Of a stretch of DNA of 64,000 nucleotides, positions 1 to 64,000 are shown one piece after another. A program made the position numbers and the translations under genes. Origin of the DNA: Gottschalkiaceae bacterium SANA (GTDB taxonomy: Bacteria > Bacillota > Clostridia > Tissierellales > GPF-1). Numbering within the stretch: position 1 is the stretch's first letter; every line of letters starts with the position of its first letter. Under the pieces are notes generated by a model. That model did no database searches, had not been told where the DNA came from, and was given only the letters and a program-made list of their open reading frames with translations. The DNA is taken from the NCBI GenBank assembly GCA_036323355.1, contig AP028876.1, forward strand, positions 124,001-188,000. The letters run 5' to 3'.

Positions 1-861
1 TCCCAAAATCTGGTGAGACTTTTGGTATAAGAGTTCTTGTTCTCGGTACTCTAGCATGGCAGTAGCGCCTTTGTTGACTCCAACGATGCTGCCATTGTGA
101 TCAATGATGAAGAGTCCCTCTTTCATGATCGAAAAAACATCGGTAAGAATTTTTTCGTTGGTTATAGTCATAAGTCCATATTTGCTCATGGAGTAGGTGA
201 CGCCGATCATGACGAACATAATAAAAAAAACGGTGAGAGGAGGGAAAAGAGTTATGGAAAATAAAGGCAAGAGAATGTCGATAGTAGTACCAAATAGGCT
301 GGTGCATAAAATGGTTGTGAAGATAATTTTTGCTTGTTTCTTGTGTCGTTTCAAATGGGTTTCTTTTTGCCATTTGAAAAGCAAGATAAAAGCTTCAATT
401 ACATAAGTAACAAAATACACATTAAAATAATGGTCCCAAAAGAGACCCTTGTCTGTTGGATTTAAAAATGCCCATCCAAGGGGTATTTTTACAATATCAT
501 TCACACTAACAGGGTCAAAATAATACAGAGAAAAGTTGACTACCGCTGGAAGAAAAATACAAACGAGAGGCCAAGGCTTTTTTAAATACTTTTGTTTCTC
601 TGTTAAGATCAGCACGAAACACACTAAGATTGGATATAAAAATGTCCAGGAGAAAACAGAGAGCACCCGGAACTTGGTCGCGATTGCAGGGTCTTGTGTT
701 GCGGACATCATAGCTAGACAGAAGGCCCAAAAGAAGAGTATTACACAGAGTGCTAAAAAGCTTCGATTTAAGGGTTTCTTTTGATCAGAAAAGTAGGTAT
801 AGACACCAAGAAATATGAAAGTAACGCTGCAGAGCAAATAAAGCATCATAAATACATACAT
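1..861 (-). CDS. 7TM-PAS sensor protein, 3' end outside window
   Basis: Reading the minus strand from 861 gives 287 codons without a stop up to the window edge, so the C-terminal output domain is missing. Residues 1-225 form about seven hydrophobic segments typical of the histidine-kinase N-terminal 7TM domain, including a WAFLNPTDKG-like stretch. They are followed by a PAS domain start (EGLFIIDHNGSIVGVN). Proteins of this kind end in a histidine kinase or GGDEF output, and which one cannot be told here. ATG 861 is chosen because a GCGAGG site lies about nine bases upstream; ATG 870 is the alternative. It is transcribed divergently from the AraC-type gene. Confidence 0.8.
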   Translation of the reverse strand, partial: MYVFMMLYLLCSVTFIFLGVYTYFSDQKKPLNRSFLALCVILFFWAFCLAMMSATQDPAIATKFRVLSVFSWTFLYPILVCFVLILTEKQKYLKKPWPLVCIFLPAVVNFSLYYFDPVSVNDIVKIPLGWAFLNPTDKGLFWDHYFNVYFVTYVIEAFILLFKWQKETHLKRHKKQAKIIFTTILCTSLFGTTIDILLPLFSITLFPPLTVFFIMFVMIGVTYSMSKYGLMTITNEKILTDVFSIMKEGLFIIDHNGSIVGVNKGATAMLEYREQELLYQKSHQILG

Positions 862-1223
862 AATAGGCATCCTCGCAATCAGCAAAAAGAGTATTTCAAT
901 ATAGATTCTGAGAAAATAAAACAGGAATAACAAAAAATGGTTCTCCTTTCATTATAGTAAGAAATATAATAAAATACAAATCGTTTTCTTATAATTCTGA
1001 TAATTCTCCAAGTCGTTTTATGTTAAAGTTTAGACAAAACGGATGGTGTAGTTTATTGTTTTTACGAAGCGTGGCTATCGAGCGTTTCAAAGTATTGGCT
1101 TGGAGGATCAAGAGAGTGGTTGGAGTGATTTTTGGAATAAATAATCAAGTGCAAGCAAAAAAGCACACACTCGATCAAAATTCTCGGTTTTCAATGTGGT
1201 AAAGTAGTTGTGGGAGGGATGAA
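862..1223. promoter_or_regulatory. Divergent intergenic region with minus-strand promoter
   Basis: This gap separates two divergent regulators. On the minus strand, TTGTAT (974-979) and TATAAT (951-956) are spaced by 17 bases and would drive the sensor gene with a leader of about 85 bases. No convincing promoter for the plus-strand AraC gene was picked out. A 60-codon frame at 1020-1202 has no ribosome site or recognisable motif and is not called. Confidence 0.5.
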
Positions 1224-2102
1224 ATGAGTGATTTGCGCGCGCTATCGAAGACAATTTCATTTATAGAGAAGCATCTTTGTGAGAGTTTTGATTTGGAGGA
1301 TTTGACAGATATTCACGGCTACAGCCGATGTCATTTTTCTCGTCTATTTCATGTGGTTTCGGGTTTGCATTTAAGCCGATATATATGGAAACGCCGATTG
1401 CAGGAAGCGGCTGATTATTTGATCCAAACAGATGAGCGGATGATTGACGTGGCTTTACGCTATCAATTTTCTTCACAGGAATCGTTTTCCCGGGCCTTTT
1501 CTCGTTGCTTTGGTCTTTCACCTGGGAAATACCGAAAAGATAAAACGGCAAAGATACTTCAGCTTCCCATTGATGTCAGTAAAATTGTCATTCAGGGAGG
1601 AAAGAAAATGAAACCAGAAGTGAAGGAACTGAAAGCTTGGACTGTCATGGGTGTTTTATATGAAGGGACTAACGAAAATGAAGAGCTGAAAGCATGTTGG
1701 GCAGAAGTCGGTCAGCGGGCTGGTGAAATTCCCCATGCTAAGAGAAATGGAAATTGGTATGGGCTATGCGAGCCATTGGAAGAAAACGTGAAAGACTTGG
1801 ATCTACTTAACAAAGCTTATTCCTTTAGGTATTTGGCTGGGGTGGAAGTCACCGAAGTTGACAGCGTACCCGAAGGGATGACCGTGTGGCAGATACCAAG
1901 GCAGGAATATGCGGTCTTTCCTCATTGTGGAGATGTGGAAAAAATGGGGGAAACTTATCAAGCAATCTATACGACCTGGTTACCAGAAAGCGGATATGAA
2001 GCTGTATATGCTCATGATTTTGAATTGTACAATGAAGAATTTCATCCGGGTGATTCGGATTCAACCTGTTATATCTATGTGCCGGTGAAAAAAGTGAAAT
2101 AA
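1224..2102 (+). CDS. AraC-family regulator with GyrI-like effector domain
   Basis: The protein has 292 residues. Residues 8-105 contain two AraC helix-turn-helix motifs (YSRCHFSRLFH and the FSSQESFSRAFSRCFGLSPGKYR signature). Residues about 125-290 form a GyrI/BmrR-like small-molecule-binding domain ending in CYIYVPVKK. This layout matches Rob/SoxS-like regulators that activate efflux or detoxification genes on binding hydrophobic cations; the ligand here is unknown. GGGAGGGATGAA directly precedes the ATG. The gene stands alone and converges on ung across a shared terminator. Confidence 0.85.
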   Translation: MSDLRALSKTISFIEKHLCESFDLEDLTDIHGYSRCHFSRLFHVVSGLHLSRYIWKRRLQEAADYLIQTDERMIDVALRYQFSSQESFSRAFSRCFGLSPGKYRKDKTAKILQLPIDVSKIVIQGGKKMKPEVKELKAWTVMGVLYEGTNENEELKACWAEVGQRAGEIPHAKRNGNWYGLCEPLEENVKDLDLLNKAYSFRYLAGVEVTEVDSVPEGMTVWQIPRQEYAVFPHCGDVEKMGETYQAIYTTWLPESGYEAVYAHDFELYNEEFHPGDSDSTCYIYVPVKKVK

Positions 2103-2112
2103 GTAGGCAACA

Positions 2113-2150
2113 AAAAACAGTCGAGCAAACTTGCTCGGCTGTTTTTATAC
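2113..2150. terminator. Bidirectional terminator between araC-type gene and ung
   Basis: AAAACAG plus GAGCAA pair with TTGCTC plus CTGTTTT around a short loop, flanked by A-runs and T-runs so it can work for both convergent genes. The ung stop codon lies in its T-run. Confidence 0.75.
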
Positions 2151-2813
2151 GCTCCATTCAATGGGCTTTTGCCCGGTTTGAATGAGAAATTCATTGGTTT
2201 TTGAAAATGGTTTGCTACCGAAAAAGCCGCGATAGCTGGATAAGGGACTCGGATGCGGTGCTTCTAAGACCAAATGAATGGGGTTGGAAATCATCTTCGC
2301 TTTTTTTCGGGCGTATCCGCCCCAAAGGATAAAGACAAGGGGTTTCTTTCGTGCATTTAAGTGTTCGATAATCTTATCGGTAAAGGGTTCCCAGCCCATT
2401 TTGGCGTGGGAGCCGGCATTGCCGTCTCGAACGGTTAGTACGGCGTTGATCATCAACACCCCTTGTTTCGCCCAATTCTCCAAATATCCATGTTCGGGGA
2501 TGGGTATTCCTAAATCACTTTTAAGTTCCTTGTAAATATTGGCCAAGGAAGGTGGAATCTTGATGCCTGGTTGAACCGAAAAGCAAAGACCGTGAGCTTG
2601 ATTGGGTCCGTGGTATGGATCTTGACCAATAATCACCGCTTTTACATCCTTGTAAGGGGTGCAATTTAGCGCATTGAACACATGGTCTGCCGGGGGGTAA
2701 ATGGTTTGGCTAGCATATTCGGCATCGAGAAAATCCATGAGGTTTTGAAAGGTAGGTTTTTCAAATTCTGGACTCAGCAATTCTTGCCAGTCATTGTTTA
2801 TTTGTAGATTCAT
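2145..2813 (-). CDS. ung: Uracil-DNA glycosylase
   Basis: This 222-residue family 1 enzyme removes uracil from DNA and starts base excision repair. The catalytic water-activating motif GQDPYHGP is at residues 63-70, with Asp65. The Leu-loop motif HPSPLSSYRGFFG lies near residue 185. Length and motifs are typical. ATG 2813 is chosen because it follows the dnaI stop and has GGGAG five bases upstream; the upstream ATG 2825 would overlap dnaI. It is the last gene of the dnaD-dnaI-ung operon. Confidence 0.95.
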   Translation of the reverse strand: MNLQINNDWQELLSPEFEKPTFQNLMDFLDAEYASQTIYPPADHVFNALNCTPYKDVKAVIIGQDPYHGPNQAHGLCFSVQPGIKIPPSLANIYKELKSDLGIPIPEHGYLENWAKQGVLMINAVLTVRDGNAGSHAKMGWEPFTDKIIEHLNARKKPLVFILWGGYARKKAKMISNPIHLVLEAPHPSPLSSYRGFFGSKPFSKTNEFLIQTGQKPIEWSV

Positions 2814-2815
2814 TT

Positions 2816-3787
2816 TTACTCCCATCGTAAATCGGGTCCAAAAAAGACTAGCGGCGTATAGGCGGAAAAAATACGGGATACGATCCGATCCTTATACACG
2901 GTCTCCAATTGAGAGGGTGGTAGATTGGTCGAGAGAATCGTTTTGTTTCCTTTTATTAGCCGTGTATTAATGATATTGAAAATTTCCGCATTGGAAAAGG
3001 CGGATGCAACCTCGGTGCCTAAGTCATCGATAATCAGGAGATCGGAATCAAAAAGCAATCGATAATCTTCTTGAATGGCTTGCTTATCTCCACGAGAAAA
3101 CTTGATGGTTCGAATGGTATCAAGCATGGAGAAGGCTGTTTGATACAAGACTACCTTGGATTGGTCCAATAGGGCTTTGGCAATGGCGTTGCAGAGAAAA
3201 GTTTTCCCTTGTCCAGTTCCCCCATAGAGCAGAAGATTTTCATCATTGCTTTCATCGAAGTTTGCGACAAAAGATTCTGCTACACTCAGATTGTAAAACA
3301 TATTTTGTCGTGGGGTTTCCTTAAACCCTTCGAAGGATTCATTGCTAAAGAGTGAAATATTGAAGGATGAAAAATTTTCCTTCTCCAAGACGTGGGAGAG
3401 ATTTGACATGGCATAGGAATGGTTGATCAAGGCCTGTTGTAAACAGGTGCATGGTTTTCCTTCCACATAACCGGTGTCTTTGCATCTTTCGCACTCGTAC
3501 TGTAAGTCCAAATAGTTTAGAGGATAATTGTTTTCTGTCAACAAAATTGCTTTGCGCTGTTGCAGATTCTCAAGCTGCAAGCGTATCGACTGAATCCGCG
3601 CAGGATTGCCGCTGCCTAGGGCGAGTCTTGCCAGTTGTAGATTCAATTCGTTGGCACGATCTTCCACGGCTTGATAATCGGGGAGCTCTCTTCGAATTCT
3701 CAGCTTTCGCTTCTCCCGTTCATAATTGGCACGATCGCGTTTGGCTTCGTAGCTTCGAAGTAAGGATTTTATATTGTGTTCTTTCAT
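2816..3787 (-). CDS. DnaI/DnaC-like helicase-loader ATPase
   Basis: The protein has 323 residues. A charged helical N-terminal part of about 100 residues carries a four-cysteine zinc site (CERCKDTGYVEGKPCTC). An AAA+ ATPase follows, with Walker A GGTGQGKT, Walker B LLIIDDLG and arginines near the C-terminus (RIVSRIF). It resembles primosomal DnaI, which loads the replicative helicase. It begins one base inside the stop codon of the DnaD-domain gene (TAATG), so the two are translationally coupled. A second, phage-type DnaC occurs at 20638. Confidence 0.88.
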   Translation of the reverse strand: MKEHNIKSLLRSYEAKRDRANYEREKRKLRIRRELPDYQAVEDRANELNLQLARLALGSGNPARIQSIRLQLENLQQRKAILLTENNYPLNYLDLQYECERCKDTGYVEGKPCTCLQQALINHSYAMSNLSHVLEKENFSSFNISLFSNESFEGFKETPRQNMFYNLSVAESFVANFDESNDENLLLYGGTGQGKTFLCNAIAKALLDQSKVVLYQTAFSMLDTIRTIKFSRGDKQAIQEDYRLLFDSDLLIIDDLGTEVASAFSNAEIFNIINTRLIKGNKTILSTNLPPSQLETVYKDRIVSRIFSAYTPLVFFGPDLRWE

Positions 3788-4848
3788 TATGAGTTGCCCC
3801 CTTTCTGATCAGAGGTTTTATTACGATGACGATTCAGATATTTGTTTTCCAGTTCTTCTGGCGAGTATTTTTGCATGCGGCCTTCGAAGTTGTGGAAACT
3901 ATTTTTTTTCTGTGAAGAGGATTTAGGCGTGGCGGGGGTTCGTTTCTCCGCAGCTTTTTCAACCTCTTCTACGGTGGTCAAGCCTTCAGCTTTCCAGCGC
4001 TCCAGAATTTTATTGGTGTAGTTGAAATTCGGATTGGTAATTTTTATGTTTTCATCGCAGGCTTTTACAATCAGTTCTAAAGCCAGTTCCCATTCCTTTG
4101 TCCATACCTTGATCATGGCCAATTCCTTTTGAGTTAAAGGTCGAGCAAGCCCCAGGGCTTTTCGAATGGCATTTTGCGCATGAAAGTCGATTTCTCGTTT
4201 TTCTAGATGGGACTCTAGTTCGCTTGGATGGGTGATCCCCATGTCATACCAATTTCGAATAATCCCTTCCACGTAACGGATGTTTGGACGGGTTTTCTTT
4301 TCGTAGGCAAGGCGAAAGGCTTCTACAATAACGTCGGGTGCCATATTGTAATCTCGGATCCAATTAAGGACGCTAGACATTTCCACCGCAACCAAGGGGC
4401 GTCTAGTCAAACTGGAAATTTGATTGAACATGCGATTGGTTGTTTCGTCTTTTCTCGTTGCAATCATGGCAGCAACATCATTAGAATATGCCTTTTTTCG
4501 TTTGTTTTGCGAATTTGGCATGAGCTTTTCAAAATACAATTGCTTTAAATTAATGAATTCAATATCATATTCATCTGGGTCGGATCCCCAGATATGCTTT
4601 CGAACGATCTCTTTTTGTTCCCAAAAATCCCAGGCGCGAAGGACTTCATCCAAGGGAAGATTTAGATTTTTCGCTATGGTGAAATGATCCCAACTTGCTT
4701 GATATTTGGGTTCTTTCGCGCAAAAATAAGCCATCAAATAAACTTTGACGGCAGTTCCGTTTCCCTGAGGCATATATTCTTGGATAAAGATATTTTCGAT
4801 TGAGGTGTTTCCTAGATCAATTGTTGGTTCTTCAATGCGGTAACTCAT
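3787..4848 (-). CDS. DnaD-domain primosomal protein
   Basis: This protein of 353 residues has a winged-helix-like N-terminus and two DnaD/DnaB_2-like helical domains (around residues 120-200 and 230-300, the latter with NPNFNYTNKILERW, close to the YxxxI signature). A lysine-rich tail follows. DnaD-type proteins help load the replicative helicase together with DnaI, which is the next gene. ATG 4848 is preceded by GGAGG at seven bases; the longer frame from 4890 lacks a ribosome site. Confidence 0.87.
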   Translation of the reverse strand: MSYRIEEPTIDLGNTSIENIFIQEYMPQGNGTAVKVYLMAYFCAKEPKYQASWDHFTIAKNLNLPLDEVLRAWDFWEQKEIVRKHIWGSDPDEYDIEFINLKQLYFEKLMPNSQNKRKKAYSNDVAAMIATRKDETTNRMFNQISSLTRRPLVAVEMSSVLNWIRDYNMAPDVIVEAFRLAYEKKTRPNIRYVEGIIRNWYDMGITHPSELESHLEKREIDFHAQNAIRKALGLARPLTQKELAMIKVWTKEWELALELIVKACDENIKITNPNFNYTNKILERWKAEGLTTVEEVEKAAEKRTPATPKSSSQKKNSFHNFEGRMQKYSPEELENKYLNRHRNKTSDQKGGNS

Positions 4849-4878
4849 GATTTCCTCCACTGTTTCTTGGGTCTTTTC

Positions 4879-4931
4879 ATTATAACACAAAATGCTTTTT
4901 GGTTGCTCTGAGAGGTGAGAATTGGTATAAT
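4879..4931. promoter_or_regulatory. Back-to-back promoters of dnaD operon and M23 peptidase
   Basis: On the plus strand, TTGCTC (4903-4908) and TATAAT (4926-4931) are spaced by 17 bases and would drive the peptidase gene. On the minus strand a TATAAT (4879-4884) lies upstream of dnaD, with a weak -35. The two promoters share about 50 bases, so they may compete. Confidence 0.55.
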
Positions 4932-4983
4932 AACACTAGTGTATGAAAATGATTTCATAATAATTACCAGTATTGGGGGACGC

Positions 4984-6447
4984 ATGGAAGCAAAAGGGCA
5001 GCTTTATTCGAAAATCAAGACAGCATTTAACAGAATACCAAAAAAAACCCAAGTCATTGTTCTTGTTTCTGGCGTACTAATTCTCAGTGCCGTTGGATTT
5101 GGAGTGAAGGTGCAGGCTGATCAAGAAGCAGCCGTAGCCCAACATTTGATCGATACGCAAGGTTTTGACGTGTATTACAAGGGTGATTTAATTGCCAAGG
5201 TTAGAAATGACGTAGATGTTCAAAGTGTTATTGACGAGAAAACAATGTTCCTAGAAAAGTCAGAAGGAATCGCAATGATTCCGGATGGGGAATTTACATA
5301 TGAACCAACGAACTTTGAAGATGAAGAAGAAACGAGTCCGGTAGCGATTCAACAAGCGGTAAACAGCAAGGTGAAGTTCCTTGCACAAGCCACACAGATT
5401 ATCGTGGATGGAATTGCCCTGGCGACAGTAAAGTCGGAAGAGGAAGCTGAGCAGATTATTGAGGAGATACAAGCGCCGTACATCGCAAAAATGAGTGAGG
5501 ACGGTTCAGAAATTTTTGAAGTGGGATTGGTTGAAACCGTTTCTTTTGAAATCGTTGCGACAGACCCGGCAACCATCAAAGATGCAAGTAGCGTAGAAGA
5601 ATTCCTTGTAAAAGGAACCAATAGAAACGAAACCTATGTTGTGCAAAGAGGAGATTGGTTCGAGAAGATCGCCTATGACCATGATATGAGTGTTTCTGAA
5701 TTAAAAGCTGCAAATCCGGAATTGAATTATAATCTGATTTATGCGGGTGACGAAGTGAATTTGATTGTTCCAGATCCTTTTCTATCCGTCGCCACTTATG
5801 AGAAAGCTACCTACGAAGAAGACATTGAATATGGAACAGAATATACAACATCGGGCAGCTATTACAAAGATGAGTATCGTGTTGTGAGAAGCGGACGAGA
5901 AGGAACCAAAGAAGTTGTTGCCAATATTAAGAAGGTAAATGGAGAATCGGTGGAAGTGGAAGTGTTGCAAGAAACCGTACTCGAGGAACCGCGGGCAAAA
6001 TTGATTGCTCAAGGAACCAAAGCAATTCCGCAATTAAAAGGGACAGGGGTATTCCAATATCCAGTTCAAGTAAGTAGCTTGTCTTCGCGTTTTGGAAATC
6101 GGGTACATCCGATAACAGGTAGACCTGATTTCCACACAGGGGTCGACTGGCCGAAATCAAAAGGAACGCCAGTTAAAGCGGCGGATGGTGGAACCGTAAC
6201 CTTTGCCGGATGGAAATCTGGATATGGTTATGTTGTTTATCTTGATCATGGCGCTGGGTTTGAAACCCGCTACGCGCATATGAGTGCAATTTATGTAAAA
6301 AAAGGTGAAAAAGTGTATAAGGACAAGTCGATTGGTGCAGTGGGTAACACCGGAAATTCAACGGGTTCACATTTGCATTTTGAAGTACGAAAGTATGGGA
6401 CTGCGTACAACCCGTATAACTTCTTAGACGGATCAGCGTATCGCTAA
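4984..6447 (+). CDS. Membrane-anchored LysM-G5-M23 cell wall endopeptidase
   Basis: The protein has 487 residues. One N-terminal membrane segment (about residues 20-40) is followed by an extracellular region. A LysM domain (ETYVVQRGDWFEKIA to VNLIVP) binds peptidoglycan, a G5 domain follows, and the C-terminal M23 metallopeptidase shows the zinc ligands in HPITGRPDFHTGVDW and HLHFEV. It should cleave peptide cross-links outside the cell. Its position beside walRK fits WalR control of wall hydrolases, although no exact WalR box is seen at its promoter. ATG 4984 follows GGGGGA. Confidence 0.9.
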   Translation: MEAKGQLYSKIKTAFNRIPKKTQVIVLVSGVLILSAVGFGVKVQADQEAAVAQHLIDTQGFDVYYKGDLIAKVRNDVDVQSVIDEKTMFLEKSEGIAMIPDGEFTYEPTNFEDEEETSPVAIQQAVNSKVKFLAQATQIIVDGIALATVKSEEEAEQIIEEIQAPYIAKMSEDGSEIFEVGLVETVSFEIVATDPATIKDASSVEEFLVKGTNRNETYVVQRGDWFEKIAYDHDMSVSELKAANPELNYNLIYAGDEVNLIVPDPFLSVATYEKATYEEDIEYGTEYTTSGSYYKDEYRVVRSGREGTKEVVANIKKVNGESVEVEVLQETVLEEPRAKLIAQGTKAIPQLKGTGVFQYPVQVSSLSSRFGNRVHPITGRPDFHTGVDWPKSKGTPVKAADGGTVTFAGWKSGYGYVVYLDHGAGFETRYAHMSAIYVKKGEKVYKDKSIGAVGNTGNSTGSHLHFEVRKYGTAYNPYNFLDGSAYR

Positions 6448-6449
6448 TA

Positions 6450-6477
6450 AAGAACTCCCCAATGGGAGTTCTTTTCT
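6450..6477 (+). terminator. Rho-independent terminator after M23 gene
   Basis: AAGAACTCCC pairs with GGGAGTTCTT over a four-base loop and is followed by a T-rich tract. It separates the peptidase gene from walR. Confidence 0.85.
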
Positions 6478-6513
6478 TCAAAAGGCTTTGAAGAAAGGAA
6501 CAGGAGTGATAAA

Positions 6514-7212
6514 ATGGCTTATAAAATTTTAGTTGTAGAAGATGAACTGCCGATAGCGGACATTTTGAAATTCAACCTAGAGCGTGAAGGATATTTGGTT
6601 GCCAATGCTTATGATGGGGAGGAAGCGTTGCAAATGACGTTTTCCGAGAAACCAGACCTAGTTTTACTGGATGTCATGATTCCAAAGAAGGATGGATTTC
6701 AAGTACTCAAGGAAATCCGAGATCGGTCACAGCTGCCTGTTTTGATGGTAACAGCCAAGGAAGAAGAAGTAGACAAGGTGCTGGGTCTCGAGCTAGGCGC
6801 AGATGATTACATTACAAAGCCCTTTAGCATTCGTGAACTGTTAGCGCGGGTGAAAGCAAATCTTCGCCGCATGGGTGTAGAAGAGATCCAAGAGAATCCC
6901 GAAGATAAGAAAGTACTTCGCTTTAGTGATTTGGAAATTAATTTGACAAAATATGAAGTGAAAAAGCGTGGTCAAGTGATTGAGCTGACCTTGCGTGAAT
7001 TTGAGTTATTGCAATTTTTGGCCGCAAAGCCTGACCAGGTGTTCTCTCGGGAACAATTGCTCGAAGAGGTTTGGGGTTATGAATACTACGGCGATATTCG
7101 CACGGTGGATGTGACCGTTCGTCGACTTCGTGTTAAGGTGGAAGATGATTCTTCGAAACCGAAATTTATTTATACAAAGCGCGGTGTCGGATATTATTTT
7201 AAGAGGAGTTAA
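6514..7212 (+). CDS. walR: WalR (YycF) response regulator
   Basis: This OmpR-family regulator has 232 residues. The receiver domain has the acidic pair (VVEDE), the phospho-acceptor Asp in VLLDVMIP and the conserved Lys in ADDYITKPF. The C-terminal winged helix contains LTLREFELLQFLA and RTVDVTVRRLRVKVE. WalR controls peptidoglycan hydrolase genes and is usually essential in Firmicutes. The sequence, the adjacent kinase and the downstream yycH-yycI-walJ set identify it. The walK start lies two bases after its stop. Confidence 0.95.
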   Translation: MAYKILVVEDELPIADILKFNLEREGYLVANAYDGEEALQMTFSEKPDLVLLDVMIPKKDGFQVLKEIRDRSQLPVLMVTAKEEEVDKVLGLELGADDYITKPFSIRELLARVKANLRRMGVEEIQENPEDKKVLRFSDLEINLTKYEVKKRGQVIELTLREFELLQFLAAKPDQVFSREQLLEEVWGYEYYGDIRTVDVTVRRLRVKVEDDSSKPKFIYTKRGVGYYFKRS

Positions 7213-7214
7213 GG

Positions 7215-9032
7215 ATGTTTAAAAGCATACGATGGCGACTCGTGATCATTTATTTTTTATTGGTTTTTATAGCGGTTACTGTGGTTGGGGTATTTATTCT
7301 CGATCGGCTACGTTCGCAGCAGGAAGAATGGACGTTGAATAATATGCTGCAATATGCGGAACAAGTGCAGGTGTTGCCGTCACTTCGATCGGATGAATGG
7401 GTGGAGAATGAATCGCAATTGGTTGAGTCATTTACGAATTGGCCCATTGCACAGACGGATCAGGCTTATTTATTGAGTATGGATGGAACCGCTCCAAGGG
7501 TCTTGTCCAATTCTATGGGTGCGCAAAATTTGCTTGGAAAATCTGCCTATGAAACAGAAGTAATTGATAACGAGTTGATTTTTAATGCCCTGAACGGGGA
7601 AAAAGAAAACAAAATCAAGAGAGGAACTTATCAGCCAGAGGATACGGTGGCGCATTTGGTGGTTCCTTTATTTTCTGTTAACGGTGAGATCAAGGGTCTA
7701 ATTTATGTGACCAGTGATTTAGAAGTGATGAATCAGGTCCTTTCTTCATCGAGAAGCATTCTCTTTCAAGGGATGGCGCTGGCACTTCTGCTTACCGTTA
7801 TTTTGGGTTCTATTTTATCTCGTAGTATCACTTTGCCCATACAGGCCGTGACAAAAAAGGCTTCAAAAATGGCAGAGGGTGATTTCGACCAGAAAGTAGA
7901 TGTGAAATCCAATGATGAATTGGGTCAGTTGGCCATGATGTTTAATAGCTTGACGGATGAGTTAAAAAAGACAATTTCACAACTGTCAGAAGAGAGCAGT
8001 AAGATGGAAGCCTTGTTTACGAATATGGCAGACGGTTTGATCGCCATTGATCCAATGGGTAAACTGCTCCATGCCAATCCAGTTGCGCGAAGACTATTCG
8101 TGATCGATGAAACAGAAGAAGAACAGAATGTGCTGCCGATGTTGCAAGAATTGCGTCCAGACATTCAGATGGATCAGCTGATTGCCTCTGAGGATGCAAG
8201 AGGCGAGTTGATGTTGGAATTTAGTCCAGAAGACATCTATCGTGCACATTACGCTCCTTTCTTAAATGACAAGGGAGAACGTAGCGGTTTGATTCTTGTT
8301 TTTCAAGATATTACCGAGCAAAATAAATTGGAAATTATGCGACGAGAATTTGTTGCGAATGTTTCTCATGAGTTGAAAACCCCCATTACGACCATAAAGT
8401 CTTATACGGAAACCATTATGGATGGAGTTTTGGATGACAAGGAATTGTCGACGAAATTCTTGGGCGTAATCGATAATGAATGTGATCGCATGACGAGAAT
8501 TGTTCGTGATCTTTTACAATTGTCCTCCATGGATTATCAGGAAACCAAGTGGGAGTTGACAGAAGTCTGTTTGCAAGACTTGTTGGAAATGGTCGATTTG
8601 AAAATGAAGATTTCTGCCCAGGGAAAGAAGCAGCAATTGCGGGTTAGAGTTGAGCCTGAGCTTCCTTGTTTGACGGGGAATCGTGATGCTTTGGAACAGG
8701 TGGTGCTAAACGTAATTTCAAATGCCATCAAGTATACTCAGGATGGTGGTGCCATTGATGTGCATGCTTATTCGGAAGGGTCTCAGCTGAGGATTCGTGT
8801 ACGTGATAATGGGTCTGGCATTCCGCAAGAGGATTTAGATCGTATTTTTGAACGGTTTTATCGTGTCAACAAGGCGCGAAGTCGAGCCATGGGTGGAACT
8901 GGATTGGGATTATCAATTGCTAAGCAGATTGTTGAGTTGCACGGAGGCAATATAAGCATCCAAAGTGTATTGGGAGAAGGAACCGTTGTGGAAATTTGTT
9001 TCCGTGAGGGCAGTGCCCAAGAACTGGTTTAA
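7215..9032 (+). CDS. walK: WalK (YycG) sensor histidine kinase
   Basis: The protein has 605 residues. Two membrane segments (about 8-28 and 183-203) flank an extracellular sensor domain. A HAMP domain, a PAS domain (about 262-370, MADGLIAIDPMGKLLHANP), a HisKA domain with His385 in NVSHELKTPI, and an ATPase domain (NVISNAIKYT, DNGSGIP, GTGLGLSI) follow. This is the standard WalK layout: it phosphorylates WalR in response to cell wall state. The usual downstream genes yycH and yycI, which modulate WalK, lie 32 kb away beyond the inserted element. Confidence 0.95.
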   Translation: MFKSIRWRLVIIYFLLVFIAVTVVGVFILDRLRSQQEEWTLNNMLQYAEQVQVLPSLRSDEWVENESQLVESFTNWPIAQTDQAYLLSMDGTAPRVLSNSMGAQNLLGKSAYETEVIDNELIFNALNGEKENKIKRGTYQPEDTVAHLVVPLFSVNGEIKGLIYVTSDLEVMNQVLSSSRSILFQGMALALLLTVILGSILSRSITLPIQAVTKKASKMAEGDFDQKVDVKSNDELGQLAMMFNSLTDELKKTISQLSEESSKMEALFTNMADGLIAIDPMGKLLHANPVARRLFVIDETEEEQNVLPMLQELRPDIQMDQLIASEDARGELMLEFSPEDIYRAHYAPFLNDKGERSGLILVFQDITEQNKLEIMRREFVANVSHELKTPITTIKSYTETIMDGVLDDKELSTKFLGVIDNECDRMTRIVRDLLQLSSMDYQETKWELTEVCLQDLLEMVDLKMKISAQGKKQQLRVRVEPELPCLTGNRDALEQVVLNVISNAIKYTQDGGAIDVHAYSEGSQLRIRVRDNGSGIPQEDLDRIFERFYRVNKARSRAMGGTGLGLSIAKQIVELHGGNISIQSVLGEGTVVEICFREGSAQELV

Positions 9033-9049
9033 ATCAATCGTAATTGATT

Positions 9050-9082
9050 TGTAACCATCCTGTAATGAGGAGTCTATATAAT
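9050..9082 (+). promoter_or_regulatory. WalR box and promoter of secreted-protein gene
   Basis: TGTAAC (9050-9055), five bases, then TGTAAT (9061-9066) matches the WalR consensus TGTWAH-N5-TGTWAH exactly. A TATAAT lies at 9077-9082, and the box occupies the -35 region, as in WalR-activated promoters. The gene at 9115 should therefore belong to the WalRK regulon. Confidence 0.75.
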
Positions 9083-9114
9083 AAGTACGTAACGTGTATT
9101 CTGGAGGGATATCT

Positions 9115-9786
9115 ATGAAGAAGACACCCGTACTCATCCTTGTCTGGATGGCGCTCATCTTGTTTGTCTGTTGCACAAGCGCAGGTTTTGCGGATGAGGG
9201 GTCAATTAATCAAGTGAATAGTGAGCCACTCGATATGGAGATTCTCTCACCAGAGGGAAACTATGTGTCTTCGACTGGAAAAATTCCCATCTCATTGCAG
9301 TCAGCTGGAGGAAGTATTGTCACGGTGAAGATTTATCCGATGGATTCGGAATATTTAGCCATGGGAAGTTTCCGATTGGATGTCAGAGACATGGTTGTTG
9401 AATACCATGCAGCTGTTTTACCAGCGGTGCAAAGATTGACGGATGAAGGGCTTGGAGATCTTGGAACGAACGAGTTGGACGAAGTAATCGAAACGGAGAC
9501 CAAAGCCGAGACGATAGAACTTCCCTACTTGCCGAGCAAGATGTTTTCGGAAACCATTGGTCAGACGGGCCGTTGGTTGTATGAATTGTCCTTGAAGCCT
9601 GGGCGTTATATCCTTTTGATTCAAACCGAAGGGAATATGATGCGATCGGAAGAATACGTATTATCTGTTACCGTAACGAGTATGGAGCGGGCAACCGAGT
9701 TTTTGGAGAAGCTAGAAGAAGCTGAGTCTTCTTATAGCAGTCCAGCCGTATTAGCCCCCATCCAGCGGCCGCTTTCCATGTACTAA
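9115..9786 (+). CDS. Secreted protein of unknown function, likely WalR-controlled
   Basis: The protein has 223 residues with a signal peptide (MKKTPVLILVWMALILFVCC, probable cut after GFA). The mature part is soluble and acidic with beta-rich stretches, including a segment (GRWLYELSLKPGRYILLIQTEG) typical of an immunoglobulin-like or prealbumin fold. It has no catalytic motif I recognise. ATG 9115 is preceded by GGAGGG. It sits directly after walK under a WalR box, which suggests a wall-stress role; this is inference. Confidence 0.75.
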   Translation: MKKTPVLILVWMALILFVCCTSAGFADEGSINQVNSEPLDMEILSPEGNYVSSTGKIPISLQSAGGSIVTVKIYPMDSEYLAMGSFRLDVRDMVVEYHAAVLPAVQRLTDEGLGDLGTNELDEVIETETKAETIELPYLPSKMFSETIGQTGRWLYELSLKPGRYILLIQTEGNMMRSEEYVLSVTVTSMERATEFLEKLEEAESSYSSPAVLAPIQRPLSMY

Positions 9787-9861
9787 GAATCTGGAGAGGC
9801 TTGAGAAAGAATCTAGTGATTGCAATGATTGTAGTGATTTGAAGTGTTGAAAATGCAAGAA

Positions 9862-9903
9862 TTGCCAGCGATTTGCCAACGGGAAGAATCACTGGTTGGC
9901 AAA
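9862..9903. repeat. Candidate left attachment site
   Basis: The 22 bases 9862-9883 resemble 41452-41473 with three mismatches and share the ten-base TTGCCAACGG. Within this region TTTGCCAAC (9872-9880) is repeated inverted as GTTGGCAAA (9895-9903), as expected for core sites bound by a tyrosine recombinase. It lies about 65 bases from the integrase stop. Confidence 0.4.
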
Positions 9904-9924
9904 ATAAATTTAATTCCGAATAGT

Positions 9925-9963
9925 AAAGCACCCGGCCGTGTAGACTGCCTAGTGCTTTTTTTT
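9925..9963 (+). terminator. Terminator at left end of island
   Basis: AAAGCAC (9925-9931) pairs with GTGCTTT (9952-9958) around a GC-rich 20-base loop and runs into a T-tract. It stops plus-strand transcription before the convergent integrase gene. Confidence 0.65.
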
Positions 9964-9967
9964 GTTC

Positions 9968-11203
9968 TTACGACAAGTTTTGTTTGGCTGCGGATTCGAA
10001 AATTTCAACTGATTGGCTTGCCATTGTTTCAGTGGCATGCGTATAGGCGTTGAGAGTTGTTTGGATATTAGCATGACCAAGACGTGCCTGCACGCCTTTG
10101 ATATTCGCACCGTTTTCAATTAGCATGGTAGCATGGGTGTGCCGCAATGAGTGAAAGGTAAACTTAATCTCAAGTGAGTGGTGAATAACCTTAGCGGCAT
10201 ATTTGAAGATATCCTGGGTCACCATCTTGCCACTTTCTTGAGTGCATACTATTTTAAGCAATTCGGCTCCTTTGGGAGTTTCTGAAGCGGAAAACAAATG
10301 AATTCTCTTTCGGGGCTTCCTGGAACTCGGATCCGGCTCAGGGATAATGTATTGATCTAAGTAGTGTGGTCCATATTCAAGTCGATGCTCTAGCTGAAGT
10401 TTCCGGTGCTGCCGAAGCGCATCCCGCAGACTGCTGCCAATCTTTATGGTTCTCGTTGAGGCTTTGGTTTTTGTGGTACCGATGTACCATTTAGATTGAT
10501 GTTTAATCAAGTTCTTTGAAATGCTAATGGTTCCTTTATCGAGATCTACATCATCCCATGTAAGAGACATTACCTCGCCAATTCGACAGCCGGCATAGTA
10601 GCCAATCATAATTGGGATAAAGTATGAAGACCCAAGGGGAAACCGCTCAATGATGTTCTGGAAGTCTTGGGTGCTGATAACGACGTGCGATTGCTGCCCT
10701 TCATCGTGGTCATACTTTGGCCTTTTCACATATTGCATGGGATTATCCTTGATGAACCCACATGGATGAACAGCATACTTCAAGGCTCCGGAGAGCGCAC
10801 CTAGGATATTATATAAAGTGCTCTTCGCAATATTAGACCTATACTTTTCATTTGCAAACTCTTGCAAGATTGATGGAGTTAAGGCCTTCAGCTTATAGAT
10901 ACCGAGGGCTGGTTTGAAGTGCCGACGGATCATGACTTCATATGAACCCTGAGTATATGGTTTGCAATTTATCAACACGTGGTTTTTGTACCAATAGTCA
11001 AGATAGTCTGCGACTGAGATTTCCGCTGGTTGAAAATGCATGCCGGCATTCTCATATTCAAGCAAAGCGTTTCTAAGAGCTGCTTCGGCTTCCTTCTTGG
11101 TGCGGCCGCCAACGCGTTCGATTCTTTTTCTTTTACCGTCTACATTGGATGCTTCATAGGAAAAATACCACTTGCTGCCTCTTTTACGAACATGACCTTC
11201 CAT
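9968..11203 (-). CDS. Phage-type tyrosine integrase
   Basis: The protein has 411 residues. An AP2-like arm-binding N-terminus (GSKWYFSYEASNVDGKRKR) is followed by a SAM-like core-binding domain and the catalytic domain. The catalytic set is visible: Arg in GCRIGEVMSL, HSLRHTHAT with His and Arg, GHANIQTTLNAY with His and the nucleophile Tyr. It is typical of Firmicute temperate phages and conjugative elements. The gene reads towards the island's left end, with the putative att site just past its stop. Confidence 0.93.
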   Translation of the reverse strand: MEGHVRKRGSKWYFSYEASNVDGKRKRIERVGGRTKKEAEAALRNALLEYENAGMHFQPAEISVADYLDYWYKNHVLINCKPYTQGSYEVMIRRHFKPALGIYKLKALTPSILQEFANEKYRSNIAKSTLYNILGALSGALKYAVHPCGFIKDNPMQYVKRPKYDHDEGQQSHVVISTQDFQNIIERFPLGSSYFIPIMIGYYAGCRIGEVMSLTWDDVDLDKGTISISKNLIKHQSKWYIGTTKTKASTRTIKIGSSLRDALRQHRKLQLEHRLEYGPHYLDQYIIPEPDPSSRKPRKRIHLFSASETPKGAELLKIVCTQESGKMVTQDIFKYAAKVIHHSLEIKFTFHSLRHTHATMLIENGANIKGVQARLGHANIQTTLNAYTHATETMASQSVEIFESAAKQNLS

Positions 11204-11271
11204 TGATTATTGTTTCTCCTTTCATTGTCTTATCATTATTGTTTCAAATTCATATCGATAGTTCAGTTGTA

Positions 11272-11796
11272 TCAAGGAATGCCATAGGTAAAGGGGTCGT
11301 AAATATAGATTGATGGCAAAGATGCCAAACATAGTGATCTTCCATCGCTCAGAGACCAATATAAAGCGGTGCAGGACATGTAGTATAGTTTGTGCTGAAT
11401 GAGTTCGACCGTGACTTGGAACGCGTCGGCGAGCTCTTGCATGTATGAGACCGAACAGTCCTCAATGGTGCAGAGGAGTTGTTCAGTCGGGATTAAAAAA
11501 TCGGAAGCCCATCTAGCGGCTTTTCCTTCTACCCGGTCACGTTGGATTCTATCATGGTAGCTCATAGCAGTAAGTGGAGATGATTCTCCAACAGATGTGA
11601 AATGGTGGCCAAGTTCTTCGGCTAGAATGCTCCGGTATTCTGGGCTTCCTTCAGCAAGATCACGATTCAATGCGATTCTCGACCGGTTGTCGGGGGAAAG
11701 ATAGTAGAAACCATGAATCTTATTCGGCAAGGGGGCGAGTATGATTGTGATATGCTGCTCTTTGATGAGAGTGCATATTGTGTCACTGGATATCAT
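11272..11796 (-). CDS. ImmA/IrrE-type metalloprotease
   Basis: The protein has 174 residues and carries the zinc-protease motif in LAEELGHHFTSVG, in the variant form common in phage proteins. A region DRIQRDRVEGKAARWASDFLIP is also typical of the family. ImmA proteins cleave or inactivate the phage repressor during induction. The cognate CI-like repressor is at 17067, separated by the defence cargo. The ribosome site is GAGGTGA before ATG 11796. Confidence 0.85.
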   Translation of the reverse strand: MISSDTICTLIKEQHITIILAPLPNKIHGFYYLSPDNRSRIALNRDLAEGSPEYRSILAEELGHHFTSVGESSPLTAMSYHDRIQRDRVEGKAARWASDFLIPTEQLLCTIEDCSVSYMQELADAFQVTVELIQHKLYYMSCTALYWSLSDGRSLCLASLPSIYIYDPFTYGIP

Positions 11797-11875
11797 TTTA
11801 GATCACCTCGTTGAAGTTGATAATTGAATATTATATCGAACAAGCGTTCGTGTCAAGAATAAAGGAGGAATCTAC

Positions 11876-11903
11876 TGTAAAGTGTAAAGGTAACTTCTAG
11901 ATT
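11876..11903. repeat. 28-bp dispersed repeat, copy 1
   Basis: This sequence recurs at 60221-60248 in the same orientation with one mismatch. It begins TGTAAA and contains GTAACTTCTAGATT. The form resembles a solitary insertion-sequence end, but no transposase is nearby. Confidence 0.6.
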
Positions 11904-11917
11904 TTATTCCACAAAAA

Positions 11918-11947
11918 TGACACATGTATACCATGTGTCAAAATTTA
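11918..11947. terminator. Hairpin between NACHT and immA genes
   Basis: TGACACATG (11918-11926) pairs perfectly with CATGTGTCA (11932-11940). A-runs precede it and T-rich sequence follows, so it could end the NACHT transcript. Confidence 0.5.
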
Positions 11948-12060
11948 GGTTATATACTTTTTTAAGAAAATGCTTTGAATTTATGGCAGTTATTCTTTTC
12001 GAGTAATCTATGAATGGTCGAATGGTGTGACTATACTTATCATTTGTAATTCAAGGTGTT

Positions 12061-14397
12061 CTATTTTATTTCTTCGTCAAAAGTTAGTTTTGCAATTTCA
12101 TCGGAAAAAAATTGGCGTTTTAAGTGTGCTGACATATTAGTATATTTTCTTCGAATTGTTTTAAGTGTCGCCCTTAATTCTTTTGAGAGCTCTTTTTTAT
12201 CTTTATCTTTGTTTTCAAAATACAACGCGAATTTTAGTTCATCAGGTAATGTATTATGATTCTCGATTAGGAAGTTGTATGGTCTATCATTTAACAAATC
12301 GGAGGCGATATTTGAAATCATAAATAAGCTGAATGTTTTAATCTGTTCATCCTGGTCTGAAGTTTCAATTTCAAGCATTATATCTTCGACAAACTGATTA
12401 AAATAGGTGTAATCATAGTTTTCTCTAGCAAGTATTTGGAAAAACCATAGTAATTGCATTGTTGACAAATTGTAGAATATAGATTTTGAATATTCTTTAT
12501 TACGTATTGATAGATAAAGATGTGAGTATTGAATGAAAATACTAGAAAGTATTTTAATAATGTCTTTATAGGGAGTATCATAAGCAGCTAATAAGAAATC
12601 AGAAAACATAATGCATTTAGAAAGCTCTCCATATTGATTTTTTGTATCAATTTCGATTAGCTCATTTAGAAAATCAGAACAATCTTTTTTCAACCCAATA
12701 TAGAAAAAATATACAGACTTCCAATAATTTGTAAAAGCTTTTGGTGCAGCAGGCAGAGTTTTATTGTCTGATTGAATTTTGGATTTTGCATAATAATAAT
12801 CAATAAAGGATCGATGTTTCACATATATTAAGTTATCAGGCCCAAGATAGAATAAATTACTACGAGCGAGTGTTTTATCTGCTAATTCTTTACCAGTAAA
12901 GTTATATGAACGATCTTCAATATGATTTTTGAAATAATAGACATATTCACTATATGAAAGTGAAGAACGTTGATTATCCAACATTTCTGTAGAGAGTCTT
13001 TGCAATACAATATCTATAACATTATATTCTGGCATGCTAATGACTTGTTCGCCCTCCCATTTCCCTAGGCAAACTTCTAAGTACTTTGTATATAGATCCG
13101 TTAGGCTAGATGGAATTTCTCGGATATTAATTTGATATAAAAGATCAGCAAGTATTAAGCCAACAATCGGGCTTTTTGAAATATCTTTCATCAGGATTGA
13201 ATTGTTTAAATCATCAAGAAGTTGATCTGAAATTTGAATGTTTTCACACAACTTTTTAATTAATTCGAGTAGTTGCTGCTTTTTTAATGGTCGAATCCTT
13301 AGTGATACAAGATGATTGTGTAGTATTTCATCTTTATTTGGAAGGTGAAATGGTCTTGTAGAAATAATTACTTTCATATTTTTTGAGTCTAGTTCCTGTA
13401 GCATAGTGTGCAAGTGATCAAGTTGATCTGAAGAATTTTCCATTCCTTCATCCATCCCATCAATGAGGAATAAAAACACATTGTTTGAAGGAAGAACGGC
13501 TATTTTTTCATCACTGAATTTATCTGTAATTACTGAAGTAAAAGATAGATTGTAGATTTTTAGAAAATCAGTATATCTTAAGTAAATTGGGAAAAGAGAT
13601 TTTTGAAAATAGGTTTCTTGAGCAGAATAATTTTTACATAGATTACGTAATAATTTGGATTTTCCAAAACCCATTTCACCGTCAATTAAAATAAACTTTT
13701 CAGTTTCAATTATTTTATCAATATCTACTAACTCAGCTTTATGAGTATAATTTTTGTTTTTAGAACCTTTTTTTGTAGTGTCTTCACTATCAAAGATATG
13801 AGTTTTTTCTATAGTAGGATCGATATATAATTCAGAGTCGATGCTTTTACAAATAGCAAGATTCATACTTTTATCGATTTGAATTATTTCTGTGTTAGTT
13901 TTGGTAAGTTCATTTGCAACTATGGGATGATTCCCGATCCAGTAATTCGGAAAATACTTATCTATCAATCTAACGATCGATTTACCATCAAAGAACTTTA
14001 TTGTTGTTTTTGGATAAGCTTCTTGAATTACTTGCTGTGAGTGTTTCGAGATGCTTTCGATTGTAGTAACTATGATTTCTGTTATAGAAATTTTAGCATC
14101 CAATTCTAGTATGTCGTGAGAATGCAATAACGCTGTGTTAATTTGTATAGTTACATCGTGTAACGCAGATGAAGTGATTTTTGTTTTTTTTGCTACTACA
14201 CCAATATTTGTGACGGTGCCATCTTCGGGATCAGTACGATGAATGATGAAGTCGGCCCCAAATTCTTGTTGCCCGTGATTATAAATAACCTTACTGGATG
14301 AATACATTTTTTCAAATAGCATTTCAAGTAGGGGATGAAAATCAGTTACTTCGCTTTTGATTTTATTTAAGAGTATACTTCTTTTTTTGGCGCTCAT
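12061..14397 (-). CDS. Nuclease-NACHT defence protein
   Basis: The protein has 778 residues. Residues about 20-150 look like a PD-(D/E)xK nuclease domain (QEFGADF around Asp49, then IGVVAKK with Lys70/71). A NACHT-type STAND ATPase follows, with Walker A GEMGFGKSK (241-249) and Walker B FLFLIDGMDEG (309-319). The C-terminal 400 residues are helical and probably sense the trigger. Bacterial NACHT proteins with nuclease effectors are known antiphage systems that act by abortive infection; which phage product this one senses is unknown. It is AT-rich compared with the chromosome. It follows the exonuclease gene after a 24-base gap on the same strand. Confidence 0.8.
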   Translation of the reverse strand: MSAKKRSILLNKIKSEVTDFHPLLEMLFEKMYSSSKVIYNHGQQEFGADFIIHRTDPEDGTVTNIGVVAKKTKITSSALHDVTIQINTALLHSHDILELDAKISITEIIVTTIESISKHSQQVIQEAYPKTTIKFFDGKSIVRLIDKYFPNYWIGNHPIVANELTKTNTEIIQIDKSMNLAICKSIDSELYIDPTIEKTHIFDSEDTTKKGSKNKNYTHKAELVDIDKIIETEKFILIDGEMGFGKSKLLRNLCKNYSAQETYFQKSLFPIYLRYTDFLKIYNLSFTSVITDKFSDEKIAVLPSNNVFLFLIDGMDEGMENSSDQLDHLHTMLQELDSKNMKVIISTRPFHLPNKDEILHNHLVSLRIRPLKKQQLLELIKKLCENIQISDQLLDDLNNSILMKDISKSPIVGLILADLLYQINIREIPSSLTDLYTKYLEVCLGKWEGEQVISMPEYNVIDIVLQRLSTEMLDNQRSSLSYSEYVYYFKNHIEDRSYNFTGKELADKTLARSNLFYLGPDNLIYVKHRSFIDYYYAKSKIQSDNKTLPAAPKAFTNYWKSVYFFYIGLKKDCSDFLNELIEIDTKNQYGELSKCIMFSDFLLAAYDTPYKDIIKILSSIFIQYSHLYLSIRNKEYSKSIFYNLSTMQLLWFFQILARENYDYTYFNQFVEDIMLEIETSDQDEQIKTFSLFMISNIASDLLNDRPYNFLIENHNTLPDELKFALYFENKDKDKKELSKELRATLKTIRRKYTNMSAHLKRQFFSDEIAKLTFDEEIK

Positions 14398-14421
14398 TAT
14401 AACTCCTTTTTAGTGATATAT

Positions 14422-15258
14422 TTAATTACTATTCTTCTTCACATGTTGATACAGCTCATTGCAAACGAGGCAATCATCGATAGAGTTGTGGGATCCCAAG
14501 TGATCCAGGCCAAGACGCTCTTTCCAGTCGGTAAGTTTGTTGTGTCTGTGGTCGAAGGTCTTGCGACTTAAGCGAAGTGTATCTAATACGTAATTTGGAA
14601 TCTCTTCACCATGATAATGCAGCACGAAATTCATATCGAATGAGGCATTGTGTGCAACCAGGGTTTCTTTGCCGGCAAAGGATAGGAATGCCGGGAGTGC
14701 TGTATCGACCGATGGCGCATCTTTGACCATTGAGTCATCGATACCGTTGATCTTTGTGATCCGGGAAGAGATATGGCCAGATGGCTTCACGTATGAATGG
14801 TAACGGTCTATCTCTTCATTGTTTTTATATTTGATTGCCCCGATTTCAATAATCTCGGAATCTGTTGGTTTGAAGCCGGTTGTTTCCAGGTCGAATACCA
14901 CATAATCATCCATGAGTTTTCTACGTTTGCGGTATGTGAGTTTTGGGGCGGTTACTTTCTGTTCCTTCGCGGGCTTGTATTCTTCGAAGGTAAAAGAGCC
15001 TCGTTCGTCTTGGCCCTTGGTAACTTTAACTTCTGTGGATCCTCGTGTTTCAGTATATTGCTCTGAGCTAGAATGAGATGATGGGATAGTTTTACTGCGC
15101 TTTGAGACTATGTAGCTTGGTATCAGAATAACGATGCCTACCACTATGGTTTTCATGGCTTCGCCCACACCATCTGAAAAAGAGGTTATACCGGCCAAAA
15201 TTGCTAGGCCGCCAAATATCATACCAATGGTCCAGATTCTATTTTTACTTTTCTTCAT
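14422..15258 (-). CDS. Membrane-anchored DnaQ-type 3'-5' exonuclease
   Basis: The protein has 278 residues. Two hydrophobic segments (about 8-25 and 36-52) are followed by a linker and a DEDDh exonuclease domain. ExoI motif VFDLETTG carries Asp123 and Glu125, ExoII VAHNASFD lies mid-domain, and the ExoIII region is GSHNSIDDCLV. Such domains trim single-stranded DNA or RNA. A membrane anchor on this domain is unusual and suggests it acts on incoming nucleic acid or as an effector. It sits between dGTPase and NACHT genes with the same orientation. Confidence 0.8.
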   Translation of the reverse strand: MKKSKNRIWTIGMIFGGLAILAGITSFSDGVGEAMKTIVVGIVILIPSYIVSKRSKTIPSSHSSSEQYTETRGSTEVKVTKGQDERGSFTFEEYKPAKEQKVTAPKLTYRKRRKLMDDYVVFDLETTGFKPTDSEIIEIGAIKYKNNEEIDRYHSYVKPSGHISSRITKINGIDDSMVKDAPSVDTALPAFLSFAGKETLVAHNASFDMNFVLHYHGEEIPNYVLDTLRLSRKTFDHRHNKLTDWKERLGLDHLGSHNSIDDCLVCNELYQHVKKNSN

Positions 15259-15430
15259 AGCTTCCTCCCGAGGAATATTTTACTTTGACTAATGGATATT
15301 TAAACGAGCCATTTTTCATGTCAACCATCTTATAAAATCTGTCTAGGACAAGTTACTCTTAACTGTCGGAAATTTGTTGATTCTCATATTTATTCGAGAT
15401 GATAGACGGAAGAACTTTAGAGTAACTAGT

Positions 15431-16789
15431 TTAGTAATATTCTGGTTCATATAATTTTTTATACTCTCTCGCAGCATATTGGTCTGTCATGGAACCGATA
15501 TGATCACAGATTAAACGAATAAATTCTGGATCTTTTTTTAGTTCATGAATATTATCTTCAATTTTCAATCTATCAACCGACTTACCTTTCTTTTTGTAAT
15601 ACCTATTCAAAATATAGTCAGGAAGTTGCTGAGGATGATTATAATATCCATCGAATAGTTTTTTTATGATAAACTCAGCTTTTAAATCAGATTTCGTAAC
15701 CTCTTGAGATGCTATGACTAGTTGTGTTATTAAATTTGATAAGTTTTTATGCAGTTCCTTTTTCCCTTCAGAAAAATCGACTAGCTGATCATGGTATACA
15801 TCATCATAATTTGTGAAATTGGGTATTTTTTTTGGATCTATCTTAGCTAATCTATCTTTTGTTGTAGTGCAGACATCGCTAATAAGGTCGCCGACCATAA
15901 ATTTTATTAGAATGTTTCGGTAATCAACTGTTTCTTTCAAATCATTCCAATTTATCCCTTTATTATCAATTATCAGGTTTATTAATTTATCATCCATAAT
16001 CATCTCTTTGGTAATAATTTTAGCGCGTATCCCATCTTCTAAGTCATGCGTGCATTGGGCTATTTCATCTGCTATTCCAACTACTTGTCCTTCTAGTGTG
16101 AAAGAAGGCTTATCAATTTTGATGTTTTCAAGATCTAAAGTAGAATAATTGACTTCAACTTTAGTGCTCTCTAGCTTATTTGTTCTCATAACTTCTCGTG
16201 GTATTCTGATTTTGGAATCTGTATGTTTTAGAATTCCTTCACGAACACCAAGGGATAAATTCAATCCATGATACTTACTCGTTCTTTTTTCGAGATTATC
16301 AATGATTTGTAAGCTCTGGAAATTATGTTTGAACCCACCATAGTTAAATTCATTTAGATTGTTAGTTGAGTTACCTAAATTCCCTGATATTAGCAGATGC
16401 AATGTTCTTTCACCAACATGACCAAAAGGGGTATGACCCAGATCATGACCTAATGCTATTGCTTCGGTTAGCTCGTCATTTAAACCCAAGTATTTGCTTA
16501 TTGACCTTGCAATTTGTGAAACCTCCATCGTATGAGTAAGTCTATTACGATAATGATCACCTAAATTAGCATTGAATATTTGAGTTTTATGCATTAATCG
16601 TCTAAATGCTCTTGAATGAATTATTCTATCTCGGTCTCTTTGAAAAGGTAATCGTAATTCCGCATTTTCATCAGCGCTACAACCCTCGCGTTCATCAACT
16701 TGCCTCTTAATCAATATGGGTGCATCGCTTTTTGCTGCATATTGACTTAAATAATCTTTTTCCCTTTTCAGCAGTTCCTTATAATTCAT
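15431..16789 (-). CDS. dGTPase-like HD phosphohydrolase
   Basis: The protein has 452 residues. The HD-domain metal ligands are visible in RNRLTHTMEV, HDLGHTPFGH and later DEIAQCTHDLEDG. The N-terminal region (AFRRLMHKTQIF) is typical of deoxyguanosinetriphosphate triphosphohydrolases. The enzyme hydrolyses dGTP to deoxyguanosine and triphosphate. dGTPases within prophages and defence islands can starve infecting phages of dNTPs; that role is inferred from the context. It is first in the leftward cargo block. Confidence 0.88.
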   Translation of the reverse strand: MNYKELLKREKDYLSQYAAKSDAPILIKRQVDEREGCSADENAELRLPFQRDRDRIIHSRAFRRLMHKTQIFNANLGDHYRNRLTHTMEVSQIARSISKYLGLNDELTEAIALGHDLGHTPFGHVGERTLHLLISGNLGNSTNNLNEFNYGGFKHNFQSLQIIDNLEKRTSKYHGLNLSLGVREGILKHTDSKIRIPREVMRTNKLESTKVEVNYSTLDLENIKIDKPSFTLEGQVVGIADEIAQCTHDLEDGIRAKIITKEMIMDDKLINLIIDNKGINWNDLKETVDYRNILIKFMVGDLISDVCTTTKDRLAKIDPKKIPNFTNYDDVYHDQLVDFSEGKKELHKNLSNLITQLVIASQEVTKSDLKAEFIIKKLFDGYYNHPQQLPDYILNRYYKKKGKSVDRLKIEDNIHELKKDPEFIRLICDHIGSMTDQYAAREYKKLYEPEYY

Positions 16790-17042
16790 TCTTCTTCTCC
16801 TTCTCGATAACGAAAATTAATATTGGATTTCAAGATTGACAATATGTTTGGGTTAAAGTTGGCAACTTAAGTTTTATACTCGTTAGAAATTGAAAACAGT
16901 CATGCCAGCAGATGTAAGTTAGTAACTAAACAAGAGACCTATTACTGGAAGAGCCTGTTTAATAATATTCATGATATTCTCATTTTTGTCTAAACGTTTT
17001 CTTAATTAATGGAAATTCCATCAATATATTAGTTTACAAAGA

Positions 17043-17068
17043 AAGAACACAGGTTTCCCTGTGTTCTT
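17043..17068 (-). terminator. Terminator of CI-like gene
   Basis: AAGAACACAGG pairs perfectly with CCTGTGTTCTT over four bases. It overlaps the stop codon of the CI-like gene and is followed on the minus strand by a T-rich stretch. Confidence 0.8.
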
Positions 17069-17378
17069 AGTCGTCTCTTTTGGTTTTTATATAGTCTATA
17101 TATCTTTTCACTTCTTCCAGCTCTTCTTCGGTGAGGTCCTCAGTGGTGTGGAAAGCGAGGGTTTCCGTATGATGCCTCACATTTGTTTTATCTAGTAAAT
17201 AATCTACAGAGATATCAAAGTACTCTGCAAGAAGTTGAAGTGTTTCAAGGTTCGGTTCAATACGGCCATTTTCATATTTGGAAATTGTCGCATTCGTCGT
17301 TTTTATTGTTTTTGCTAATTCTTCTTGCATTAATCCTTTTTCAAGCCGTAAAGCCTTTAGCCTTTCTGGAAAACCCAT
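17067..17378 (-). CDS. CI-like XRE repressor
   Basis: The protein has 103 residues. An N-terminal helix-turn-helix of the XRE/Cro-CI type (LMQEELAKTIKTTNATISKYENGRIEPNLETL) is followed by a short acidic tail. It should hold the lysogenic state by binding the operators between itself and the Cro-like gene. It lacks an autocleavage domain, consistent with removal by the ImmA-like protease at 11272. GAGGTGATATTTATG supports the start at 17378. Confidence 0.85.
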   Translation of the reverse strand: MGFPERLKALRLEKGLMQEELAKTIKTTNATISKYENGRIEPNLETLQLLAEYFDISVDYLLDKTNVRHHTETLAFHTTEDLTEEELEEVKRYIDYIKTKRDD

Positions 17379-17407
17379 AAATATCACCTCTGTAATATTT
17401 TACTATA

Positions 17408-17513
17408 TCCAAAATGGAAAAAGGGGATACTTTCCATAATCGAAAGTATATGTGGAAAAAGCGTTGACATTTTCCAAAATGGACAGTATAATGAAATTGT
17501 CGCAAATGGAAAA
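17408..17513. promoter_or_regulatory. CI/Cro switch: operators and rightward promoter
   Basis: A consensus promoter TTGACA (17464-17469), 17 bases, TATAAT (17487-17492) drives the Cro-like gene. The palindrome TCCAAAATGGA occurs at 17408-17418 and again inside the promoter spacer at 17473-17483. TACTTTC/GAAAGTA forms another inverted repeat at 17429-17449. The 16-mer TGTCGCAAATGGAAAA (17498-17513) recurs at 17727-17742. These are plausible CI and Cro operators. Confidence 0.75.
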
Positions 17514-17530
17514 CGAAAGGAGGTTTACCA

Positions 17531-17779
17531 ATGTATGTTGGATTGAGAAAGCTTCGAAAAAACAAACAAGTACCTGTTCGTGTGTTAGCAGGGCTCCTGG
17601 GTCTGAAAACTGAGGCGTCATATTACAAAAAAGAGAGTGGTCTCATCAAATTTTCGGTTGAAGAAGCTAGAAAAATTGCAGAGTATTTTGAGATGTCGAT
17701 CGAGGATATTTTTTTTGGAGGCTCACTGTCGCAAATGGAAAATTTGTTTATAAATTCAGTTAAAGACACCAAATACTAA
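17531..17779 (+). CDS. Cro-like XRE regulator
   Basis: This 82-residue DNA-binding protein has a helix-turn-helix (VRVLAGLLGLKTEASYYKKESGLIKFSVEEARKIAEYF). It is transcribed divergently from the CI-like gene under a consensus promoter, the usual Cro position. AAAGGAGG precedes the ATG. Its 3' part contains a second copy of an operator-like 16-mer (17727-17742). The following 178 bases hold only frames of about 15 codons. Confidence 0.8.
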   Translation: MYVGLRKLRKNKQVPVRVLAGLLGLKTEASYYKKESGLIKFSVEEARKIAEYFEMSIEDIFFGGSLSQMENLFINSVKDTKY

Positions 17780-17957
17780 ATTGAATTTCCCGTCATTGTC
17801 AAAAAAGAAGGAAGTGAAGTTATGTATAAGCAATTTACAGTATTGCTGATGGAAAAATCAAACGGTTAAAGGAAATGAATCAACAGAAGACTGAGGATTT
17901 TTTACAACTGAAAAAGAAATGACGGCCATTTGCATGACCGTATCAGTGAGGTGAGTA

Positions 17958-18146
17958 ATGCGATTGTTGGTGATTGATCAGAGAGCGAATCTGATCACGA
18001 TAGAGATGAGACGTGCTGCTAGAGGAATAGCAAAAGATATTGCAGAATTGGTTCACCAGGGACACGATTTTGATGAATTAATCCGTGAGGGCAGAGTGCT
18101 TCTCCAACGGACCCTTGATGAGCTTTGTGAACTCTTTCTATTGTAA
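17958..18146 (+). CDS. Small phage protein, unknown
   Basis: The 62-residue product is helical and charged (RRAARGIAKDIAELV, RVLLQRTLDELCELF). It has a GAGGTGA ribosome site and lies between two regulators in the early region. No family is recognised. Confidence 0.5.
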   Translation: MRLLVIDQRANLITIEMRRAARGIAKDIAELVHQGHDFDELIREGRVLLQRTLDELCELFLL

Positions 18147-18217
18147 TTGTACTGGAAATTGAATTGATAATTCACCGGATTGTTACCGGTTGAATAAATA
18201 CTTTTGGAGGTGAGTAT

Positions 18218-18739
18218 ATGTCGTTTTCACAAGAATTATTGGTCCAACGTAAAAAGAACGGTATGAGTCAAACTGCTTTGGCCATGGCCATTGGGGTGAC
18301 CCAATCCACGATATCGGATTATGAATCAGGTCGTGATGTTCCCCAGGAAAATGCATACAGGCTGAGTAAAGTACTAGAGAGCGATCGGCTTCTCGCAGTA
18401 CATTGCTTCGAGTATAAGACCGGATTCTTTAATGTACCGGTATTGAATGGGGTGGATGACCATAATGTGGTTTGCATGGGCGTGTTGATTGAAGAGGCAG
18501 CAGAACTGATCTCTAATCTCGAACGGTTGCGGAAGCTAGTGGTGAACAAACGGGACCGAAGAGAGTTCAATAAAGAAGAGTGGCAAAGACTGCTTCAACA
18601 TGAAGAACAGGTACTTGATATTATGCCGGCAATTCAGATGCACTTGATTGAAATGTCTGAGCTCTATGGATTGGATCTGCATGATCTTGAGTTCCGGTTA
18701 GAACAGAAAATGAAACGGAAAAAATATTATAAAAAATAA
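18218..18739 (+). CDS. XRE-family phage regulator
   Basis: The protein has 173 residues. The N-terminal 65 form a Cro/CI-type helix-turn-helix (MSQTALAMAIGVTQSTISDYESGRDVPQ). The rest is helical (EAAELISNLERLRKLV) and of unknown role. It lies in the rightward early operon after the Cro-like gene. TTTTGGAGGTGAG precedes the ATG. Confidence 0.8.
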   Translation: MSFSQELLVQRKKNGMSQTALAMAIGVTQSTISDYESGRDVPQENAYRLSKVLESDRLLAVHCFEYKTGFFNVPVLNGVDDHNVVCMGVLIEEAAELISNLERLRKLVVNKRDRREFNKEEWQRLLQHEEQVLDIMPAIQMHLIEMSELYGLDLHDLEFRLEQKMKRKKYYKK

Positions 18740-18753
18740 TAAGGGAGGCAACA

Positions 18754-18987
18754 ATGGAAGATGTATTGTACACGGTTCAGGAGGTATCAAAATTAATCAA
18801 GACAAACCCTACTTATGTCTATTCTTTAATTAGGAAAGGTTATCTACCAGCATTGAAACTTGGAAACTATAAGGTGAGGCGAACGACTCTAATGGATTTT
18901 TTGGAGAAATATGAAGGTAAAGATCTGACCGATCTTGAACAAATCAAGAGTTACCCGGTAGATTGCGTGATGAGTAAAGTGGTTTAA
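18754..18987 (+). CDS. Excisionase-like MerR-fold HTH protein
   Basis: The 77-residue protein has the HTH_17/excisionase pattern: YTVQEVSKLIKTNPTYVYSLIRKGYLPALKLGNYKVRR. It may guide excision with the integrase or act as a local regulator. GGGAGG precedes the ATG. Confidence 0.75.
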   Translation: MEDVLYTVQEVSKLIKTNPTYVYSLIRKGYLPALKLGNYKVRRTTLMDFLEKYEGKDLTDLEQIKSYPVDCVMSKVV

Positions 18988-19026
18988 ATAGGATTTGTAG
19001 GAAGAGAAGATGAAATGGGAGGGGCA

Positions 19027-19128
19027 ATGGTGAAAACTAAACGGAATCTTGAGGAAATAAGTAAAAAAAATAGACCCGCACTGCAATGCGGATCCGACGA
19101 GTATTCGGCTAAAAATCTCTCTATTTGA
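19027..19128 (+). CDS. Possible 33-residue phage protein
   Basis: A short frame starting MVKTKRNLEEISKK has GGGAGGGG just upstream and ends before the next gene. No similarity is recognised, and it could be chance. The frame contains a CCGCA/TGCGG hairpin. Confidence 0.3.
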   Translation: MVKTKRNLEEISKKNRPALQCGSDEYSAKNLSI

Positions 19129-19183
19129 GTATAGCAGATTGTTTGCTGGAAATGAATAGAGATATGCAAGGGGGAAAGGGTTA

Positions 19184-19648
19184 ATGAAGCACGTAGATAA
19201 GCTGAGAGAGGACTGGGCGAAACACTGCAGGGTTCACTGTTGGAAGTATCGTGACAAGGTTCGGGCATTGAATGAGAAGGTCAAAACGTTGCAGATAGAG
19301 CGAGACAGCTATCTTGGGATCCATGAATACCACAATGCAGATATGAAGGATGAAGACATAGAGATTGCTAAAAAGCAATTGAAGGAGTGTTCACCAATAA
19401 AATTTCAAGAGTTTGCAAAGAGAGAATTTGCAAAGGACTATAAAGAGATCGTTGGAGTTCATGATTTGACAGAACAGGATCGATTGTTCTTTAGAATTTA
19501 CTTTTACCGCGAGTATTTGGGATCCAAAGTGAATGATGTGATCAAGCTGCTAGGAACCAATTACAAAGCCTACTACAAAGTATACAGTGCAGGGATGAAG
19601 TTATTTTTCCCCGAGGATGAGACACAAGAAATATCAGAGGTGGGGTGA
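19184..19648 (+). CDS. Phage early protein, unknown
   Basis: This 154-residue basic, helical protein starts with a coiled-coil-like stretch (KVRALNEKVKTLQIERDSY). A C-terminal region (LTEQDRLFFRIYFYREYLGSKVNDVIKLLG) could be a sigma-70 region 4-like helix-turn-helix (NDVIKLLGTNYKAYYKVYSAG). It stands directly before the replication protein and may be a transcription factor. That is a weak inference. Confidence 0.6.
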   Translation: MKHVDKLREDWAKHCRVHCWKYRDKVRALNEKVKTLQIERDSYLGIHEYHNADMKDEDIEIAKKQLKECSPIKFQEFAKREFAKDYKEIVGVHDLTEQDRLFFRIYFYREYLGSKVNDVIKLLGTNYKAYYKVYSAGMKLFFPEDETQEISEVG

Positions 19649-19652
19649 GGAG

Positions 19653-20687
19653 ATGGCAAGACCACTTAAAGAAGGTATAGATTATTTTTCGTTGGATGTG
19701 TTCCCTGATGAGAAGGTTGGATATTTAGAAGCTACATATGGAGCAGAAGGTTACTATTTTTGGATCAAGCTGCTTCAAAAGATTTTCGCGAATGGATATT
19801 ACATTAAATGGACGAAATTTTCAGTAGCGGCCATGAAACGAGCAACGGGAATTGACATGGAGAAGATTAAAGAAATTTTGGAATGCTGTTTGGAAGCTGA
19901 TTTATTTAGTCGGTCTCTGTATGAAGGACATGGCGTTATTACTTCCAGAGGGGTTCAAAAACGATTTTACATGGCAGCAAGAAAGCGTAAAGAGGTGAAT
20001 GTCATTCCGGAATATGTTCTACACGATAAATTGATGAAGTGGTATGTCGGCAATAATCCGGAAGAAACTTACGAGCAATCATCAAACGGACAGGAAAAAC
20101 CTGACAATAACCAAGTTTTAAACGACGATAATGCGGAAGAAATTCCGCTACAAGAACTAAATGGTCAACAAAAACTTAGCAATAACCATGGTAGTGAGGG
20201 TTTAAATGAGGAGAAAACCTCTTCACTTAAGGAGTTTCCGCAAGGTTTCTGTGAAGTTAATGCGGAAGAAACCATATCGGGGAATAAGTTTCCGGAAGGT
20301 TTCCGCGGGAATAATCCGGATGAAACCCGGAAGAAATCCGGCCAAAGTACACAAAGTAAAGTAAAGGAAAGTAAAGTAAAGAAAAGTAAAGAAGAGAAGA
20401 GTAAAGACCTTATGCCCTCACCACCCAAAATCACCTATGCTGAAAACGTAAAAATGACTGAGCAGCAACACCAAAAACTGATTGACGAACTAGGCGAGGT
20501 TGGAACTAAGTGGGTGATTGATAAGCTGAGCGCTTACAAAACTGGCAATGGTAAAAAGTATGAGAGTGATTATCACGTGATGAGGAATTGGGTCATTGGT
20601 GAATACCTAAAGAGATATCCGGAAAGGGGTGTAGCTCATGCAGGGCTTGAACCAGATCTTAGTCAGCGAGATTGGAATAAATTCTAG
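19653..20687 (+). CDS. Phage replication protein, Lin1244/Lin1753-type N-terminus
   Basis: The protein has 344 residues. Residues 1-120 match the DUF4373/Lin1244 winged-helix domain found at the start of phage replication initiators (MARPLKEGIDYFSLDVFP, GAEGYYFWIKLLQKIF). A long Asn/Glu-rich linker (about 130-260) with a Lys/Ser-rich stretch follows, then a C-terminal DnaD-like helical domain (QHQKLIDELGEVGTKWVIDKLSAYKTGNGKKY). It should bind the phage origin and recruit the DnaC-like loader encoded next. Start 19653 has GAGG upstream. Its stop overlaps the dnaC start by 50 bases. Confidence 0.8.
   Translation: MARPLKEGIDYFSLDVFPDEKVGYLEATYGAEGYYFWIKLLQKIFANGYYIKWTKFSVAAMKRATGIDMEKIKEILECCLEADLFSRSLYEGHGVITSRGVQKRFYMAARKRKEVNVIPEYVLHDKLMKWYVGNNPEETYEQSSNGQEKPDNNQVLNDDNAEEIPLQELNGQQKLSNNHGSEGLNEEKTSSLKEFPQGFCEVNAEETISGNKFPEGFRGNNPDETRKKSGQSTQSKVKESKVKKSKEEKSKDLMPSPPKITYAENVKMTEQQHQKLIDELGEVGTKWVIDKLSAYKTGNGKKYESDYHVMRNWVIGEYLKRYPERGVAHAGLEPDLSQRDWNKF
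20051..20345 (+). repeat. Iteron-like repeats inside replication gene
   Basis: CGGAAGAAA or a close variant occurs near 20059, 20133, 20265 and 20330, with related TTTCCGGAAGG and TTTCCGC blocks between them. The repeats lie in the low-complexity linker. Phage origins often sit inside the initiator gene, so this may be the replication origin. Confidence 0.4.
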
Positions 20688-21417
20688 GCGAAGGAGTAAA
20701 CCTAAGCAATATAACTGCTCGATCTGCAAAGATACGGGGTGGGTGAATGTGATAGGGGCTGATGGACGAGAAGCTTGTAGGCGCTGTGAATGCTTTAAGA
20801 GGCAAAAAGCAGTGAGGGCATTGAAAGCTAGTGGGATTGCAGGGGCATTTCAAAATCGCACCCTAGATAATTACATTCCAAAAACCCCAGTACAAGCTGA
20901 TGCACTGAAGCGTGCAAAACGATTTGTTGAGGTCTGGGGGAAGTACGATGATATGCACATGAACTTCCTACTGCTTGGTCAAAATGGAGCAGGTAAAACG
21001 CATCTTTCGATTGGGATTGCGAATGAATTGATCAAGAAAAATGTATTGGTCCGGTATGTGACTTTCCATGAACTGATGGATATCTTCGCGAAAGCCAAGG
21101 GTCGAGATAAGCAGATCCATACGCTTATCGATCAATACAAAAAGGCTGATCTTCTGGTGATTGATGATGTGTTCAGGACAACGATCCGCGAGTGGAACGG
21201 CAGCAAAAGTCTATTGATGAGTCACATCGATGCAATGTTTCGGATTATTGACTATCGGTACTTTCAGGAAAAAGGCATGGTGATCACCAGTGAGTTGACA
21301 GGAGATGGATTGCTGGATCTGGACCAAGCGATAACGGGGCGATTGTTGGAATATGCTCGTGGCAACATCGTTGAATTCAAGGATTCAAAGTTGGACCATC
21401 GGATCTATGGCGAATAG
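20638..21417 (+). CDS. Phage DnaC-like helicase loader
   Basis: The protein has 259 residues. A four-cysteine zinc site (CSICKDTGWVN, CRRCECF) is followed by an AAA+ ATPase with Walker A GQNGAGKT and Walker B LLVIDDVF. It should load a host or phage helicase at the element's origin. The start overlaps the replication gene by 50 bases; AAGGGGTG lies upstream of the ATG. It is a diverged paralogue of the chromosomal DnaI at 2816. Confidence 0.88.
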   Translation: MQGLNQILVSEIGINSRRRSKPKQYNCSICKDTGWVNVIGADGREACRRCECFKRQKAVRALKASGIAGAFQNRTLDNYIPKTPVQADALKRAKRFVEVWGKYDDMHMNFLLLGQNGAGKTHLSIGIANELIKKNVLVRYVTFHELMDIFAKAKGRDKQIHTLIDQYKKADLLVIDDVFRTTIREWNGSKSLLMSHIDAMFRIIDYRYFQEKGMVITSELTGDGLLDLDQAITGRLLEYARGNIVEFKDSKLDHRIYGE

Positions 21418-21515
21418 AATGATCAATCGTGTTTCATGTAACTCGTTAGGCAAGAATGCAGTTTTGACTATGAGCAGAGGATTCTGTAGCAAGGACATAA
21501 ATTTAGGAGGCGTGA

Positions 21516-21650
21516 GTGAAATACATCGTGAGAATTTTATTAATATTTGGAGATTCAATGGATTGGATCAGCTGTATCAAAAGCCAGTCGGCAAGGAAGA
21601 GTTTAAAACGTTTATCAGGGAGAAGAAGTCATGCAAAGACGAAGATGTGA
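21516..21650 (+). CDS. Possible 44-residue phage protein
   Basis: GTG 21516 has AGGAGG five bases upstream and begins MKYIVRILLIF. The product ends inside the start of the next gene. A competing frame over the same bases (EIHRENFINIWRFNGL) looks more protein-like but lacks a usable ribosome site. The true gene here is uncertain. Confidence 0.3.
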   Translation: MKYIVRILLIFGDSMDWISCIKSQSARKSLKRLSGRRSHAKTKM

Positions 21651-21831
21651 ACAATGCGGGTCGGTATGGTATTCGGCCGCAGCCGAAGCTGATTGGATAT
21701 GTGATACCTGCAAGTCCTTGATCAAAACGGGGAGTTGCGAGGGAGTTGATATTCCAAGGCATGCTCTTACTGGAGAGTCAATCGAGCATAAAGGTGAAAA
21801 GGCTAAAGTGACGTTTGAAATGACAGGTTAG
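21631..21831 (+). CDS. Small zinc-ribbon phage protein
   Basis: The 66-residue product has two CxxC pairs (RRCEQCGSVWYS and DWICDTCKSL), typical of a zinc ribbon. A GGGAGAAG site precedes the ATG. Its role is unknown. Confidence 0.6.
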   Translation: MQRRRCEQCGSVWYSAAAEADWICDTCKSLIKTGSCEGVDIPRHALTGESIEHKGEKAKVTFEMTG

Positions 21832-21927
21832 AGATTATCCTATGTGAGCGAAATTAGGCAAGGAACAAGTAATTACTAGCGTATGTAAATTGAGAATTAA
21901 GAATTAAGAATAATCGGAGGTGCAGTT

Positions 21928-22362
21928 ATGTTAAAGCAAGTACCAGTATCAAGAAGAGAATTTGGTTTTCAAAGAGGTCGTGTTTCTGATGAGACCAAGA
22001 AGTACTTTGAAGCAGAGATGGGGAGACCATTGCTTGAACGTGAGGCGAGAGTATATGCTCATTTGCATTATTGCCTGGTGAATAATGCAGAGCCTGATAT
22101 TGCTCCTGGTGAACGAAAAGTGATTGATACACTGCTCGATGAGGGAAACATGTGGATCGTTGCGCAGAAAGTTTTTATCAATCCGGATTTTTACCCCGTT
22201 ATGCATGAGGTGATCTATGACGCGTATGTTGAAAATGTTCTGATCACACGAGAAGAGTTTGATATGCATTTATCCGAAAGTAAAATTAAAAGGAATATTA
22301 ATTCTGAACAAGAGTCGATGATGTTAAAAGAAGAACCTGAATCATTGATGCTAGTGAATTGA
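21928..22362 (+). CDS. Phage protein, unknown
   Basis: The 144-residue soluble protein is mostly helical (DETKKYFEAEMGRPLLEREARVYAHLHYCLVNN). It has a strong CGGAGG ribosome site. No domain is recognised. It lies in the variable stretch between replication and late-control genes. Confidence 0.6.
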   Translation: MLKQVPVSRREFGFQRGRVSDETKKYFEAEMGRPLLEREARVYAHLHYCLVNNAEPDIAPGERKVIDTLLDEGNMWIVAQKVFINPDFYPVMHEVIYDAYVENVLITREEFDMHLSESKIKRNINSEQESMMLKEEPESLMLVN

Positions 22363-22445
22363 GAATAGGATCTGCATAAGGCTTAAGAGACAAGCAGTAG
22401 CGCGGAAAGTTGTAAATTGATGGATAAGACGAGAGGAGAAAGTGA

Positions 22446-22805
22446 ATGAGAAAATTAGCAGAAGTGAAAATAGACTGGGAAAAAGCGATGGTGGAGACCC
22501 ATGAGATATTGACAGCAGAGATCAAAACCTATGTCGATGGTTATGTAGAAAAAGCTGAAGCGGGCTTGGGGAGAAAACTCGATGGTAGGATTGAGTTGTT
22601 TAGCTTGATGGAAACCGATGGTTTCTGGGAGAAGATCATAGCTGAGGATCCATTTGAAAATGTTGGTGATGTGAATAACGACTATTTGATTCTTGACATG
22701 GATTGGGGTTCATTCATCCATATTGTAGCAGGTCAAATGATCGAGGAGTATGGTGAGTCGGAGTGGAAGCCGCTATTTAACAAAAAGCCGATCTTGGATG
22801 ATTGA
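22446..22805 (+). CDS. Phage protein, unknown
   Basis: The 119-residue acidic protein has a helical N-terminus (EIKTYVDGYVEKAEAGLGRKLDGR) and an aromatic C-terminus. GAGGAGAAAGTG precedes the ATG. No family is recognised. Confidence 0.55.
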   Translation: MRKLAEVKIDWEKAMVETHEILTAEIKTYVDGYVEKAEAGLGRKLDGRIELFSLMETDGFWEKIIAEDPFENVGDVNNDYLILDMDWGSFIHIVAGQMIEEYGESEWKPLFNKKPILDD

Positions 22806-22938
22806 ACAATAGTTTCGATTTTTCAGAGTCAATGTGAAGCTGGTCACAGCTAAAGGAATTTGGGGAAAGTTAAAGATATGCGGATGGGGTTTTCAGTCGT
22901 AAAGCAAGAAATTTGTAACTAAGAAGGGTGGGGAATGA

Positions 22939-23346
22939 ATGATTAAAACGAATAAATGGATGTTTAATGATTCTCATGATGGATCATGGTGCGGTGATAA
23001 ATTTGATTCGTGGGAAGATGCAATTGAGGCAGGAGTACAGGAGTTTCGTTCTGGTGTTGATGAATATGGCCATACGAGAGAGTGCTTTTACATTGGAATG
23101 ATAATCGATCCTTGTTTGGCTCCAGTTGATTTTGGTTGTTTGATCCAAGATGCGCTTGAAGAGGAGCACTGGGAGTTGGGTGGTGAATTCTTCGATGGCT
23201 TTACATTCAAAAAAGAGCATATTAACGAATTAGGAGATGAGATCCAGGTAGCTGTTGAGAAATGGATGAAAAAGCATGGATACTCACCAGGTTATTATTT
23301 GATTCGAGAAACTGAGAGGGTTGAGTTGATTCTTGAAGAGCATTGA
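22939..23346 (+). CDS. Phage protein, unknown
   Basis: The 135-residue acidic protein has an N-terminal SHDGSWCGDKFDSWEDAI motif and a helical C-terminus. Similar small proteins with a WxxxxFdSWEDAI pattern occur in phage early regions, but the role is unknown. AAGGGTGGGG lies upstream of the start. Confidence 0.6.
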   Translation: MIKTNKWMFNDSHDGSWCGDKFDSWEDAIEAGVQEFRSGVDEYGHTRECFYIGMIIDPCLAPVDFGCLIQDALEEEHWELGGEFFDGFTFKKEHINELGDEIQVAVEKWMKKHGYSPGYYLIRETERVELILEEH

Positions 23347-23360
23347 TGTAGGAGAGGGCG

Positions 23361-23498
23361 ATGGAAGAAGAACTATTGGATCTATTGTACAAGCAAACGC
23401 GTCTTGTTACCGAATGTGATTTGAGCGATCCTTTGGTTCAGGATAATCTTTTGGAATTGAGCAATCAAATGCAGCACAAAATAATCAATGGACGGTGA
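23361..23498 (+). CDS. Small Spo0E-like protein
   Basis: A 45-residue product follows GGAGAGGG. It resembles the short helical-hairpin Spo0E phosphatases: an N-terminal helix, SDPLVQDNLLELSNQMQHKII at the place of the family's S-x-x-L/M-D-x-L/I signature. The key Asp is replaced by Gln, so phosphatase activity is doubtful. The Spo0E link is an inference from a short motif. Confidence 0.45.
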   Translation: MEEELLDLLYKQTRLVTECDLSDPLVQDNLLELSNQMQHKIINGR

Positions 23499-23501
23499 GT
23501 T

Positions 23502-23678
23502 ATGCCAAGACAGATTGAAAAGAAAGAGAAACTTGAGGAGCAGATAACAGAGTATATTCATGTATCGTTATCGATGCTAGAAGCCCAGGGAGGGTTGGGT
23601 CATTTCGATATTTCGATAAGTGTTCATCAAGATAATTTGAGCTGTAACCTGTTGCTTAAAGAGAAAAAGAAAATATAG
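23502..23678 (+). CDS. Small phage protein, unknown
   Basis: The 58-residue product starts MPRQIEKKEKLEEQI four bases after the previous stop and is probably co-translated with it. The pattern of a basic helix followed by a beta-rich segment is uninformative. Confidence 0.45.
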   Translation: MPRQIEKKEKLEEQITEYIHVSLSMLEAQGGLGHFDISISVHQDNLSCNLLLKEKKKI

Positions 23679-23758
23679 CGGTCCTACCGGACATGCCGGC
23701 GGACACTTCTGATTGATACGCCAGGGGTGTCTTTATATTTGTAAGAGGGGTGGTAGGA

Positions 23759-24181
23759 ATGGAAGTTGTTAAATGCTATGAGAAATTGTGTAGAGAGATT
23801 GAAAATTATGAAACACGACTAGAATCACTGATTGCTCAAAAGGAAGGAATTATGAAGAGATGGCTGAAGCCATTGGGCGACATTCAGGGGATTGATTACA
23901 CGCGGACAAGGGTCCAAGGGGGCCGTCAAAGATTAGATATGGAGGAGGAACTCTTTCGTTTAGGAGAAACAGAAAAGAACATAGAAAAATACCAAGCGCT
24001 GTTGGAAAAACTCCATGGAAGTCTTAGCAGAATGAAAGAGCAGATCGATGAAATGAAAGGGTTGGAGTACAAGATTTCTTTTATGAAAAGGGTGGAAGGG
24101 AAGAGTCTGTTGGTGATTTCAGAGGAACTAAATTATTCGTATGGGTACATCAGAAAACTATCTAGTGAAATGAGTGGTTAA
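23759..24181 (+). CDS. Phage late-transcription regulator-like protein
   Basis: The protein has 140 residues. A coiled-coil N-terminus (about 5-95) is followed by a sigma-70 region 4-like helix-turn-helix (GLEYKISFMKRVEGKSLLVISEELNYSYGYIRKL). This layout matches ArpU/RinA-type activators that switch on phage late genes. In this island no late genes follow. ATG 23759 with GAGGGG upstream is preferred over GTG 23750. Confidence 0.6.
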   Translation: MEVVKCYEKLCREIENYETRLESLIAQKEGIMKRWLKPLGDIQGIDYTRTRVQGGRQRLDMEEELFRLGETEKNIEKYQALLEKLHGSLSRMKEQIDEMKGLEYKISFMKRVEGKSLLVISEELNYSYGYIRKLSSEMSG

Positions 24182-24284
24182 TAAGAATGGCGATAATTTT
24201 ATAGAATAGGACACCAGAAAAAGCAAAGGGTTATTTGAGCGAGTAACCAGGCATGTTTTCTGGGTGAAAGTGAGGAGGGGTATT

Positions 24285-25049
24285 GTGAATGAGATGATGA
24301 TATTTACAAACAAGGAATTAGGCGAAGTGCGAACACTGAGGATTGATGGTGAACCGTGGTTTGTTGGGAAGGATGTTGCGGTGGCTTTGGGTTATTCAGA
24401 TTCAGATCAAGCCATTCGAAAGCATGTTGATGATGAGGATAAGCTAACCCGTCAAATCAAAGGGTTAGGTCAAAATCGAAATATGAAGCTGATCAACGAG
24501 TCAGGATTGTATTCTCTGATCATGACCAGCAAGCTCGAATCTGCAAAAACATTTAAGCGGTGGGTCACGAAGGAAGTGTTGCCTTCAATCCGGAGACATG
24601 GTCTTTATGCAACCGAGGATTTACTAGAAAATCCTGATCTAGCAATTCAAGCACTGCAGAGATTGAAAAAGGAACGTAAACAAAAGCTGCAGCTACAAAA
24701 GAAAATTGAATTAGACCAAGTCTACACAGATTTTGGTAGATCGATATCCAAAGTAGAGGATGGGATCTTGATTGGTGAGTACGCTAAATTATTGAAGTCT
24801 GATGGAATTGAGATCGGACAGAATAAACTGTTTGCCTGGATGCGCGGGAATGGATATCTTATCGGATCTGGGAAGCGAAAAAACAGTCCGATACAGAAAT
24901 ATCTAGAACGGGGATTGTTCGAGGTAACAGAGACTATTATTCACACGAGAAAGGGGGATAAGGTGATATTAACAACTCTCCTTACTGGGAAAGGGCAGCT
25001 ATACTTTTATGAAAAGCTGAAGACTCAGTTTGGCTTGGAGGTGTCGTAA
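24285..25049 (+). CDS. Phage antirepressor, Bro-N and KilAC domains
   Basis: The protein has 254 residues. The Bro-N domain (about 1-105) contains WFVGKDVAVALGYSDSDQAIRKHV and SGLYSLIMTSKLESAKTFKRWVTKEVLPSIRRHG. The C-terminal KilAC domain contains IGEYAKLLKSDGIEIGQNKLFAWMRGNGYL. Antirepressors of this type lift repression during induction. GTG 24285 is chosen because GAGGAGGGG ends four bases upstream. Its stop overlaps the start of the next gene. Confidence 0.87.
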   Translation: MNEMMIFTNKELGEVRTLRIDGEPWFVGKDVAVALGYSDSDQAIRKHVDDEDKLTRQIKGLGQNRNMKLINESGLYSLIMTSKLESAKTFKRWVTKEVLPSIRRHGLYATEDLLENPDLAIQALQRLKKERKQKLQLQKKIELDQVYTDFGRSISKVEDGILIGEYAKLLKSDGIEIGQNKLFAWMRGNGYLIGSGKRKNSPIQKYLERGLFEVTETIIHTRKGDKVILTTLLTGKGQLYFYEKLKTQFGLEVS

Positions 25050-25240
25050 TGGGAAGGGCGATAAATAACTTGGACATAAATAGCAGGAGGTTTCGGAGTA
25101 TCAAAAAGGCATTTGAGAAGGTGGGCGTTACTCCGGGAGATATTATCATTGATGACCAATCGTTCAAGGAGTTGGGGATAGATCCTGGATTGGCTAATAC
25201 CATTGCTCAGGTGAAAAAGTATTGGGAGATGATAGTATAG
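25049..25240 (+). CDS. Small phage protein, unknown
   Basis: The 63-residue product starts in the TAATG of the antirepressor gene, so it is translationally coupled. It has a basic N-terminus and a helical C-terminus (GLANTIAQVKKYWEMIV). No family is recognised. Confidence 0.55.
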   Translation: MGRAINNLDINSRRFRSIKKAFEKVGVTPGDIIIDDQSFKELGIDPGLANTIAQVKKYWEMIV

Positions 25241-26129
25241 CCAGAGATCAATCGAATATTCAAAAGACAGAGGATACCCTTTAGCGGGCATCCTCGTTGT
25301 ATGCGACATGGGTAAATTTGGCGGATAATTGTGTAAAAAAAGGGCGAAAAACGGTGAAGAAATGCATGTTTTTTGCAGTCAGAAAAAATGAGTTCACCAT
25401 ATTTAGCAAATGTGTAACTGGTTTTTGATGAAGTGTCGAGATGCTGATGATTTCAATACTTAAGGCGGTTTTAGTGAGTTAAACACAATACTAAGATATG
25501 TTTAACTCAAACACCTATTATTTGGGAGTATTTGGAAAATGATTGAGTGTTCCAATCCTGAGTGTTTTGGAGAATTATCAGGGAAAACTTCGATGGTAAA
25601 AGTAGTCTTTTTGATGTGATCTGGAATGAATATCAGGGGAGATTAAGCGAGCAAACAGAGATCTGTTTATAGATGATCGATGCATACGACTTGCCTGGTC
25701 AAATCGAGAATGGTTTGGTAGATATTTGTGATTATTGATTGATCGGTATGTGCTGAAGGCTAGATTAAGAGCTGGTTACAGGGAAACCTGCAGGTGAATA
25801 GATCAAGAACCAGGTACCAAGGTTGCAGCTTATCCCGGATCCGGAACGAGTAGCCATCACATATGGAAATTGAGGGCTCATGGGAAGATGGATCCAGATG
25901 ATCATGCCCTGGCATGATAGCCAGGGGTAGGGGGGTGCTCAAACTTTTGGCCAAAGCGAGGAGACCGAGCGGGTGGCCTTTTTCACACACCCGTAAAATT
26001 TGATTAAGGGGGGGAATAAACATTAATTCATTTTAGAAGTTTGTAGTGGGAAAGATCGTTGTTATCAATATTAATTGAATTATTTGAATTGATATGTCAT
26101 GCTGAATGAGAAAGTTCTAGGAGGTGAGG
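25241..26129. other. Non-coding stretch before the SIR2 gene
   Basis: No convincing gene is seen. A terminator-like hairpin (GAGGATACCC/GGGCATCCTC, 25270-25295) ends the early operon. GAGTTAAAC/GTTTAACTC forms a perfect stem at 25476-25508. CCCTGGC/GCCAGGG (25907-25926) stands directly before the cos-like sequence at 25923-26014. The rest looks like decayed phage DNA. Confidence 0.6.
25923..26014 (+). other. cos-like phage packaging-region sequence, copy A
   Basis: A G-run, a TCAAA element, GGAGACCG, GGGTGG, CACCCG, AAAATTTG and a closing AAGGGGGG run occur in this order over about 92 bases. The same order and length are seen at 30191-30281. This kind of sequence sits between the HNH and small-terminase genes of many cos-type Firmicute phages, where the closing G-run is the terminase ribosome site. 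Here no terminase follows. Confidence 0.5.
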
Positions 26130-29027
26130 TTGTTGGATTACACAGATTACATTAAAGAAATTCAAGATGCATCAAAAAACAACAAGTTGGTATTCTTTGT
26201 TGGTGCAGGTGTATCTAGATTAAGTGGTTATCCGAGTTGGACAGATTTGGTGAACGAATTTTATACAAAGCTTTACAAGAAAAGGAAGAAGCGAACGAAA
26301 TTCTCGACTGAAGAGAACCTTCAAATTCCAGAAAAATTTTATCGAACCCGAGAGAAAGAGGATTTTGATAAAATTCTTAAGAAGATGTTTGGTGTCGAAA
26401 AGAAATCAAATATTGTTCATGAGAAGATGATGATACTTAATCCAGCCCATTTTATAACTACGAATTACGATGAATTGATTGAACAAGCGTGTAATAAGCG
26501 CGGGAAGTATTATAGTATAATCAGCTCGGATGATGATGTTGCACGAGTTGAGTCATCTAAATTCATTTTAAAGGTGCATGGAGATTTTAGAAATGGCTAT
26601 AATAGTGAGAATATAGTTTTGATGGAAAAGGATTATCTGAACTATGAAAATAAGTATGCTTTAACAAGCAATCTTATGAAGTCCATTTTGGCAACGTATA
26701 CTATTGTTTTCATAGGTTATGGCTTAGGGGATCATAATATAAAACTTTTACTGAATTGGGTGAAAAATCTTCAGAAGGATGGATATAAAGAACCGTTCTT
26801 TATCTTAACTGAGGATGAGCAACTGGATGATCCTACGAAAATTTATTACGAAGGTAAAGGGCTTCGAATAATTGAGTCCTGTTTAATCGATAACAATCAA
26901 GAAGAATCCTTCGAAAAGCGTTATGTAAAAGTTCTTGATAGGTTGACAGACCCATATGAAAATCATTACTTGGATGAGGATGAAAATCAAATTATAAATT
27001 ATATTTATGATAAAATTTGTCCGTTGTTAAGGCTTTCAAGTATTCGGAAAGATGATTTTGAAATCGTGTTTGATATGAAGTACCATTTCAGAGCTGATGG
27101 CAGTATTTGTTGTAATAACAAAAGTGGAGTTAACTATTTGGAGCAATTCTTCACACTTGATGTAAATGCATTATCCGAAGAAAGTCAAAAGAAATATCAT
27201 GAAATAAGGATTCTGTTTGAGCATAATGAGACTTGGTATGAATCGGAAGGCATTTTGGGTCCGAGAACAAATATATCACTGAAGATTCAAAATCCGATGT
27301 ATCATTGTGACTTTAAGCATATAAGAGAATTGGCTCATCTTCCTACGAAGTCACTTTTAGATGAATATCAGCGAGCTTATTATTTAGCTTGTCTAGGGCG
27401 ATTTAAAGAAGCTTATGAAATTCACAATATTATTTTAGGAAAGGCAAAGGATGAAGAAGATTGGCTAATGCATTATCTGTCACAAATTAATAGATATCGA
27501 CTTTTTCAAACCATTATGTCTATGAGAGCTTATGGTGTGCAGAGTGGGGATGAAAGTTTTATCCAAAGAATTGAAGTGGAGATGAAAGATTATAAGATTA
27601 GCGATGTATTTGATAGCATGCCTTTTAACTTCCAAACGCAGTATAAGTCTTTGAAAACGTTAAGTGATAACTACTATATGTATTCAGATACAGTTAAATT
27701 GTTTGAAAGAATTACAAAGACTAACAAGCATATATTAACAGGTTCATATAGCTTTGGCTTTTCGCAAGCTAATTATGCGATTATAGAAATGTATGATAGT
27801 TTGAAATTTTTTTATGAAAACAAACTTTGGCTTACAAGTTTTAAAGATATGAAGGAATATGTCAAGAATTCTATCGTGTTAATGTTTGATTCAGCGGAGT
27901 ATGAAGCAACTCGAGAGAGGCGACCAAATGATTTGTTCTTCGCATCAAGGAATTCATCGTTTACTGTTGATTATTATGACTTTGTAAATGTCTGTAAATC
28001 ATTTGAGGTGGCAGATATTATTATTCTGGAAAGGAAATGTAATCTTAAGAGATTTGAATTCCAGGAACAACAGCATATTTGTCAATATATTATACGGATA
28101 GTGAATGAAGTTGTTTATCAGTTCTCGAATGGTGGTATGAATTATTTGTTTTATGTACTCTTTATGGAAGAAGCAAAATCGGCAGTATTTTTTGCGAAGT
28201 ATATTCAGTTTTCTAATACTGATTACACAACAATAGTGAATGCTTTATTATTACATTATCCGTGGAGGGATGTTAATGAATTACAACGTTATCAGTGGAC
28301 AGAAAGATTGTTCGTGATGCATGATTTGCCTATGGAAGTAATTCCAATAATTGAAGAGTACTTATTAGGACAAGCGTTGAAGCATAACGATGAAAAGTAT
28401 TTCGATGATCAATCACATTGTTTTACTGGTCTCATAAGGCACTTTTATAAAGATTATGTATCGACAACTTTATCCTCATTTGTTTTTACCCTTGACGAAA
28501 CACAAGATAGAATAGTCGATTTTATGTATCGCTTATCATTAATTCTAACAGATGAAGCAAAAGTGTATTTGAGAAGGTTGAAGAAGATTGAAACGATTAC
28601 TGATGTGGTAGATGCTTTAAGAATTGGTGTGATAAGTGAGGTGGACGAGTATTCTGAAATAATAATTGATTACATAGAGCAAAGATTTACGGGAAAGAAG
28701 GGAGTTTGGGTAAAAGATGGTTCCTTACGAAGAATAGATAAATATTCTCTTGATTTTGCAATCAAGTATTTTCTCGGGAAATACAGAGATGAGCGGATGA
28801 AAAATTTTGTGGGGTTTAGTGATCAATTTGATTTGTTTGTATCCCCAGAAACCTTTGATTTTGAAAAATTTGAAGTGAGCTGGTTGAGATATTATAATCT
28901 CGAAGTGATCAAGGAAATGGCTAAGAATGAATATATGAGGTCACATCTATTAGAGACTCTAAAAGCAAGTGCAAAAGAATCTAAGGATAATAGATACTAC
29001 GAGATTCTAGTAGCATGTTTCTTATAG
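26130..29027 (+). CDS. dsr2: DSR2-like SIR2 antiphage protein
   Basis: The protein has about 965 residues. The N-terminal SIR2 NADase domain shows LVFFVGAGVSRLSGYPSW (from residue 20), TTNYDELIEQAC, KFILKVHGDFR and IVFIGYGLGDHNIKLLLNWV. The long helical C-terminus matches, as I recall it, Bacillus subtilis DSR2 almost to the end, including a closing DNRYYEIL motif. DSR2 senses phage tail tube protein and depletes NAD+, killing the infected cell. The AGGAGG site is at 26119-26124, so the start is a TTG at 26130 or 26133 rather than the overlapping GTG 26124. Composition is AT-rich. Confidence 0.88.
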   Translation: MLDYTDYIKEIQDASKNNKLVFFVGAGVSRLSGYPSWTDLVNEFYTKLYKKRKKRTKFSTEENLQIPEKFYRTREKEDFDKILKKMFGVEKKSNIVHEKMMILNPAHFITTNYDELIEQACNKRGKYYSIISSDDDVARVESSKFILKVHGDFRNGYNSENIVLMEKDYLNYENKYALTSNLMKSILATYTIVFIGYGLGDHNIKLLLNWVKNLQKDGYKEPFFILTEDEQLDDPTKIYYEGKGLRIIESCLIDNNQEESFEKRYVKVLDRLTDPYENHYLDEDENQIINYIYDKICPLLRLSSIRKDDFEIVFDMKYHFRADGSICCNNKSGVNYLEQFFTLDVNALSEESQKKYHEIRILFEHNETWYESEGILGPRTNISLKIQNPMYHCDFKHIRELAHLPTKSLLDEYQRAYYLACLGRFKEAYEIHNIILGKAKDEEDWLMHYLSQINRYRLFQTIMSMRAYGVQSGDESFIQRIEVEMKDYKISDVFDSMPFNFQTQYKSLKTLSDNYYMYSDTVKLFERITKTNKHILTGSYSFGFSQANYAIIEMYDSLKFFYENKLWLTSFKDMKEYVKNSIVLMFDSAEYEATRERRPNDLFFASRNSSFTVDYYDFVNVCKSFEVADIIILERKCNLKRFEFQEQQHICQYIIRIVNEVVYQFSNGGMNYLFYVLFMEEAKSAVFFAKYIQFSNTDYTTIVNALLLHYPWRDVNELQRYQWTERLFVMHDLPMEVIPIIEEYLLGQALKHNDEKYFDDQSHCFTGLIRHFYKDYVSTTLSSFVFTLDETQDRIVDFMYRLSLILTDEAKVYLRRLKKIETITDVVDALRIGVISEVDEYSEIIIDYIEQRFTGKKGVWVKDGSLRRIDKYSLDFAIKYFLGKYRDERMKNFVGFSDQFDLFVSPETFDFEKFEVSWLRYYNLEVIKEMAKNEYMRSHLLETLKASAKESKDNRYYEILVACFL

Positions 29028-29098
29028 CTATTACTCATACGACTGATTTGAAGCTTAAAAAATAGAACTATAAAGGATTTTTATGGTGAGGTGAAATT

Positions 29099-29650
29099 AT
29101 GGCAGCGGCAAATCCAATTCGGGAAAAGCAATTGATTTATGATATAGCAGGATATTTGAGGAAGCAAAACGAAAGGGATTACATCCTTTTTATGTTGGGA
29201 ATTTATTCAGGGTTGAGGATTAGTGATATTTTGAAATTGAAAGTTTCAGATGTTCGGGGGCAGGATCATTTTATTGTGACTGAGCAGAAGACGGGGAATG
29301 TACGGAAGATTATTATTAATCCGGAATTGCAACGGGAGATCGCGATCTATATTACTGGAAAAGATGACGAAGATTATCTCATACGCTCAAGGGAGAGTTA
29401 TAACCGGCCAATATCAAGGCAAAGGGTGAATCAGATTCTTGAAGACGTTGGGGATAAATATAAAGTTCACTTGACTGCGCATTCATTGCGGAAAACATTC
29501 GGATATCATTTTTATGTGCAGTATGGAGAAAGGCACGCGTTGCCAATGTTGATGAAGATTTATGGCCATTCAAGAGAAACGCACACTTTATTGTATATTG
29601 GAGTGGAACAGGAGTATATTGATAGGACGTTGAGAAACTTTAGATTTTGA
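29099..29650 (+). CDS. Small tyrosine recombinase
   Basis: The 183-residue protein consists of little more than a catalytic domain: Arg in GIYSGLRISDIL, HSLRKTFGYH, GHSRETHTLLYIG. It lacks an arm-binding domain. Such short recombinases are common in Firmicute phages just before the HNH/terminase module, which fits the cos-like sequence downstream. Its recombination role is unknown. The AGGTGAAATT stretch precedes the ATG. Confidence 0.85.
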   Translation: MAAANPIREKQLIYDIAGYLRKQNERDYILFMLGIYSGLRISDILKLKVSDVRGQDHFIVTEQKTGNVRKIIINPELQREIAIYITGKDDEDYLIRSRESYNRPISRQRVNQILEDVGDKYKVHLTAHSLRKTFGYHFYVQYGERHALPMLMKIYGHSRETHTLLYIGVEQEYIDRTLRNFRF

Positions 29651-29977
29651 TTAATTAAGTATGTTTTACTGTTTAGTTTGTCGTAATGAGGTGTATTACA
29701 AACTGGGTTTTTGTGACAGGAGGAAAGGCGTTGATATGACAGGGATTGAGGCGTTTTTCACGAATTTGTCAAAATGATAGAAACGACAAGCTCAAAGAGG
29801 TGCTAGGAAAACACATTCTAAGCCAGTAACCATGCGGGCTGTCCTATGGTTGAGGAGGTGATTTCGGGAAAATCGCCAAGTGATCTAGGAAATCGTGAAA
29901 AATACCAGGTGGAATTGTCTTGTTTCGAGTGTTAGATGAGGGTCCCACAAAGAAGAATTGAGAATGGAATAATGAGT

Positions 29978-30038
29978 AAAGATCAGCAGCATGTTGATCC
30001 GGATAACTACCGGGGAAGCGATGCGCTGATCTTTTTTG
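29978..30038 (+). terminator. Long-loop terminator or small-RNA end
   Basis: AAAGATCAGC (29978-29987) pairs perfectly with GCTGATCTTT (30025-30034) and runs into TTTTTT. The loop contains a CCGG/CCGG inner stem. Confidence 0.65.
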
Positions 30039-30190
30039 TTGTCTGAATAGCTGTATATCAGCAGTGTGGACGCAGGATGCGATTTGAGCCCGTTGAGTAT
30101 CTTCTACGACAATAACCACATATTGACAACTAGAACGCGTGTACGGGCCGTATATGGCTTCAATGAGCTTTGTTTTATACATACATGCAA

Positions 30191-30281
30191 ATAGGGGGAG
30201 GGGGGGTCAAATCTCTAGAGACGGTCGCAAGGGGACCGTTAGGTGGGCTTGCATTCATGTTCCCGCAAATTACAACAAGGG
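30191..30281 (+). other. cos-like phage packaging-region sequence, copy B
   Basis: The order of landmarks matches copy A at 25923: long G-run, TCAAA, CGCAAGGGGACCG, GGTGGG, CCCGCAAATT, AAGGGGG. The final AAGGGGG is followed at once by ATG, where a small-terminase gene would start, but the frame closes after five codons. It probably marks where the packaging and structural module was lost. Confidence 0.55.
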
Positions 30282-30888
30282 GGTATGTTTAGAGAACCTT
30301 AGTAAGAATCAGATGGTAAGTTAGAGGTTTTTAACAAGTCCAAGTAATCTTTAGTATAGATCAAAAACTTGAGTTCGTTTTTTATAAGATGGATAGCGCA
30401 GTTAGAAGATCAGTTTGCCTTGCAAAAGTAAACCATCGAATTGAATATATGAAATCATATCGTTACAATAGATTCTAATCTATTAAAGTGAGAACTTCGT
30501 AGTAATTCAAGTTGTGCTTAGATAGATAGCGATGCGGTTCATAAAAGTGAAGGATAATTTAACGAACTGAGATCATGAAGACTAGAGAGTGTAGTATATG
30601 TATGCAGAAATATATGACTGAAATTATGTTGTAATAAAATGTGAGACATAATTTAATTAAAGTGTTTGCAATATTTATAAAAGAAAGATAATATAGCTTT
30701 TATAGTAATTGTTACCTTAATACCATCTATGAAGCAACTACAAGGGGAATTAATAAACAATAGATGAATTTATTTTCGGGTGTTTAATTATTAACAAAAA
30801 GATAGTTGTCATCATTAGGAAAGATTCAAAAAGAGATATTTATAAATAAAGTTATATATTCAAGACTATTTAACTTGGAGGAGAGCGG

Positions 30889-31989
30889 ATGATGAGAAAA
30901 AGAAAATTGGAAAAAGTGACAATGGCATTGGTGTTGATGGCTATAGTTGGTGCGACTACGCTGGTATTTTCGGCAAATGAAAACAGTTTGTTGGGAACGA
31001 GAAAACGAATTTTGTTGTATGAAGAAAAACCAAGACCGGATATGAGACAAAAAGAAGAACCGATGGATATTGAGATGGTTGAAGAAATAGAATTTCTTGC
31101 TCCAATTATGACGGAACAAGGAGAGGCTGTTGTTTTGGCTTTTGGTAATGAGAGAATGTCACAAATAAAATTCGGAATTGAAGAAGAGGTAAATAGTATC
31201 ACGCTTTCGGATGAAGACACCAAAAGAATTGAAAATCTTGACAAGAAAAATAGCAAGAAGAATATAATCAATTACAAAAAGTTGCTTATGGAATTTGGAG
31301 TGTCAATTAAGCAACAAAATGAATTACAAAAATACTTCGATATGAAACGCCAGCCTAATGATGTGTATTTCGCATATGAATATCTTTACAGAAATTACGG
31401 AACATTCGATGAGTTGGAAGTGATGCTTCAAGATAGAGAGGAAGGGAAAGCGTGGCAGCAAATTCTTGACGAATATGAAAGCGAAAGTGGTGAATTTGAG
31501 CCAATGAATTTTCCAAAGGGTTATTTGGATCAATTAATGAAAGAAAGAGCAATATCTGTGGACGATATTTTAATCGCAGAAAATTTAGCAAGAAAAGTCA
31601 GTAAAGATTTGAGTTGCGATATATCTGATAAGAAATCTATAAGTATTAAGTGTGATTCCAATAATCCCACGATTGAGAGGACTGAAACTGGATTAGAGTA
31701 TTTTGAAAACCTAATTAGTTTAAGAAAGAAAGGGTTACCTTGGAAAGTAATAAAAACGGATTTGGGTGTTATCAATGCCGAAGGAAAGAACCAGAGAATA
31801 GAGATAACAGAGAGCGAAATTCTTGAATTATCTTTGAAATATGAAGATCTGACAGAAGAACAGATCATTGAGACAATTATTATGGCTAAAACATTAGATG
31901 AAAATATACAGGACATTATTATTGCAAAAAGAGCTAAGAAAAAAGACAATGTGATTTTCTTTGAATATTTGCAAAAAAAATACAAGTAG
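30889..31989 (+). CDS. Secreted helical protein upstream of Rhs toxin
   Basis: The protein has 366 residues with a signal peptide or anchor (about 8-30). The rest is charged and helical, with two imperfect repeats: a segment like FDELEVMLQDREEGKAWQQIL recurs as FENLISLRKKGLPWKVI, each followed by a DDILIAENLARK-like helix. No known domain is recognised. It ends 15 bases before the Rhs gene, so the two are probably cotranscribed. A role in export or folding of the Rhs protein is inference. TTGGAGGAG precedes the ATG. Confidence 0.7.
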   Translation: MMRKRKLEKVTMALVLMAIVGATTLVFSANENSLLGTRKRILLYEEKPRPDMRQKEEPMDIEMVEEIEFLAPIMTEQGEAVVLAFGNERMSQIKFGIEEEVNSITLSDEDTKRIENLDKKNSKKNIINYKKLLMEFGVSIKQQNELQKYFDMKRQPNDVYFAYEYLYRNYGTFDELEVMLQDREEGKAWQQILDEYESESGEFEPMNFPKGYLDQLMKERAISVDDILIAENLARKVSKDLSCDISDKKSISIKCDSNNPTIERTETGLEYFENLISLRKKGLPWKVIKTDLGVINAEGKNQRIEITESEILELSLKYEDLTEEQIIETIIMAKTLDENIQDIIIAKRAKKKDNVIFFEYLQKKYK

Positions 31990-32004
31990 GCGAAAGGGGA
32001 GAAA

Positions 32005-35000
32005 ATGAGAATAATAAATAGATTCATTTCAATAAGCATCATTTGCATTTCAATGCTCTTAGCCTGTAGCTCTATGGGTTTTTCAGATACATTAGCGGAA
32101 AATCTAAACAATTTACAGACTCCAAGAGCAATGTACAATACGGAACTTTCAAATTCTTATTATCAGAGCAATCAAACTTCGGAATATGTGGATCCACAGA
32201 GTGGAGAACTGGTCATTACACAAACGGACTATGTATTGCCGGGAAGAAATGGGTTGGATTTAGAAATAAAGAGGATGTACAAAAGTAGTGTGGCTAATGG
32301 AAATATACCAAGTATAAAAACAACTAACTTAGGTTCTTACGATCATTCAAGGAGTGGAATAACTTTCTATCAAAAATATTATGGTCTTGATCAAGGGTGG
32401 CGTTTCTCCTTTCCAATGATCGAGGTAAAGTTTAATAAGTCAGATGATTCTGAGTACATGTTTTATCACTCTGAAAACGGAGCGATTTATGAAATTGATA
32501 TTAATAAAACAGAGGAAGACGATTTTTACAGTTTTAAAAATAGGACACTTCAAGATTTAGTTATTGAACAAGATGATTCCTATAATAATGGACAAAACAG
32601 TAATGAGTCGTTGTCAAAGTATGTAATCCGTCAAAAGGATGGTAAGTCTTTATACTTTTCAGCTAGTGGAAGAATTTTGGGGATCCAGGATAGATATGGG
32701 AATACGATTAATTTTAATTATGCGGATATAATATATAGATCACCTCCGCTTTCCCCAGTTAATTATTCTCGTACTTTAATAACAAAAATAACGGATAGTT
32801 TAGGTCGAGATATTGTCTTTGATTATCATTTTAATACGGAACAATATTATGTAGATAGAATTAGCATATGCTTGCCAGATTCGACGGATGAAACGTTAGA
32901 AGATAATGAAAAAATTTCATATTTACGAGATGATTTTAATCCTAATCCATTAAAAACACATCTTTTTTTTACGACTGTGATTGGACGGGATGGAAATTCA
33001 ATATATGAGTATAATTATGATTATATTGAGCATGGGTACACATTTTTTAATGGAGATAATTATTCTGCGATTGGTAAATACACTAATTTGAATCAAATTA
33101 ATTATTCTCGAACAAATCGAATTACTCGTTTTGAGTATGATACATTTGTTAAATCACTTGGGTCAAGTGGTAGCATGGAGTATAGCAAAGTTGTGAAGAA
33201 AACTGATTTGGCTCAAACAGGCTGGGATGATAGTCGTTCTGATTACTTTGACAAGTTCCTCTGTACGGTGGAAGATGAAAAGACTTATACATATTGGCAT
33301 GAGCCCGATGGGTATGGAGTAGCTGGCTATGATGCAACGGATGAAACTTATCTCGCGGATTCGTACAAGTACAGAACAACCATACTGGACTTAGATGGGT
33401 CGGAAACACTATATGTGTATAATGGATTGCATGAATTGGTTAGAAAACGCTTTAAAGGTGATGATCATAAAACGGTTATACGGCAAGAATATAATTCTGA
33501 AAATCTTCCTGTAAAAACTAGTACCGAAGAATACCATATTGTGAATGGTAATTTATATGGTGATCCTGTAGTAAGTGTTGAGAATTCTGAATATGATATT
33601 TATGGCAATCTGTTGTCATACACAGGTCCAATGGCTGATCGTGATCAGAACAAAATGCCGTTGAATGATAACTATACCACATTCTATACTTATGCAACCG
33701 ACAGGTATCATATGTGCACCTCGAAGCAGTGGAAAATTGATGGGTCCAAGACGCGAAGAACGGAATATTCCATTAATACAGATGGCAATGTGACACAGAA
33801 GAAAGATATTCACATTGAAGATGGTGTGGATCAGTCGATTATTTCTGATTATCTGTATGATAGTTATGGCAATCTGACACAAGAAACGGTTGATGGTGCT
33901 ATTGTCAAGCAGTATGAATATGGAACAGACCTTGACGGTACGGACCATCAAGGGGCTTATTTGACCAAGTCGTATACTATGATTGACGGAGAAGAGGTTT
34001 CTCAAAATTTTGTATATAATTTTTATACAGGAAATAGAAAGGCTGTAGTTGATCCAGATGGAAATCGGACCAATTATTTTTATGATGCGTTGGAAAGAAT
34101 TTCCACCATTGTTTATCCGGACGGATCTCAGAAATCATATGACTATTATGATTTTTGGAACGAAGATAGCTATGTGACGATTTCAGGTGCGAAAGAGCTG
34201 CCGCAGATTTACACGTTTGATATCTTTGGAAATATCACATCCGAGCAGATGTTAGCCAATGATGTAATTGAGATCCTTGGCACCTATGAATATGATTCGA
34301 ATGGTAATCTGTCAAAATATGTTGATGCCAACGGAAGAGAAATGCATTTTTCATACGACAGTAAAGAACGGATCATAGGGAAATCGTGGTGGTCTGATTA
34401 CAATAGCCAGGAAAAAGCTATTTCTGTGGAGTACTTGACGAATTACCAGGGTACCGTTCCGCTGTTAAAGCGTATAACGGATTCTGAAGGATATACCAGC
34501 GAGTATTATTACAACAAGGCGAACAAGTTGTATGAGATCAGAGAAACGGATAACAAGCAAGATTACTATACAATCACACAGAGTTATGATTTTGCAGGGA
34601 ATCCGACGGTAAACAAGGACAAGAATAATCAATTTTCCTACCTCACATATGATGATCTGGGCAGGCTTGTTGGGCAGCGGGATGCTTTAAACAATGAGAC
34701 TCAATTTACTTATGATTCATTTGGAAATATGGTTCAAGCTACATATCCAAATAATCAGACTGTTGTATATGAATATGACTTGTTAGGAAGAAGGATCAAG
34801 GAAGAACGACCATCGATTGATGGTAGCATAGCAACAACCCGGTTCTTCTATGACAAAATGGGCAATTTGACAAAGAGGGTTCTCCCGAATGAATATGATG
34901 TGCTAAGCGACACACCGGAGCTTAGTGATACAATGCTTGGCATTGTATATGAATATGACGTAATGAATCGCAGAATCAAAACAACAGCAGCAGATGACAA

Positions 35001-38000
35001 TGTTTTGGAGTATGTGAAATACGATATCAACGGGAATATTAAAAAGGTCGTTGACGGACTTCGCTATACGGGAGATATTGATTTGTCGCTTGGTACTACA
35101 TTTACCTATGAATATGGTGACTTTGGTGAGCGCGTGTCACAAATCGAAGATGCCTTGGGGAACACGACCAGTTACACCTATGATTTGAAAGGGCAGCTGA
35201 AAAGTGAAACCGATCAGCTGAACAATACAACGCAGTATGAGTATCGCTATGACGGTCTGGTGACAAAGGTCATTTATCCGGATGCTAGCTTCGTAGAATT
35301 TGGTTATGACAACATTGGTAACAGAACCTATGAGAAGGACGAAAATGGAAACATTACTGAGATCGAGTACAATGGTTTTGGCCATGTGGAAACAATCACC
35401 GATGCATTGAATCAAACGATTGAGTATTCATATGACCCAAATGGGAACCAGACCAGTGTTACAGACCGAAGAGGTATAACTGCACTGTTCAGTTACGATG
35501 AGCTTAACCGATTGGTCTTGAAAGAAGTACCAATTGAAAGCAATGGATCAGCGGTGGAGTACAGCACAACGGGGTACGCGTACAACAATATGGGGAACTT
35601 GATCCAAGAGACGGTATCAGGAACCATCAATCCGTTGGACAGTCGTGATAGTAATTACACTTATTATGATAATGGGTTGCTTGATATGGTTACAACTAAT
35701 GCCGGGAAATCGCAGAAGTATTACTATGATGCGAACGGCAATACTATCAAGATGGAGGAATCCATTTCGAATGGCCAGCTTCAGGTCGCGAAAATGGTGT
35801 ACGACATCAACAACAGGGTGATTAAGAACATTAGGCTTGTAGAGGAAGATTTGATTTATGACAGTGTGATTATCCCGAACGTTGCAAACTTGGTAGACCC
35901 GGAGTATGCAGGGAAGATTATGTTGATAAATGGATACCAGTATGACATGGTGGGCAACCTTGTCAAAGAAGTCGATCCGAGGGCTTATGGGTATTTGGAT
36001 ACGGATACGGTCAATAGAGACCGATACACCACAACCTATACCTATGACCCGCTGAACCGCCTTGAGAAAACGAGTATGCTCCTTGATGGACAACCGGTCT
36101 ATACGCAGAACTTCTATGATGCCAAAGGTAATCTGACATCACAGCTAGATCAAAAAGCGGGTATAGTCACTTACACATATGACGTACGTGATCGACTGGC
36201 GACTATGACAGATCAGCTTTTGAATCTGACAACTTATGGATATGATTCGGCAGGAAACCAAGTTTCCATAACCGATGCGCGAAGTCACACCTACACATAT
36301 GATTATGACGCATTAAACCGGATCATGACAGTTACGGATCCATATGATGATGTGCAGCAGAGAATTGTTTATGACGAGGAAGGCAACATAATCAAGGACA
36401 TCGATGCAAAGGGATACCTGGATGGCATTACGGATGAGACTAGATTCGGAACCCATTATGAGTACAATATGGCAGGTCTTATGGTAGAAGAGATTGATCC
36501 GGTGGTCTTTGACCTGGGAGATCCAACAAAGTTCACTGCAAGGTATCAGTATAACCAGTATGGAGAATTGATCACGGAGACAAACGGAGAAAATGAAACA
36601 ACAAGCTATCAGTACAACAACGCTGGTAAACTTGTGAGTGTTACAGATGCTTTGAACATCCAGACGATTTATTCCTATGACATGGCTGGGAATATGGTTT
36701 CCATGATGGATGGACTGCAAAAGCAGACGTTGTATGGATACGGAGACTTTGGCATTCTGGCAAACGACACAAACCCTGAAGGATTGCAACGAAGCTACGG
36801 ATATGATTTGGCTTTAAATCTTGTATCCGAGGTGGACCGAAACGGTAACCATATGGCTTATGTTTTTGATCCAAGGAATCTGTTGACATCGAAGTCTGTG
36901 GCTGAGACAAATGATCTGGTAACCTGGCAGTATGATGAGCTGGGCAGCCGTGTTGGAATGGCTGACGAGAGTGGAACATATGCGTACAGCTATGATGCCC
37001 TTGGGCGACTGCTTAACATTCAGGAATCTGGACAACTGCAGATTGGGTATACCTATGATGCTGTGGGGAATGTAAAAAAAGTGACGGATAAAAATGGTTT
37101 AGCTACTACGTATGATTATGATAGCGTGGACAGGATTTATAAAGTGTCGCAAGGTTATAGCAAAATCTCGTATTGGTATGATGATAACAGTAACATTACG
37201 AAGATTGAATCTGATTCTAACAGAGTTAATTCCGATTATTCGTATGATAAGAATGACAGAATACTGGAAGTAACCAACAAAAGAGGTGCATACGGGATTA
37301 TTTCGAGTTACGTTTATTCTTACGACCTTGCTGGTAGAACTGTTTCGAAAACGGATTTATCCGGGCAGACCAGTTATACCTATGATGATGTAGGACGGAT
37401 AGTTGGTGTTCAGGCACCGGATAAGACTGTGACCTATCAACATGACACTATAGGCAACCGAAGCTTGATGACAGAAACTTATGCGGCACTGCAAGGAACG
37501 GGGTATGTTGACGAGGCAACTCAGACTGAGATCCAGTTTATTACTAAAACCAGCCAGTACAGTTATTCAAACGCGAATAAGTTGATGAGCTTGACAGAAG
37601 TCTGGAGTGATGGGCAAGGATCCCAAGTGCTACAGGATACAACGGCCTACACGTATGACAACAATGGCAATGAAGTTTCCACCATTTCTGGATGGAGGTC
37701 TATGCAAAGTGTGTACGATGGATTCAATCGCCTTGAAAACAAGGCAACAACAAAAGATAGCATAGCAACAACGGTAGGTTTTGTTTATAATGGAGATGAC
37801 CTACGTGTTGAAAGAACGATAGTCAGCACTGAGGTGGGATTTATTCCCGAGACGACGAAGTTCTTTTATGACCGCCTGAATGTCCTGCTTACAACGGATG
37901 AGCTAGGCAATACAAAGGAACGGTTGATCATAGGTAATGGTTATGAAGGTCGGATTGATGACCTGGGGATGATAAGTTTTTTCCATAAAAATGGTCATGG

Positions 38001-39297
38001 AGATATTGTTCAAACTGTATCAAAGAGTGGTAATGTTCAGAATCAATATGATTATGACATCTTTGGCAATACAACTCTTGAGATTGAGCAATATCCGTTC
38101 CAGATTCGATATGCTGGTGAGTATTACGACAAGGATGCAGAATTATATTACTTGCGTGCGCGGCACTACAATCCAAGTACCGGACGGTTTGTATCTGAGG
38201 ACACGTATCTGGGGGACTATAATCAACCATCAACTCTGAATCTTTATACATATTGCATTAACAATCCTTTGAGTTATGTGGATCCGTCTGGACACAGGAT
38301 TATGAATCTAACCCAAGGTAGCACGGGCATTGAAGCGGTAGAACAAGTAAATGAGATAAACAGTTCTGCAAGTGAACCAGTAGTGGCTCCGACGGTGCAA
38401 GATATAGTTGGGCAAAGTCAGACCACCACTATTGGGGAAATGGCAATTGCAAATGGCTATGCGGAAACTGTAGCGATTGGCACAGGTGGTACAAATAATG
38501 ATGTATCGGAAGAATACACAAACAGTGATGCATCTGTTGAAACGCCTTCGGGAATATCAACCCAGCAACATACTACAAGTAGCAGCTCTGGAAGCAGACG
38601 TCGAAACAATGAAATTGATTCGAGAGGCAAGTTGGAGTTAGACAGTGATTTGAATAACTCAACAAATTCAGGAACAGGAGGACCTGTTTCCGAGGGAGAA
38701 AGTCAAAAACGGCCAGTGAACTTCGATAAGATTGGTAAAATTGTTTATGCATCATCAGAAGTAATGCTAGGAGGATTAACAGTTGTTGGATCGGCGGCGT
38801 ACGCGGCTTCTACTGGAGGAGTTGGTGTTGTTGCAGGAGGGACGGTTGCTGTTGTTCATGGTGTAAACTCCATACTTAACGGTATAAATGATTTTGAACA
38901 TATGCTTGATGATGACTGGGATGCAATTGGAGATGAAAACTACTTGCGAGATTATTTTTATGAACCAGTTGGAGTTACAGGAGTAAATCTTGTTGGTGAT
39001 AGCTATGGTCTTGACAGTTCTCAAACGGAATATTATGGTGAAAAGGTAGGAAGTGCTGTATATTATGCAAGTGATATGTTTTTCAGCGTAAAAGGGACAG
39101 TAAAAGCCGTTCAGGCATTAAAAAAAGCTGAATGGACACGAGGTAGTTTCAAGGCGATCAGCCTACCAATTCAAATGGAAGAAATAGTTGGTTATAAGAC
39201 AAACGGGGAGTTGATTGCACATCTGATGAAAGATAGTATAGGATACTATTATAATCTGAAGTCAGCTGCACCAAATTTGATTGAGGGACTGCAGTGA
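32005..39297 (+). CDS. Secreted Rhs/YD-repeat polymorphic toxin
   Basis: The protein has 2430 residues. A signal peptide (about 1-29) is followed by the Rhs N-terminal signature (VDPQSGELVITQTDYVLPGRNGLDLEI). Dozens of YD repeats (such as YTYDLKGQL, YEYDLLGRR) fill residues about 440-2060. The core ends with the conserved YLRARHYNPSTGRF and DPSGHR near residue 2098. The variable C-terminus of about 330 residues has a Ser/Thr-rich linker and a Gly/Ala-rich hydrophobic segment (GGLTVVGSAAYAAS, VHGVNSILNGINDF) that resembles DUF4225-like toxin tips. Rhs shells encapsulate toxins for contact-dependent competition. A membrane-active effect is inferred from the hydrophobic tip and the membrane protein encoded next. 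Confidence 0.88.
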   Translation: MRIINRFISISIICISMLLACSSMGFSDTLAENLNNLQTPRAMYNTELSNSYYQSNQTSEYVDPQSGELVITQTDYVLPGRNGLDLEIKRMYKSSVANGNIPSIKTTNLGSYDHSRSGITFYQKYYGLDQGWRFSFPMIEVKFNKSDDSEYMFYHSENGAIYEIDINKTEEDDFYSFKNRTLQDLVIEQDDSYNNGQNSNESLSKYVIRQKDGKSLYFSASGRILGIQDRYGNTINFNYADIIYRSPPLSPVNYSRTLITKITDSLGRDIVFDYHFNTEQYYVDRISICLPDSTDETLEDNEKISYLRDDFNPNPLKTHLFFTTVIGRDGNSIYEYNYDYIEHGYTFFNGDNYSAIGKYTNLNQINYSRTNRITRFEYDTFVKSLGSSGSMEYSKVVKKTDLAQTGWDDSRSDYFDKFLCTVEDEKTYTYWHEPDGYGVAGYDATDETYLADSYKYRTTILDLDGSETLYVYNGLHELVRKRFKGDDHKTVIRQEYNSENLPVKTSTEEYHIVNGNLYGDPVVSVENSEYDIYGNLLSYTGPMADRDQNKMPLNDNYTTFYTYATDRYHMCTSKQWKIDGSKTRRTEYSINTDGNVTQKKDIHIEDGVDQSIISDYLYDSYGNLTQETVDGAIVKQYEYGTDLDGTDHQGAYLTKSYTMIDGEEVSQNFVYNFYTGNRKAVVDPDGNRTNYFYDALERISTIVYPDGSQKSYDYYDFWNEDSYVTISGAKELPQIYTFDIFGNITSEQMLANDVIEILGTYEYDSNGNLSKYVDANGREMHFSYDSKERIIGKSWWSDYNSQEKAISVEYLTNYQGTVPLLKRITDSEGYTSEYYYNKANKLYEIRETDNKQDYYTITQSYDFAGNPTVNKDKNNQFSYLTYDDLGRLVGQRDALNNETQFTYDSFGNMVQATYPNNQTVVYEYDLLGRRIKEERPSIDGSIATTRFFYDKMGNLTKRVLPNEYDVLSDTPELSDTMLGIVYEYDVMNRRIKTTAADDNVLEYVKYDINGNIKKVVDGLRYTGDIDLSLGTTFTYEYGDFGERVSQIEDALGNTTSYTYDLKGQLKSETDQLNNTTQYEYRYDGLVTKVIYPDASFVEFGYDNIGNRTYEKDENGNITEIEYNGFGHVETITDALNQTIEYSYDPNGNQTSVTDRRGITALFSYDELNRLVLKEVPIESNGSAVEYSTTGYAYNNMGNLIQETVSGTINPLDSRDSNYTYYDNGLLDMVTTNAGKSQKYYYDANGNTIKMEESISNGQLQVAKMVYDINNRVIKNIRLVEEDLIYDSVIIPNVANLVDPEYAGKIMLINGYQYDMVGNLVKEVDPRAYGYLDTDTVNRDRYTTTYTYDPLNRLEKTSMLLDGQPVYTQNFYDAKGNLTSQLDQKAGIVTYTYDVRDRLATMTDQLLNLTTYGYDSAGNQVSITDARSHTYTYDYDALNRIMTVTDPYDDVQQRIVYDEEGNIIKDIDAKGYLDGITDETRFGTHYEYNMAGLMVEEIDPVVFDLGDPTKFTARYQYNQYGELITETNGENETTSYQYNNAGKLVSVTDALNIQTIYSYDMAGNMVSMMDGLQKQTLYGYGDFGILANDTNPEGLQRSYGYDLALNLVSEVDRNGNHMAYVFDPRNLLTSKSVAETNDLVTWQYDELGSRVGMADESGTYAYSYDALGRLLNIQESGQLQIGYTYDAVGNVKKVTDKNGLATTYDYDSVDRIYKVSQGYSKISYWYDDNSNITKIESDSNRVNSDYSYDKNDRILEVTNKRGAYGIISSYVYSYDLAGRTVSKTDLSGQTSYTYDDVGRIVGVQAPDKTVTYQHDTIGNRSLMTETYAALQGTGYVDEATQTEIQFITKTSQYSYSNANKLMSLTEVWSDGQGSQVLQDTTAYTYDNNGNEVSTISGWRSMQSVYDGFNRLENKATTKDSIATTVGFVYNGDDLRVERTIVSTEVGFIPETTKFFYDRLNVLLTTDELGNTKERLIIGNGYEGRIDDLGMISFFHKNGHGDIVQTVSKSGNVQNQYDYDIFGNTTLEIEQYPFQIRYAGEYYDKDAELYYLRARHYNPSTGRFVSEDTYLGDYNQPSTLNLYTYCINNPLSYVDPSGHRIMNLTQGSTGIEAVEQVNEINSSASEPVVAPTVQDIVGQSQTTTIGEMAIANGYAETVAIGTGGTNNDVSEEYTNSDASVETPSGISTQQHTTSSSSGSRRRNNEIDSRGKLELDSDLNNSTNSGTGGPVSEGESQKRPVNFDKIGKIVYASSEVMLGGLTVVGSAAYAASTGGVGVVAGGTVAVVHGVNSILNGINDFEHMLDDDWDAIGDENYLRDYFYEPVGVTGVNLVGDSYGLDSSQTEYYGEKVGSAVYYASDMFFSVKGTVKAVQALKKAEWTRGSFKAISLPIQMEEIVGYKTNGELIAHLMKDSIGYYYNLKSAAPNLIEGLQ

Positions 39298-39334
39298 TAG
39301 AAAGTATGTATTAATTTAGTGATGAGGTGTATTA

Positions 39335-39625
39335 ATGAATAGAGATAATAGAGTGATAATCATTCCAATTATATTTGCATTTTTATTTACTATTGTAGCT
39401 GGAATTTATGGAGTTGCAAATGGTACATTTATAGGAATTAAGAGTCTATTTATTCTCTTTGGATGTGTTGGAATTTTCAGTTTTGTAGTTTCTTTATCGA
39501 TACAAGCGTTAAAGGATATAATTGTTGATTTTTTTGATTCGAATAACAAAGGGAAAATTATTATTGTCTTGATTCTATTAACTTATATTTTAAGAGCGTT
39601 GTATCAAATGAGCTTAGCAAAATAG
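39335..39625 (+). CDS. Putative membrane immunity protein
   Basis: The 96-residue protein has three predicted membrane segments (about 8-30, 34-55 and 73-92). It follows the toxin gene by 37 bases, the usual position of an immunity gene in polymorphic toxin systems. An integral membrane immunity protein fits a pore-forming or membrane-inserting toxin. No family is recognised. The ribosome site is GATGAGG. Confidence 0.6.
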   Translation: MNRDNRVIIIPIIFAFLFTIVAGIYGVANGTFIGIKSLFILFGCVGIFSFVVSLSIQALKDIIVDFFDSNNKGKIIIVLILLTYILRALYQMSLAK

Positions 39626-39789
39626 TGCTGAAATTCAAGTATGTGTTTACGTATTGAGTATAGTATAGGTCCGTATAAGCGTGACAAATCATGCATGAGC
39701 TTATAGTTGCTGAGTTTGAAAATTTCAAATGTGATTAAATAACGAGAGATATTATAAGAAGAGATAATTAATAAATGGAGGCAAGTTTA

Positions 39790-41157
39790 ATGAAAAAGAG
39801 AATTTGCATTTTGTTTCTAGCTTGCTCAATGATATTTGGGATGACCATACCTTCATTTTCATTGACAAGTACAGTTGAGGAAAGTATATTTATTGGAATG
39901 GAATTACGAGGAACTATTATAGACTACGATGGTGAAGCGGTGAATAATTGCATGGTTCAACTATTGATGTATGAAGTAATAGAAGAACTGGTTACCGATA
40001 AAGTAACGGTTGAAGAGTTGACGGTCGAGGGACCTGCAGTTGAAGAGCCTGCAGTTGAGGAACCAGCGGTTGAAGAACCGGTAGTCGAAGAGCCTGCGGT
40101 TAAGGAGCCAGTAGTTGAAGAATCGGCAGTCGAAGAACCGGCAAATCAAGATGCAGTAGTCGAAGAAGCTGCGGTTAAGGAGCCAGTAGTTGAAGAATCG
40201 GCAGTCGAAGAACCGGCAAATCAAGATGCAGTAGTCGAAGAAGCTGCGGTTGAGGAGCCAGTAGTCGAAGAACCAGCAGCTGAAGAACCAGCAGCTGAAG
40301 AACCAGCAGCTGAAGAACCAGCAGCTGAAGAATCAGCAGCTGAAGAACCAGCAGCTGAAGAACCAGCAGCTGAAGAACCAGCAGCTGAAGAACCAGCAGT
40401 TGAAGAACCAGCAGTTGAGGAACCAGTGGTCGAAGAGCCAGCAGCTGAAGAAGCAGCAGTTGAGGAGCCAGCAGTTGAAGAATCGGCAACTGAAGAACCA
40501 GTAGTCGAAGAGCCAGTTGTTGAAGAATCGGCAGTCGAAGAGTCAGTAGTCCAGGAACCAGTTGTTGAAGAGTCGGCAGTCGAAGAACTAGCAACTGATA
40601 AAGCAGTAGTCGAGGAGCCTGCAGCTGAAGAACCGGTAGTCGAAGAATCGGCAGTTGAGGTACCAGCAGTTGAAGAACCGGCAGCCGAGGAACTGATAGT
40701 TGACGAAGCGGTAATCTATGTTGTAGCGGATCCTGAATTACCTGAAGGATGGGTTTGCGTGGCGCAGCAAGAGACTGATTCGGATGGATCCTATGCGTTC
40801 GATAACCTTAAAGAAGGGTTGTATCGACTTGAAGTGAAAATTGAAGGTGAGTGGGTTCTGGTATCGGAATACAAGCTTGTTGCTGGTCAGAGTGTTTACA
40901 GCGAGTGTATGATCGATGATGGAACGGCCGAATGGATTGAAGACTATGGTGTGCTAACAGATGCCCGAACGGGTGAGCTGGTTTCATATCCTGAGGTGCG
41001 GTTCATGGATTTGAGTACGGGTGAGGAGTATTGTTTCATCGGGGATGCAAACGGACGATTTGATTTTCGTATTCCGGCCGGTCATTACATGATCTCAATC
41101 GAATATGAGAACTACTACAGTTCAGCCAATGATGTGTGGATTAGAATTGCAGAATAG
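39790..41157 (+). CDS. Secreted protein with E-P-A-V repeats splitting a regulatory-like domain
   Basis: The protein has 455 residues. A signal peptide (MKKRICILFLACSMIFGM, cut near PSFS) is followed by the start of a carboxypeptidase-regulatory-like beta-sandwich (MELRGTIIDYDGEAVNNCMV). About 240 residues of five-residue repeats (A-V/A-E-E-P) follow. The beta-sandwich then resumes (QETDSDGSYAFDNLKEGLYRLEV), and a second such domain lies at the end (DANGRFDFRIPAGHY). The acidic repeats should form an extended surface stalk. No LPxTG or anchor is seen. GGAGG lies eight bases before ATG 39790. Confidence 0.75.
   Translation: MKKRICILFLACSMIFGMTIPSFSLTSTVEESIFIGMELRGTIIDYDGEAVNNCMVQLLMYEVIEELVTDKVTVEELTVEGPAVEEPAVEEPAVEEPVVEEPAVKEPVVEESAVEEPANQDAVVEEAAVKEPVVEESAVEEPANQDAVVEEAAVEEPVVEEPAAEEPAAEEPAAEEPAAEESAAEEPAAEEPAAEEPAAEEPAVEEPAVEEPVVEEPAAEEAAVEEPAVEESATEEPVVEEPVVEESAVEESVVQEPVVEESAVEELATDKAVVEEPAAEEPVVEESAVEVPAVEEPAAEELIVDEAVIYVVADPELPEGWVCVAQQETDSDGSYAFDNLKEGLYRLEVKIEGEWVLVSEYKLVAGQSVYSECMIDDGTAEWIEDYGVLTDARTGELVSYPEVRFMDLSTGEEYCFIGDANGRFDFRIPAGHYMISIEYENYYSSANDVWIRIAE
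40096..40245 (+). repeat. 75-bp tandem duplication within repeat gene
   Basis: The segments from 40096 and from 40171 are nearly identical over 75 bases, both beginning GCGGTTAAGGAGCCAG. The period is a multiple of 15, so the frame is kept. Confidence 0.85.
40276..40395 (+). repeat. 15-bp minisatellite, eight units
   Basis: GCAGCTGAAGAACCA is repeated eight times in a row (the fourth has TCA in place of CCA), encoding AAEEP. A diverged unit follows at 40396. Slipped-strand changes here would add or remove five residues without a frameshift. Confidence 0.9.
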
Positions 41158-41166
41158 TAGAATAGA

Positions 41167-41204
41167 GAAACTGGACCACTTACCAATGATCCAGTTTCTT
41201 TTAT
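41167..41204 (+). terminator. Terminator after repeat-protein gene
   Basis: GAAACTGGA (41167-41175) pairs perfectly with TCCAGTTTC (41190-41198) and is followed by TTTTATTT. Confidence 0.8.
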
Positions 41205-41329
41205 TTAGTAGGAATTTAATCTTCTTGGTTTGAGTTTTATCGATTGCTCGTCTGTGTTGTGTGCGAAAGGAATTTCTTTATTTTATGTCTGGAGAAAAAA
41301 TTGTCAGAGTTGGTGGAGTCTACAGTTCA

Positions 41330-41404
41330 TTACATGGACTTCGTCTTATGATATAATATAAGCACGGATCAAGCCCTTGCCGCCAGCGGCTGGGCAATTT
41401 TTTT
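41330..41404 (+). ncRNA. Possible very short transcript unit
   Basis: A TTACAT (41330-41335) and TATAAT (41352-41357) pair with 16-base spacing is followed by a GC-rich hairpin (TTGCCGCC/GGC, GGCAA, 41377-41397) and seven Ts. The transcript would be about 40 bases. It may be a decoy terminator or an unannotated small RNA. Confidence 0.3.
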
Positions 41405-41451
41405 GAAATGAGGATGGTTAAAGATATGTGGAGTGGCATCAAGGGAGTGTT

Positions 41452-41473
41452 TTGCCTACGAATTGCCAACGGT
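41452..41473. repeat. Candidate right attachment site
   Basis: Nineteen of 22 bases match 9862-9883, including TTGCCAACGG. It lies between the last cargo gene and the yycH promoter. Confidence 0.38.
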
Positions 41474-41480
41474 GCACGAG

Positions 41481-41509
41481 TTATGATAAATTATTGTAAG
41501 TGATATAAT
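41481..41509 (+). promoter_or_regulatory. Promoter of yycH operon
   Basis: TTATGA (41481-41486), 17 bases, TATAAT (41504-41509). It lies just inside the chromosomal side of the candidate att site, giving yycH-yycI a promoter independent of walRK. The leader would be about 190 bases. Confidence 0.45.
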
Positions 41510-41701
41510 AGGAAGAGAAATTTTAGGATTCTTTTTGTAAAGAAATCTAGAGATGAACTACAACGCAGTTATACTCAGCCAATGCGGTCGTTGGAAGTTT
41601 ATAAAAGACATACAAAATGATAGTAAGACTGATGGAATTGAAGTGTCGGAGAAGGGTTCATTCCGGCTTTTCTTAGATACTAAGACATTGGAGAGGGTTT
41701 T

Positions 41702-43123
41702 ATGGAACGAATAAAAACCATGATTATAATTGGACTGTTCGCGATGTCGATATTTCTGTCATCGCAGGTCTTATATACAAGTGGACCATTGATTGGAGAG
41801 GAACAAGCGACGCCTGAGGTGTCGTCTTTTGTGCTCTCCAATTTTGTTTTGCCTGAAAGTATGATCCTACATTTTTCAAAGGATTCCCATACAATCTTGT
41901 CTGCAACAAAGGAACCGACACTCTGGGCGGCGGGAAAGACACAAATGAAATTGGTGTTGGAATCTGTAGGGACACAGCAAGAAGAGATGGATTGGGCGCT
42001 TTTGCGTGAGAAAAAAGCGGAAGAGTCCATCGATTATTTATTTTCTTTTCCTATTTCGACAGATTTATTGTTGCGCACCTATGGAATTGTACCCGACGAG
42101 AGCCTGCAATTGCCGGATGCCCTTACAGGAATCTGGATCAGCGGAGAGAATGGCGAGCTTGTGTTGATACATGATAAGTCTGCAATCCGTTTGATACCGG
42201 ATATTAGATCTAGCGACTTGTCGGCCTTAATTCGCAGGGTAAGGGAAGAAGAATATATCCATTATTATCCCGGCGTTTTGTTAAACGATAAAGCTGAATT
42301 TTATCTGCCGATTACCCTTGGTGATGTCTTGCCGAATGTACGGGTGCAATCTGCAGTAGATGTAAATGATTCAGCGTCTTTGGAAAAAATTGCTAAAGGA
42401 TTCTTTGAAAAGAGCTATCCCTATGCCAGAAGAATTGTTGAGAGCGATTATACCACGATTTTTGTTCAAGGGAATGACACCTTGGTGATATCAGAAGGTG
42501 GTTTGTTGGAGTATACCAATACCGCAGTACAGACCAGCCAATCGAGCAGTTTGTTTGAAGGGCTTCAGGTGGCAGGAAAATTTATCGAAGAGCGGGATCA
42601 AATCGGAGACCCGGTTTATTTGACTGGAGTTGAAGTCGGAGAGGATCGCGATGGGACGGAAACGTATCAGTTTAGCTTTTCCTATTTTGTTAATGATACA
42701 CCGGTTCGCTTGAAAAAAGAGATGGAAGAGAGTTGGAATCTTCGCTCGCCTATCGAAGTTTTGGTGAAAAACAATGAGGTAAAAACCTATCGAAGGGTGC
42801 TTCGGATTGTTCAACCGGATTTTCAACCTTTACCGCAAGATACATTGGGCCCGCAAGACGTGATTGACCGAAACTTTGACACCATTGTCGCTCGCTATCA
42901 GGGTTCCTTGAGAGCCAGGGGTGAAGCAGAACCAGAGAATTATGGTCAAGCTATTTATCAAGCGATCGAGGATGTGAAGCTTTCCTATTTCGATTGCCCC
43001 GACCAAAGAATGAATGGTGAAATGGAATTGATGGCAATTTGGGAAGTGTTGATTGATGACTATGCATATTATTTCGATGTGCATACGGGAAATCTTGCTG
43101 ACGTTGTCGAGAGAGAGGGATAA
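41702..43123 (+). CDS. yycH: YycH, WalK regulator
   Basis: The protein has 473 residues. One N-terminal membrane helix (about 5-22) anchors an extracytoplasmic protein with the YycH layout; the C-terminal part has the YycI-like sequence DPVYLTGVEVGEDRDG. YycH and YycI form a membrane complex that modulates WalK. The ribosome site is GGAGAGGG. The next gene starts two bases after the stop. Identification rests on gene order and overall form, since the family is weakly conserved. Confidence 0.82.
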   Translation: MERIKTMIIIGLFAMSIFLSSQVLYTSGPLIGEEQATPEVSSFVLSNFVLPESMILHFSKDSHTILSATKEPTLWAAGKTQMKLVLESVGTQQEEMDWALLREKKAEESIDYLFSFPISTDLLLRTYGIVPDESLQLPDALTGIWISGENGELVLIHDKSAIRLIPDIRSSDLSALIRRVREEEYIHYYPGVLLNDKAEFYLPITLGDVLPNVRVQSAVDVNDSASLEKIAKGFFEKSYPYARRIVESDYTTIFVQGNDTLVISEGGLLEYTNTAVQTSQSSSLFEGLQVAGKFIEERDQIGDPVYLTGVEVGEDRDGTETYQFSFSYFVNDTPVRLKKEMEESWNLRSPIEVLVKNNEVKTYRRVLRIVQPDFQPLPQDTLGPQDVIDRNFDTIVARYQGSLRARGEAEPENYGQAIYQAIEDVKLSYFDCPDQRMNGEMELMAIWEVLIDDYAYYFDVHTGNLADVVEREG

Positions 43124-43125
43124 AG

Positions 43126-43998
43126 ATGGATTGGTCGAAAGCAAAAAACATCTTAATTATTGGGTTTCTTATTACCAATCTCTTGCTATTTGCACTATGG
43201 ATTCGCGAAGGGGAGCGGACGGTTGATCCTGATGTCAGTGAGGCGTATGTCGCAGCAGTTAAGGAACAATTGAAGGAGAATCATATTCGCTTTACGGGAG
43301 AGATGGATACAGACCGCAAGCTTGTAGCACCGGTGGTGGTTCAATTTGTGGAATTAAATGGACCAACTATTGCATACACCCTGTTTGGCAAAGAGTATGC
43401 GGTAACAACGGATCCTTATTTTGAAAAATACGAAACAGAAACAGAAACCCTGACTTTTAACTTTGGCAAGGAGTTTTTTTATACGAGTCGAGCAGTGGAA
43501 GAGACTTATCCGGATTTGGATGAAAGTCAGGCAGAGGAAATCGCCCTCGCCTTTTTGGGTAAGATGGGAATTGAACGCGATAAGGTGATTCGTACTTATG
43601 TGGAAGAAGTGGAATACAGGGAACCCTATACGGGCTACTATTTGAAGCCTTCCAGTTATCAAGTGAAATTTTTGAGTACCGATGGGGAAAATGTGATCGG
43701 AGGTAGTTTTTTTGACTTGAGTATAACGAGAGCTGGCGTTGTATTCGCACATGGTTTGGCTCTGGAGGTTGTGCGTGCTTCGGGTGAGACCTTATCATTG
43801 CCACGCATGCCGGATGCTATGTTGATTCTGATTGGCACCCAGGATGATCAGTATAAACAGATTATATCCGCCGAGGTAGCGTATAACTTTGATCCCTATA
43901 AGAATGACTATTTCTTTGGGGATGTTATCGAGGGGGAAGCCCTGCCGGCCTGGCGATTTCAGTTTAGTGACGGAAGTGTGGAGTATTTAGATCTTTAA
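43126..43998 (+). CDS. yycI: YycI, WalK regulator
   Basis: The protein has 290 residues. It begins MDWSKAKNILIIGFLITNLLL, the hallmark of YycI (DWSKAK followed by one membrane helix). The extracellular part carries the YycI-like C-terminus (PAWRFQFSDGSVEYLD). It acts with YycH on the WalK sensor. It is coupled to yycH with a two-base gap. Confidence 0.9.
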   Translation: MDWSKAKNILIIGFLITNLLLFALWIREGERTVDPDVSEAYVAAVKEQLKENHIRFTGEMDTDRKLVAPVVVQFVELNGPTIAYTLFGKEYAVTTDPYFEKYETETETLTFNFGKEFFYTSRAVEETYPDLDESQAEEIALAFLGKMGIERDKVIRTYVEEVEYREPYTGYYLKPSSYQVKFLSTDGENVIGGSFFDLSITRAGVVFAHGLALEVVRASGETLSLPRMPDAMLILIGTQDDQYKQIISAEVAYNFDPYKNDYFFGDVIEGEALPAWRFQFSDGSVEYLDL

Positions 43999-44023
43999 CA
44001 AAGTGTGAATGACCATGCTTTGC

Positions 44024-44051
44024 TTGAATTATATGCTCAGTTTTATATAAT
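44024..44051 (+). promoter_or_regulatory. murA promoter
   Basis: TTGAAT (44024-44029), 16 bases, TATAAT (44046-44051). Confidence 0.6.
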
Positions 44052-44083
44052 AGAGTCAGTGAGCAATTTAGAGAATAGATATT

Positions 44084-44116
44084 AGGGGGGAAAGCCGATT
44101 TTCGGCATCAAATATG
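44084..44116 (+). promoter_or_regulatory. murA ribosome site set off by a hairpin
   Basis: The only G-rich ribosome site (AGGGGGG, 44084-44090) lies 23 bases before the ATG. Between them GCCGA (44094-44098) can pair with TCGGC (44102-44106), which would bring the site to normal distance. No closer ribosome site is present. Confidence 0.45.
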
Positions 44117-45388
44117 AGTGAAATGTTTGTAATTCGCGGAGGAAAGCCTCTTCATGGGGTGGTGCAAATCAGTGGATTTAAGAATGCGGCGTTGCCCATT
44201 ATCGCATCCACATTACTATCGAAAGAAACCTGCATTATTGAAAATGTACCCTTGATCAATGATGTATTTACATTGGTTGATATTATGAAAGAAATTGGTG
44301 CGGATGCAAATTTGTCCGATGAAGGTGTATTGACTATCAATGCTGGGGCTGTTGAAGAATGCAATGCCATTTTTGATTTGACCAAGAAGCTTCGAGCAAG
44401 TTATTATTTGCTAGGGGCAGGTCTTGGCCGTTTCAAAAAGGCTGTTATCAATTATCCAGGAGGATGCAATATTGGCACGCGGCCCATTGATCAGCATATC
44501 AAGGGATTTGAAGGCCTAGGCGCCAATGTAACAATTTCTCATGGTACCATCGCCTGCCAAGCAGAGGCTTTAGTTGGCGATCATATTTATATGGATGTGG
44601 TGAGTATTGGTGCAACCATTAATGTGATGCTAGCTTCCATTTTGGCAGAAGGAAAAACAATTATTGAGAATCCAGCCAAAGAACCTCATATCGTTGATAC
44701 AGCTAACTTCTTGAACTCTATGGGTGCCAATGTCAAGGGTGCTGGAACTGATGTGATTCGAATTGAAGGGGTAAAAGCCTTAAAGGGTTGTATCTATACC
44801 GTCATTCCTGACCAAATTGAAGCAGGTACGTATATGATTGCTGCTGCTGCAACGGGCGGAGAGGTCTTGGTGAAGAATATTATTCCAAAGCATATGGAGC
44901 CGGTTATTGCAAAATTACGGGAAGCCGGTGTTCAAGTGGAGGAATTTGATGAGGCAGTTCGGGTTACTTCAACCGGTAAGCTAAAAGCAATTGATGTAAA
45001 GACTTTGCCATATCCGGGCTTTCCAACGGATCTTCAACAGCCTATTACGGTGATGTTGACTCAGGCTGAAGGTACTAGCATGATCACGGAAAATATCTAT
45101 GAAGGTCGTTTCAAATATATCGATGAGTTGATTAAGATGGGTGCCGAAATCAAGGTGGATCGCCGGGTTGCTGTTGTCATTGGCAATGGACCCTTAAGTG
45201 GTGCGAAGATTGAGGCCATGGACTTGCGAGCAGGTGCTGCTTGCGTGATTGCTGGTTTGGTTGCGTCAGACGAGACTCTAATTGAAAACATTTATCACGT
45301 GGATCGTGGTTACGAGAAGGTAATTGATAAGCTGCGCGCCTTGGGAGCAGACATCGAAAGAATTTCTTCGGAACCGTCTCAAGAATAG
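44114..45388 (+). CDS. murA: UDP-N-acetylglucosamine 1-carboxyvinyltransferase
   Basis: The protein has 424 residues. MurA transfers enolpyruvate to UDP-GlcNAc, the first committed step of peptidoglycan synthesis, in the cytoplasm. The N-terminus FVIRGGKPLHGVVQISGFKNAALP is typical. The active-site loop PGGCNIGTRPIDQH has Cys118, the residue modified by fosfomycin. Its position between yycI and walJ is common in Clostridia. Confidence 0.96.
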   Translation: MSEMFVIRGGKPLHGVVQISGFKNAALPIIASTLLSKETCIIENVPLINDVFTLVDIMKEIGADANLSDEGVLTINAGAVEECNAIFDLTKKLRASYYLLGAGLGRFKKAVINYPGGCNIGTRPIDQHIKGFEGLGANVTISHGTIACQAEALVGDHIYMDVVSIGATINVMLASILAEGKTIIENPAKEPHIVDTANFLNSMGANVKGAGTDVIRIEGVKALKGCIYTVIPDQIEAGTYMIAAAATGGEVLVKNIIPKHMEPVIAKLREAGVQVEEFDEAVRVTSTGKLKAIDVKTLPYPGFPTDLQQPITVMLTQAEGTSMITENIYEGRFKYIDELIKMGAEIKVDRRVAVVIGNGPLSGAKIEAMDLRAGAACVIAGLVASDETLIENIYHVDRGYEKVIDKLRALGADIERISSEPSQE

Positions 45389-45397
45389 GGAGAATTT

Positions 45398-46222
45398 ATG
45401 GCGTTTCGATTTTGTAATTTATTTAGTGGAAGTAGTGGAAACTGCAGTTATTTAGAGGCGGGATCGGGTCGCTATTTGATTGATGCTGGACTTTCTGGTA
45501 AGCGGGTTCAAGAGGGACTTGCATCCATCGATGTTGATCCGAAAAGTTTGACGGGGATCTTTGTAACCCATGAGCATCGAGATCACGTTCATGGTGTCGG
45601 GGTGTTATCTAGGCGATTTAAGTTGCCGATCTATGCCAATGCCAAGACCTGGCGGGGGATGGAATCAATTATTGGAAAGATAGCTTCGGAAAATCAGCAG
45701 ATTTTTACGTCGGAAGAACCTTTCGTCCTCGAGGCGTTGAAGGTGGAAGCCTTTTTGGTTCATCATGACGCCTTGGAACCGGTGGGCTATAATTTTTGCT
45801 ACAAAGGGAAAAAAGTTACTTTGGTGACTGATACCGGTTATGCTTGCCAAAAAATTGAAGATCGAATTCGGGGTGCGAACTTGTATCTAGTGGAGTCAAA
45901 CCATGATCCAGAAATGCTTCGAATGGGCCCCTATCCTTGGCCGCTAAAGCAGAGGATCAAGGGAAAGTTTGGTCATTTATCCAATGAGGATTGTGGCATG
46001 ATGATGTCTAGGGTACTGGAGTACCGTGAAGAAATCGTGTTGTTGGGTCACCTGAGCGGGGAAAATAATTTTCCGGAATTGGCCTTTCGAACCGTTGCTG
46101 ATGTGTTGAGGAGGCAGGGTTTTTCTCCGGAAGAAGATGTGAATTTGCTGATGACTTGGCGTGATCGACGAACCGATGTGTTTACACTTTTGGAGGATGA
46201 AGATGGAGCGATGGAGTTGTGA
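45398..46222 (+). CDS. walJ: WalJ (YycJ) metallo-beta-lactamase-fold hydrolase
   Basis: The protein has 274 residues. It opens with the YycJ signature FCNLFSGSSGNCSYLE, and the metal-binding motif is THEHRDHVHG. Later ligands include TDTGYA and GHLSGENN. WalJ is an exonuclease-like protein linked to coordination of DNA replication with wall growth. GGGAG precedes the ATG nine bases after murA. Confidence 0.92.
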   Translation: MAFRFCNLFSGSSGNCSYLEAGSGRYLIDAGLSGKRVQEGLASIDVDPKSLTGIFVTHEHRDHVHGVGVLSRRFKLPIYANAKTWRGMESIIGKIASENQQIFTSEEPFVLEALKVEAFLVHHDALEPVGYNFCYKGKKVTLVTDTGYACQKIEDRIRGANLYLVESNHDPEMLRMGPYPWPLKQRIKGKFGHLSNEDCGMMMSRVLEYREEIVLLGHLSGENNFPELAFRTVADVLRRQGFSPEEDVNLLMTWRDRRTDVFTLLEDEDGAMEL

Positions 46223-46376
46223 GAAAGATTTGGATGAAGTAATTGATTTGACCGTAGTTGATTGGGAAATCGCACCGAATATTGAATTGGCAGAAAGAGA
46301 TGAAGTTTGTTTTCTCTGTCAAAAAAAAGCGAAATATCGGCTCTTCTATGAGCCTGTTGAGGAAGGTCTGGAGTAA
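46203..46376 (+). CDS. Small CxxC protein (BA_5709-like)
   Basis: The 57-residue product resembles the CxxH/CxxC family found near rlmH in bacilli: an N-terminal Cys, an EVIDLTVVDWEIAPNIE helix, then CFLCQKKAKYRLF. Here the first pair reads CEKD, so the usual His is replaced by Asp. The start at 46203 overlaps walJ by 20 bases and follows GGAGGATGA. Its function is unknown. It marks the continued wal-cluster synteny. Confidence 0.7.
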   Translation: MERWSCEKDLDEVIDLTVVDWEIAPNIELAERDEVCFLCQKKAKYRLFYEPVEEGLE

Positions 46377-46390
46377 TCCGGGCTTTTTTT
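46366..46390 (+). terminator. Terminator of murA-walJ operon
   Basis: GTCTGGA (46366-46372) pairs with TCCGGGC (46377-46383) with two G-U pairs and is followed by seven Ts. It overlaps the end of the CxxC gene. Confidence 0.6.
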
Positions 46391-46617
46391 AGTTGGAAAA
46401 ATCCCATCTGCTAGCAGCGGCTAGAAAGAGTTTAAAGGATCTCTTTCTGGGGGGGTATCTGGTTATTTTACGTGAAACACTTTGAAAGAAGCGAGAGAAG
46501 CTAGAAGGTTATCCTCTCATTTTAGAAGAGTTGAAATCTGTAGATGGAAGAATATGCATTGCATTTGTGGTGCGATTTTGATATAAATAAAGAAATGAAC
46601 AATTGGAGGAAAACTAG

Positions 46618-47010
46618 ATGTCACAATGGATTTGGATCGGCATAGCCGCTTTTGTTGTTTATCGAACAGCAAAGGGCGTCTACTTTACAAGAAAGTTCAA
46701 ACACTTGAGTCCAGAGGAAGCGAAAGAACGATTGGATCGAGAGAAAATATTTTTGTTGGATGTAAGAACCCCTGGGGAGTATAAGAAAAGTCACTTGCCT
46801 AAGGCACACCTAATTCCATTTCCTGAACTCCGAAAAAAGAGGAATGAATTGCCAGATCAAGAGAAGACAATTTTTGTATATTGTAAAAGCGGTTCCCGTG
46901 CCATGAGAGCTTGCGTTCATTTGGTTAAAATGGGATACAAAGATGTGAATCATATTGGCGGGATTGACCAATGGCCCTATAAAGTCATTAAATCGAAAAA
47001 GCATGCATAA
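46618..47010 (+). CDS. Membrane-anchored rhodanese-like protein
   Basis: The protein has 130 residues. One N-terminal membrane helix (about 4-20) is followed by a rhodanese domain with LLDVRTPGEYKKSHLPKA and the active-site loop CKSGSR carrying the catalytic Cys. Such proteins move sulfane sulfur. TTGGAGG precedes the ATG. It stands alone and converges on the ferredoxin gene. Confidence 0.88.
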   Translation: MSQWIWIGIAAFVVYRTAKGVYFTRKFKHLSPEEAKERLDREKIFLLDVRTPGEYKKSHLPKAHLIPFPELRKKRNELPDQEKTIFVYCKSGSRAMRACVHLVKMGYKDVNHIGGIDQWPYKVIKSKKHA

Positions 47011-47016
47011 AAAACT

Positions 47017-47050
47017 AGCCTAGGGTGTATTTCACCTTAGGCTGATTTTA
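47017..47050. terminator. Bidirectional terminator
   Basis: AGCCTAGGGTG (47017-47027) pairs with CACCTTAGGCT (47033-47043), flanked by A and T runs. It serves the rhodanese and ferredoxin genes. Confidence 0.8.
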
Positions 47051-47052
47051 TT

Positions 47053-47235
47053 TTACGCTTGTTGGAAAACACGATATGGACAAGACTGCAGACAACGTCC
47101 GCAATTGATGCATAAATTTTCATCAATGGTGGGTGCAGCATATCCAGCCTGCTTGATGGCTCCAACGGGGCAGATCCGGGTTGAAGGGCAGGGATGATTT
47201 TGCGGGCAACGATTCGCGATTACATTTATTTGCAT
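47053..47235 (-). CDS. Small 4Fe-4S ferredoxin-like protein
   Basis: The 60-residue protein has a C-terminal cluster motif (CINCGRCLQSCP) and an N-terminal Cys set (CPQNHPCPSTRICP), possibly for a second cluster. It probably acts in electron transfer. AAGGAG seven bases upstream supports ATG 47235. A near-perfect hairpin (GAACT-GTAGT/ACTAC-AGTTC, 47256-47281) lies just upstream. Confidence 0.85.
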   Translation of the reverse strand: MQINVIANRCPQNHPCPSTRICPVGAIKQAGYAAPTIDENLCINCGRCLQSCPYRVFQQA

Positions 47236-47361
47236 GAGTATCTCCTTGTATAGTGAACTTGTAGTCAAACTACGAGTTCAAGATTTTTTCTTATATACTG
47301 AATATAGTGTTGTGGATTGGTGTGTTCTCCTATAGCTTTGACTATTTTTTTAAGGCTCCAA

Positions 47362-47447
47362 CCACATATCTATGTTCTTTTGTTTATGAGTTAGATAACG
47401 CTAGACGTTTTATCTCGGGCAAGGATACATAACATAGAATCATGTGG
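47362..47447 (+). ncRNA. Bridge-RNA-like fold upstream of IS110 transposase
   Basis: CCACATATCTATGTT (47362-47376) can pair with AACATAGAATCATGTGG (47431-47447), enclosing an inner stem AGATAACG/CGTTTTATCT (47393-47415). IS110-subgroup elements carry their guide (bridge) RNA in the left non-coding end just before the transposase gene, which fits this position. Confidence 0.5.
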
Positions 47448-47481
47448 AACCACAACTCAAATAATGAAAGGATGTGTTTTT

Positions 47482-48648
47482 ATGATTTATGTTGGCATCG
47501 ATGTTGCCAAAGACAAGCACGATTGCTTTATCGTAAACTCGGATGGTGAAGTTATCAAAGATGTTTTTACTTTCAAGAACAATTTGGAAGGTTTCACGCA
47601 GTTTTTCTCTGCGATCCCCGATGTTCCTTTGGACAAAATAAAGGTGGGACTAGAAGCTACTGGTCATTACAGCATTAATCTCACGAATTTCATTAGCAAT
47701 CATCACCTACCACTAGTAATTCTCAATCCGCTTCAAACCAACCTTTTCAGAAAAGCTCAAACGCTTAGAAAAAGCAAAACGGACAAGATCGATGCTAAAC
47801 TTATCGCTTTAATGTTGCAAACGGGTAACTTCGAATCCCACACAAATTTATCATATCATCTGGCAGAATTAAAGTCACTCACTCGACATAAATCTAGAAT
47901 TAAAGAAAATCTCTCCAAGTATAAAATTTCACTGGTACGAATGACAGATATTATGTTTCCAGAACTTGCTTCGGTTGTTTATTCGATCAATCAAACGTCG
48001 ACCTATGCGATTCTAAGAGCTTTCCCGTCTACACAAGCGATTGCTTCTGCTCACCTTACCAAACTCACAACCCTACTGCATCATGCGTCTCATGGCAAAT
48101 ATGGCAAAATTAAGGCACTTGAAATCCGACAAGCTGCGAGAATATCCATTGGCTCTGAGAGCCGTGCACTCAGCTTTGAACTCATCCAGATCGTGCACTT
48201 TATCGAATACTACAAGCAAGAAATTGCTCAGATTGATAAAGAGATCAAATCTATCATGGATGAATTGGAAAGCCCGATCCTGAGCTTCCCAGGTATCTCT
48301 TATGGATTGGGATCTGTCATCCTAGCTGAGGTTGGCGATATTCGAAGATTCTCTTCTCCAGCTAAGCTGCTAGCCTTTGCTGGTCTGGAGCCCTCCACTC
48401 ATGAATCAGGAAAATTTGTGGGATCGAACATGAGAATGGTAAAACGCGGGTCACCATATTTGCGATGGGCACTTCTTGAAGCTGCTAGACTCGTTGCTAT
48501 GAGAGACCAAACTTTTAAAGACTATTATCAGAAAAAGAAAGCTGAAGGTAAGCATCATTATGTTGCTCTGTCTCATGTCGCAAAAAAACTTGTCCGTGTT
48601 CTTTACCACATTTTAGTCAATAATCTAACTTTTCAACCTCAAATTTAG
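47482..48648 (+). CDS. IS110-family DEDD transposase
   Basis: The protein has 388 residues. The RuvC-like N-terminus reads MIYVGIDVAKDKHDCFI, with further acidic residues in GLEATGHY and KSKTDKIDAKLIA. The C-terminal Transposase_20 domain has FPGISYGLGSVILAEVGDIRRF, LLAFAGLEPSTHESG and KRGSPYLRWALLEAA with the catalytic Ser. IS110 enzymes use a bridge RNA to pair donor and target. Start 47482 has AAAGGA upstream and is preferred over 47464. No frameshift is seen, so it may be active. Confidence 0.93.
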   Translation: MIYVGIDVAKDKHDCFIVNSDGEVIKDVFTFKNNLEGFTQFFSAIPDVPLDKIKVGLEATGHYSINLTNFISNHHLPLVILNPLQTNLFRKAQTLRKSKTDKIDAKLIALMLQTGNFESHTNLSYHLAELKSLTRHKSRIKENLSKYKISLVRMTDIMFPELASVVYSINQTSTYAILRAFPSTQAIASAHLTKLTTLLHHASHGKYGKIKALEIRQAARISIGSESRALSFELIQIVHFIEYYKQEIAQIDKEIKSIMDELESPILSFPGISYGLGSVILAEVGDIRRFSSPAKLLAFAGLEPSTHESGKFVGSNMRMVKRGSPYLRWALLEAARLVAMRDQTFKDYYQKKKAEGKHHYVALSHVAKKLVRVLYHILVNNLTFQPQI

Positions 48649-48802
48649 TTATACCCATCGTCAATCTCATCCAGGAGTAGTTTGCTACTTCTAATTTGGT
48701 GTGCAAATTTTCTTGTTTCAATTCTTATGATAAATTACTCGAATTCTACTTGACTTCATATAGTTAGTCTTAAAAAACAATTTCTTCTTATTCTATCACG
48801 GA

Positions 48803-48841
48803 ACCCATATACCCTCAAGGGGTATATGGGTTTTTTTTTGA
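48803..48841 (+). terminator. Strong terminator between IS110 and ferritin-like gene
   Basis: ACCCATATACCC (48803-48814) pairs perfectly with GGGTATATGGGT (48820-48831), followed by a run of Ts. Confidence 0.85.
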
Positions 48842-48898
48842 CTTTTGCGATTAGAAGGTTAAAAGAGGGGCATCTTGCATATAAAGGAGGAATTTAAA

Positions 48899-49411
48899 AT
48901 GAGTGAAAAAGGTATTGAAATCGTAAAACTCGACGTAGAGAATTTGATCGGCATTTTGAATGAGGCTTTGGCCGAAGAATGGCTGGCTTACTATCAATAT
49001 TGGATTGGTGTCAAGGTGATGACGGGTCCCATGCGGTCTGAGATTGAGCCGGAATTGTTGGTTCATGCCAATGAAGAGTTGGCTCATGCAGAATTGGTTG
49101 CCAATCGGATTACACAATTAGGAGGAACACCGATTCTTTCTCCAGCGGAATGGATGAACAAGGCGCGGTGTGCGTATGAAGCACCAACAGATCCTTACAT
49201 TGAAGCAATTCTGGCGCAAAATTTAGTAGGAGAGCGATGTGCAATCCAGCGTTATGAAGAGCTTGCGGAAATGACCATGGGCAAAGATCATGCAACCCAT
49301 CAAATGGCCGTTCAAATTTTAAATGACGAGTTGGAGCATGAACAGGAGATCGCAGATTGGATTGATGATTTCAAGCGGCTTCGACAAGATTTTTTGGCTC
49401 TACGATTATAG
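48899..49411 (+). CDS. Ferritin-like / bacterioferritin-like protein
   Basis: The protein has 170 residues in a four-helix bundle with di-iron motifs: EEWLAYYQYW, ANEELAHAELVANRI, GERCAIQRYEEL and LNDELEHEQEIADW. It should bind iron or detoxify oxidants. AAAGGAGG eight bases upstream fixes ATG 48899. It lies 28 bases upstream of the cupin gene. Confidence 0.88.
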   Translation: MSEKGIEIVKLDVENLIGILNEALAEEWLAYYQYWIGVKVMTGPMRSEIEPELLVHANEELAHAELVANRITQLGGTPILSPAEWMNKARCAYEAPTDPYIEAILAQNLVGERCAIQRYEELAEMTMGKDHATHQMAVQILNDELEHEQEIADWIDDFKRLRQDFLALRL

Positions 49412-49438
49412 ACGACGAATGATAAGAAGGGATTAAAC

Positions 49439-49933
49439 ATGGATTGTATCAATGAATTGGTAAATCGATTGGAATTATTGCCTCATCCAGAAGGGGGATA
49501 TTATAAGCAGACCTATAAGGATGATGGATTGGTCGAAGGGTATCGTGGGATCGATTTGACAAGTCCTCATGCATCATCAACTGCGATCTATTTTTTAATG
49601 ACGGAAGGGAATTTTTCCGCCCTTCACAGATTGAAGCAGGATGAAGTTTGGCATTTCTATGAAGGGAGCGCCCTATCGGTGCATACGATTAAGCCTGATG
49701 GCACCCATCAAGAGATTCGATTGGGACGAGATTTTCAAGCTGGTGAGGTTTATCAGGCAGTGGTAAAACGAGGAGATATATTCGGCAGTTGTGTCGATTC
49801 TGGATATGCCTTGGTTGGTTGCACCGTAGCGCCGGGTTTTGAGTTTGAGGATTTTGAGCTGTTGCCGAAGGCGGATTTGCTTGCTGCATATCCAATGTAC
49901 CGGAAATTAATTGAAAAATTGACACGAGAATAG
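49439..49933 (+). CDS. Cupin, DUF985 family
   Basis: The 164-residue protein has the family pattern: LPHPEGGYYKQTY, STAIYFLMTEGNFSALHRLKQDEVWHFYEGSAL, GCTVAPGFEFEDFEL. These cupins bind small ligands or sugars; the substrate is unknown. It probably forms an operon with the ferritin-like gene. Confidence 0.88.
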   Translation: MDCINELVNRLELLPHPEGGYYKQTYKDDGLVEGYRGIDLTSPHASSTAIYFLMTEGNFSALHRLKQDEVWHFYEGSALSVHTIKPDGTHQEIRLGRDFQAGEVYQAVVKRGDIFGSCVDSGYALVGCTVAPGFEFEDFELLPKADLLAAYPMYRKLIEKLTRE

Positions 49934-49957
49934 GGAGGCTGGCCTCCCTATTCTTTT
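49928..49957. terminator. Bidirectional terminator cupin / patatin
   Basis: GAATAGGGAGG pairs perfectly with CCTCCCTATTC, with a tiny loop and T-run. It contains the ends of both convergent genes. Confidence 0.8.
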
Positions 49958-50814
49958 GTCTGAATGTGCTTTGCGATAGAAAGCCCTTTTTCAAAACCAT
50001 GAAAATACAAGCGGAGCAGTTTGGATCGGTTTCTGCTGGCGCTATAAACGCCAAAGGTATCGTCGGGGGCGATGATGGTGATCCGTCCCTCTTCTTGACC
50101 GGCAAGAAGGGTATCTATCGTTCGATTGGAAATCTCGGCGTGGCGGGTGCAAAGAGTGGCGACGGCGGGGTATGTGTTGCGATATACCCAACGGGGAGGC
50201 AGGTTTCGAATCCTAGAGGCTTGTTCCGGTTTGAGGGGATGTGTCAGGATGACAACCTGGTGATCGTAGCCTTGTTCCCTTGCTCGCTCAGTTGGAATCG
50301 GTGCCCCAATGCCTCCGTCTAGATAGGAAATTTTATTAATGGTGATAGGTTTGCAGACACAGGGTACACTGCAAGAGGCATAGAGAGATTGTAAAAAGGT
50401 TTGAAAATCATCATTGTGCTTCGCTTCCTGGAAGGAAAAGTAATCCACTTTACCAGTTTCACAATTGGTTGCGCCGATTTCTAATTCTTCTTCGGCCTCA
50501 AAAAGTGCATCATAATCAAAAATATCGTGTTGGTGGGGAACCTCATTGTAGATAAAGTCGAAATTGAAGTAGCTACCGACCTTTCTATAATTTTTCACAC
50601 TCATAAATCGTGGATCATGTAGATAGGTTAGGCTTATGCGGCAAAAGCGTCCCTCTTCGCGAGCCAAAAAGACAATTCCATTAGCCGCACCGGCTGAAAC
50701 ACCGACGATATAGGGGAAGAAAAGATCCTCTTCCAAAAAAGCGTCTAAAACACCGGTTGTGAACATACTTTTCATTCCGCCGCCTTGAAGAACTAGGGCT
50801 GAATTTATTTTCAT
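49948..50814 (-). CDS. Patatin-like phospholipase
   Basis: The protein has 288 residues. An oxyanion loop LVLQGGGMKS, the nucleophile elbow GVSAGAANG and the catalytic Asp in YLDGGIGAPIP mark a patatin Ser-Asp hydrolase. It probably hydrolyses lipid acyl esters in the cytoplasm. AAGGAGATCCAA before ATG 50814 sets the start; the upstream frame is discarded. Confidence 0.9.
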   Translation of the reverse strand: MKINSALVLQGGGMKSMFTTGVLDAFLEEDLFFPYIVGVSAGAANGIVFLAREEGRFCRISLTYLHDPRFMSVKNYRKVGSYFNFDFIYNEVPHQHDIFDYDALFEAEEELEIGATNCETGKVDYFSFQEAKHNDDFQTFLQSLYASCSVPCVCKPITINKISYLDGGIGAPIPTERAREQGYDHQVVILTHPLKPEQASRIRNLPPRWVYRNTYPAVATLCTRHAEISNRTIDTLLAGQEEGRITIIAPDDTFGVYSASRNRSKLLRLYFHGFEKGLSIAKHIQTKE

Positions 50815-50930
50815 TTGGATCTCCTTTTGCTCAAATTTGCATCTTATAGTTATATCATGCCCTAAGTTTTTCGTTTTTTTCAAAAAGTGGATAAAAAAAG
50901 GGTATATTTTTTGTAGATGGAGGTAAAACC

Positions 50931-51836
50931 ATGATTGTTCACGGGAAAGTATCGATAGGAATTAGCGCATGCATGTATGGATCAAAGGTGTGGCATAATC
51001 GCGAGGGCTGGGACTTGTTGGAAAAATTGGGTTGTGAGGCGGATCGATTTAATTGGCACCCAGTTTGTCCGGAAATTCATGCGGGCCTTGGCGCGCCGCG
51101 AATACCAGTGCAAGTATTGGAAGGAAACGGCATTGATGTTTGGGATGATCGTGCAAGGGTTGTGCAAGGGGAACGAGATATTTCGGACCAACTGAAAGTT
51201 TCTTGTTTACAGGGATTGAAAAGACTGCAGATTGCTGATGTCCATGCCTATGTGTTTAAGGAAACAAGTCCAAGCTGTGGAGTATATCAGGTGTCGGAAG
51301 CGATTGGGCAGATCAATCGCCCGCCGGGAGTATTTGGTGCACTCTTATATCGAGAAGGATTTTTTCTGATTCCTGCTGAGGACTTAAGGGATCCTGTGAA
51401 ATGGTGGGATTGGCGTCGTCGACTCTTTGCTTATTTATGGTTTGAAGATCAGACCATTCTTAGTTTGGTGCAATTTTATGAAGCCTGGCATAAAGTAAAG
51501 TCTTTGTGCCAAGAGTTGGACAGTGAGCGTGCTCGTGAAATGGGTAAAATGTTTGCGCACTTTAACAAAAAAACACCGATTGCAAATTTAGAGTATCAAC
51601 GAGAACAGATTTTAGATCTGATTCGAAAGCCTATTGATTTTTCACGAATTGTACAAAGCCTTTGCATCAGTTATGTGTTTTACTGCAAACAGTTAAAAAT
51701 CGAGATCGATGAGTCGATGGAACCTATAGAATACCTAGAGTTGAAGGTTTTGGTGGATGAGGTTAGAGCGTTGGAAATTGTGGCTGCCAAGCAGGATATT
51801 TTCTTTGGCGGCAGTCCGATTCTTTATCGTTCCTAG
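50931..51836 (+). CDS. DUF523/DUF1722 (YbgA-like) protein
   Basis: The protein has 301 residues. The N-terminal DUF523 part has GISACMYGSKVWHN, VCPEIHAGLGAPRIPVQV and KETSPSCGVYQ with conserved cysteines. The C-terminal DUF1722 part is helical (HFNKKTPIANLEYQREQI). Some members are linked to thio-modification or photolyase operons. The function here is unknown. GGAGG precedes the ATG. Confidence 0.85.
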   Translation: MIVHGKVSIGISACMYGSKVWHNREGWDLLEKLGCEADRFNWHPVCPEIHAGLGAPRIPVQVLEGNGIDVWDDRARVVQGERDISDQLKVSCLQGLKRLQIADVHAYVFKETSPSCGVYQVSEAIGQINRPPGVFGALLYREGFFLIPAEDLRDPVKWWDWRRRLFAYLWFEDQTILSLVQFYEAWHKVKSLCQELDSERAREMGKMFAHFNKKTPIANLEYQREQILDLIRKPIDFSRIVQSLCISYVFYCKQLKIEIDESMEPIEYLELKVLVDEVRALEIVAAKQDIFFGGSPILYRS

Positions 51837-51887
51837 AAGCAAACTGTAACGTTCATAAAATTATTTTTATAAAGTTCACAAAAATTT

Positions 51888-52097
51888 GTTGAATTTTCTG
51901 AATGAGCGTGGTATATTGTATTCAAATTCTTTAAGGAAAAGGAGTGATGAAAATGATGAAAAAGATAATAAGTAATCTTCTCATTGTATCAAGTGAATCC
52001 AATAAACAAATCACTCTGGAGCGGAAGTAAAAACCTTGAAGAAATGGATTACTTAGCGAATCCAAAAGCCCGGAGTGACAGGTCCGGGCTTTTTTAT
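51888..52097 (+). promoter_or_regulatory. Short leader transcript with terminator upstream of rsgA
   Basis: A promoter-like pair (TTGAAT, 17 bases, TATATT, near 51890-51917) precedes a 27-codon frame. TGGATT (52045-52050) can pair either with AATCCA at 51996-52001, inside the frame, or with AATCCA at 52059-52064. A strong terminator follows (AAAGCCCGGA 52065-52074 with TCCGGGCTTT 52083-52092). This layout fits leader-peptide attenuation of rsgA. Confidence 0.45.
51947..52030 (+). CDS. 27-residue leader or small peptide
   Basis: AAGGAAAAGGAG precedes an ATG and a frame MKMMKKIISNLLIVSSESNK with a short basic ending. The peptide could be a leader whose translation sets the downstream folding, or a free small protein. 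No homologue is recognised. Confidence 0.4.
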   Translation: MKMMKKIISNLLIVSSESNKQITLERK

Positions 52098-52123
52098 GCC
52101 CAAAATTAAATGGAGGGCACTGA

Positions 52124-53149
52124 ATGAATCAAAGAAATAAAAACAAATCTGGGAATCAAGCGGATCTTGGCACGAATAATAAGGGAATAAAAATGGCGCG
52201 CATTGTACGCGTGGATCGAGGCATTTATCATTTGGAAGGAAGCGAAGGTATTTTTCTCGCAGAATTAAGAGGAAAATTTCAGGAAAATGCAAGGGCAGCG
52301 GCGGATTATCCAGCGGTTGGCGATTATGTAAGGGTTGATCGGCTGAATGATAAGGACGGGCATGGCATGATTGCGGAAGTTCTACCTCGAAAGAGTCAAT
52401 TTTCGAGGAAGGTAGCGGGGAATCGATTGGATGAGCAGGTGGTGGCAGCTAATGTCGATACGGTGTATGTTTGCATGGCAATGAACCATGATTTTAATTT
52501 GCGACGTCTGGAACGCTATTTAACCCAGGCGTGGAGTAGCGGTGCCAGCCCAAAAATTCTTCTTACCAAGGAAGACTTGTGTCAGGAGCGAGAAACATGC
52601 TTGCGAGAAGTCGAAGAGATTGCCTTTGGCATTGAGGTATTTATGGTAAGTGCATTTACTGGTGCGGGGATGGAAGCGTGGAAAGATTCTCTTCATCCAG
52701 AAGAAACGGGGGTATTGCTTGGTTCCTCAGGTGTCGGAAAATCGACCTTGATTAATACCTTGTTGGGTATCGAGCATTTGGATACTCAGGGATTGAGAAA
52801 TGATGATAAAGGAAGGCACACCACGACCCATCGAGAACTGGTTACTTTGCCGAATGGTGCCTATCTCATCGACACGCCGGGGATGAGGGAATTACAATTG
52901 TTGGATGATGAAGTTGCAAGCGGATCGGTCTTTTCAGAGATTGAAGCCCTAGCAAAGCAATGCAAATTTCGAAATTGCAGCCATCAATCGGAGCCGGGCT
53001 GCGCCATTCAGACAGCGCTTCAAAATGGTCAATTATCGGAAGACCGTTGGGGAAGCTATCAAAAGATTCTGAGGGAGCAGCGATTTATGGAGAAAAAGCT
53101 CAAGGAGCGGGAACGACGAGAGGAAAAAAGTAGGAAAAAAAGGAGTTAA
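52124..53149 (+). CDS. rsgA: Ribosome small-subunit GTPase RsgA
   Basis: The protein has 341 residues. An OB-fold N-terminus is followed by a circularly permuted GTPase (G4 TKED, G1 GSSGVGKSTLIN, G3 DTPGM) and a zinc motif (CKFRNCSHQSEPGCA). RsgA checks late 30S subunit maturation. The tail of about 25 residues is strongly basic. GGAGG precedes an ATG at 52124. Confidence 0.94.
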   Translation: MNQRNKNKSGNQADLGTNNKGIKMARIVRVDRGIYHLEGSEGIFLAELRGKFQENARAAADYPAVGDYVRVDRLNDKDGHGMIAEVLPRKSQFSRKVAGNRLDEQVVAANVDTVYVCMAMNHDFNLRRLERYLTQAWSSGASPKILLTKEDLCQERETCLREVEEIAFGIEVFMVSAFTGAGMEAWKDSLHPEETGVLLGSSGVGKSTLINTLLGIEHLDTQGLRNDDKGRHTTTHRELVTLPNGAYLIDTPGMRELQLLDDEVASGSVFSEIEALAKQCKFRNCSHQSEPGCAIQTALQNGQLSEDRWGSYQKILREQRFMEKKLKERERREEKSRKKRS

Positions 53150-53220
53150 GGAAATCGTAAGGAGGAAAACTCCTAGGGGTTTCCTATTGAGTATGGTAAA
53201 ATAGTTCTATCTTAGAAATA

Positions 53221-53850
53221 ATGAAGAGGCGTATTATGAAGAACGAAATTTACCATGCATACATTTTACTCACCTATACGGGTTCCATGCTGAGTAGCAT
53301 TATTCGAAAAGCAGGAGATATGCCCTATTCCCATATTTCCATTGGATTTGATGAATCTCATCAAACGTTTTACTCCTTTGGTAGAAAATATCACTCCAAT
53401 CCTTTTTTTGCGGGATTCGTGGAAGAGGATGTTAAGGATGGCGTTTATCAGCGATTTCAAGAGGCTCAATTTGCTCTCTATGAGATTGAAGTGACCAAGA
53501 AGCAATATCATGAATTAAAGCGTCAGATCCGTTCTTTTGAGCGCAATAAAAAACTTTATCGATATAATCTTTTGGGAATGGCCTTTGCTAAAGTTGGGGT
53601 GTCTTTGTCGAGAAACAATGCATATTTTTGCTCTCAGTTTGTAGCGACGGTTTTCCGACGTGCAGGTATTCATAGTTTTGATCGATCGGATGGATTGATC
53701 AGTCCCATGGATTTTCTGGAAATCGATGGAATGCGACTGCTTGGACAAGGAAGACTGAGTGATTTTCGTTTGGAGCAGTGGGGGGAAACTCGCCGGCACC
53801 GTCGGCTTCGTGAAATTCCGGTATCGTTATTTAATCGTGTATTCAACTAG
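53221..53850 (+). CDS. YiiX/C92-type permuted NlpC/P60-like peptidase
   Basis: The 209-residue protein has the permuted papain-like order: His in MPYSHISIGF first, Cys in AYFCSQFVATVF later. No signal peptide is seen, so it may act in the cytoplasm or at lipids. The frame also has an internal start at MKNEIYHAY (53236). The substrate is unknown. Confidence 0.75.
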   Translation: MKRRIMKNEIYHAYILLTYTGSMLSSIIRKAGDMPYSHISIGFDESHQTFYSFGRKYHSNPFFAGFVEEDVKDGVYQRFQEAQFALYEIEVTKKQYHELKRQIRSFERNKKLYRYNLLGMAFAKVGVSLSRNNAYFCSQFVATVFRRAGIHSFDRSDGLISPMDFLEIDGMRLLGQGRLSDFRLEQWGETRRHRRLREIPVSLFNRVFN

Positions 53851-53876
53851 AGCCCTCGTCGGTACGAGGGCTTTAT
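53851..53876 (+). terminator. Terminator
   Basis: AGCCCTCGT pairs perfectly with ACGAGGGCT over a four-base loop and is followed by TTATTTAT. Confidence 0.8.
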
Positions 53877-54034
53877 TTATTGGTGGATATAATTTTTTTG
53901 CGTATCATGATTCTCCAATCTTAGCGTTTACCCTTCATCAAGAGGGGTAAAATCAAATCGAATAAGCAATTGTTTTACCAGATCATGCTTGGTGCCCGAT
54001 AGAGAGGGTCCCAGAAGGCGATGAGGAGGAGATT

Positions 54035-54517
54035 ATGCGGTATCATATGCAACGAAAAGAGCGAGAGATTACGTCTGAGGAAAGCCTTCATTCTATTCTG
54101 CGAGCGGGGAAATTTATGGTTTTGGCCTTGTCCTACAAGGATGTTCCCTATACGGTTGCCTTGAGCTATGGCTATGACGAAGATGAAAATGCCTGTTACT
54201 TTCACGGCGCCAAGATCGGTCGAAAGATGGACTATATTCGAGCCAATCCCAAGGTATGTGGAATCGTCATTCAAGATCGTGGATATGTGAACGGGGAATG
54301 TAGCCATGCTTATCGATCTGTTGTTATTGAGGGAACCATGGAGTTTGTGCAAGATAAGAATAAGAAAAGCCAAGCATTGACCAAGATGTTTCTTCATTTA
54401 GAAGACCACCCGGAAAAATTGATTAAACGATTTGAAGGTGATCATGATGCGATTAGTGGAGTGACGATATTAAAACTGAAGATTGAATCCCTGACGGGGA
54501 AGCAAAGCAAAGAATAA
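54035..54517 (+). CDS. Pyridoxamine 5'-phosphate oxidase-like flavoprotein (NimA-like)
   Basis: The 160-residue protein has the split-barrel pattern FMVLALSYKDVPYTVALSYGYDEDENACYFHGAKIGRKMDYI. This matches FMN-binding proteins of the nitroimidazole-resistance (NimA) group. The exact reaction is unknown. GAGGAGG precedes the ATG. Confidence 0.85.
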   Translation: MRYHMQRKEREITSEESLHSILRAGKFMVLALSYKDVPYTVALSYGYDEDENACYFHGAKIGRKMDYIRANPKVCGIVIQDRGYVNGECSHAYRSVVIEGTMEFVQDKNKKSQALTKMFLHLEDHPEKLIKRFEGDHDAISGVTILKLKIESLTGKQSKE

Positions 54518-54540
54518 GGGTCGAATTCGATCCTTTTTTT
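54516..54540 (+). terminator. Terminator
   Basis: AAGGGTCGAA pairs with TTCGATCCTT and runs into seven Ts. Confidence 0.7.
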
Positions 54541-54551
54541 ATGCCCGCTAA

Positions 54552-54598
54552 TTGACAATACCAAGTAGTAGGCATATACTAAAGATAGCTACTTGGTA
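54552..54598 (+). promoter_or_regulatory. padR promoter with inverted-repeat operator
   Basis: TTGACA (54552-54557), 17 bases, TATACT (54575-54580). A perfect ten-base inverted repeat, TACCAAGTAG (54559-54568) and CTACTTGGTA (54589-54598), brackets the -10 box. Binding there would block the polymerase, so it is a likely autoregulatory PadR operator. Confidence 0.65.
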
Positions 54599-54623
54599 AT
54601 GCCACATAGAAAGGAGGGAGAAG

Positions 54624-54965
54624 ATGGCTAAGCAAACACAAATGTTAAAGGGTGTTCTGGAGGGATGCATTTTAGAAATTGTTTCTCAAGAAGAAAGCTA
54701 TGGATACTCGATTTGCCAGCAATTGATTCAGGCAGGATTCTCCCATATCAACGAAGGAATTGTCTACCCCATACTGATACGTCTAGAAAAGAAGGGGTGG
54801 TTGCAAGCGGAGATGAGGCCGTCACCCTATGGACCTAAGCGAAAATACTATCGGTTGACAGAAATGGGGCAGGAGGAACGAAGTGAGTTTATCCTGAATT
54901 GGAATAAAACGAAAGGGCGTGTCGATCAGATCCTTGAAGGGAGGATAAGTGGTGAAAACGCGTAG
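54624..54965 (+). CDS. PadR-family regulator
   Basis: The 113-residue protein has a PadR winged helix (ILEIVSQEESYGYSICQQL, YPILIRLEKKGWL, GPKRKYYRLTEMGQEE). GGAGGGAG precedes the ATG. It overlaps the next gene, which encodes a membrane protein, the usual partner of PadR in small operons that sense lipids or antibiotics. Confidence 0.9.
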   Translation: MAKQTQMLKGVLEGCILEIVSQEESYGYSICQQLIQAGFSHINEGIVYPILIRLEKKGWLQAEMRPSPYGPKRKYYRLTEMGQEERSEFILNWNKTKGRVDQILEGRISGENA

Positions 54966-55812
54966 AGAAAAGATGAAAAAAAGTTTTTCTTTGATAATTG
55001 CCGGGGTGATCGTTTTACTAACCGGGATGTTTCTTTGGGCGTCTCAAATGCGCGAACATGGACAAATCGGATCCGGTCAAGGAATTATTGCTGGCCTTGT
55101 GCTGACTTTGGCGGTTTTATCTGTTGTTGTGGTGTATTGGCAAGCCAAAAGTCGCAATCAAAAGCTTAAAAATTTGCATGGAGATTTCCGTGAGTCTTTA
55201 GATCAAGTTATGGAATGGGTGAATCAAAGTGATTTGCAAATATCGGAAAAGCGAGAGATTGAACAGGAATTGATGGCAATCTTTTTGCAAGCACAAGAAG
55301 AGGGAAGGAAGCCACAATCGGTCATTGGAAAGGATATTGAAGGGTTTGCGACAGATCTATTGGATGCCTATGGCATACATCCGGGGGTTCTTGCCTATTT
55401 TTTGACGAGTAGCCAGTGGATGATTCTTTATCTTGTGATCGTGCAAACCTACCGAACCCTGGGACGCAATACCTTTTCGTACTTTGGTGCATCCATGGAT
55501 GTGGAAGTTTTATGTTTGTTTGGCTGGATTTCTTTTGTTACTTTGCCGCTAATTCAATATGGAAGCAAGAGCTGGGTGATCGGCAAGCGAAAACGAGGAT
55601 TATTTGCTGTCTTTGGATTTGTGACGTTTTTGCTAGGCGTTGGAATCATCGAAGGAATTCATGCCCTGTCTGATCAAATGCCATGGGCTTCCGAGCTCTT
55701 GGCGAAACAGGTTATTATTTTTAAAGAGCCTTGGCAATTGGCCATTGGGATCCTTCTTGCAAGTGGGATCATATGGTTCAAGCGGTGGTTGCGGAAAAAA
55801 CCCCTTCGTTGA
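54952..55812 (+). CDS. Membrane protein coupled to padR
   Basis: The protein has about 286 residues. Two membrane segments (about 15-60) are followed by a DUF1129/DUF1048-like helical part and four more membrane segments. It has no catalytic motif. GTG 54952 lies six bases after GGGAGG and overlaps padR by 14 bases. It probably is the target of PadR control. Its function is unknown. Confidence 0.7.
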   Translation: MKTRREKMKKSFSLIIAGVIVLLTGMFLWASQMREHGQIGSGQGIIAGLVLTLAVLSVVVVYWQAKSRNQKLKNLHGDFRESLDQVMEWVNQSDLQISEKREIEQELMAIFLQAQEEGRKPQSVIGKDIEGFATDLLDAYGIHPGVLAYFLTSSQWMILYLVIVQTYRTLGRNTFSYFGASMDVEVLCLFGWISFVTLPLIQYGSKSWVIGKRKRGLFAVFGFVTFLLGVGIIEGIHALSDQMPWASELLAKQVIIFKEPWQLAIGILLASGIIWFKRWLRKKPLR

Positions 55813-55824
55813 AGGGGTTTTCGC
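55797..55824 (+). terminator. Terminator overlapping gene end
   Basis: AAAACCCCTTC (55797-55807) pairs perfectly with GAAGGGGTTTT (55811-55821); the stop codon lies in its loop. Confidence 0.8.
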
Positions 55825-55941
55825 CTATCTACAAGAACTGTAATTGGGATAGAGTCCTGTTGTCAGCATAAACGCAATACAAACAATCTTCATTATGTTG
55901 TAAACTAAGAATAGAAGTAATTGTAAAAAAGGAGAAGCGTG

Positions 55942-56625
55942 ATGCAGATAAAAATCGATGAAAGATGGAAGGGATGGGCGCCCAATCTTCAAATCGGCAG
56001 CATTGTTGCTGAGGTTGTCGTAGACGAGAGCAGTGAGGCTTTGAATGCAGAATTAAATGGATTGGTAAAGAAAATTGAAGAAAGCTTGATTGTTCCAGAT
56101 ATTTCCAAGGAACCGGCAATTGCTGCTATGAGAAAGGCTTATCGGACCCTTGGCAAGGACCCAACAAAATATCGTGTTTCCTCAGAAGCTCTTTTGAGAA
56201 GAATTGGAAGAGGTTTAGGCTTATATCGGGTAAATAATGTAGTAGAGATTAACAATTATCTTTCAATGAAAAGTCGATGCCCAGTTTGTGCCTATGACAT
56301 AGGAAAAATAGACGGTGATATTCAGTTTTCTGCAGCACCGGCGGGCACATTTTATGAGGGGATCGGACGTGGCATGTTAAATATAGAATTTCTGCCGGTA
56401 TTTATGGATCATAGGGGTGCTTTTGGTAGCCTGACTAGTGATTCAGCACGAACTTGCATTTCCGAGGAAACAAAAACGATACTCTTTAATCTGGTTTCCG
56501 TGCACCCTCATGAGGACATGGAGTCGTGGATCTTGGAAGCGGCTGAATTATTGAAAGCACACGCGCAAGGACAAATCGAAGCAATGAAAATTTGGAATGG
56601 CACTTGGATGAACATAAAGCTATAG
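55942..56625 (+). CDS. B3/B4-domain protein
   Basis: The 227-residue protein matches the B3/B4 tRNA-binding domain of the phenylalanyl-tRNA synthetase beta chain as a free protein (MRKAYRTLGKDPTKYRVSSEALLRRIGRG, NNVVEINNYLS). Free-standing members may edit mischarged tRNA or bind amino acids. ATG 55942 with GGAG upstream is preferred over the GTG at 55939. Confidence 0.82.
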   Translation: MQIKIDERWKGWAPNLQIGSIVAEVVVDESSEALNAELNGLVKKIEESLIVPDISKEPAIAAMRKAYRTLGKDPTKYRVSSEALLRRIGRGLGLYRVNNVVEINNYLSMKSRCPVCAYDIGKIDGDIQFSAAPAGTFYEGIGRGMLNIEFLPVFMDHRGAFGSLTSDSARTCISEETKTILFNLVSVHPHEDMESWILEAAELLKAHAQGQIEAMKIWNGTWMNIKL

Positions 56626-56678
56626 CAGTGAAAAGAGAATATGATGGATAAAACCGAGTGACTAGGAAGGTGAGGAGA

Positions 56679-57662
56679 ATGAGGATTTTGAGAAAAGGTG
56701 CAAAAAATGCTATGGAACGAACCATACAAACAGTGGGACGCCCCTTAGAAGCAAGCTTGGTCAGTTGGTTGTTTGCTGAGGGACATGTTGAGGATGTGAT
56801 CCAGGAATTACTTTCCTTTCAAAACGCTGACGGTGGATTTGGTCATGGCATAGAATCTGATTTTCGATTGCCGGACTCTTCTCCTCTTGCAAGCTCGGTG
56901 GGCATTCGTATCTTATTGGATTTACCAGAAGGAAGTAAACGGAATGCGATGTTGGATGCAGCATTCTCCTATTTGGAGGAAGCTTATATCAGTGAACGAG
57001 GTGGATGGTATGCAGTGCCTGCAGAAGTGATGGACTATCCTCATGCACCCTGGTGGTCCATTAATCAAGAGACTGGCCACACTGCGATTGATGAAAGCTG
57101 GGGAAATCCATCGGCTGAGATTTTATCTCAGTTTTTGAAAGCGAAACGCCAGCCCGAAACCTTTGATCTTTATAAGCAAGTTTTGTATGCGGTTCGGCAA
57201 TTGGAAGAAAAAGAAGAGTACAGTTCTGAACATGAATTGTATTGCTATTTGCCCCTTTATGATGCATTGGAGGGAGAGTTGAAAATAAGGTTGGAAGAAA
57301 CGTTGACAGTGGCTATTCATCAAGTGATTCAATTAAACCCCAAAGACTGGGAAGAGTATGTAGCAACGCCTTTGCACTTTCTTGATCCAAAACGAGCAAG
57401 TGATTTTGGAATTTCTCCCATGGATTTAAATCAGCAGTTGGACTGGCTGGTATGCAAGATGGAAAAGAAAGGCGGATGGATGCCACCATGGGGAGATTCC
57501 TTTTACTCTGGCGAACTAAAGAGTGCCTATCATGAGTGGATTGGTGTATTGACCCTGAAGGCATTAAAATGGCTGAAAGCTTACGGGCGTTTAGAGAGGG
57601 AGAATAATAATGAAGACAATGGAGATTTGGAAAGAAGAACTGCAGGCGATACGTGCAAATGA
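56679..57662 (+). CDS. Terpenoid-cyclase-like alpha-barrel protein
   Basis: The protein has 327 residues with an alpha/alpha-toroid pattern (LLSFQNADGGFGHGIESDFR, GGWYAVP, GGWMPPWG). It is similar to prenyltransferase/squalene-cyclase repeats. The DxDD cyclase motif is not seen, so no cyclase activity is claimed. Start 56679 has GGTGAGGAGA upstream. The gene overlaps the DUF2785 gene by 53 bases. Confidence 0.65.
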   Translation: MRILRKGAKNAMERTIQTVGRPLEASLVSWLFAEGHVEDVIQELLSFQNADGGFGHGIESDFRLPDSSPLASSVGIRILLDLPEGSKRNAMLDAAFSYLEEAYISERGGWYAVPAEVMDYPHAPWWSINQETGHTAIDESWGNPSAEILSQFLKAKRQPETFDLYKQVLYAVRQLEEKEEYSSEHELYCYLPLYDALEGELKIRLEETLTVAIHQVIQLNPKDWEEYVATPLHFLDPKRASDFGISPMDLNQQLDWLVCKMEKKGGWMPPWGDSFYSGELKSAYHEWIGVLTLKALKWLKAYGRLERENNNEDNGDLERRTAGDTCK

Positions 57663-58449
57663 CTGGCGGTTGCCAAGAGATGTGAAAGCCGATGCCTATG
57701 CACTAGCGCTCTATGACCTACTTGGTGAATTGGATTCGGAATTACGGGATGACCTGGCGCTTTCTTTGCTCGCACGATTAACGGAAGGGGAAAAGCTGTC
57801 AAAAGATACCTGCCGGGAACTCCTTGCCCGCAGTCAAGGAGATGGAATTTTTGTTCGAATCGATGAAGCGCAAGGCGATGGAATTTTCAAGCGAAGCTTT
57901 GCTTTGCTGGTGATTGCTATTTTAGTGGAAGATCATGTTAAGTCACATCGAGCTTGGATGCGTAAAGACCGCTTTATTGAGCTCGTTGAAAACTTGATTC
58001 GTTATGCTGAGGAAGAGCATGATTTGCGAGGCTATGTTATGGAATTTGGCTGGGCGCATTCAACAGCACATCTTGCCGATGTGTTTGCGGAACTGGCCGC
58101 CTGTAAGGAATTGAACGATGATCAAAGCAAGCAGATTTTTCATGCAATCTTAAAGAGGATGGCTGTACAGGATTATGTGTATATTCATGGGGAAGATGAA
58201 CGAATGGCCAAGGCTGCTTGTGCATTAATTAAGCAGCAAAAAATCGAGTTCTTAGATTGGGAAGAGATCTTGGTCGAGGAAATGACGGGTATTGATGATA
58301 CTTTACCGGGTTATTTGCGGGTGCAGAAACAGGAAAACGCAAAGATCTTCTTGCGAAGCTTGGTTGCCAGGATTCAGAGAGTGGGCCTTGATCAGAAATG
58401 GACATTCCCTGTAATTTCCGTGCTAAGAAATTATGATGTGAAGTATTAG
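57610..58449 (+). CDS. DUF2785 protein
   Basis: The 279-residue helical protein has the family start (LQAIRANDWRLPRD) and the central motif RGYVMEFGWAHSTAHLADVFAELAAC. The family's function is unknown. It is translationally linked to both neighbours: it overlaps the previous gene and ends nine bases before merR. Confidence 0.82.
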   Translation: MKTMEIWKEELQAIRANDWRLPRDVKADAYALALYDLLGELDSELRDDLALSLLARLTEGEKLSKDTCRELLARSQGDGIFVRIDEAQGDGIFKRSFALLVIAILVEDHVKSHRAWMRKDRFIELVENLIRYAEEEHDLRGYVMEFGWAHSTAHLADVFAELAACKELNDDQSKQIFHAILKRMAVQDYVYIHGEDERMAKAACALIKQQKIEFLDWEEILVEEMTGIDDTLPGYLRVQKQENAKIFLRSLVARIQRVGLDQKWTFPVISVLRNYDVKY

Positions 58450-58458
58450 AGGACGTTT

Positions 58459-59253
58459 ATGCGATTATTAATTGGAGAATTTGCTAAACTACATGGGGTT
58501 GGCCTTCAAACTTTGCATCATTATGATAGCAAGGGAATTTTGAAACCGGCATGGGTCGACCCGAAAACAGGTTATCGCTTTTATGACGAGGAATCATCCG
58601 ATCAGTTATGGAAGATTAAAGCATTGAAATCTGCGGGACTTTCTTTAGGTGAAATCCGGGACTTATTGGGTGCAGATCTTTCTTATACGGAAGCGATCTT
58701 TCAAAAACTTTCAAAAGAGTTGAAAATGAAAATGGAACGTGACAGACGGGTACTTCAGTATTTAAACCGTAGTATTCGGTCAATGGAAAAATGGGGAGAA
58801 GGCAATTGGGTTCGCGAGCCGATGATTGTAGAGATCTCAAAACGGACTGGGCATGTAATTGAGGTGCAAGACTCGTACGATATAGAAAAACGATTTCGTG
58901 CCCTTGAAACTTTTCAAAAAAAATTGCCTCTTCATGTGGATATCTTGTACCAACCTTCGCGGATTATAAAAATAGAAGAGGATGAAAGACAGAGGCTTGT
59001 TTGTTATGGGGCATTGACGGAAAAACCGATTCAAGATGTTGAATTGATTATCCCAAAAGGAAAATTTGTTGTTATGGATCATATTGGAGTGGCTCGTCCC
59101 GTGATGGACACCTATAAACAGATCTTGTTGTATGCAGAGCAAGAAGGATATCGAAGAACGGGGAATGCTTTGGAACTCTTTGTGATTGATCCTCACTTGT
59201 CATCGAATGCAGAAAATTGGGTCCGACAAATTCAAGTGGAAATACAAAAATAA
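58459..59253 (+). CDS. MerR-family regulator with GyrI-like domain
   Basis: The protein has 264 residues. The MerR DNA-binding part (LIGEFAKLHGVGLQTLHHYDSKGILKPAWVDPKTGYRFY) is followed by a coiled coil and a BmrR-like effector domain (PKGKFVVMDHIGVARPVMDTYKQI). This type senses drugs or other small molecules. It is the last gene of the operon beginning at 56679. Confidence 0.88.
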   Translation: MRLLIGEFAKLHGVGLQTLHHYDSKGILKPAWVDPKTGYRFYDEESSDQLWKIKALKSAGLSLGEIRDLLGADLSYTEAIFQKLSKELKMKMERDRRVLQYLNRSIRSMEKWGEGNWVREPMIVEISKRTGHVIEVQDSYDIEKRFRALETFQKKLPLHVDILYQPSRIIKIEEDERQRLVCYGALTEKPIQDVELIIPKGKFVVMDHIGVARPVMDTYKQILLYAEQEGYRRTGNALELFVIDPHLSSNAENWVRQIQVEIQK

Positions 59254-59278
59254 GGGGACGCGATTGCGCCCCCTTTGT
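59252..59278. terminator. Bidirectional terminator
   Basis: AAGGGG-CGC pairs with GCG-CCCCTT around GATT between the convergent merR and nitroreductase genes. Confidence 0.75.
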
Positions 59279-59279
59279 T

Positions 59280-60149
59280 CTATTTGGGAAAATTTTCTCC
59301 TGTGATCCAGGGGAAGCCATAAGCTTTCAATGCATGGATCAAGTCCATATTTCCATTGGCGGACCAATTGGCTTTATAGTGGAGTCCAAAATAACGTTGC
59401 GCCATATTGATGGAACCGGCGTCCATAATTGATTTTTCTAGCTTTTCTTCATATTCTTTACCACCAAGATCGAAGGCGACTTCCTTGATACTGCTAAGAT
59501 TTTGGATACTGACAGGGAATGTTTTGTGGTCGTATTTTTCTTCTTGTGCCTGAACCAAAGTTTCAATAGGAAGGTCCTTGTATACTTCTTTGTGAACCAT
59601 AATTTCAGTGCCCAGTTTAGGAGCGATTTTGATGGGTTGAGCAGGATAGCCCATACTTAAAAGAACGATAGGGAATACCCCTTCTGGAAGCTTGAAGATC
59701 TGCTTTAACTCCATAAAACAGCTTTCAACGGTTCCAATGTAAACGGAGCCAAGGCCGACAGAATCAGCGGCGGTACAGATATTTTGCGCTGCAATGATGG
59801 TATCTTGAAAAGCAATCCAAAAATGTCGAAAGCTTTTTGTAGCAATGAAGGGTGCATTTGATGCATGAGCCCATCGGCCGATTCTTCGCCAGTCGACACA
59901 AAATAAAAGGTTTGTTGGCGCTTTTCCGACAAGTGGTTGCATTTCTCCTGTATCCATCAATTCTTTCTTTTTTTCTTCCGACTCAATTTGAATAATCGCA
60001 TAGGGTTGAAGATTTCCTCCGGTTGCTCCGTGGAGTCCTGCAAGCAAGACTTCTTCCATCACTTCCGGTGGAATTGGCCGATCTTCAAAGACCCGTATGC
60101 TGCTGCGTTCATAAAGTAGTTTCATTGTTTCGTTGGAATATGTTTTCAT
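59280..60149 (-). CDS. Nitroreductase-family flavoprotein
   Basis: The protein has 289 residues. The nitroreductase fold shows ERSSIRVFEDRPIP, GATGGNLQPYAIIQI and DSVGLGSVYIGTVES. A C-terminal extension of about 90 residues is present. It probably reduces nitro or quinone compounds with FMN and NAD(P)H. Start 60149 follows AAGGGGG; the upstream six-codon extension is dropped. Confidence 0.88.
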   Translation of the reverse strand: MKTYSNETMKLLYERSSIRVFEDRPIPPEVMEEVLLAGLHGATGGNLQPYAIIQIESEEKKKELMDTGEMQPLVGKAPTNLLFCVDWRRIGRWAHASNAPFIATKSFRHFWIAFQDTIIAAQNICTAADSVGLGSVYIGTVESCFMELKQIFKLPEGVFPIVLLSMGYPAQPIKIAPKLGTEIMVHKEVYKDLPIETLVQAQEEKYDHKTFPVSIQNLSSIKEVAFDLGGKEYEEKLEKSIMDAGSINMAQRYFGLHYKANWSANGNMDLIHALKAYGFPWITGENFPK

Positions 60150-60220
60150 CAAATAACCCCCTTCCACTATAGGATAAACCTTATGGTAGATAGAGGGTCA
60201 AGCAAATCAAGTGATTTTTT

Positions 60221-60248
60221 TGTAAAATGTAAAGGTAACTTCTAGATT
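60221..60248. repeat. 28-bp dispersed repeat, copy 2
   Basis: It matches 11876-11903 with one mismatch, in the same orientation. It lies between the nitroreductase start and the pgsA stop. Confidence 0.6.
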
Positions 60249-60290
60249 GGAAAAACGAGTGCGATGGATATTCTTCCAACACCTTAATCA

Positions 60291-60833
60291 TCAAGAAGCC
60301 TTTTTTCTTTCTTGTAATATTTTTATCATGATTCGTGAATAGCTAGTGAAAGCCAAGAGTTTGAGTGCAACAGCTACGCCAAGAATGATCAAGCTGATGG
60401 TTGAATCTGGAATTGCAAATAAAAGGATGATAGCTAGAGTAAAGACGATGGTTGCCGTTTTTCCAAACCAATTGGCTGGAATCACAATTTGATCGTCATG
60501 GAAGTACATGATGGTTCCCGTAATCATGAGAAGGGATTCTTTAATGACCATAATAACGAAGATAAAACCGGGTAGATTGTGGTCATAGAAAAGAACACCC
60601 AAAGCAGCAAGGAGCATTAGTTTATCAGCTAATGGATCCATAACGGTTCCGATTACGGAGACGACCTCATATTTTCTGGCAAGATAGCCATCTAAAAAAT
60701 CAGTGAAGCCAGCCAGCAAATAAATGAATAAAGCCCATAGATGATGATTGGGAATGGCGGATAAATAAACCCATATAAAGACGGGGATCAGCAACATGCG
60801 TATTAAGGTTAGAATATTCGGTATGTATTTCAT
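60291..60833 (-). CDS. pgsA: CDP-diacylglycerol-glycerol-3-phosphate phosphatidyltransferase
   Basis: The 180-residue membrane protein carries the CDP-alcohol phosphotransferase motif DFLDGYLARKYEVVSVIGTV followed by MDPLADKL (DG, AR, G, D, D). It makes phosphatidylglycerol phosphate. GGAGG before ATG 60833 sets the start. About five membrane segments are seen. Confidence 0.92.
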   Translation of the reverse strand: MKYIPNILTLIRMLLIPVFIWVYLSAIPNHHLWALFIYLLAGFTDFLDGYLARKYEVVSVIGTVMDPLADKLMLLAALGVLFYDHNLPGFIFVIMVIKESLLMITGTIMYFHDDQIVIPANWFGKTATIVFTLAIILLFAIPDSTISLIILGVAVALKLLAFTSYSRIMIKILQERKKAS

Positions 60834-60944
60834 GGTTAACCTCCAAACTGGATTCACTATAAGAATACCCATTTTCAGGAAAAACATGTGGGTAAAGTTA
60901 TAAATCGGAGTGTGGTAGAATAAAAGAAATGAGGGGAGAAGAAA

Positions 60945-61424
60945 ATGAAAATAACTGTGATTAGTGTAGGAAAAATCAAAGAGAAATACTTTACCGGTGC
61001 TATTTTAGAGTATGCCAAGCGCCTGACTCGATATTGTAAGATCAACATGATAGAAGTGCCAGATGAGAAATGTCCAGAAACCCTATCGTCAAAGGAAGAA
61101 GAAATAGTGAAGGACAAGGAAGGGCAGCGTATTCTTTCAAAGATCAAGGACCAACAAACGGTTATCGCTTTGGCTATTGAAGGAAAACAGATCTCATCCG
61201 AACAACTGGCCAAGCAGATTCAAACCTGGGGTGTGCAAGGCAGTTCAGACCTGGTTTTTGTCATTGGTGGCTCTCTTGGAATTTCACAAGAAGTCATGAA
61301 GCGCTCCAACTTCCAGCTGAGTTTTTCAAAAATGACCTTTCCCCACCAGTTGATGAAGGTTGTGCTCTTAGAGCAAATCTACCGGGCCTTTCGAATCAAT
61401 TCAGGTGAACCATACCATAAATAA
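60945..61424 (+). CDS. rlmH: 23S rRNA pseudouridine-1915 N3-methyltransferase
   Basis: The 159-residue SPOUT methyltransferase starts [16 protein letters not shown]. It has the knot residues [13 protein letters not shown] and the tail [24 protein letters not shown]. It methylates pseudouridine 1915 in 23S rRNA. rlmH normally follows the walJ/CxxC genes; here 14.6 kb separate them. Confidence 0.96.
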
Positions 61425-61562
61425 TCAATCTGTAAATAAGTAGGATAAGTGAAAGTGAAAAAGATGATTGAGATTGAAATTTTCTTTGATAGTTATTTTA
61501 AAACTTGAACTGGGTATCAGAAGGTATTAGAATATTATTATATAAATAAGCAGTGATCATTA

Positions 61563-61658
61563 ATGAAACGAGAAAATAGTAAGACGGAGTTTAAGAAAGA
61601 ATTTGTTAAAGATATCGTGAAAACCATTGTGGCTTTTGCAAATACAAATGGAAGGTAA
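61563..61658 (+). pseudogene. Truncated AlbA_2 (Schlafen-type) fragment
   Basis: A 31-codon frame reads MKRENSKTEFKKEFVKDIVK followed by TIVAFANTNG and then stops. This is the usual start of AlbA_2 ATP-binding proteins (E-x-K-x-E-F-K to IAFANTDGG). The remaining several hundred residues are missing, and no ribosome site is present. It is a remnant. Confidence 0.6.
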
Positions 61659-61670
61659 ATTCGATTTTCA

Positions 61671-61707
61671 AAAAGACACTGTCCCTTTAAACGGAATAGT
61701 GTCTTTT
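61671..61707. terminator. Hairpin after the fragment
   Basis: AAAAGACACT (61671-61680) pairs perfectly with AGTGTCTTTT (61698-61707) around 17 bases. Confidence 0.55.
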
Positions 61708-61808
61708 GCTATGTATCATTTAATTTGTTGTTTTCTTAGTTTTGAGGTTCGTACTGAAAGTAGGAACATGGTCAGTGAGAGTCTGTTTAAAGATTTAACT
61801 TTGTCTTC

Positions 61809-63059
61809 TTATAAATCCGAACCAATTTCTTCAATAAACTCAATAGCTGGAGTGAAATGTGTTACCAGTTTATTGTTACAATTGTTGCCATTCAATCGAA
61901 GTGCCCAACGGTATATTTGCAAGAAAACGAAGTATATTTTTGCGATTTTTTCATCTATGGATCTTTCAAAGGTGATCCTGGAAATATATACTTCTTTTAT
62001 TTCATGGAAGGTGTATTTGAAATTACCGAAATAAAAGCTCATATCCCAGCCACGCATTGCGATTCCATAATTATCCCAGTCGATGATAAAATGCTTTTCT
62101 GATTTTTTTTGGACAAGAATATTACTGCTGTGAAAGTCATTATGGCAAAATGAGTAATGGATTTCTGGCCGTATTTTCTTGTATAATTTTTTTCCTATGA
62201 TAACTTCATCGAGTCTATTCAAAAGACATTCTAAAATTTCACCGCCTTCGATTTTATTTACTCGGATTTTCATTTCACGAATGGCTTCTTGATTAATCGT
62301 TTTTTGATGAAGGAAGCGTGGAACATACCTTCCTTTTTTTACTTCTATGCCTTTTAACATTTCAATGGCTTCTCTGTATGTAATTGACTCAATAATTCTA
62401 TTGATTTTAATGACTTCATCTAGTTTTGCATTTGTTGTTTTCTCGTGTTCAATATATTCAGTTGTAAGCAATTCGATATTTGAATTTGGTATCTTTTGGT
62501 AATCATGTATAGGGGGAGAGAACAAAAATAATTCAGGGTGGTTTTTGCATATCTCTAAATAGTAGTAGTTTTCATGGTTAACCTGGTTCGAGTGATACCA
62601 AGTGATTTTTGAAATTAAGCTTTTTTGTGTTTCATCCTTGCTTGTAAGATCATTTTTTATAAAGCCATAATTAGCATGTCCACCTAAATAGGTATAGGTG
62701 GTCTGTTTTATTTGGGAAGGTTGGAGGGTCCTTTTTGAATAATTGAGGGTCTTCTGGTAATCGCAATTTTTTATCGCTTTTAATGCATTAATAATAAGAC
62801 TCTTTCCTTCTTCAATTTGTCCGGAATAAATAAAACAAAGGCCGTACTCTTTTAAGAATTCCGGATTGTTCTTCTCTTTGTGGATGAGAGTACGTCCAAC
62901 TTCGATTGCCTTTATAAATTCATTCCTTTTAGAATAACGATAAAAAAGCCTCATTTTTTTAGAAGAGAGAAGCTGAAATATTTTCAAAAAATTTCTTTTG
63001 ATAATATCGATAAATATTATATTTCTAGTCATGTTGAACACTTTCAAAAGTAGATACAT
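61809..63059 (-). CDS. Aminoglycoside phosphotransferase-like kinase
   Basis: The protein has 416 residues. The N-terminal 110 residues are helical (tetratricopeptide-like). The kinase C-lobe has the Brenner motif HNDFHSSNILV and the Mg site IIDWDNYGIAMRGWD, as in choline kinase and APH families. The substrate is unknown; a cell surface or spore-coat sugar or choline is as likely as a drug. Start 63059 has GGTGGG upstream. Composition is AT-rich. Confidence 0.75.
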   Translation of the reverse strand: MYLLLKVFNMTRNIIFIDIIKRNFLKIFQLLSSKKMRLFYRYSKRNEFIKAIEVGRTLIHKEKNNPEFLKEYGLCFIYSGQIEEGKSLIINALKAIKNCDYQKTLNYSKRTLQPSQIKQTTYTYLGGHANYGFIKNDLTSKDETQKSLISKITWYHSNQVNHENYYYLEICKNHPELFLFSPPIHDYQKIPNSNIELLTTEYIEHEKTTNAKLDEVIKINRIIESITYREAIEMLKGIEVKKGRYVPRFLHQKTINQEAIREMKIRVNKIEGGEILECLLNRLDEVIIGKKLYKKIRPEIHYSFCHNDFHSSNILVQKKSEKHFIIDWDNYGIAMRGWDMSFYFGNFKYTFHEIKEVYISRITFERSIDEKIAKIYFVFLQIYRWALRLNGNNCNNKLVTHFTPAIEFIEEIGSDL

Positions 63060-63761
63060 GATTGATCCCACCATTATTACTGATTTGAATTTTAGTTCGA
63101 AAATTTATGTTATTTTTCGCTATACTTTTATTATATTAGAAAGGATACTTATCTGTCATGTTTTGTAGGAAATGCGATTGCGGGTAGAAGGGAAAAAACG
63201 CCAAAGAGGCTCATGTTTTGTTTGAGAAAATAACGGTTTTGTGTGCTGAATGATGATGTTCGATTGTAAAAATTAAATGTTACTAACACATTAAATGCGA
63301 GATTGATTTTCATCTATCAGATGAAAAGAGTCTTTATTAATGACTATCAACGTTTGGAATTATTGAAAAGTATTCAGCAAATAAATAAGATCAATATTCG
63401 GTGGCGCTGAAAATGTAGCTAGAAATATTTGTTATGCAAAGGAGATCATTTTGATTCACATGTGAAATATGTAATTGTTCATGCTTTCTTAAATAATGAG
63501 TGGATCAAAATCATATAGTATAAGGGGGATGAAGTAAGTTGTTCAATTGAAAAATCTCTTGCAGAAACGATAAAATACCACCAGTATTGATAATGTTACA
63601 AAAACACCCACTATATAGTGGGTGCATATTCGTATTTATATAATGAGATCAACTGAATAGCAAAAGGCAGCACGAGTATCATTGTGTTGATTGAATATCG
63701 ATGGGGAGTCAATAAGCCATCATTTGAACAAACAATAAAGTATCATAAGGATTGAATATCG
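63060..63761. other. AT-rich intergenic stretch
   Basis: No gene is seen. A 20-base perfect palindrome (CACCCACTAT/ATAGTGGGTG, 63605-63624) lies near the end. GATTGAATATCGATG occurs at 63689-63703 and again at 63750-63764, the second overlapping the start of the next gene. The region must hold the promoters of both neighbours. Confidence 0.55.
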
Positions 63762-64000
63762 ATGAAGAAAAGAATAATTGTAGGTTTATGTGTTTTTATC
63801 ATAATGGTAAGTGGAATCAGTGTATATGGGTCTCGTGAGCAGAAGAAAGTAGAAGCGATACGTGCGGAGAATCAGATAAATGAAGCTCCAAATCTTTCTG
63901 ATCGCAGTGATAAAATAGGCGAAGAAGGTAAGGGTGACAGTGACAAGATTGGTCAGGCAAATGGCGTTGACAACAGGGAAGTGGCAAATGATCATGAGGG
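63762..64000 (+). CDS. Secreted protein start, cut by window
   Basis: The 79 visible codons begin with a signal peptide (MKKRIIVGLCVFIIMVSGIS, cut near VYG). A hydrophilic, Asp/Glu/Lys-rich stretch with two S-DKIG-like repeats (SDRSDKIGEEGKGDSDKIG) follows. The frame is open at the window end, and the function cannot be told. Confidence 0.6.
   Translation, partial: MKKRIIVGLCVFIIMVSGISVYGSREQKKVEAIRAENQINEAPNLSDRSDKIGEEGKGDSDKIGQANGVDNREVANDHE

Follow-up and report, generated by a model that had tools for sequence, protein, structure and literature searches.

The window analysed here is a 64,000-nucleotide stretch of the genome of Gottschalkiaceae bacterium SANA. It contains an integrated element of 31,897 bp (Table 1). 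The flanks of the element, which end at 9802 on the left and begin at 41678 on the right, are joined in two sister genomes with an overlap of 22 bp, the empty site. The empty site in two sister species therefore places the element at 9781-41699. The first-pass annotation had located the two cos-like sites correctly, but its interval of 25923-30281 was much shorter than the real span. The attachment repeats are imperfect direct repeats of 22 bp, and a k-mer search found no perfect att repeat because attL and attR are identical at only 18 of 22 positions. cos2 was considered as the right integration boundary and rejected, since attR is located at 41678 according to the empty site. Tandem elements were also rejected: the window has no third att copy, even with up to 6 mismatches allowed.

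The integrase is followed by cargo coding for an IrrE/ImmA-like peptidase, a NACHT protein, a DEDDh exonuclease and a dGTPase-like HD protein (Pfam, PADLOC, NCBIfam). Both the NACHT-domain protein (12061-14397) and the dGTPase-like HD protein (15431-16789) are defence candidates. Beyond the repressor, the rightward genes include a regulator-like protein that may be of the late-activator type. A DSR2 homologue and the small tyrosine recombinase int183 lie between the two cos-like sites, and both had been named correctly at first reading. The DSR2 homologue aligns over its full length with a solved DSR2 (residues 7-966, phmmer E=7e-252), including the SIR2 domain and the C-terminal helical region. 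It retains the motifs ITTNYD and KVHGDF. The scanned ORFs of the element had no structural or lytic domain, and no capsid-remodelling gene was found among them.

Table 1. Features of the element, with window positions and the evidence for each.
Feature	Position	Strand	Evidence
attL, 22-bp imperfect direct repeat TACTAAGAATCTGGAGAGGCTT	9781..9802	.	overlap at the empty site, two sister genomes
411-aa tyrosine integrase (Arm-DNA-bind_4 + SAM-like + Phage_integrase)	9968..11203	-	Pfam
Cargo between integrase and repressor	11272..16789	-	Pfam, PADLOC, NCBIfam
Phage-type repressor, divergent from replication genes	17067..17387	-	PHROGs
HTH_17 (Xis/AlpA-like) protein	18754..18987	+	Pfam
Replication initiator (Lin1244-type) and DnaC-like helicase loader	19617..21417	+	Pfam, PHROGs
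Phage transcriptional-regulator-like protein	23750..24181	+	PHROGs phrog_36; homologue in prophages
BRO/KilAC anti-repressor-like protein	24264..25049	+	Pfam
cos1, diverged HK97-type cos	25923..26017	+	phage cos profile, reciprocal profile, sister-element comparison
Variable slot 1 (3.06 kb)	26018..29080	+	homology breaks against the sister element; NCBIfam
DSR2 homologue, 967 aa, predicted SIR2-domain NADase	26124..29027	+	phmmer to solved DSR2
int183, small tyrosine recombinase	29099..29650	+	lies before cos in the sister element as in related prophages
cos2, HK97-type cos close to the resident prophage cos	30191..30283	+	genome search, profiles
Variable slot 2, replacing the prophage right arm	30284..41677	+	domain scans, prophage B comparison, empty site
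attR TACTAAGACATTGGAGAGGGTT	41678..41699	.	empty-site comparison

The sites cos1 and cos2 have the same orientation and share, in this order, a G-run, TCAAA, GACCG, GGTGG, CCCG, AAATT and AAGGGG, as described by the first-pass annotation. Its observation that neither is followed by a small terminase gene (terS) holds as well: about 104 bp separate cos1 from the start of the DSR2 gene, and the ORF that comes after cos2, of 366 aa, is unrelated. A global alignment of cos1 and cos2 scored 15, higher than all 5000 dinucleotide shuffles (null mean -5.1, sd 4.8). Among the 63,797 98-mers on both strands, cos1 was the best match to cos2 (17.5; next unrelated 9.5). An nhmmer profile was built only from phage cos regions directly upstream of terS (L003, L004, L029, L112-L115) and included no sequence from the element. 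It searched 128 kb of strand and had exactly two matches in the window, at 30198-30284 (E=2.9e-14) and 25927-26014 (E=0.0021); cos1 alone had a weak score of 14 bits. A reciprocal profile of cos1, made from the window and sister-species sequences, found as best non-self matches cos sites of phages adjacent to terS (E=7e-5 to 0.02), including one in Peptoclostridium. The first profile links both sites to terS-adjacent cos regions and the reciprocal one does so for cos1, which agrees with the original suspicion of a phage packaging sequence. Direct BLAST of both sites against named phages yielded matches of 24-33 bases only, and a scan of viral contigs with the cos1 pattern found nothing. Among 249 genomes of the order, cos1-like DNA was found in only two, that of the window and that of the sister element.

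The type of the cos sites was revealed by the comparison with HK97. The HK97 record ends with ...TCAAATC...GACCGCCGCCAAA and restarts with GTTTG. The G-run and TCAAATC are located before the end, GACCG adjoins the end, and the CCCG/A-tract TerS site stands after it. The TerS-binding stretch of HK97 extends from +15 to +29 (PMC11331095); it covers the CCCG plus T-tract. As the landmarks match the genome end and the TerS site of HK97, they are parts of an HK97-type cos. Both sites have them in the HK97 order, the genome end and the TerS-binding region among them, with a strong agreement for cos2 and a weaker one for cos1. The gene order HNH-cos-terS of HK97 is shared by the resident prophages, whereas the element has no match to HNH, terS and terL. 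The 10-nt overhangs are predicted to be approximately CGTTAGGTGG for cos2, CGAGCGGGTG for cos1 and CGTTCGGTGG for the resident prophages, in a register uncertain by about 3 nt. The predicted overhangs of cos2 and the prophages agree in 9 of 10 positions, those of cos1 and cos2 in 5 of 10.

In the profile comparison, cos1 resembles the prophage cos more than it resembles cos2. A recent duplication of cos2 as origin of cos1 was rejected, since the prophage cos is nearer to cos1 than cos2 is. Judged by their sequences, cos1 and cos2 are separate cos lineages. The spacing from GACCG to CCCG is 22 nt in cos1 versus 23 nt in the prophages. Upstream of cos2, non-coding DNA at 29905-30190 is conserved at about 90-93% between species and loci, and a terminator-like hairpin without Rfam match is located at about 29979-30040.

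When the host genome was searched with cos2, sites turned up beside two resident prophages, in the order int183-HNH-cos-TerS (P27 type)-TerL. The early region of the element is collinear with these prophages at 65-75% DNA identity. When the ORFs of prophage B were compared by tblastn with the element and its sister, the early ORFs and int183 matched, and so did, as an exception, an 88-aa ORF on the opposite strand that overlaps the cos region. The terS, terL, HNH and other right-arm ORFs of prophage B had no match in either element. Prophage B has 32,078 bp and is bounded by a 21-bp perfect repeat; the length of the element is within 1% of it. For prophage A, a weaker candidate repeat pair suggests about 35 kb. 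A unit of helper length suits cos packaging because a full-size helper capsid would need one. The length match is suggestive of packaging and not a proof, because it rests on one prophage.

The sister species has an element at a different chromosomal site (G001:C56), with an integrase of 62% identity. There, regulator, Ant, cos1, cargo, int183, cos2 and further cargo follow one another. Only two intact elements with this two-cos layout were seen, of which the sister one is truncated where its contig ends. The cos1 sequences share 88% identity over 25881-26017 (138 bp), and the upstream DNA at 25535-25880 had no alignment. The int183 proteins are 98% identical. Between cos1 and int183, the cargo differs. 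Homology breaks where cos1 ends on the right and again 18 bp ahead of int183, not at cos2, and no repeat that would indicate site-specific recombination was seen at the edges of the slot. The sister cargo codes for a 528-aa protein with similarity to NCBIfam GapS1 (E=6e-13, below the curated cut-off) and for a 305-aa protein without a family match, whose RNSFTH motif may be HEPN-like. For the GapS1-like cargo, no homologue was found in the viral contigs or elsewhere in the order. The first-pass annotation had proposed a swap of the defence gene through recombination between the cos regions. The presence of another defence-like cassette at the same place supports the swap, not this route: a simple recombination between the cos copies is unlikely, as the swapped slot stops short of int183 and the two cos belong to distinct lineages. 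In some prophages, the slot before int183 has defence-like genes, too. One codes for a PD-T4-9-like SecB-domain protein and a 225-aa partner (L169:1054-2455), another for a cytosine methyltransferase and an ATPase protein detected by PADLOC type II restriction models (L029:9935-13009).

Between window and sister, the identity is mostly 90-100% up to about 30239 and then drops to about 0.65, with CCCGCAAATTA kept. This drop falls inside the predicted cleavage region. In the window, slot 2 has genes for the 366-aa protein, a 2430-aa Rhs-repeat protein (32005-39297) and a repeat-rich 460-aa protein; the gene at 39775-41157 has a 15-bp-periodic repeat array. The sister cargo right of cos2 comprises HNH, OLD-family nuclease, UvrD-like helicase and reverse-transcriptase-like genes. 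Beside a tRNA (uracil-5-)-methyltransferase gene, the cos2 region recurs as a solitary copy of 379 bp with 93% identity (L005:11834-12210; G000:C1:2203833-2204209). In this remnant, the cos2 DNA precedes an HNH fragment and the genes of Gabija (GajA E=3e-243, GajB E=4e-156) and Shedu. In genome G002, int183 is the first element gene at this locus, without a left arm. The boundaries at cos2 fit, and do not show, the idea of a cohesive-end recombination in P2 and P4 (PMC9122126). A cos boundary is not a proof of this process because it would likewise be expected if the right arm alone could be replaced. Two uncultured phages of the family have an antisense ORF inserted between cos and terS (L134/L135:9240-9940); thus, cargo also enters right of cos in terminase-bearing phages.

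With moderate confidence, the element is interpreted as a cos-type phage satellite that arose from a prophage of the HK97-like family resident in this host. It has no capsid, tail or lysis genes of its own but probably moves in capsids supplied by resident phages. A helper-packaged cos satellite had already been suggested; the suggestion finds good anatomical support in the integrase, the att sites, the lack of matches to the right arm of prophage B, the HK97-type cos and the host prophages with a related cos. On induction of a related prophage, the island would excise and replicate as a concatemer. TerS, TerL and HNH of the helper would cut at cos2, and one unit of 31.9 kb would fill the helper capsid of about 32 kb. 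The cos1 site, the more diverged of the two, may serve another helper whose terminase differs, or may persist as the edge inherited with the defence slot. By sensing the tail tube of competing phages and depleting NAD+, DSR2 would shield the lysogen and the compatible helper from them. It is improbable, though conceivable, that the two cos are recognised by the terminases of different helpers, with one satellite serving two phage types and the choice of the cut including or dropping the 4.3-kb defence segment. If so, the defence slot would be a packaging-linked cassette and cutting would promote its exchange among satellites.

The most serious competitor is a defective prophage in which chromosomal cargo replaced the right arm exactly from cos onwards, leaving an immobile defence island with two cos relics. 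We consider it unlikely, although it accounts for the collinear early genes at 65-75% DNA identity, and a size twice that of usual PICIs together with ordinary prophage early genes keeps a degraded prophage with a replaced right arm in consideration. The third locus, beside the tRNA-methyltransferase gene, is clearly such a remnant, with its 379 bp of cos2 DNA, HNH fragment, Gabija and Shedu. The window element differs from a relic in its intact integrase, its recognisable att sites and a length close to that of prophage B. Two further points argue against decay: the two-cos layout recurs in a second species at another place in the chromosome, and cos1 is conserved next to non-coding DNA that has diverged.

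The position of int183 directly before cos in these phages and satellites, and the G002 locus that begins with int183, could indicate that the cos-like sequences are recombination sites of int183, with int183, cos2 and cargo as the moving unit. This is very unlikely, since the same landmarks occur at the HK97 genome end beside terS, the HK97-type loci examined have HNH-cos-terS without a detected int183 homologue, and no repeat indicative of a site-specific recombination was seen at the slot edges. The landmarks are short and G-rich, and the 14 bits of cos1 are low, as would be expected for a chance likeness of two unrelated G-rich non-coding sequences or for a conserved RNA element. Such an origin is hardly credible in view of the shuffles, none of which reached the cos1 score, the rank of cos1 among all 98-mers of the window, the exactly two profile matches and the reciprocal match to terS-adjacent sites. 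A structured RNA was rejected, with no Rfam match and no significant or unusual folding.

The satellite reading invites a comparison with PICIs of Gram-positive bacteria. The element has its own att site and integrase, int on the left and a repressor divergent from xis and the replication module. Phage structural and lytic genes like those of prophage B are absent according to the tblastn, and the scanned ORFs had no domain of this kind. However, its 31,897 bp exceed the typical size of about 15 kb, and PICI-unique genes such as pri-rep are lacking; its genes for replication and regulation have homologues in the resident prophages. Because of this mixed membership, the element is called a cos-type, phage-derived satellite working like a PICI, rather than a PICI.

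Satellites with two cos sites and defence hotspots adjacent to cos are already known. EcCICFT073, a PICI of E. coli, has two cos sites, both functional (PMC6092414). In the CFT073 DNA taken to be EcCICFT073, two exact cosN copies are located 750 bp apart in inverted orientation around one small ORF. The element shares the presence of two cos sites, but these are HK97-type, diverged, direct and 4.3 kb apart, whereas the inverted cosN are lambda-like. Its pair also brackets a swapped defence cassette, and the unit has 32 kb. SaPIbov5 has a helper-like cos, no own terminase and is packaged by cos helper phages (PMC5052747), and SaPIbov4 has two putative cos sites (PMC6092414). The helper-like cos without an own terminase is a common trait of these islands and the element. 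They differ in size and capsid: the SaPIs have about 14 kb and remodel capsids with Ccm, while the element has about the length of prophage B. In P4-like satellites and P2-like phages, variable anti-phage genes are located directly beside cos, and a cohesive-end recombination was suggested (PMC9122126). Variable anti-phage genes adjoin cos in the element, too. Lineage and cos type are unrelated, and the element resides in a Clostridia-type host and has two cos sites with a variable slot beside each.

By these findings, a satellite of Clostridia that is likely packaged via cos carries DSR2. They also add, from Gram-positive bacteria, an independent counterpart to the defence hotspots beside cos in P2 and P4. 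With a sister pair of matching frames and different cassettes, together with prophages having a related cos, the exchange of defence genes beside cos becomes directly testable.
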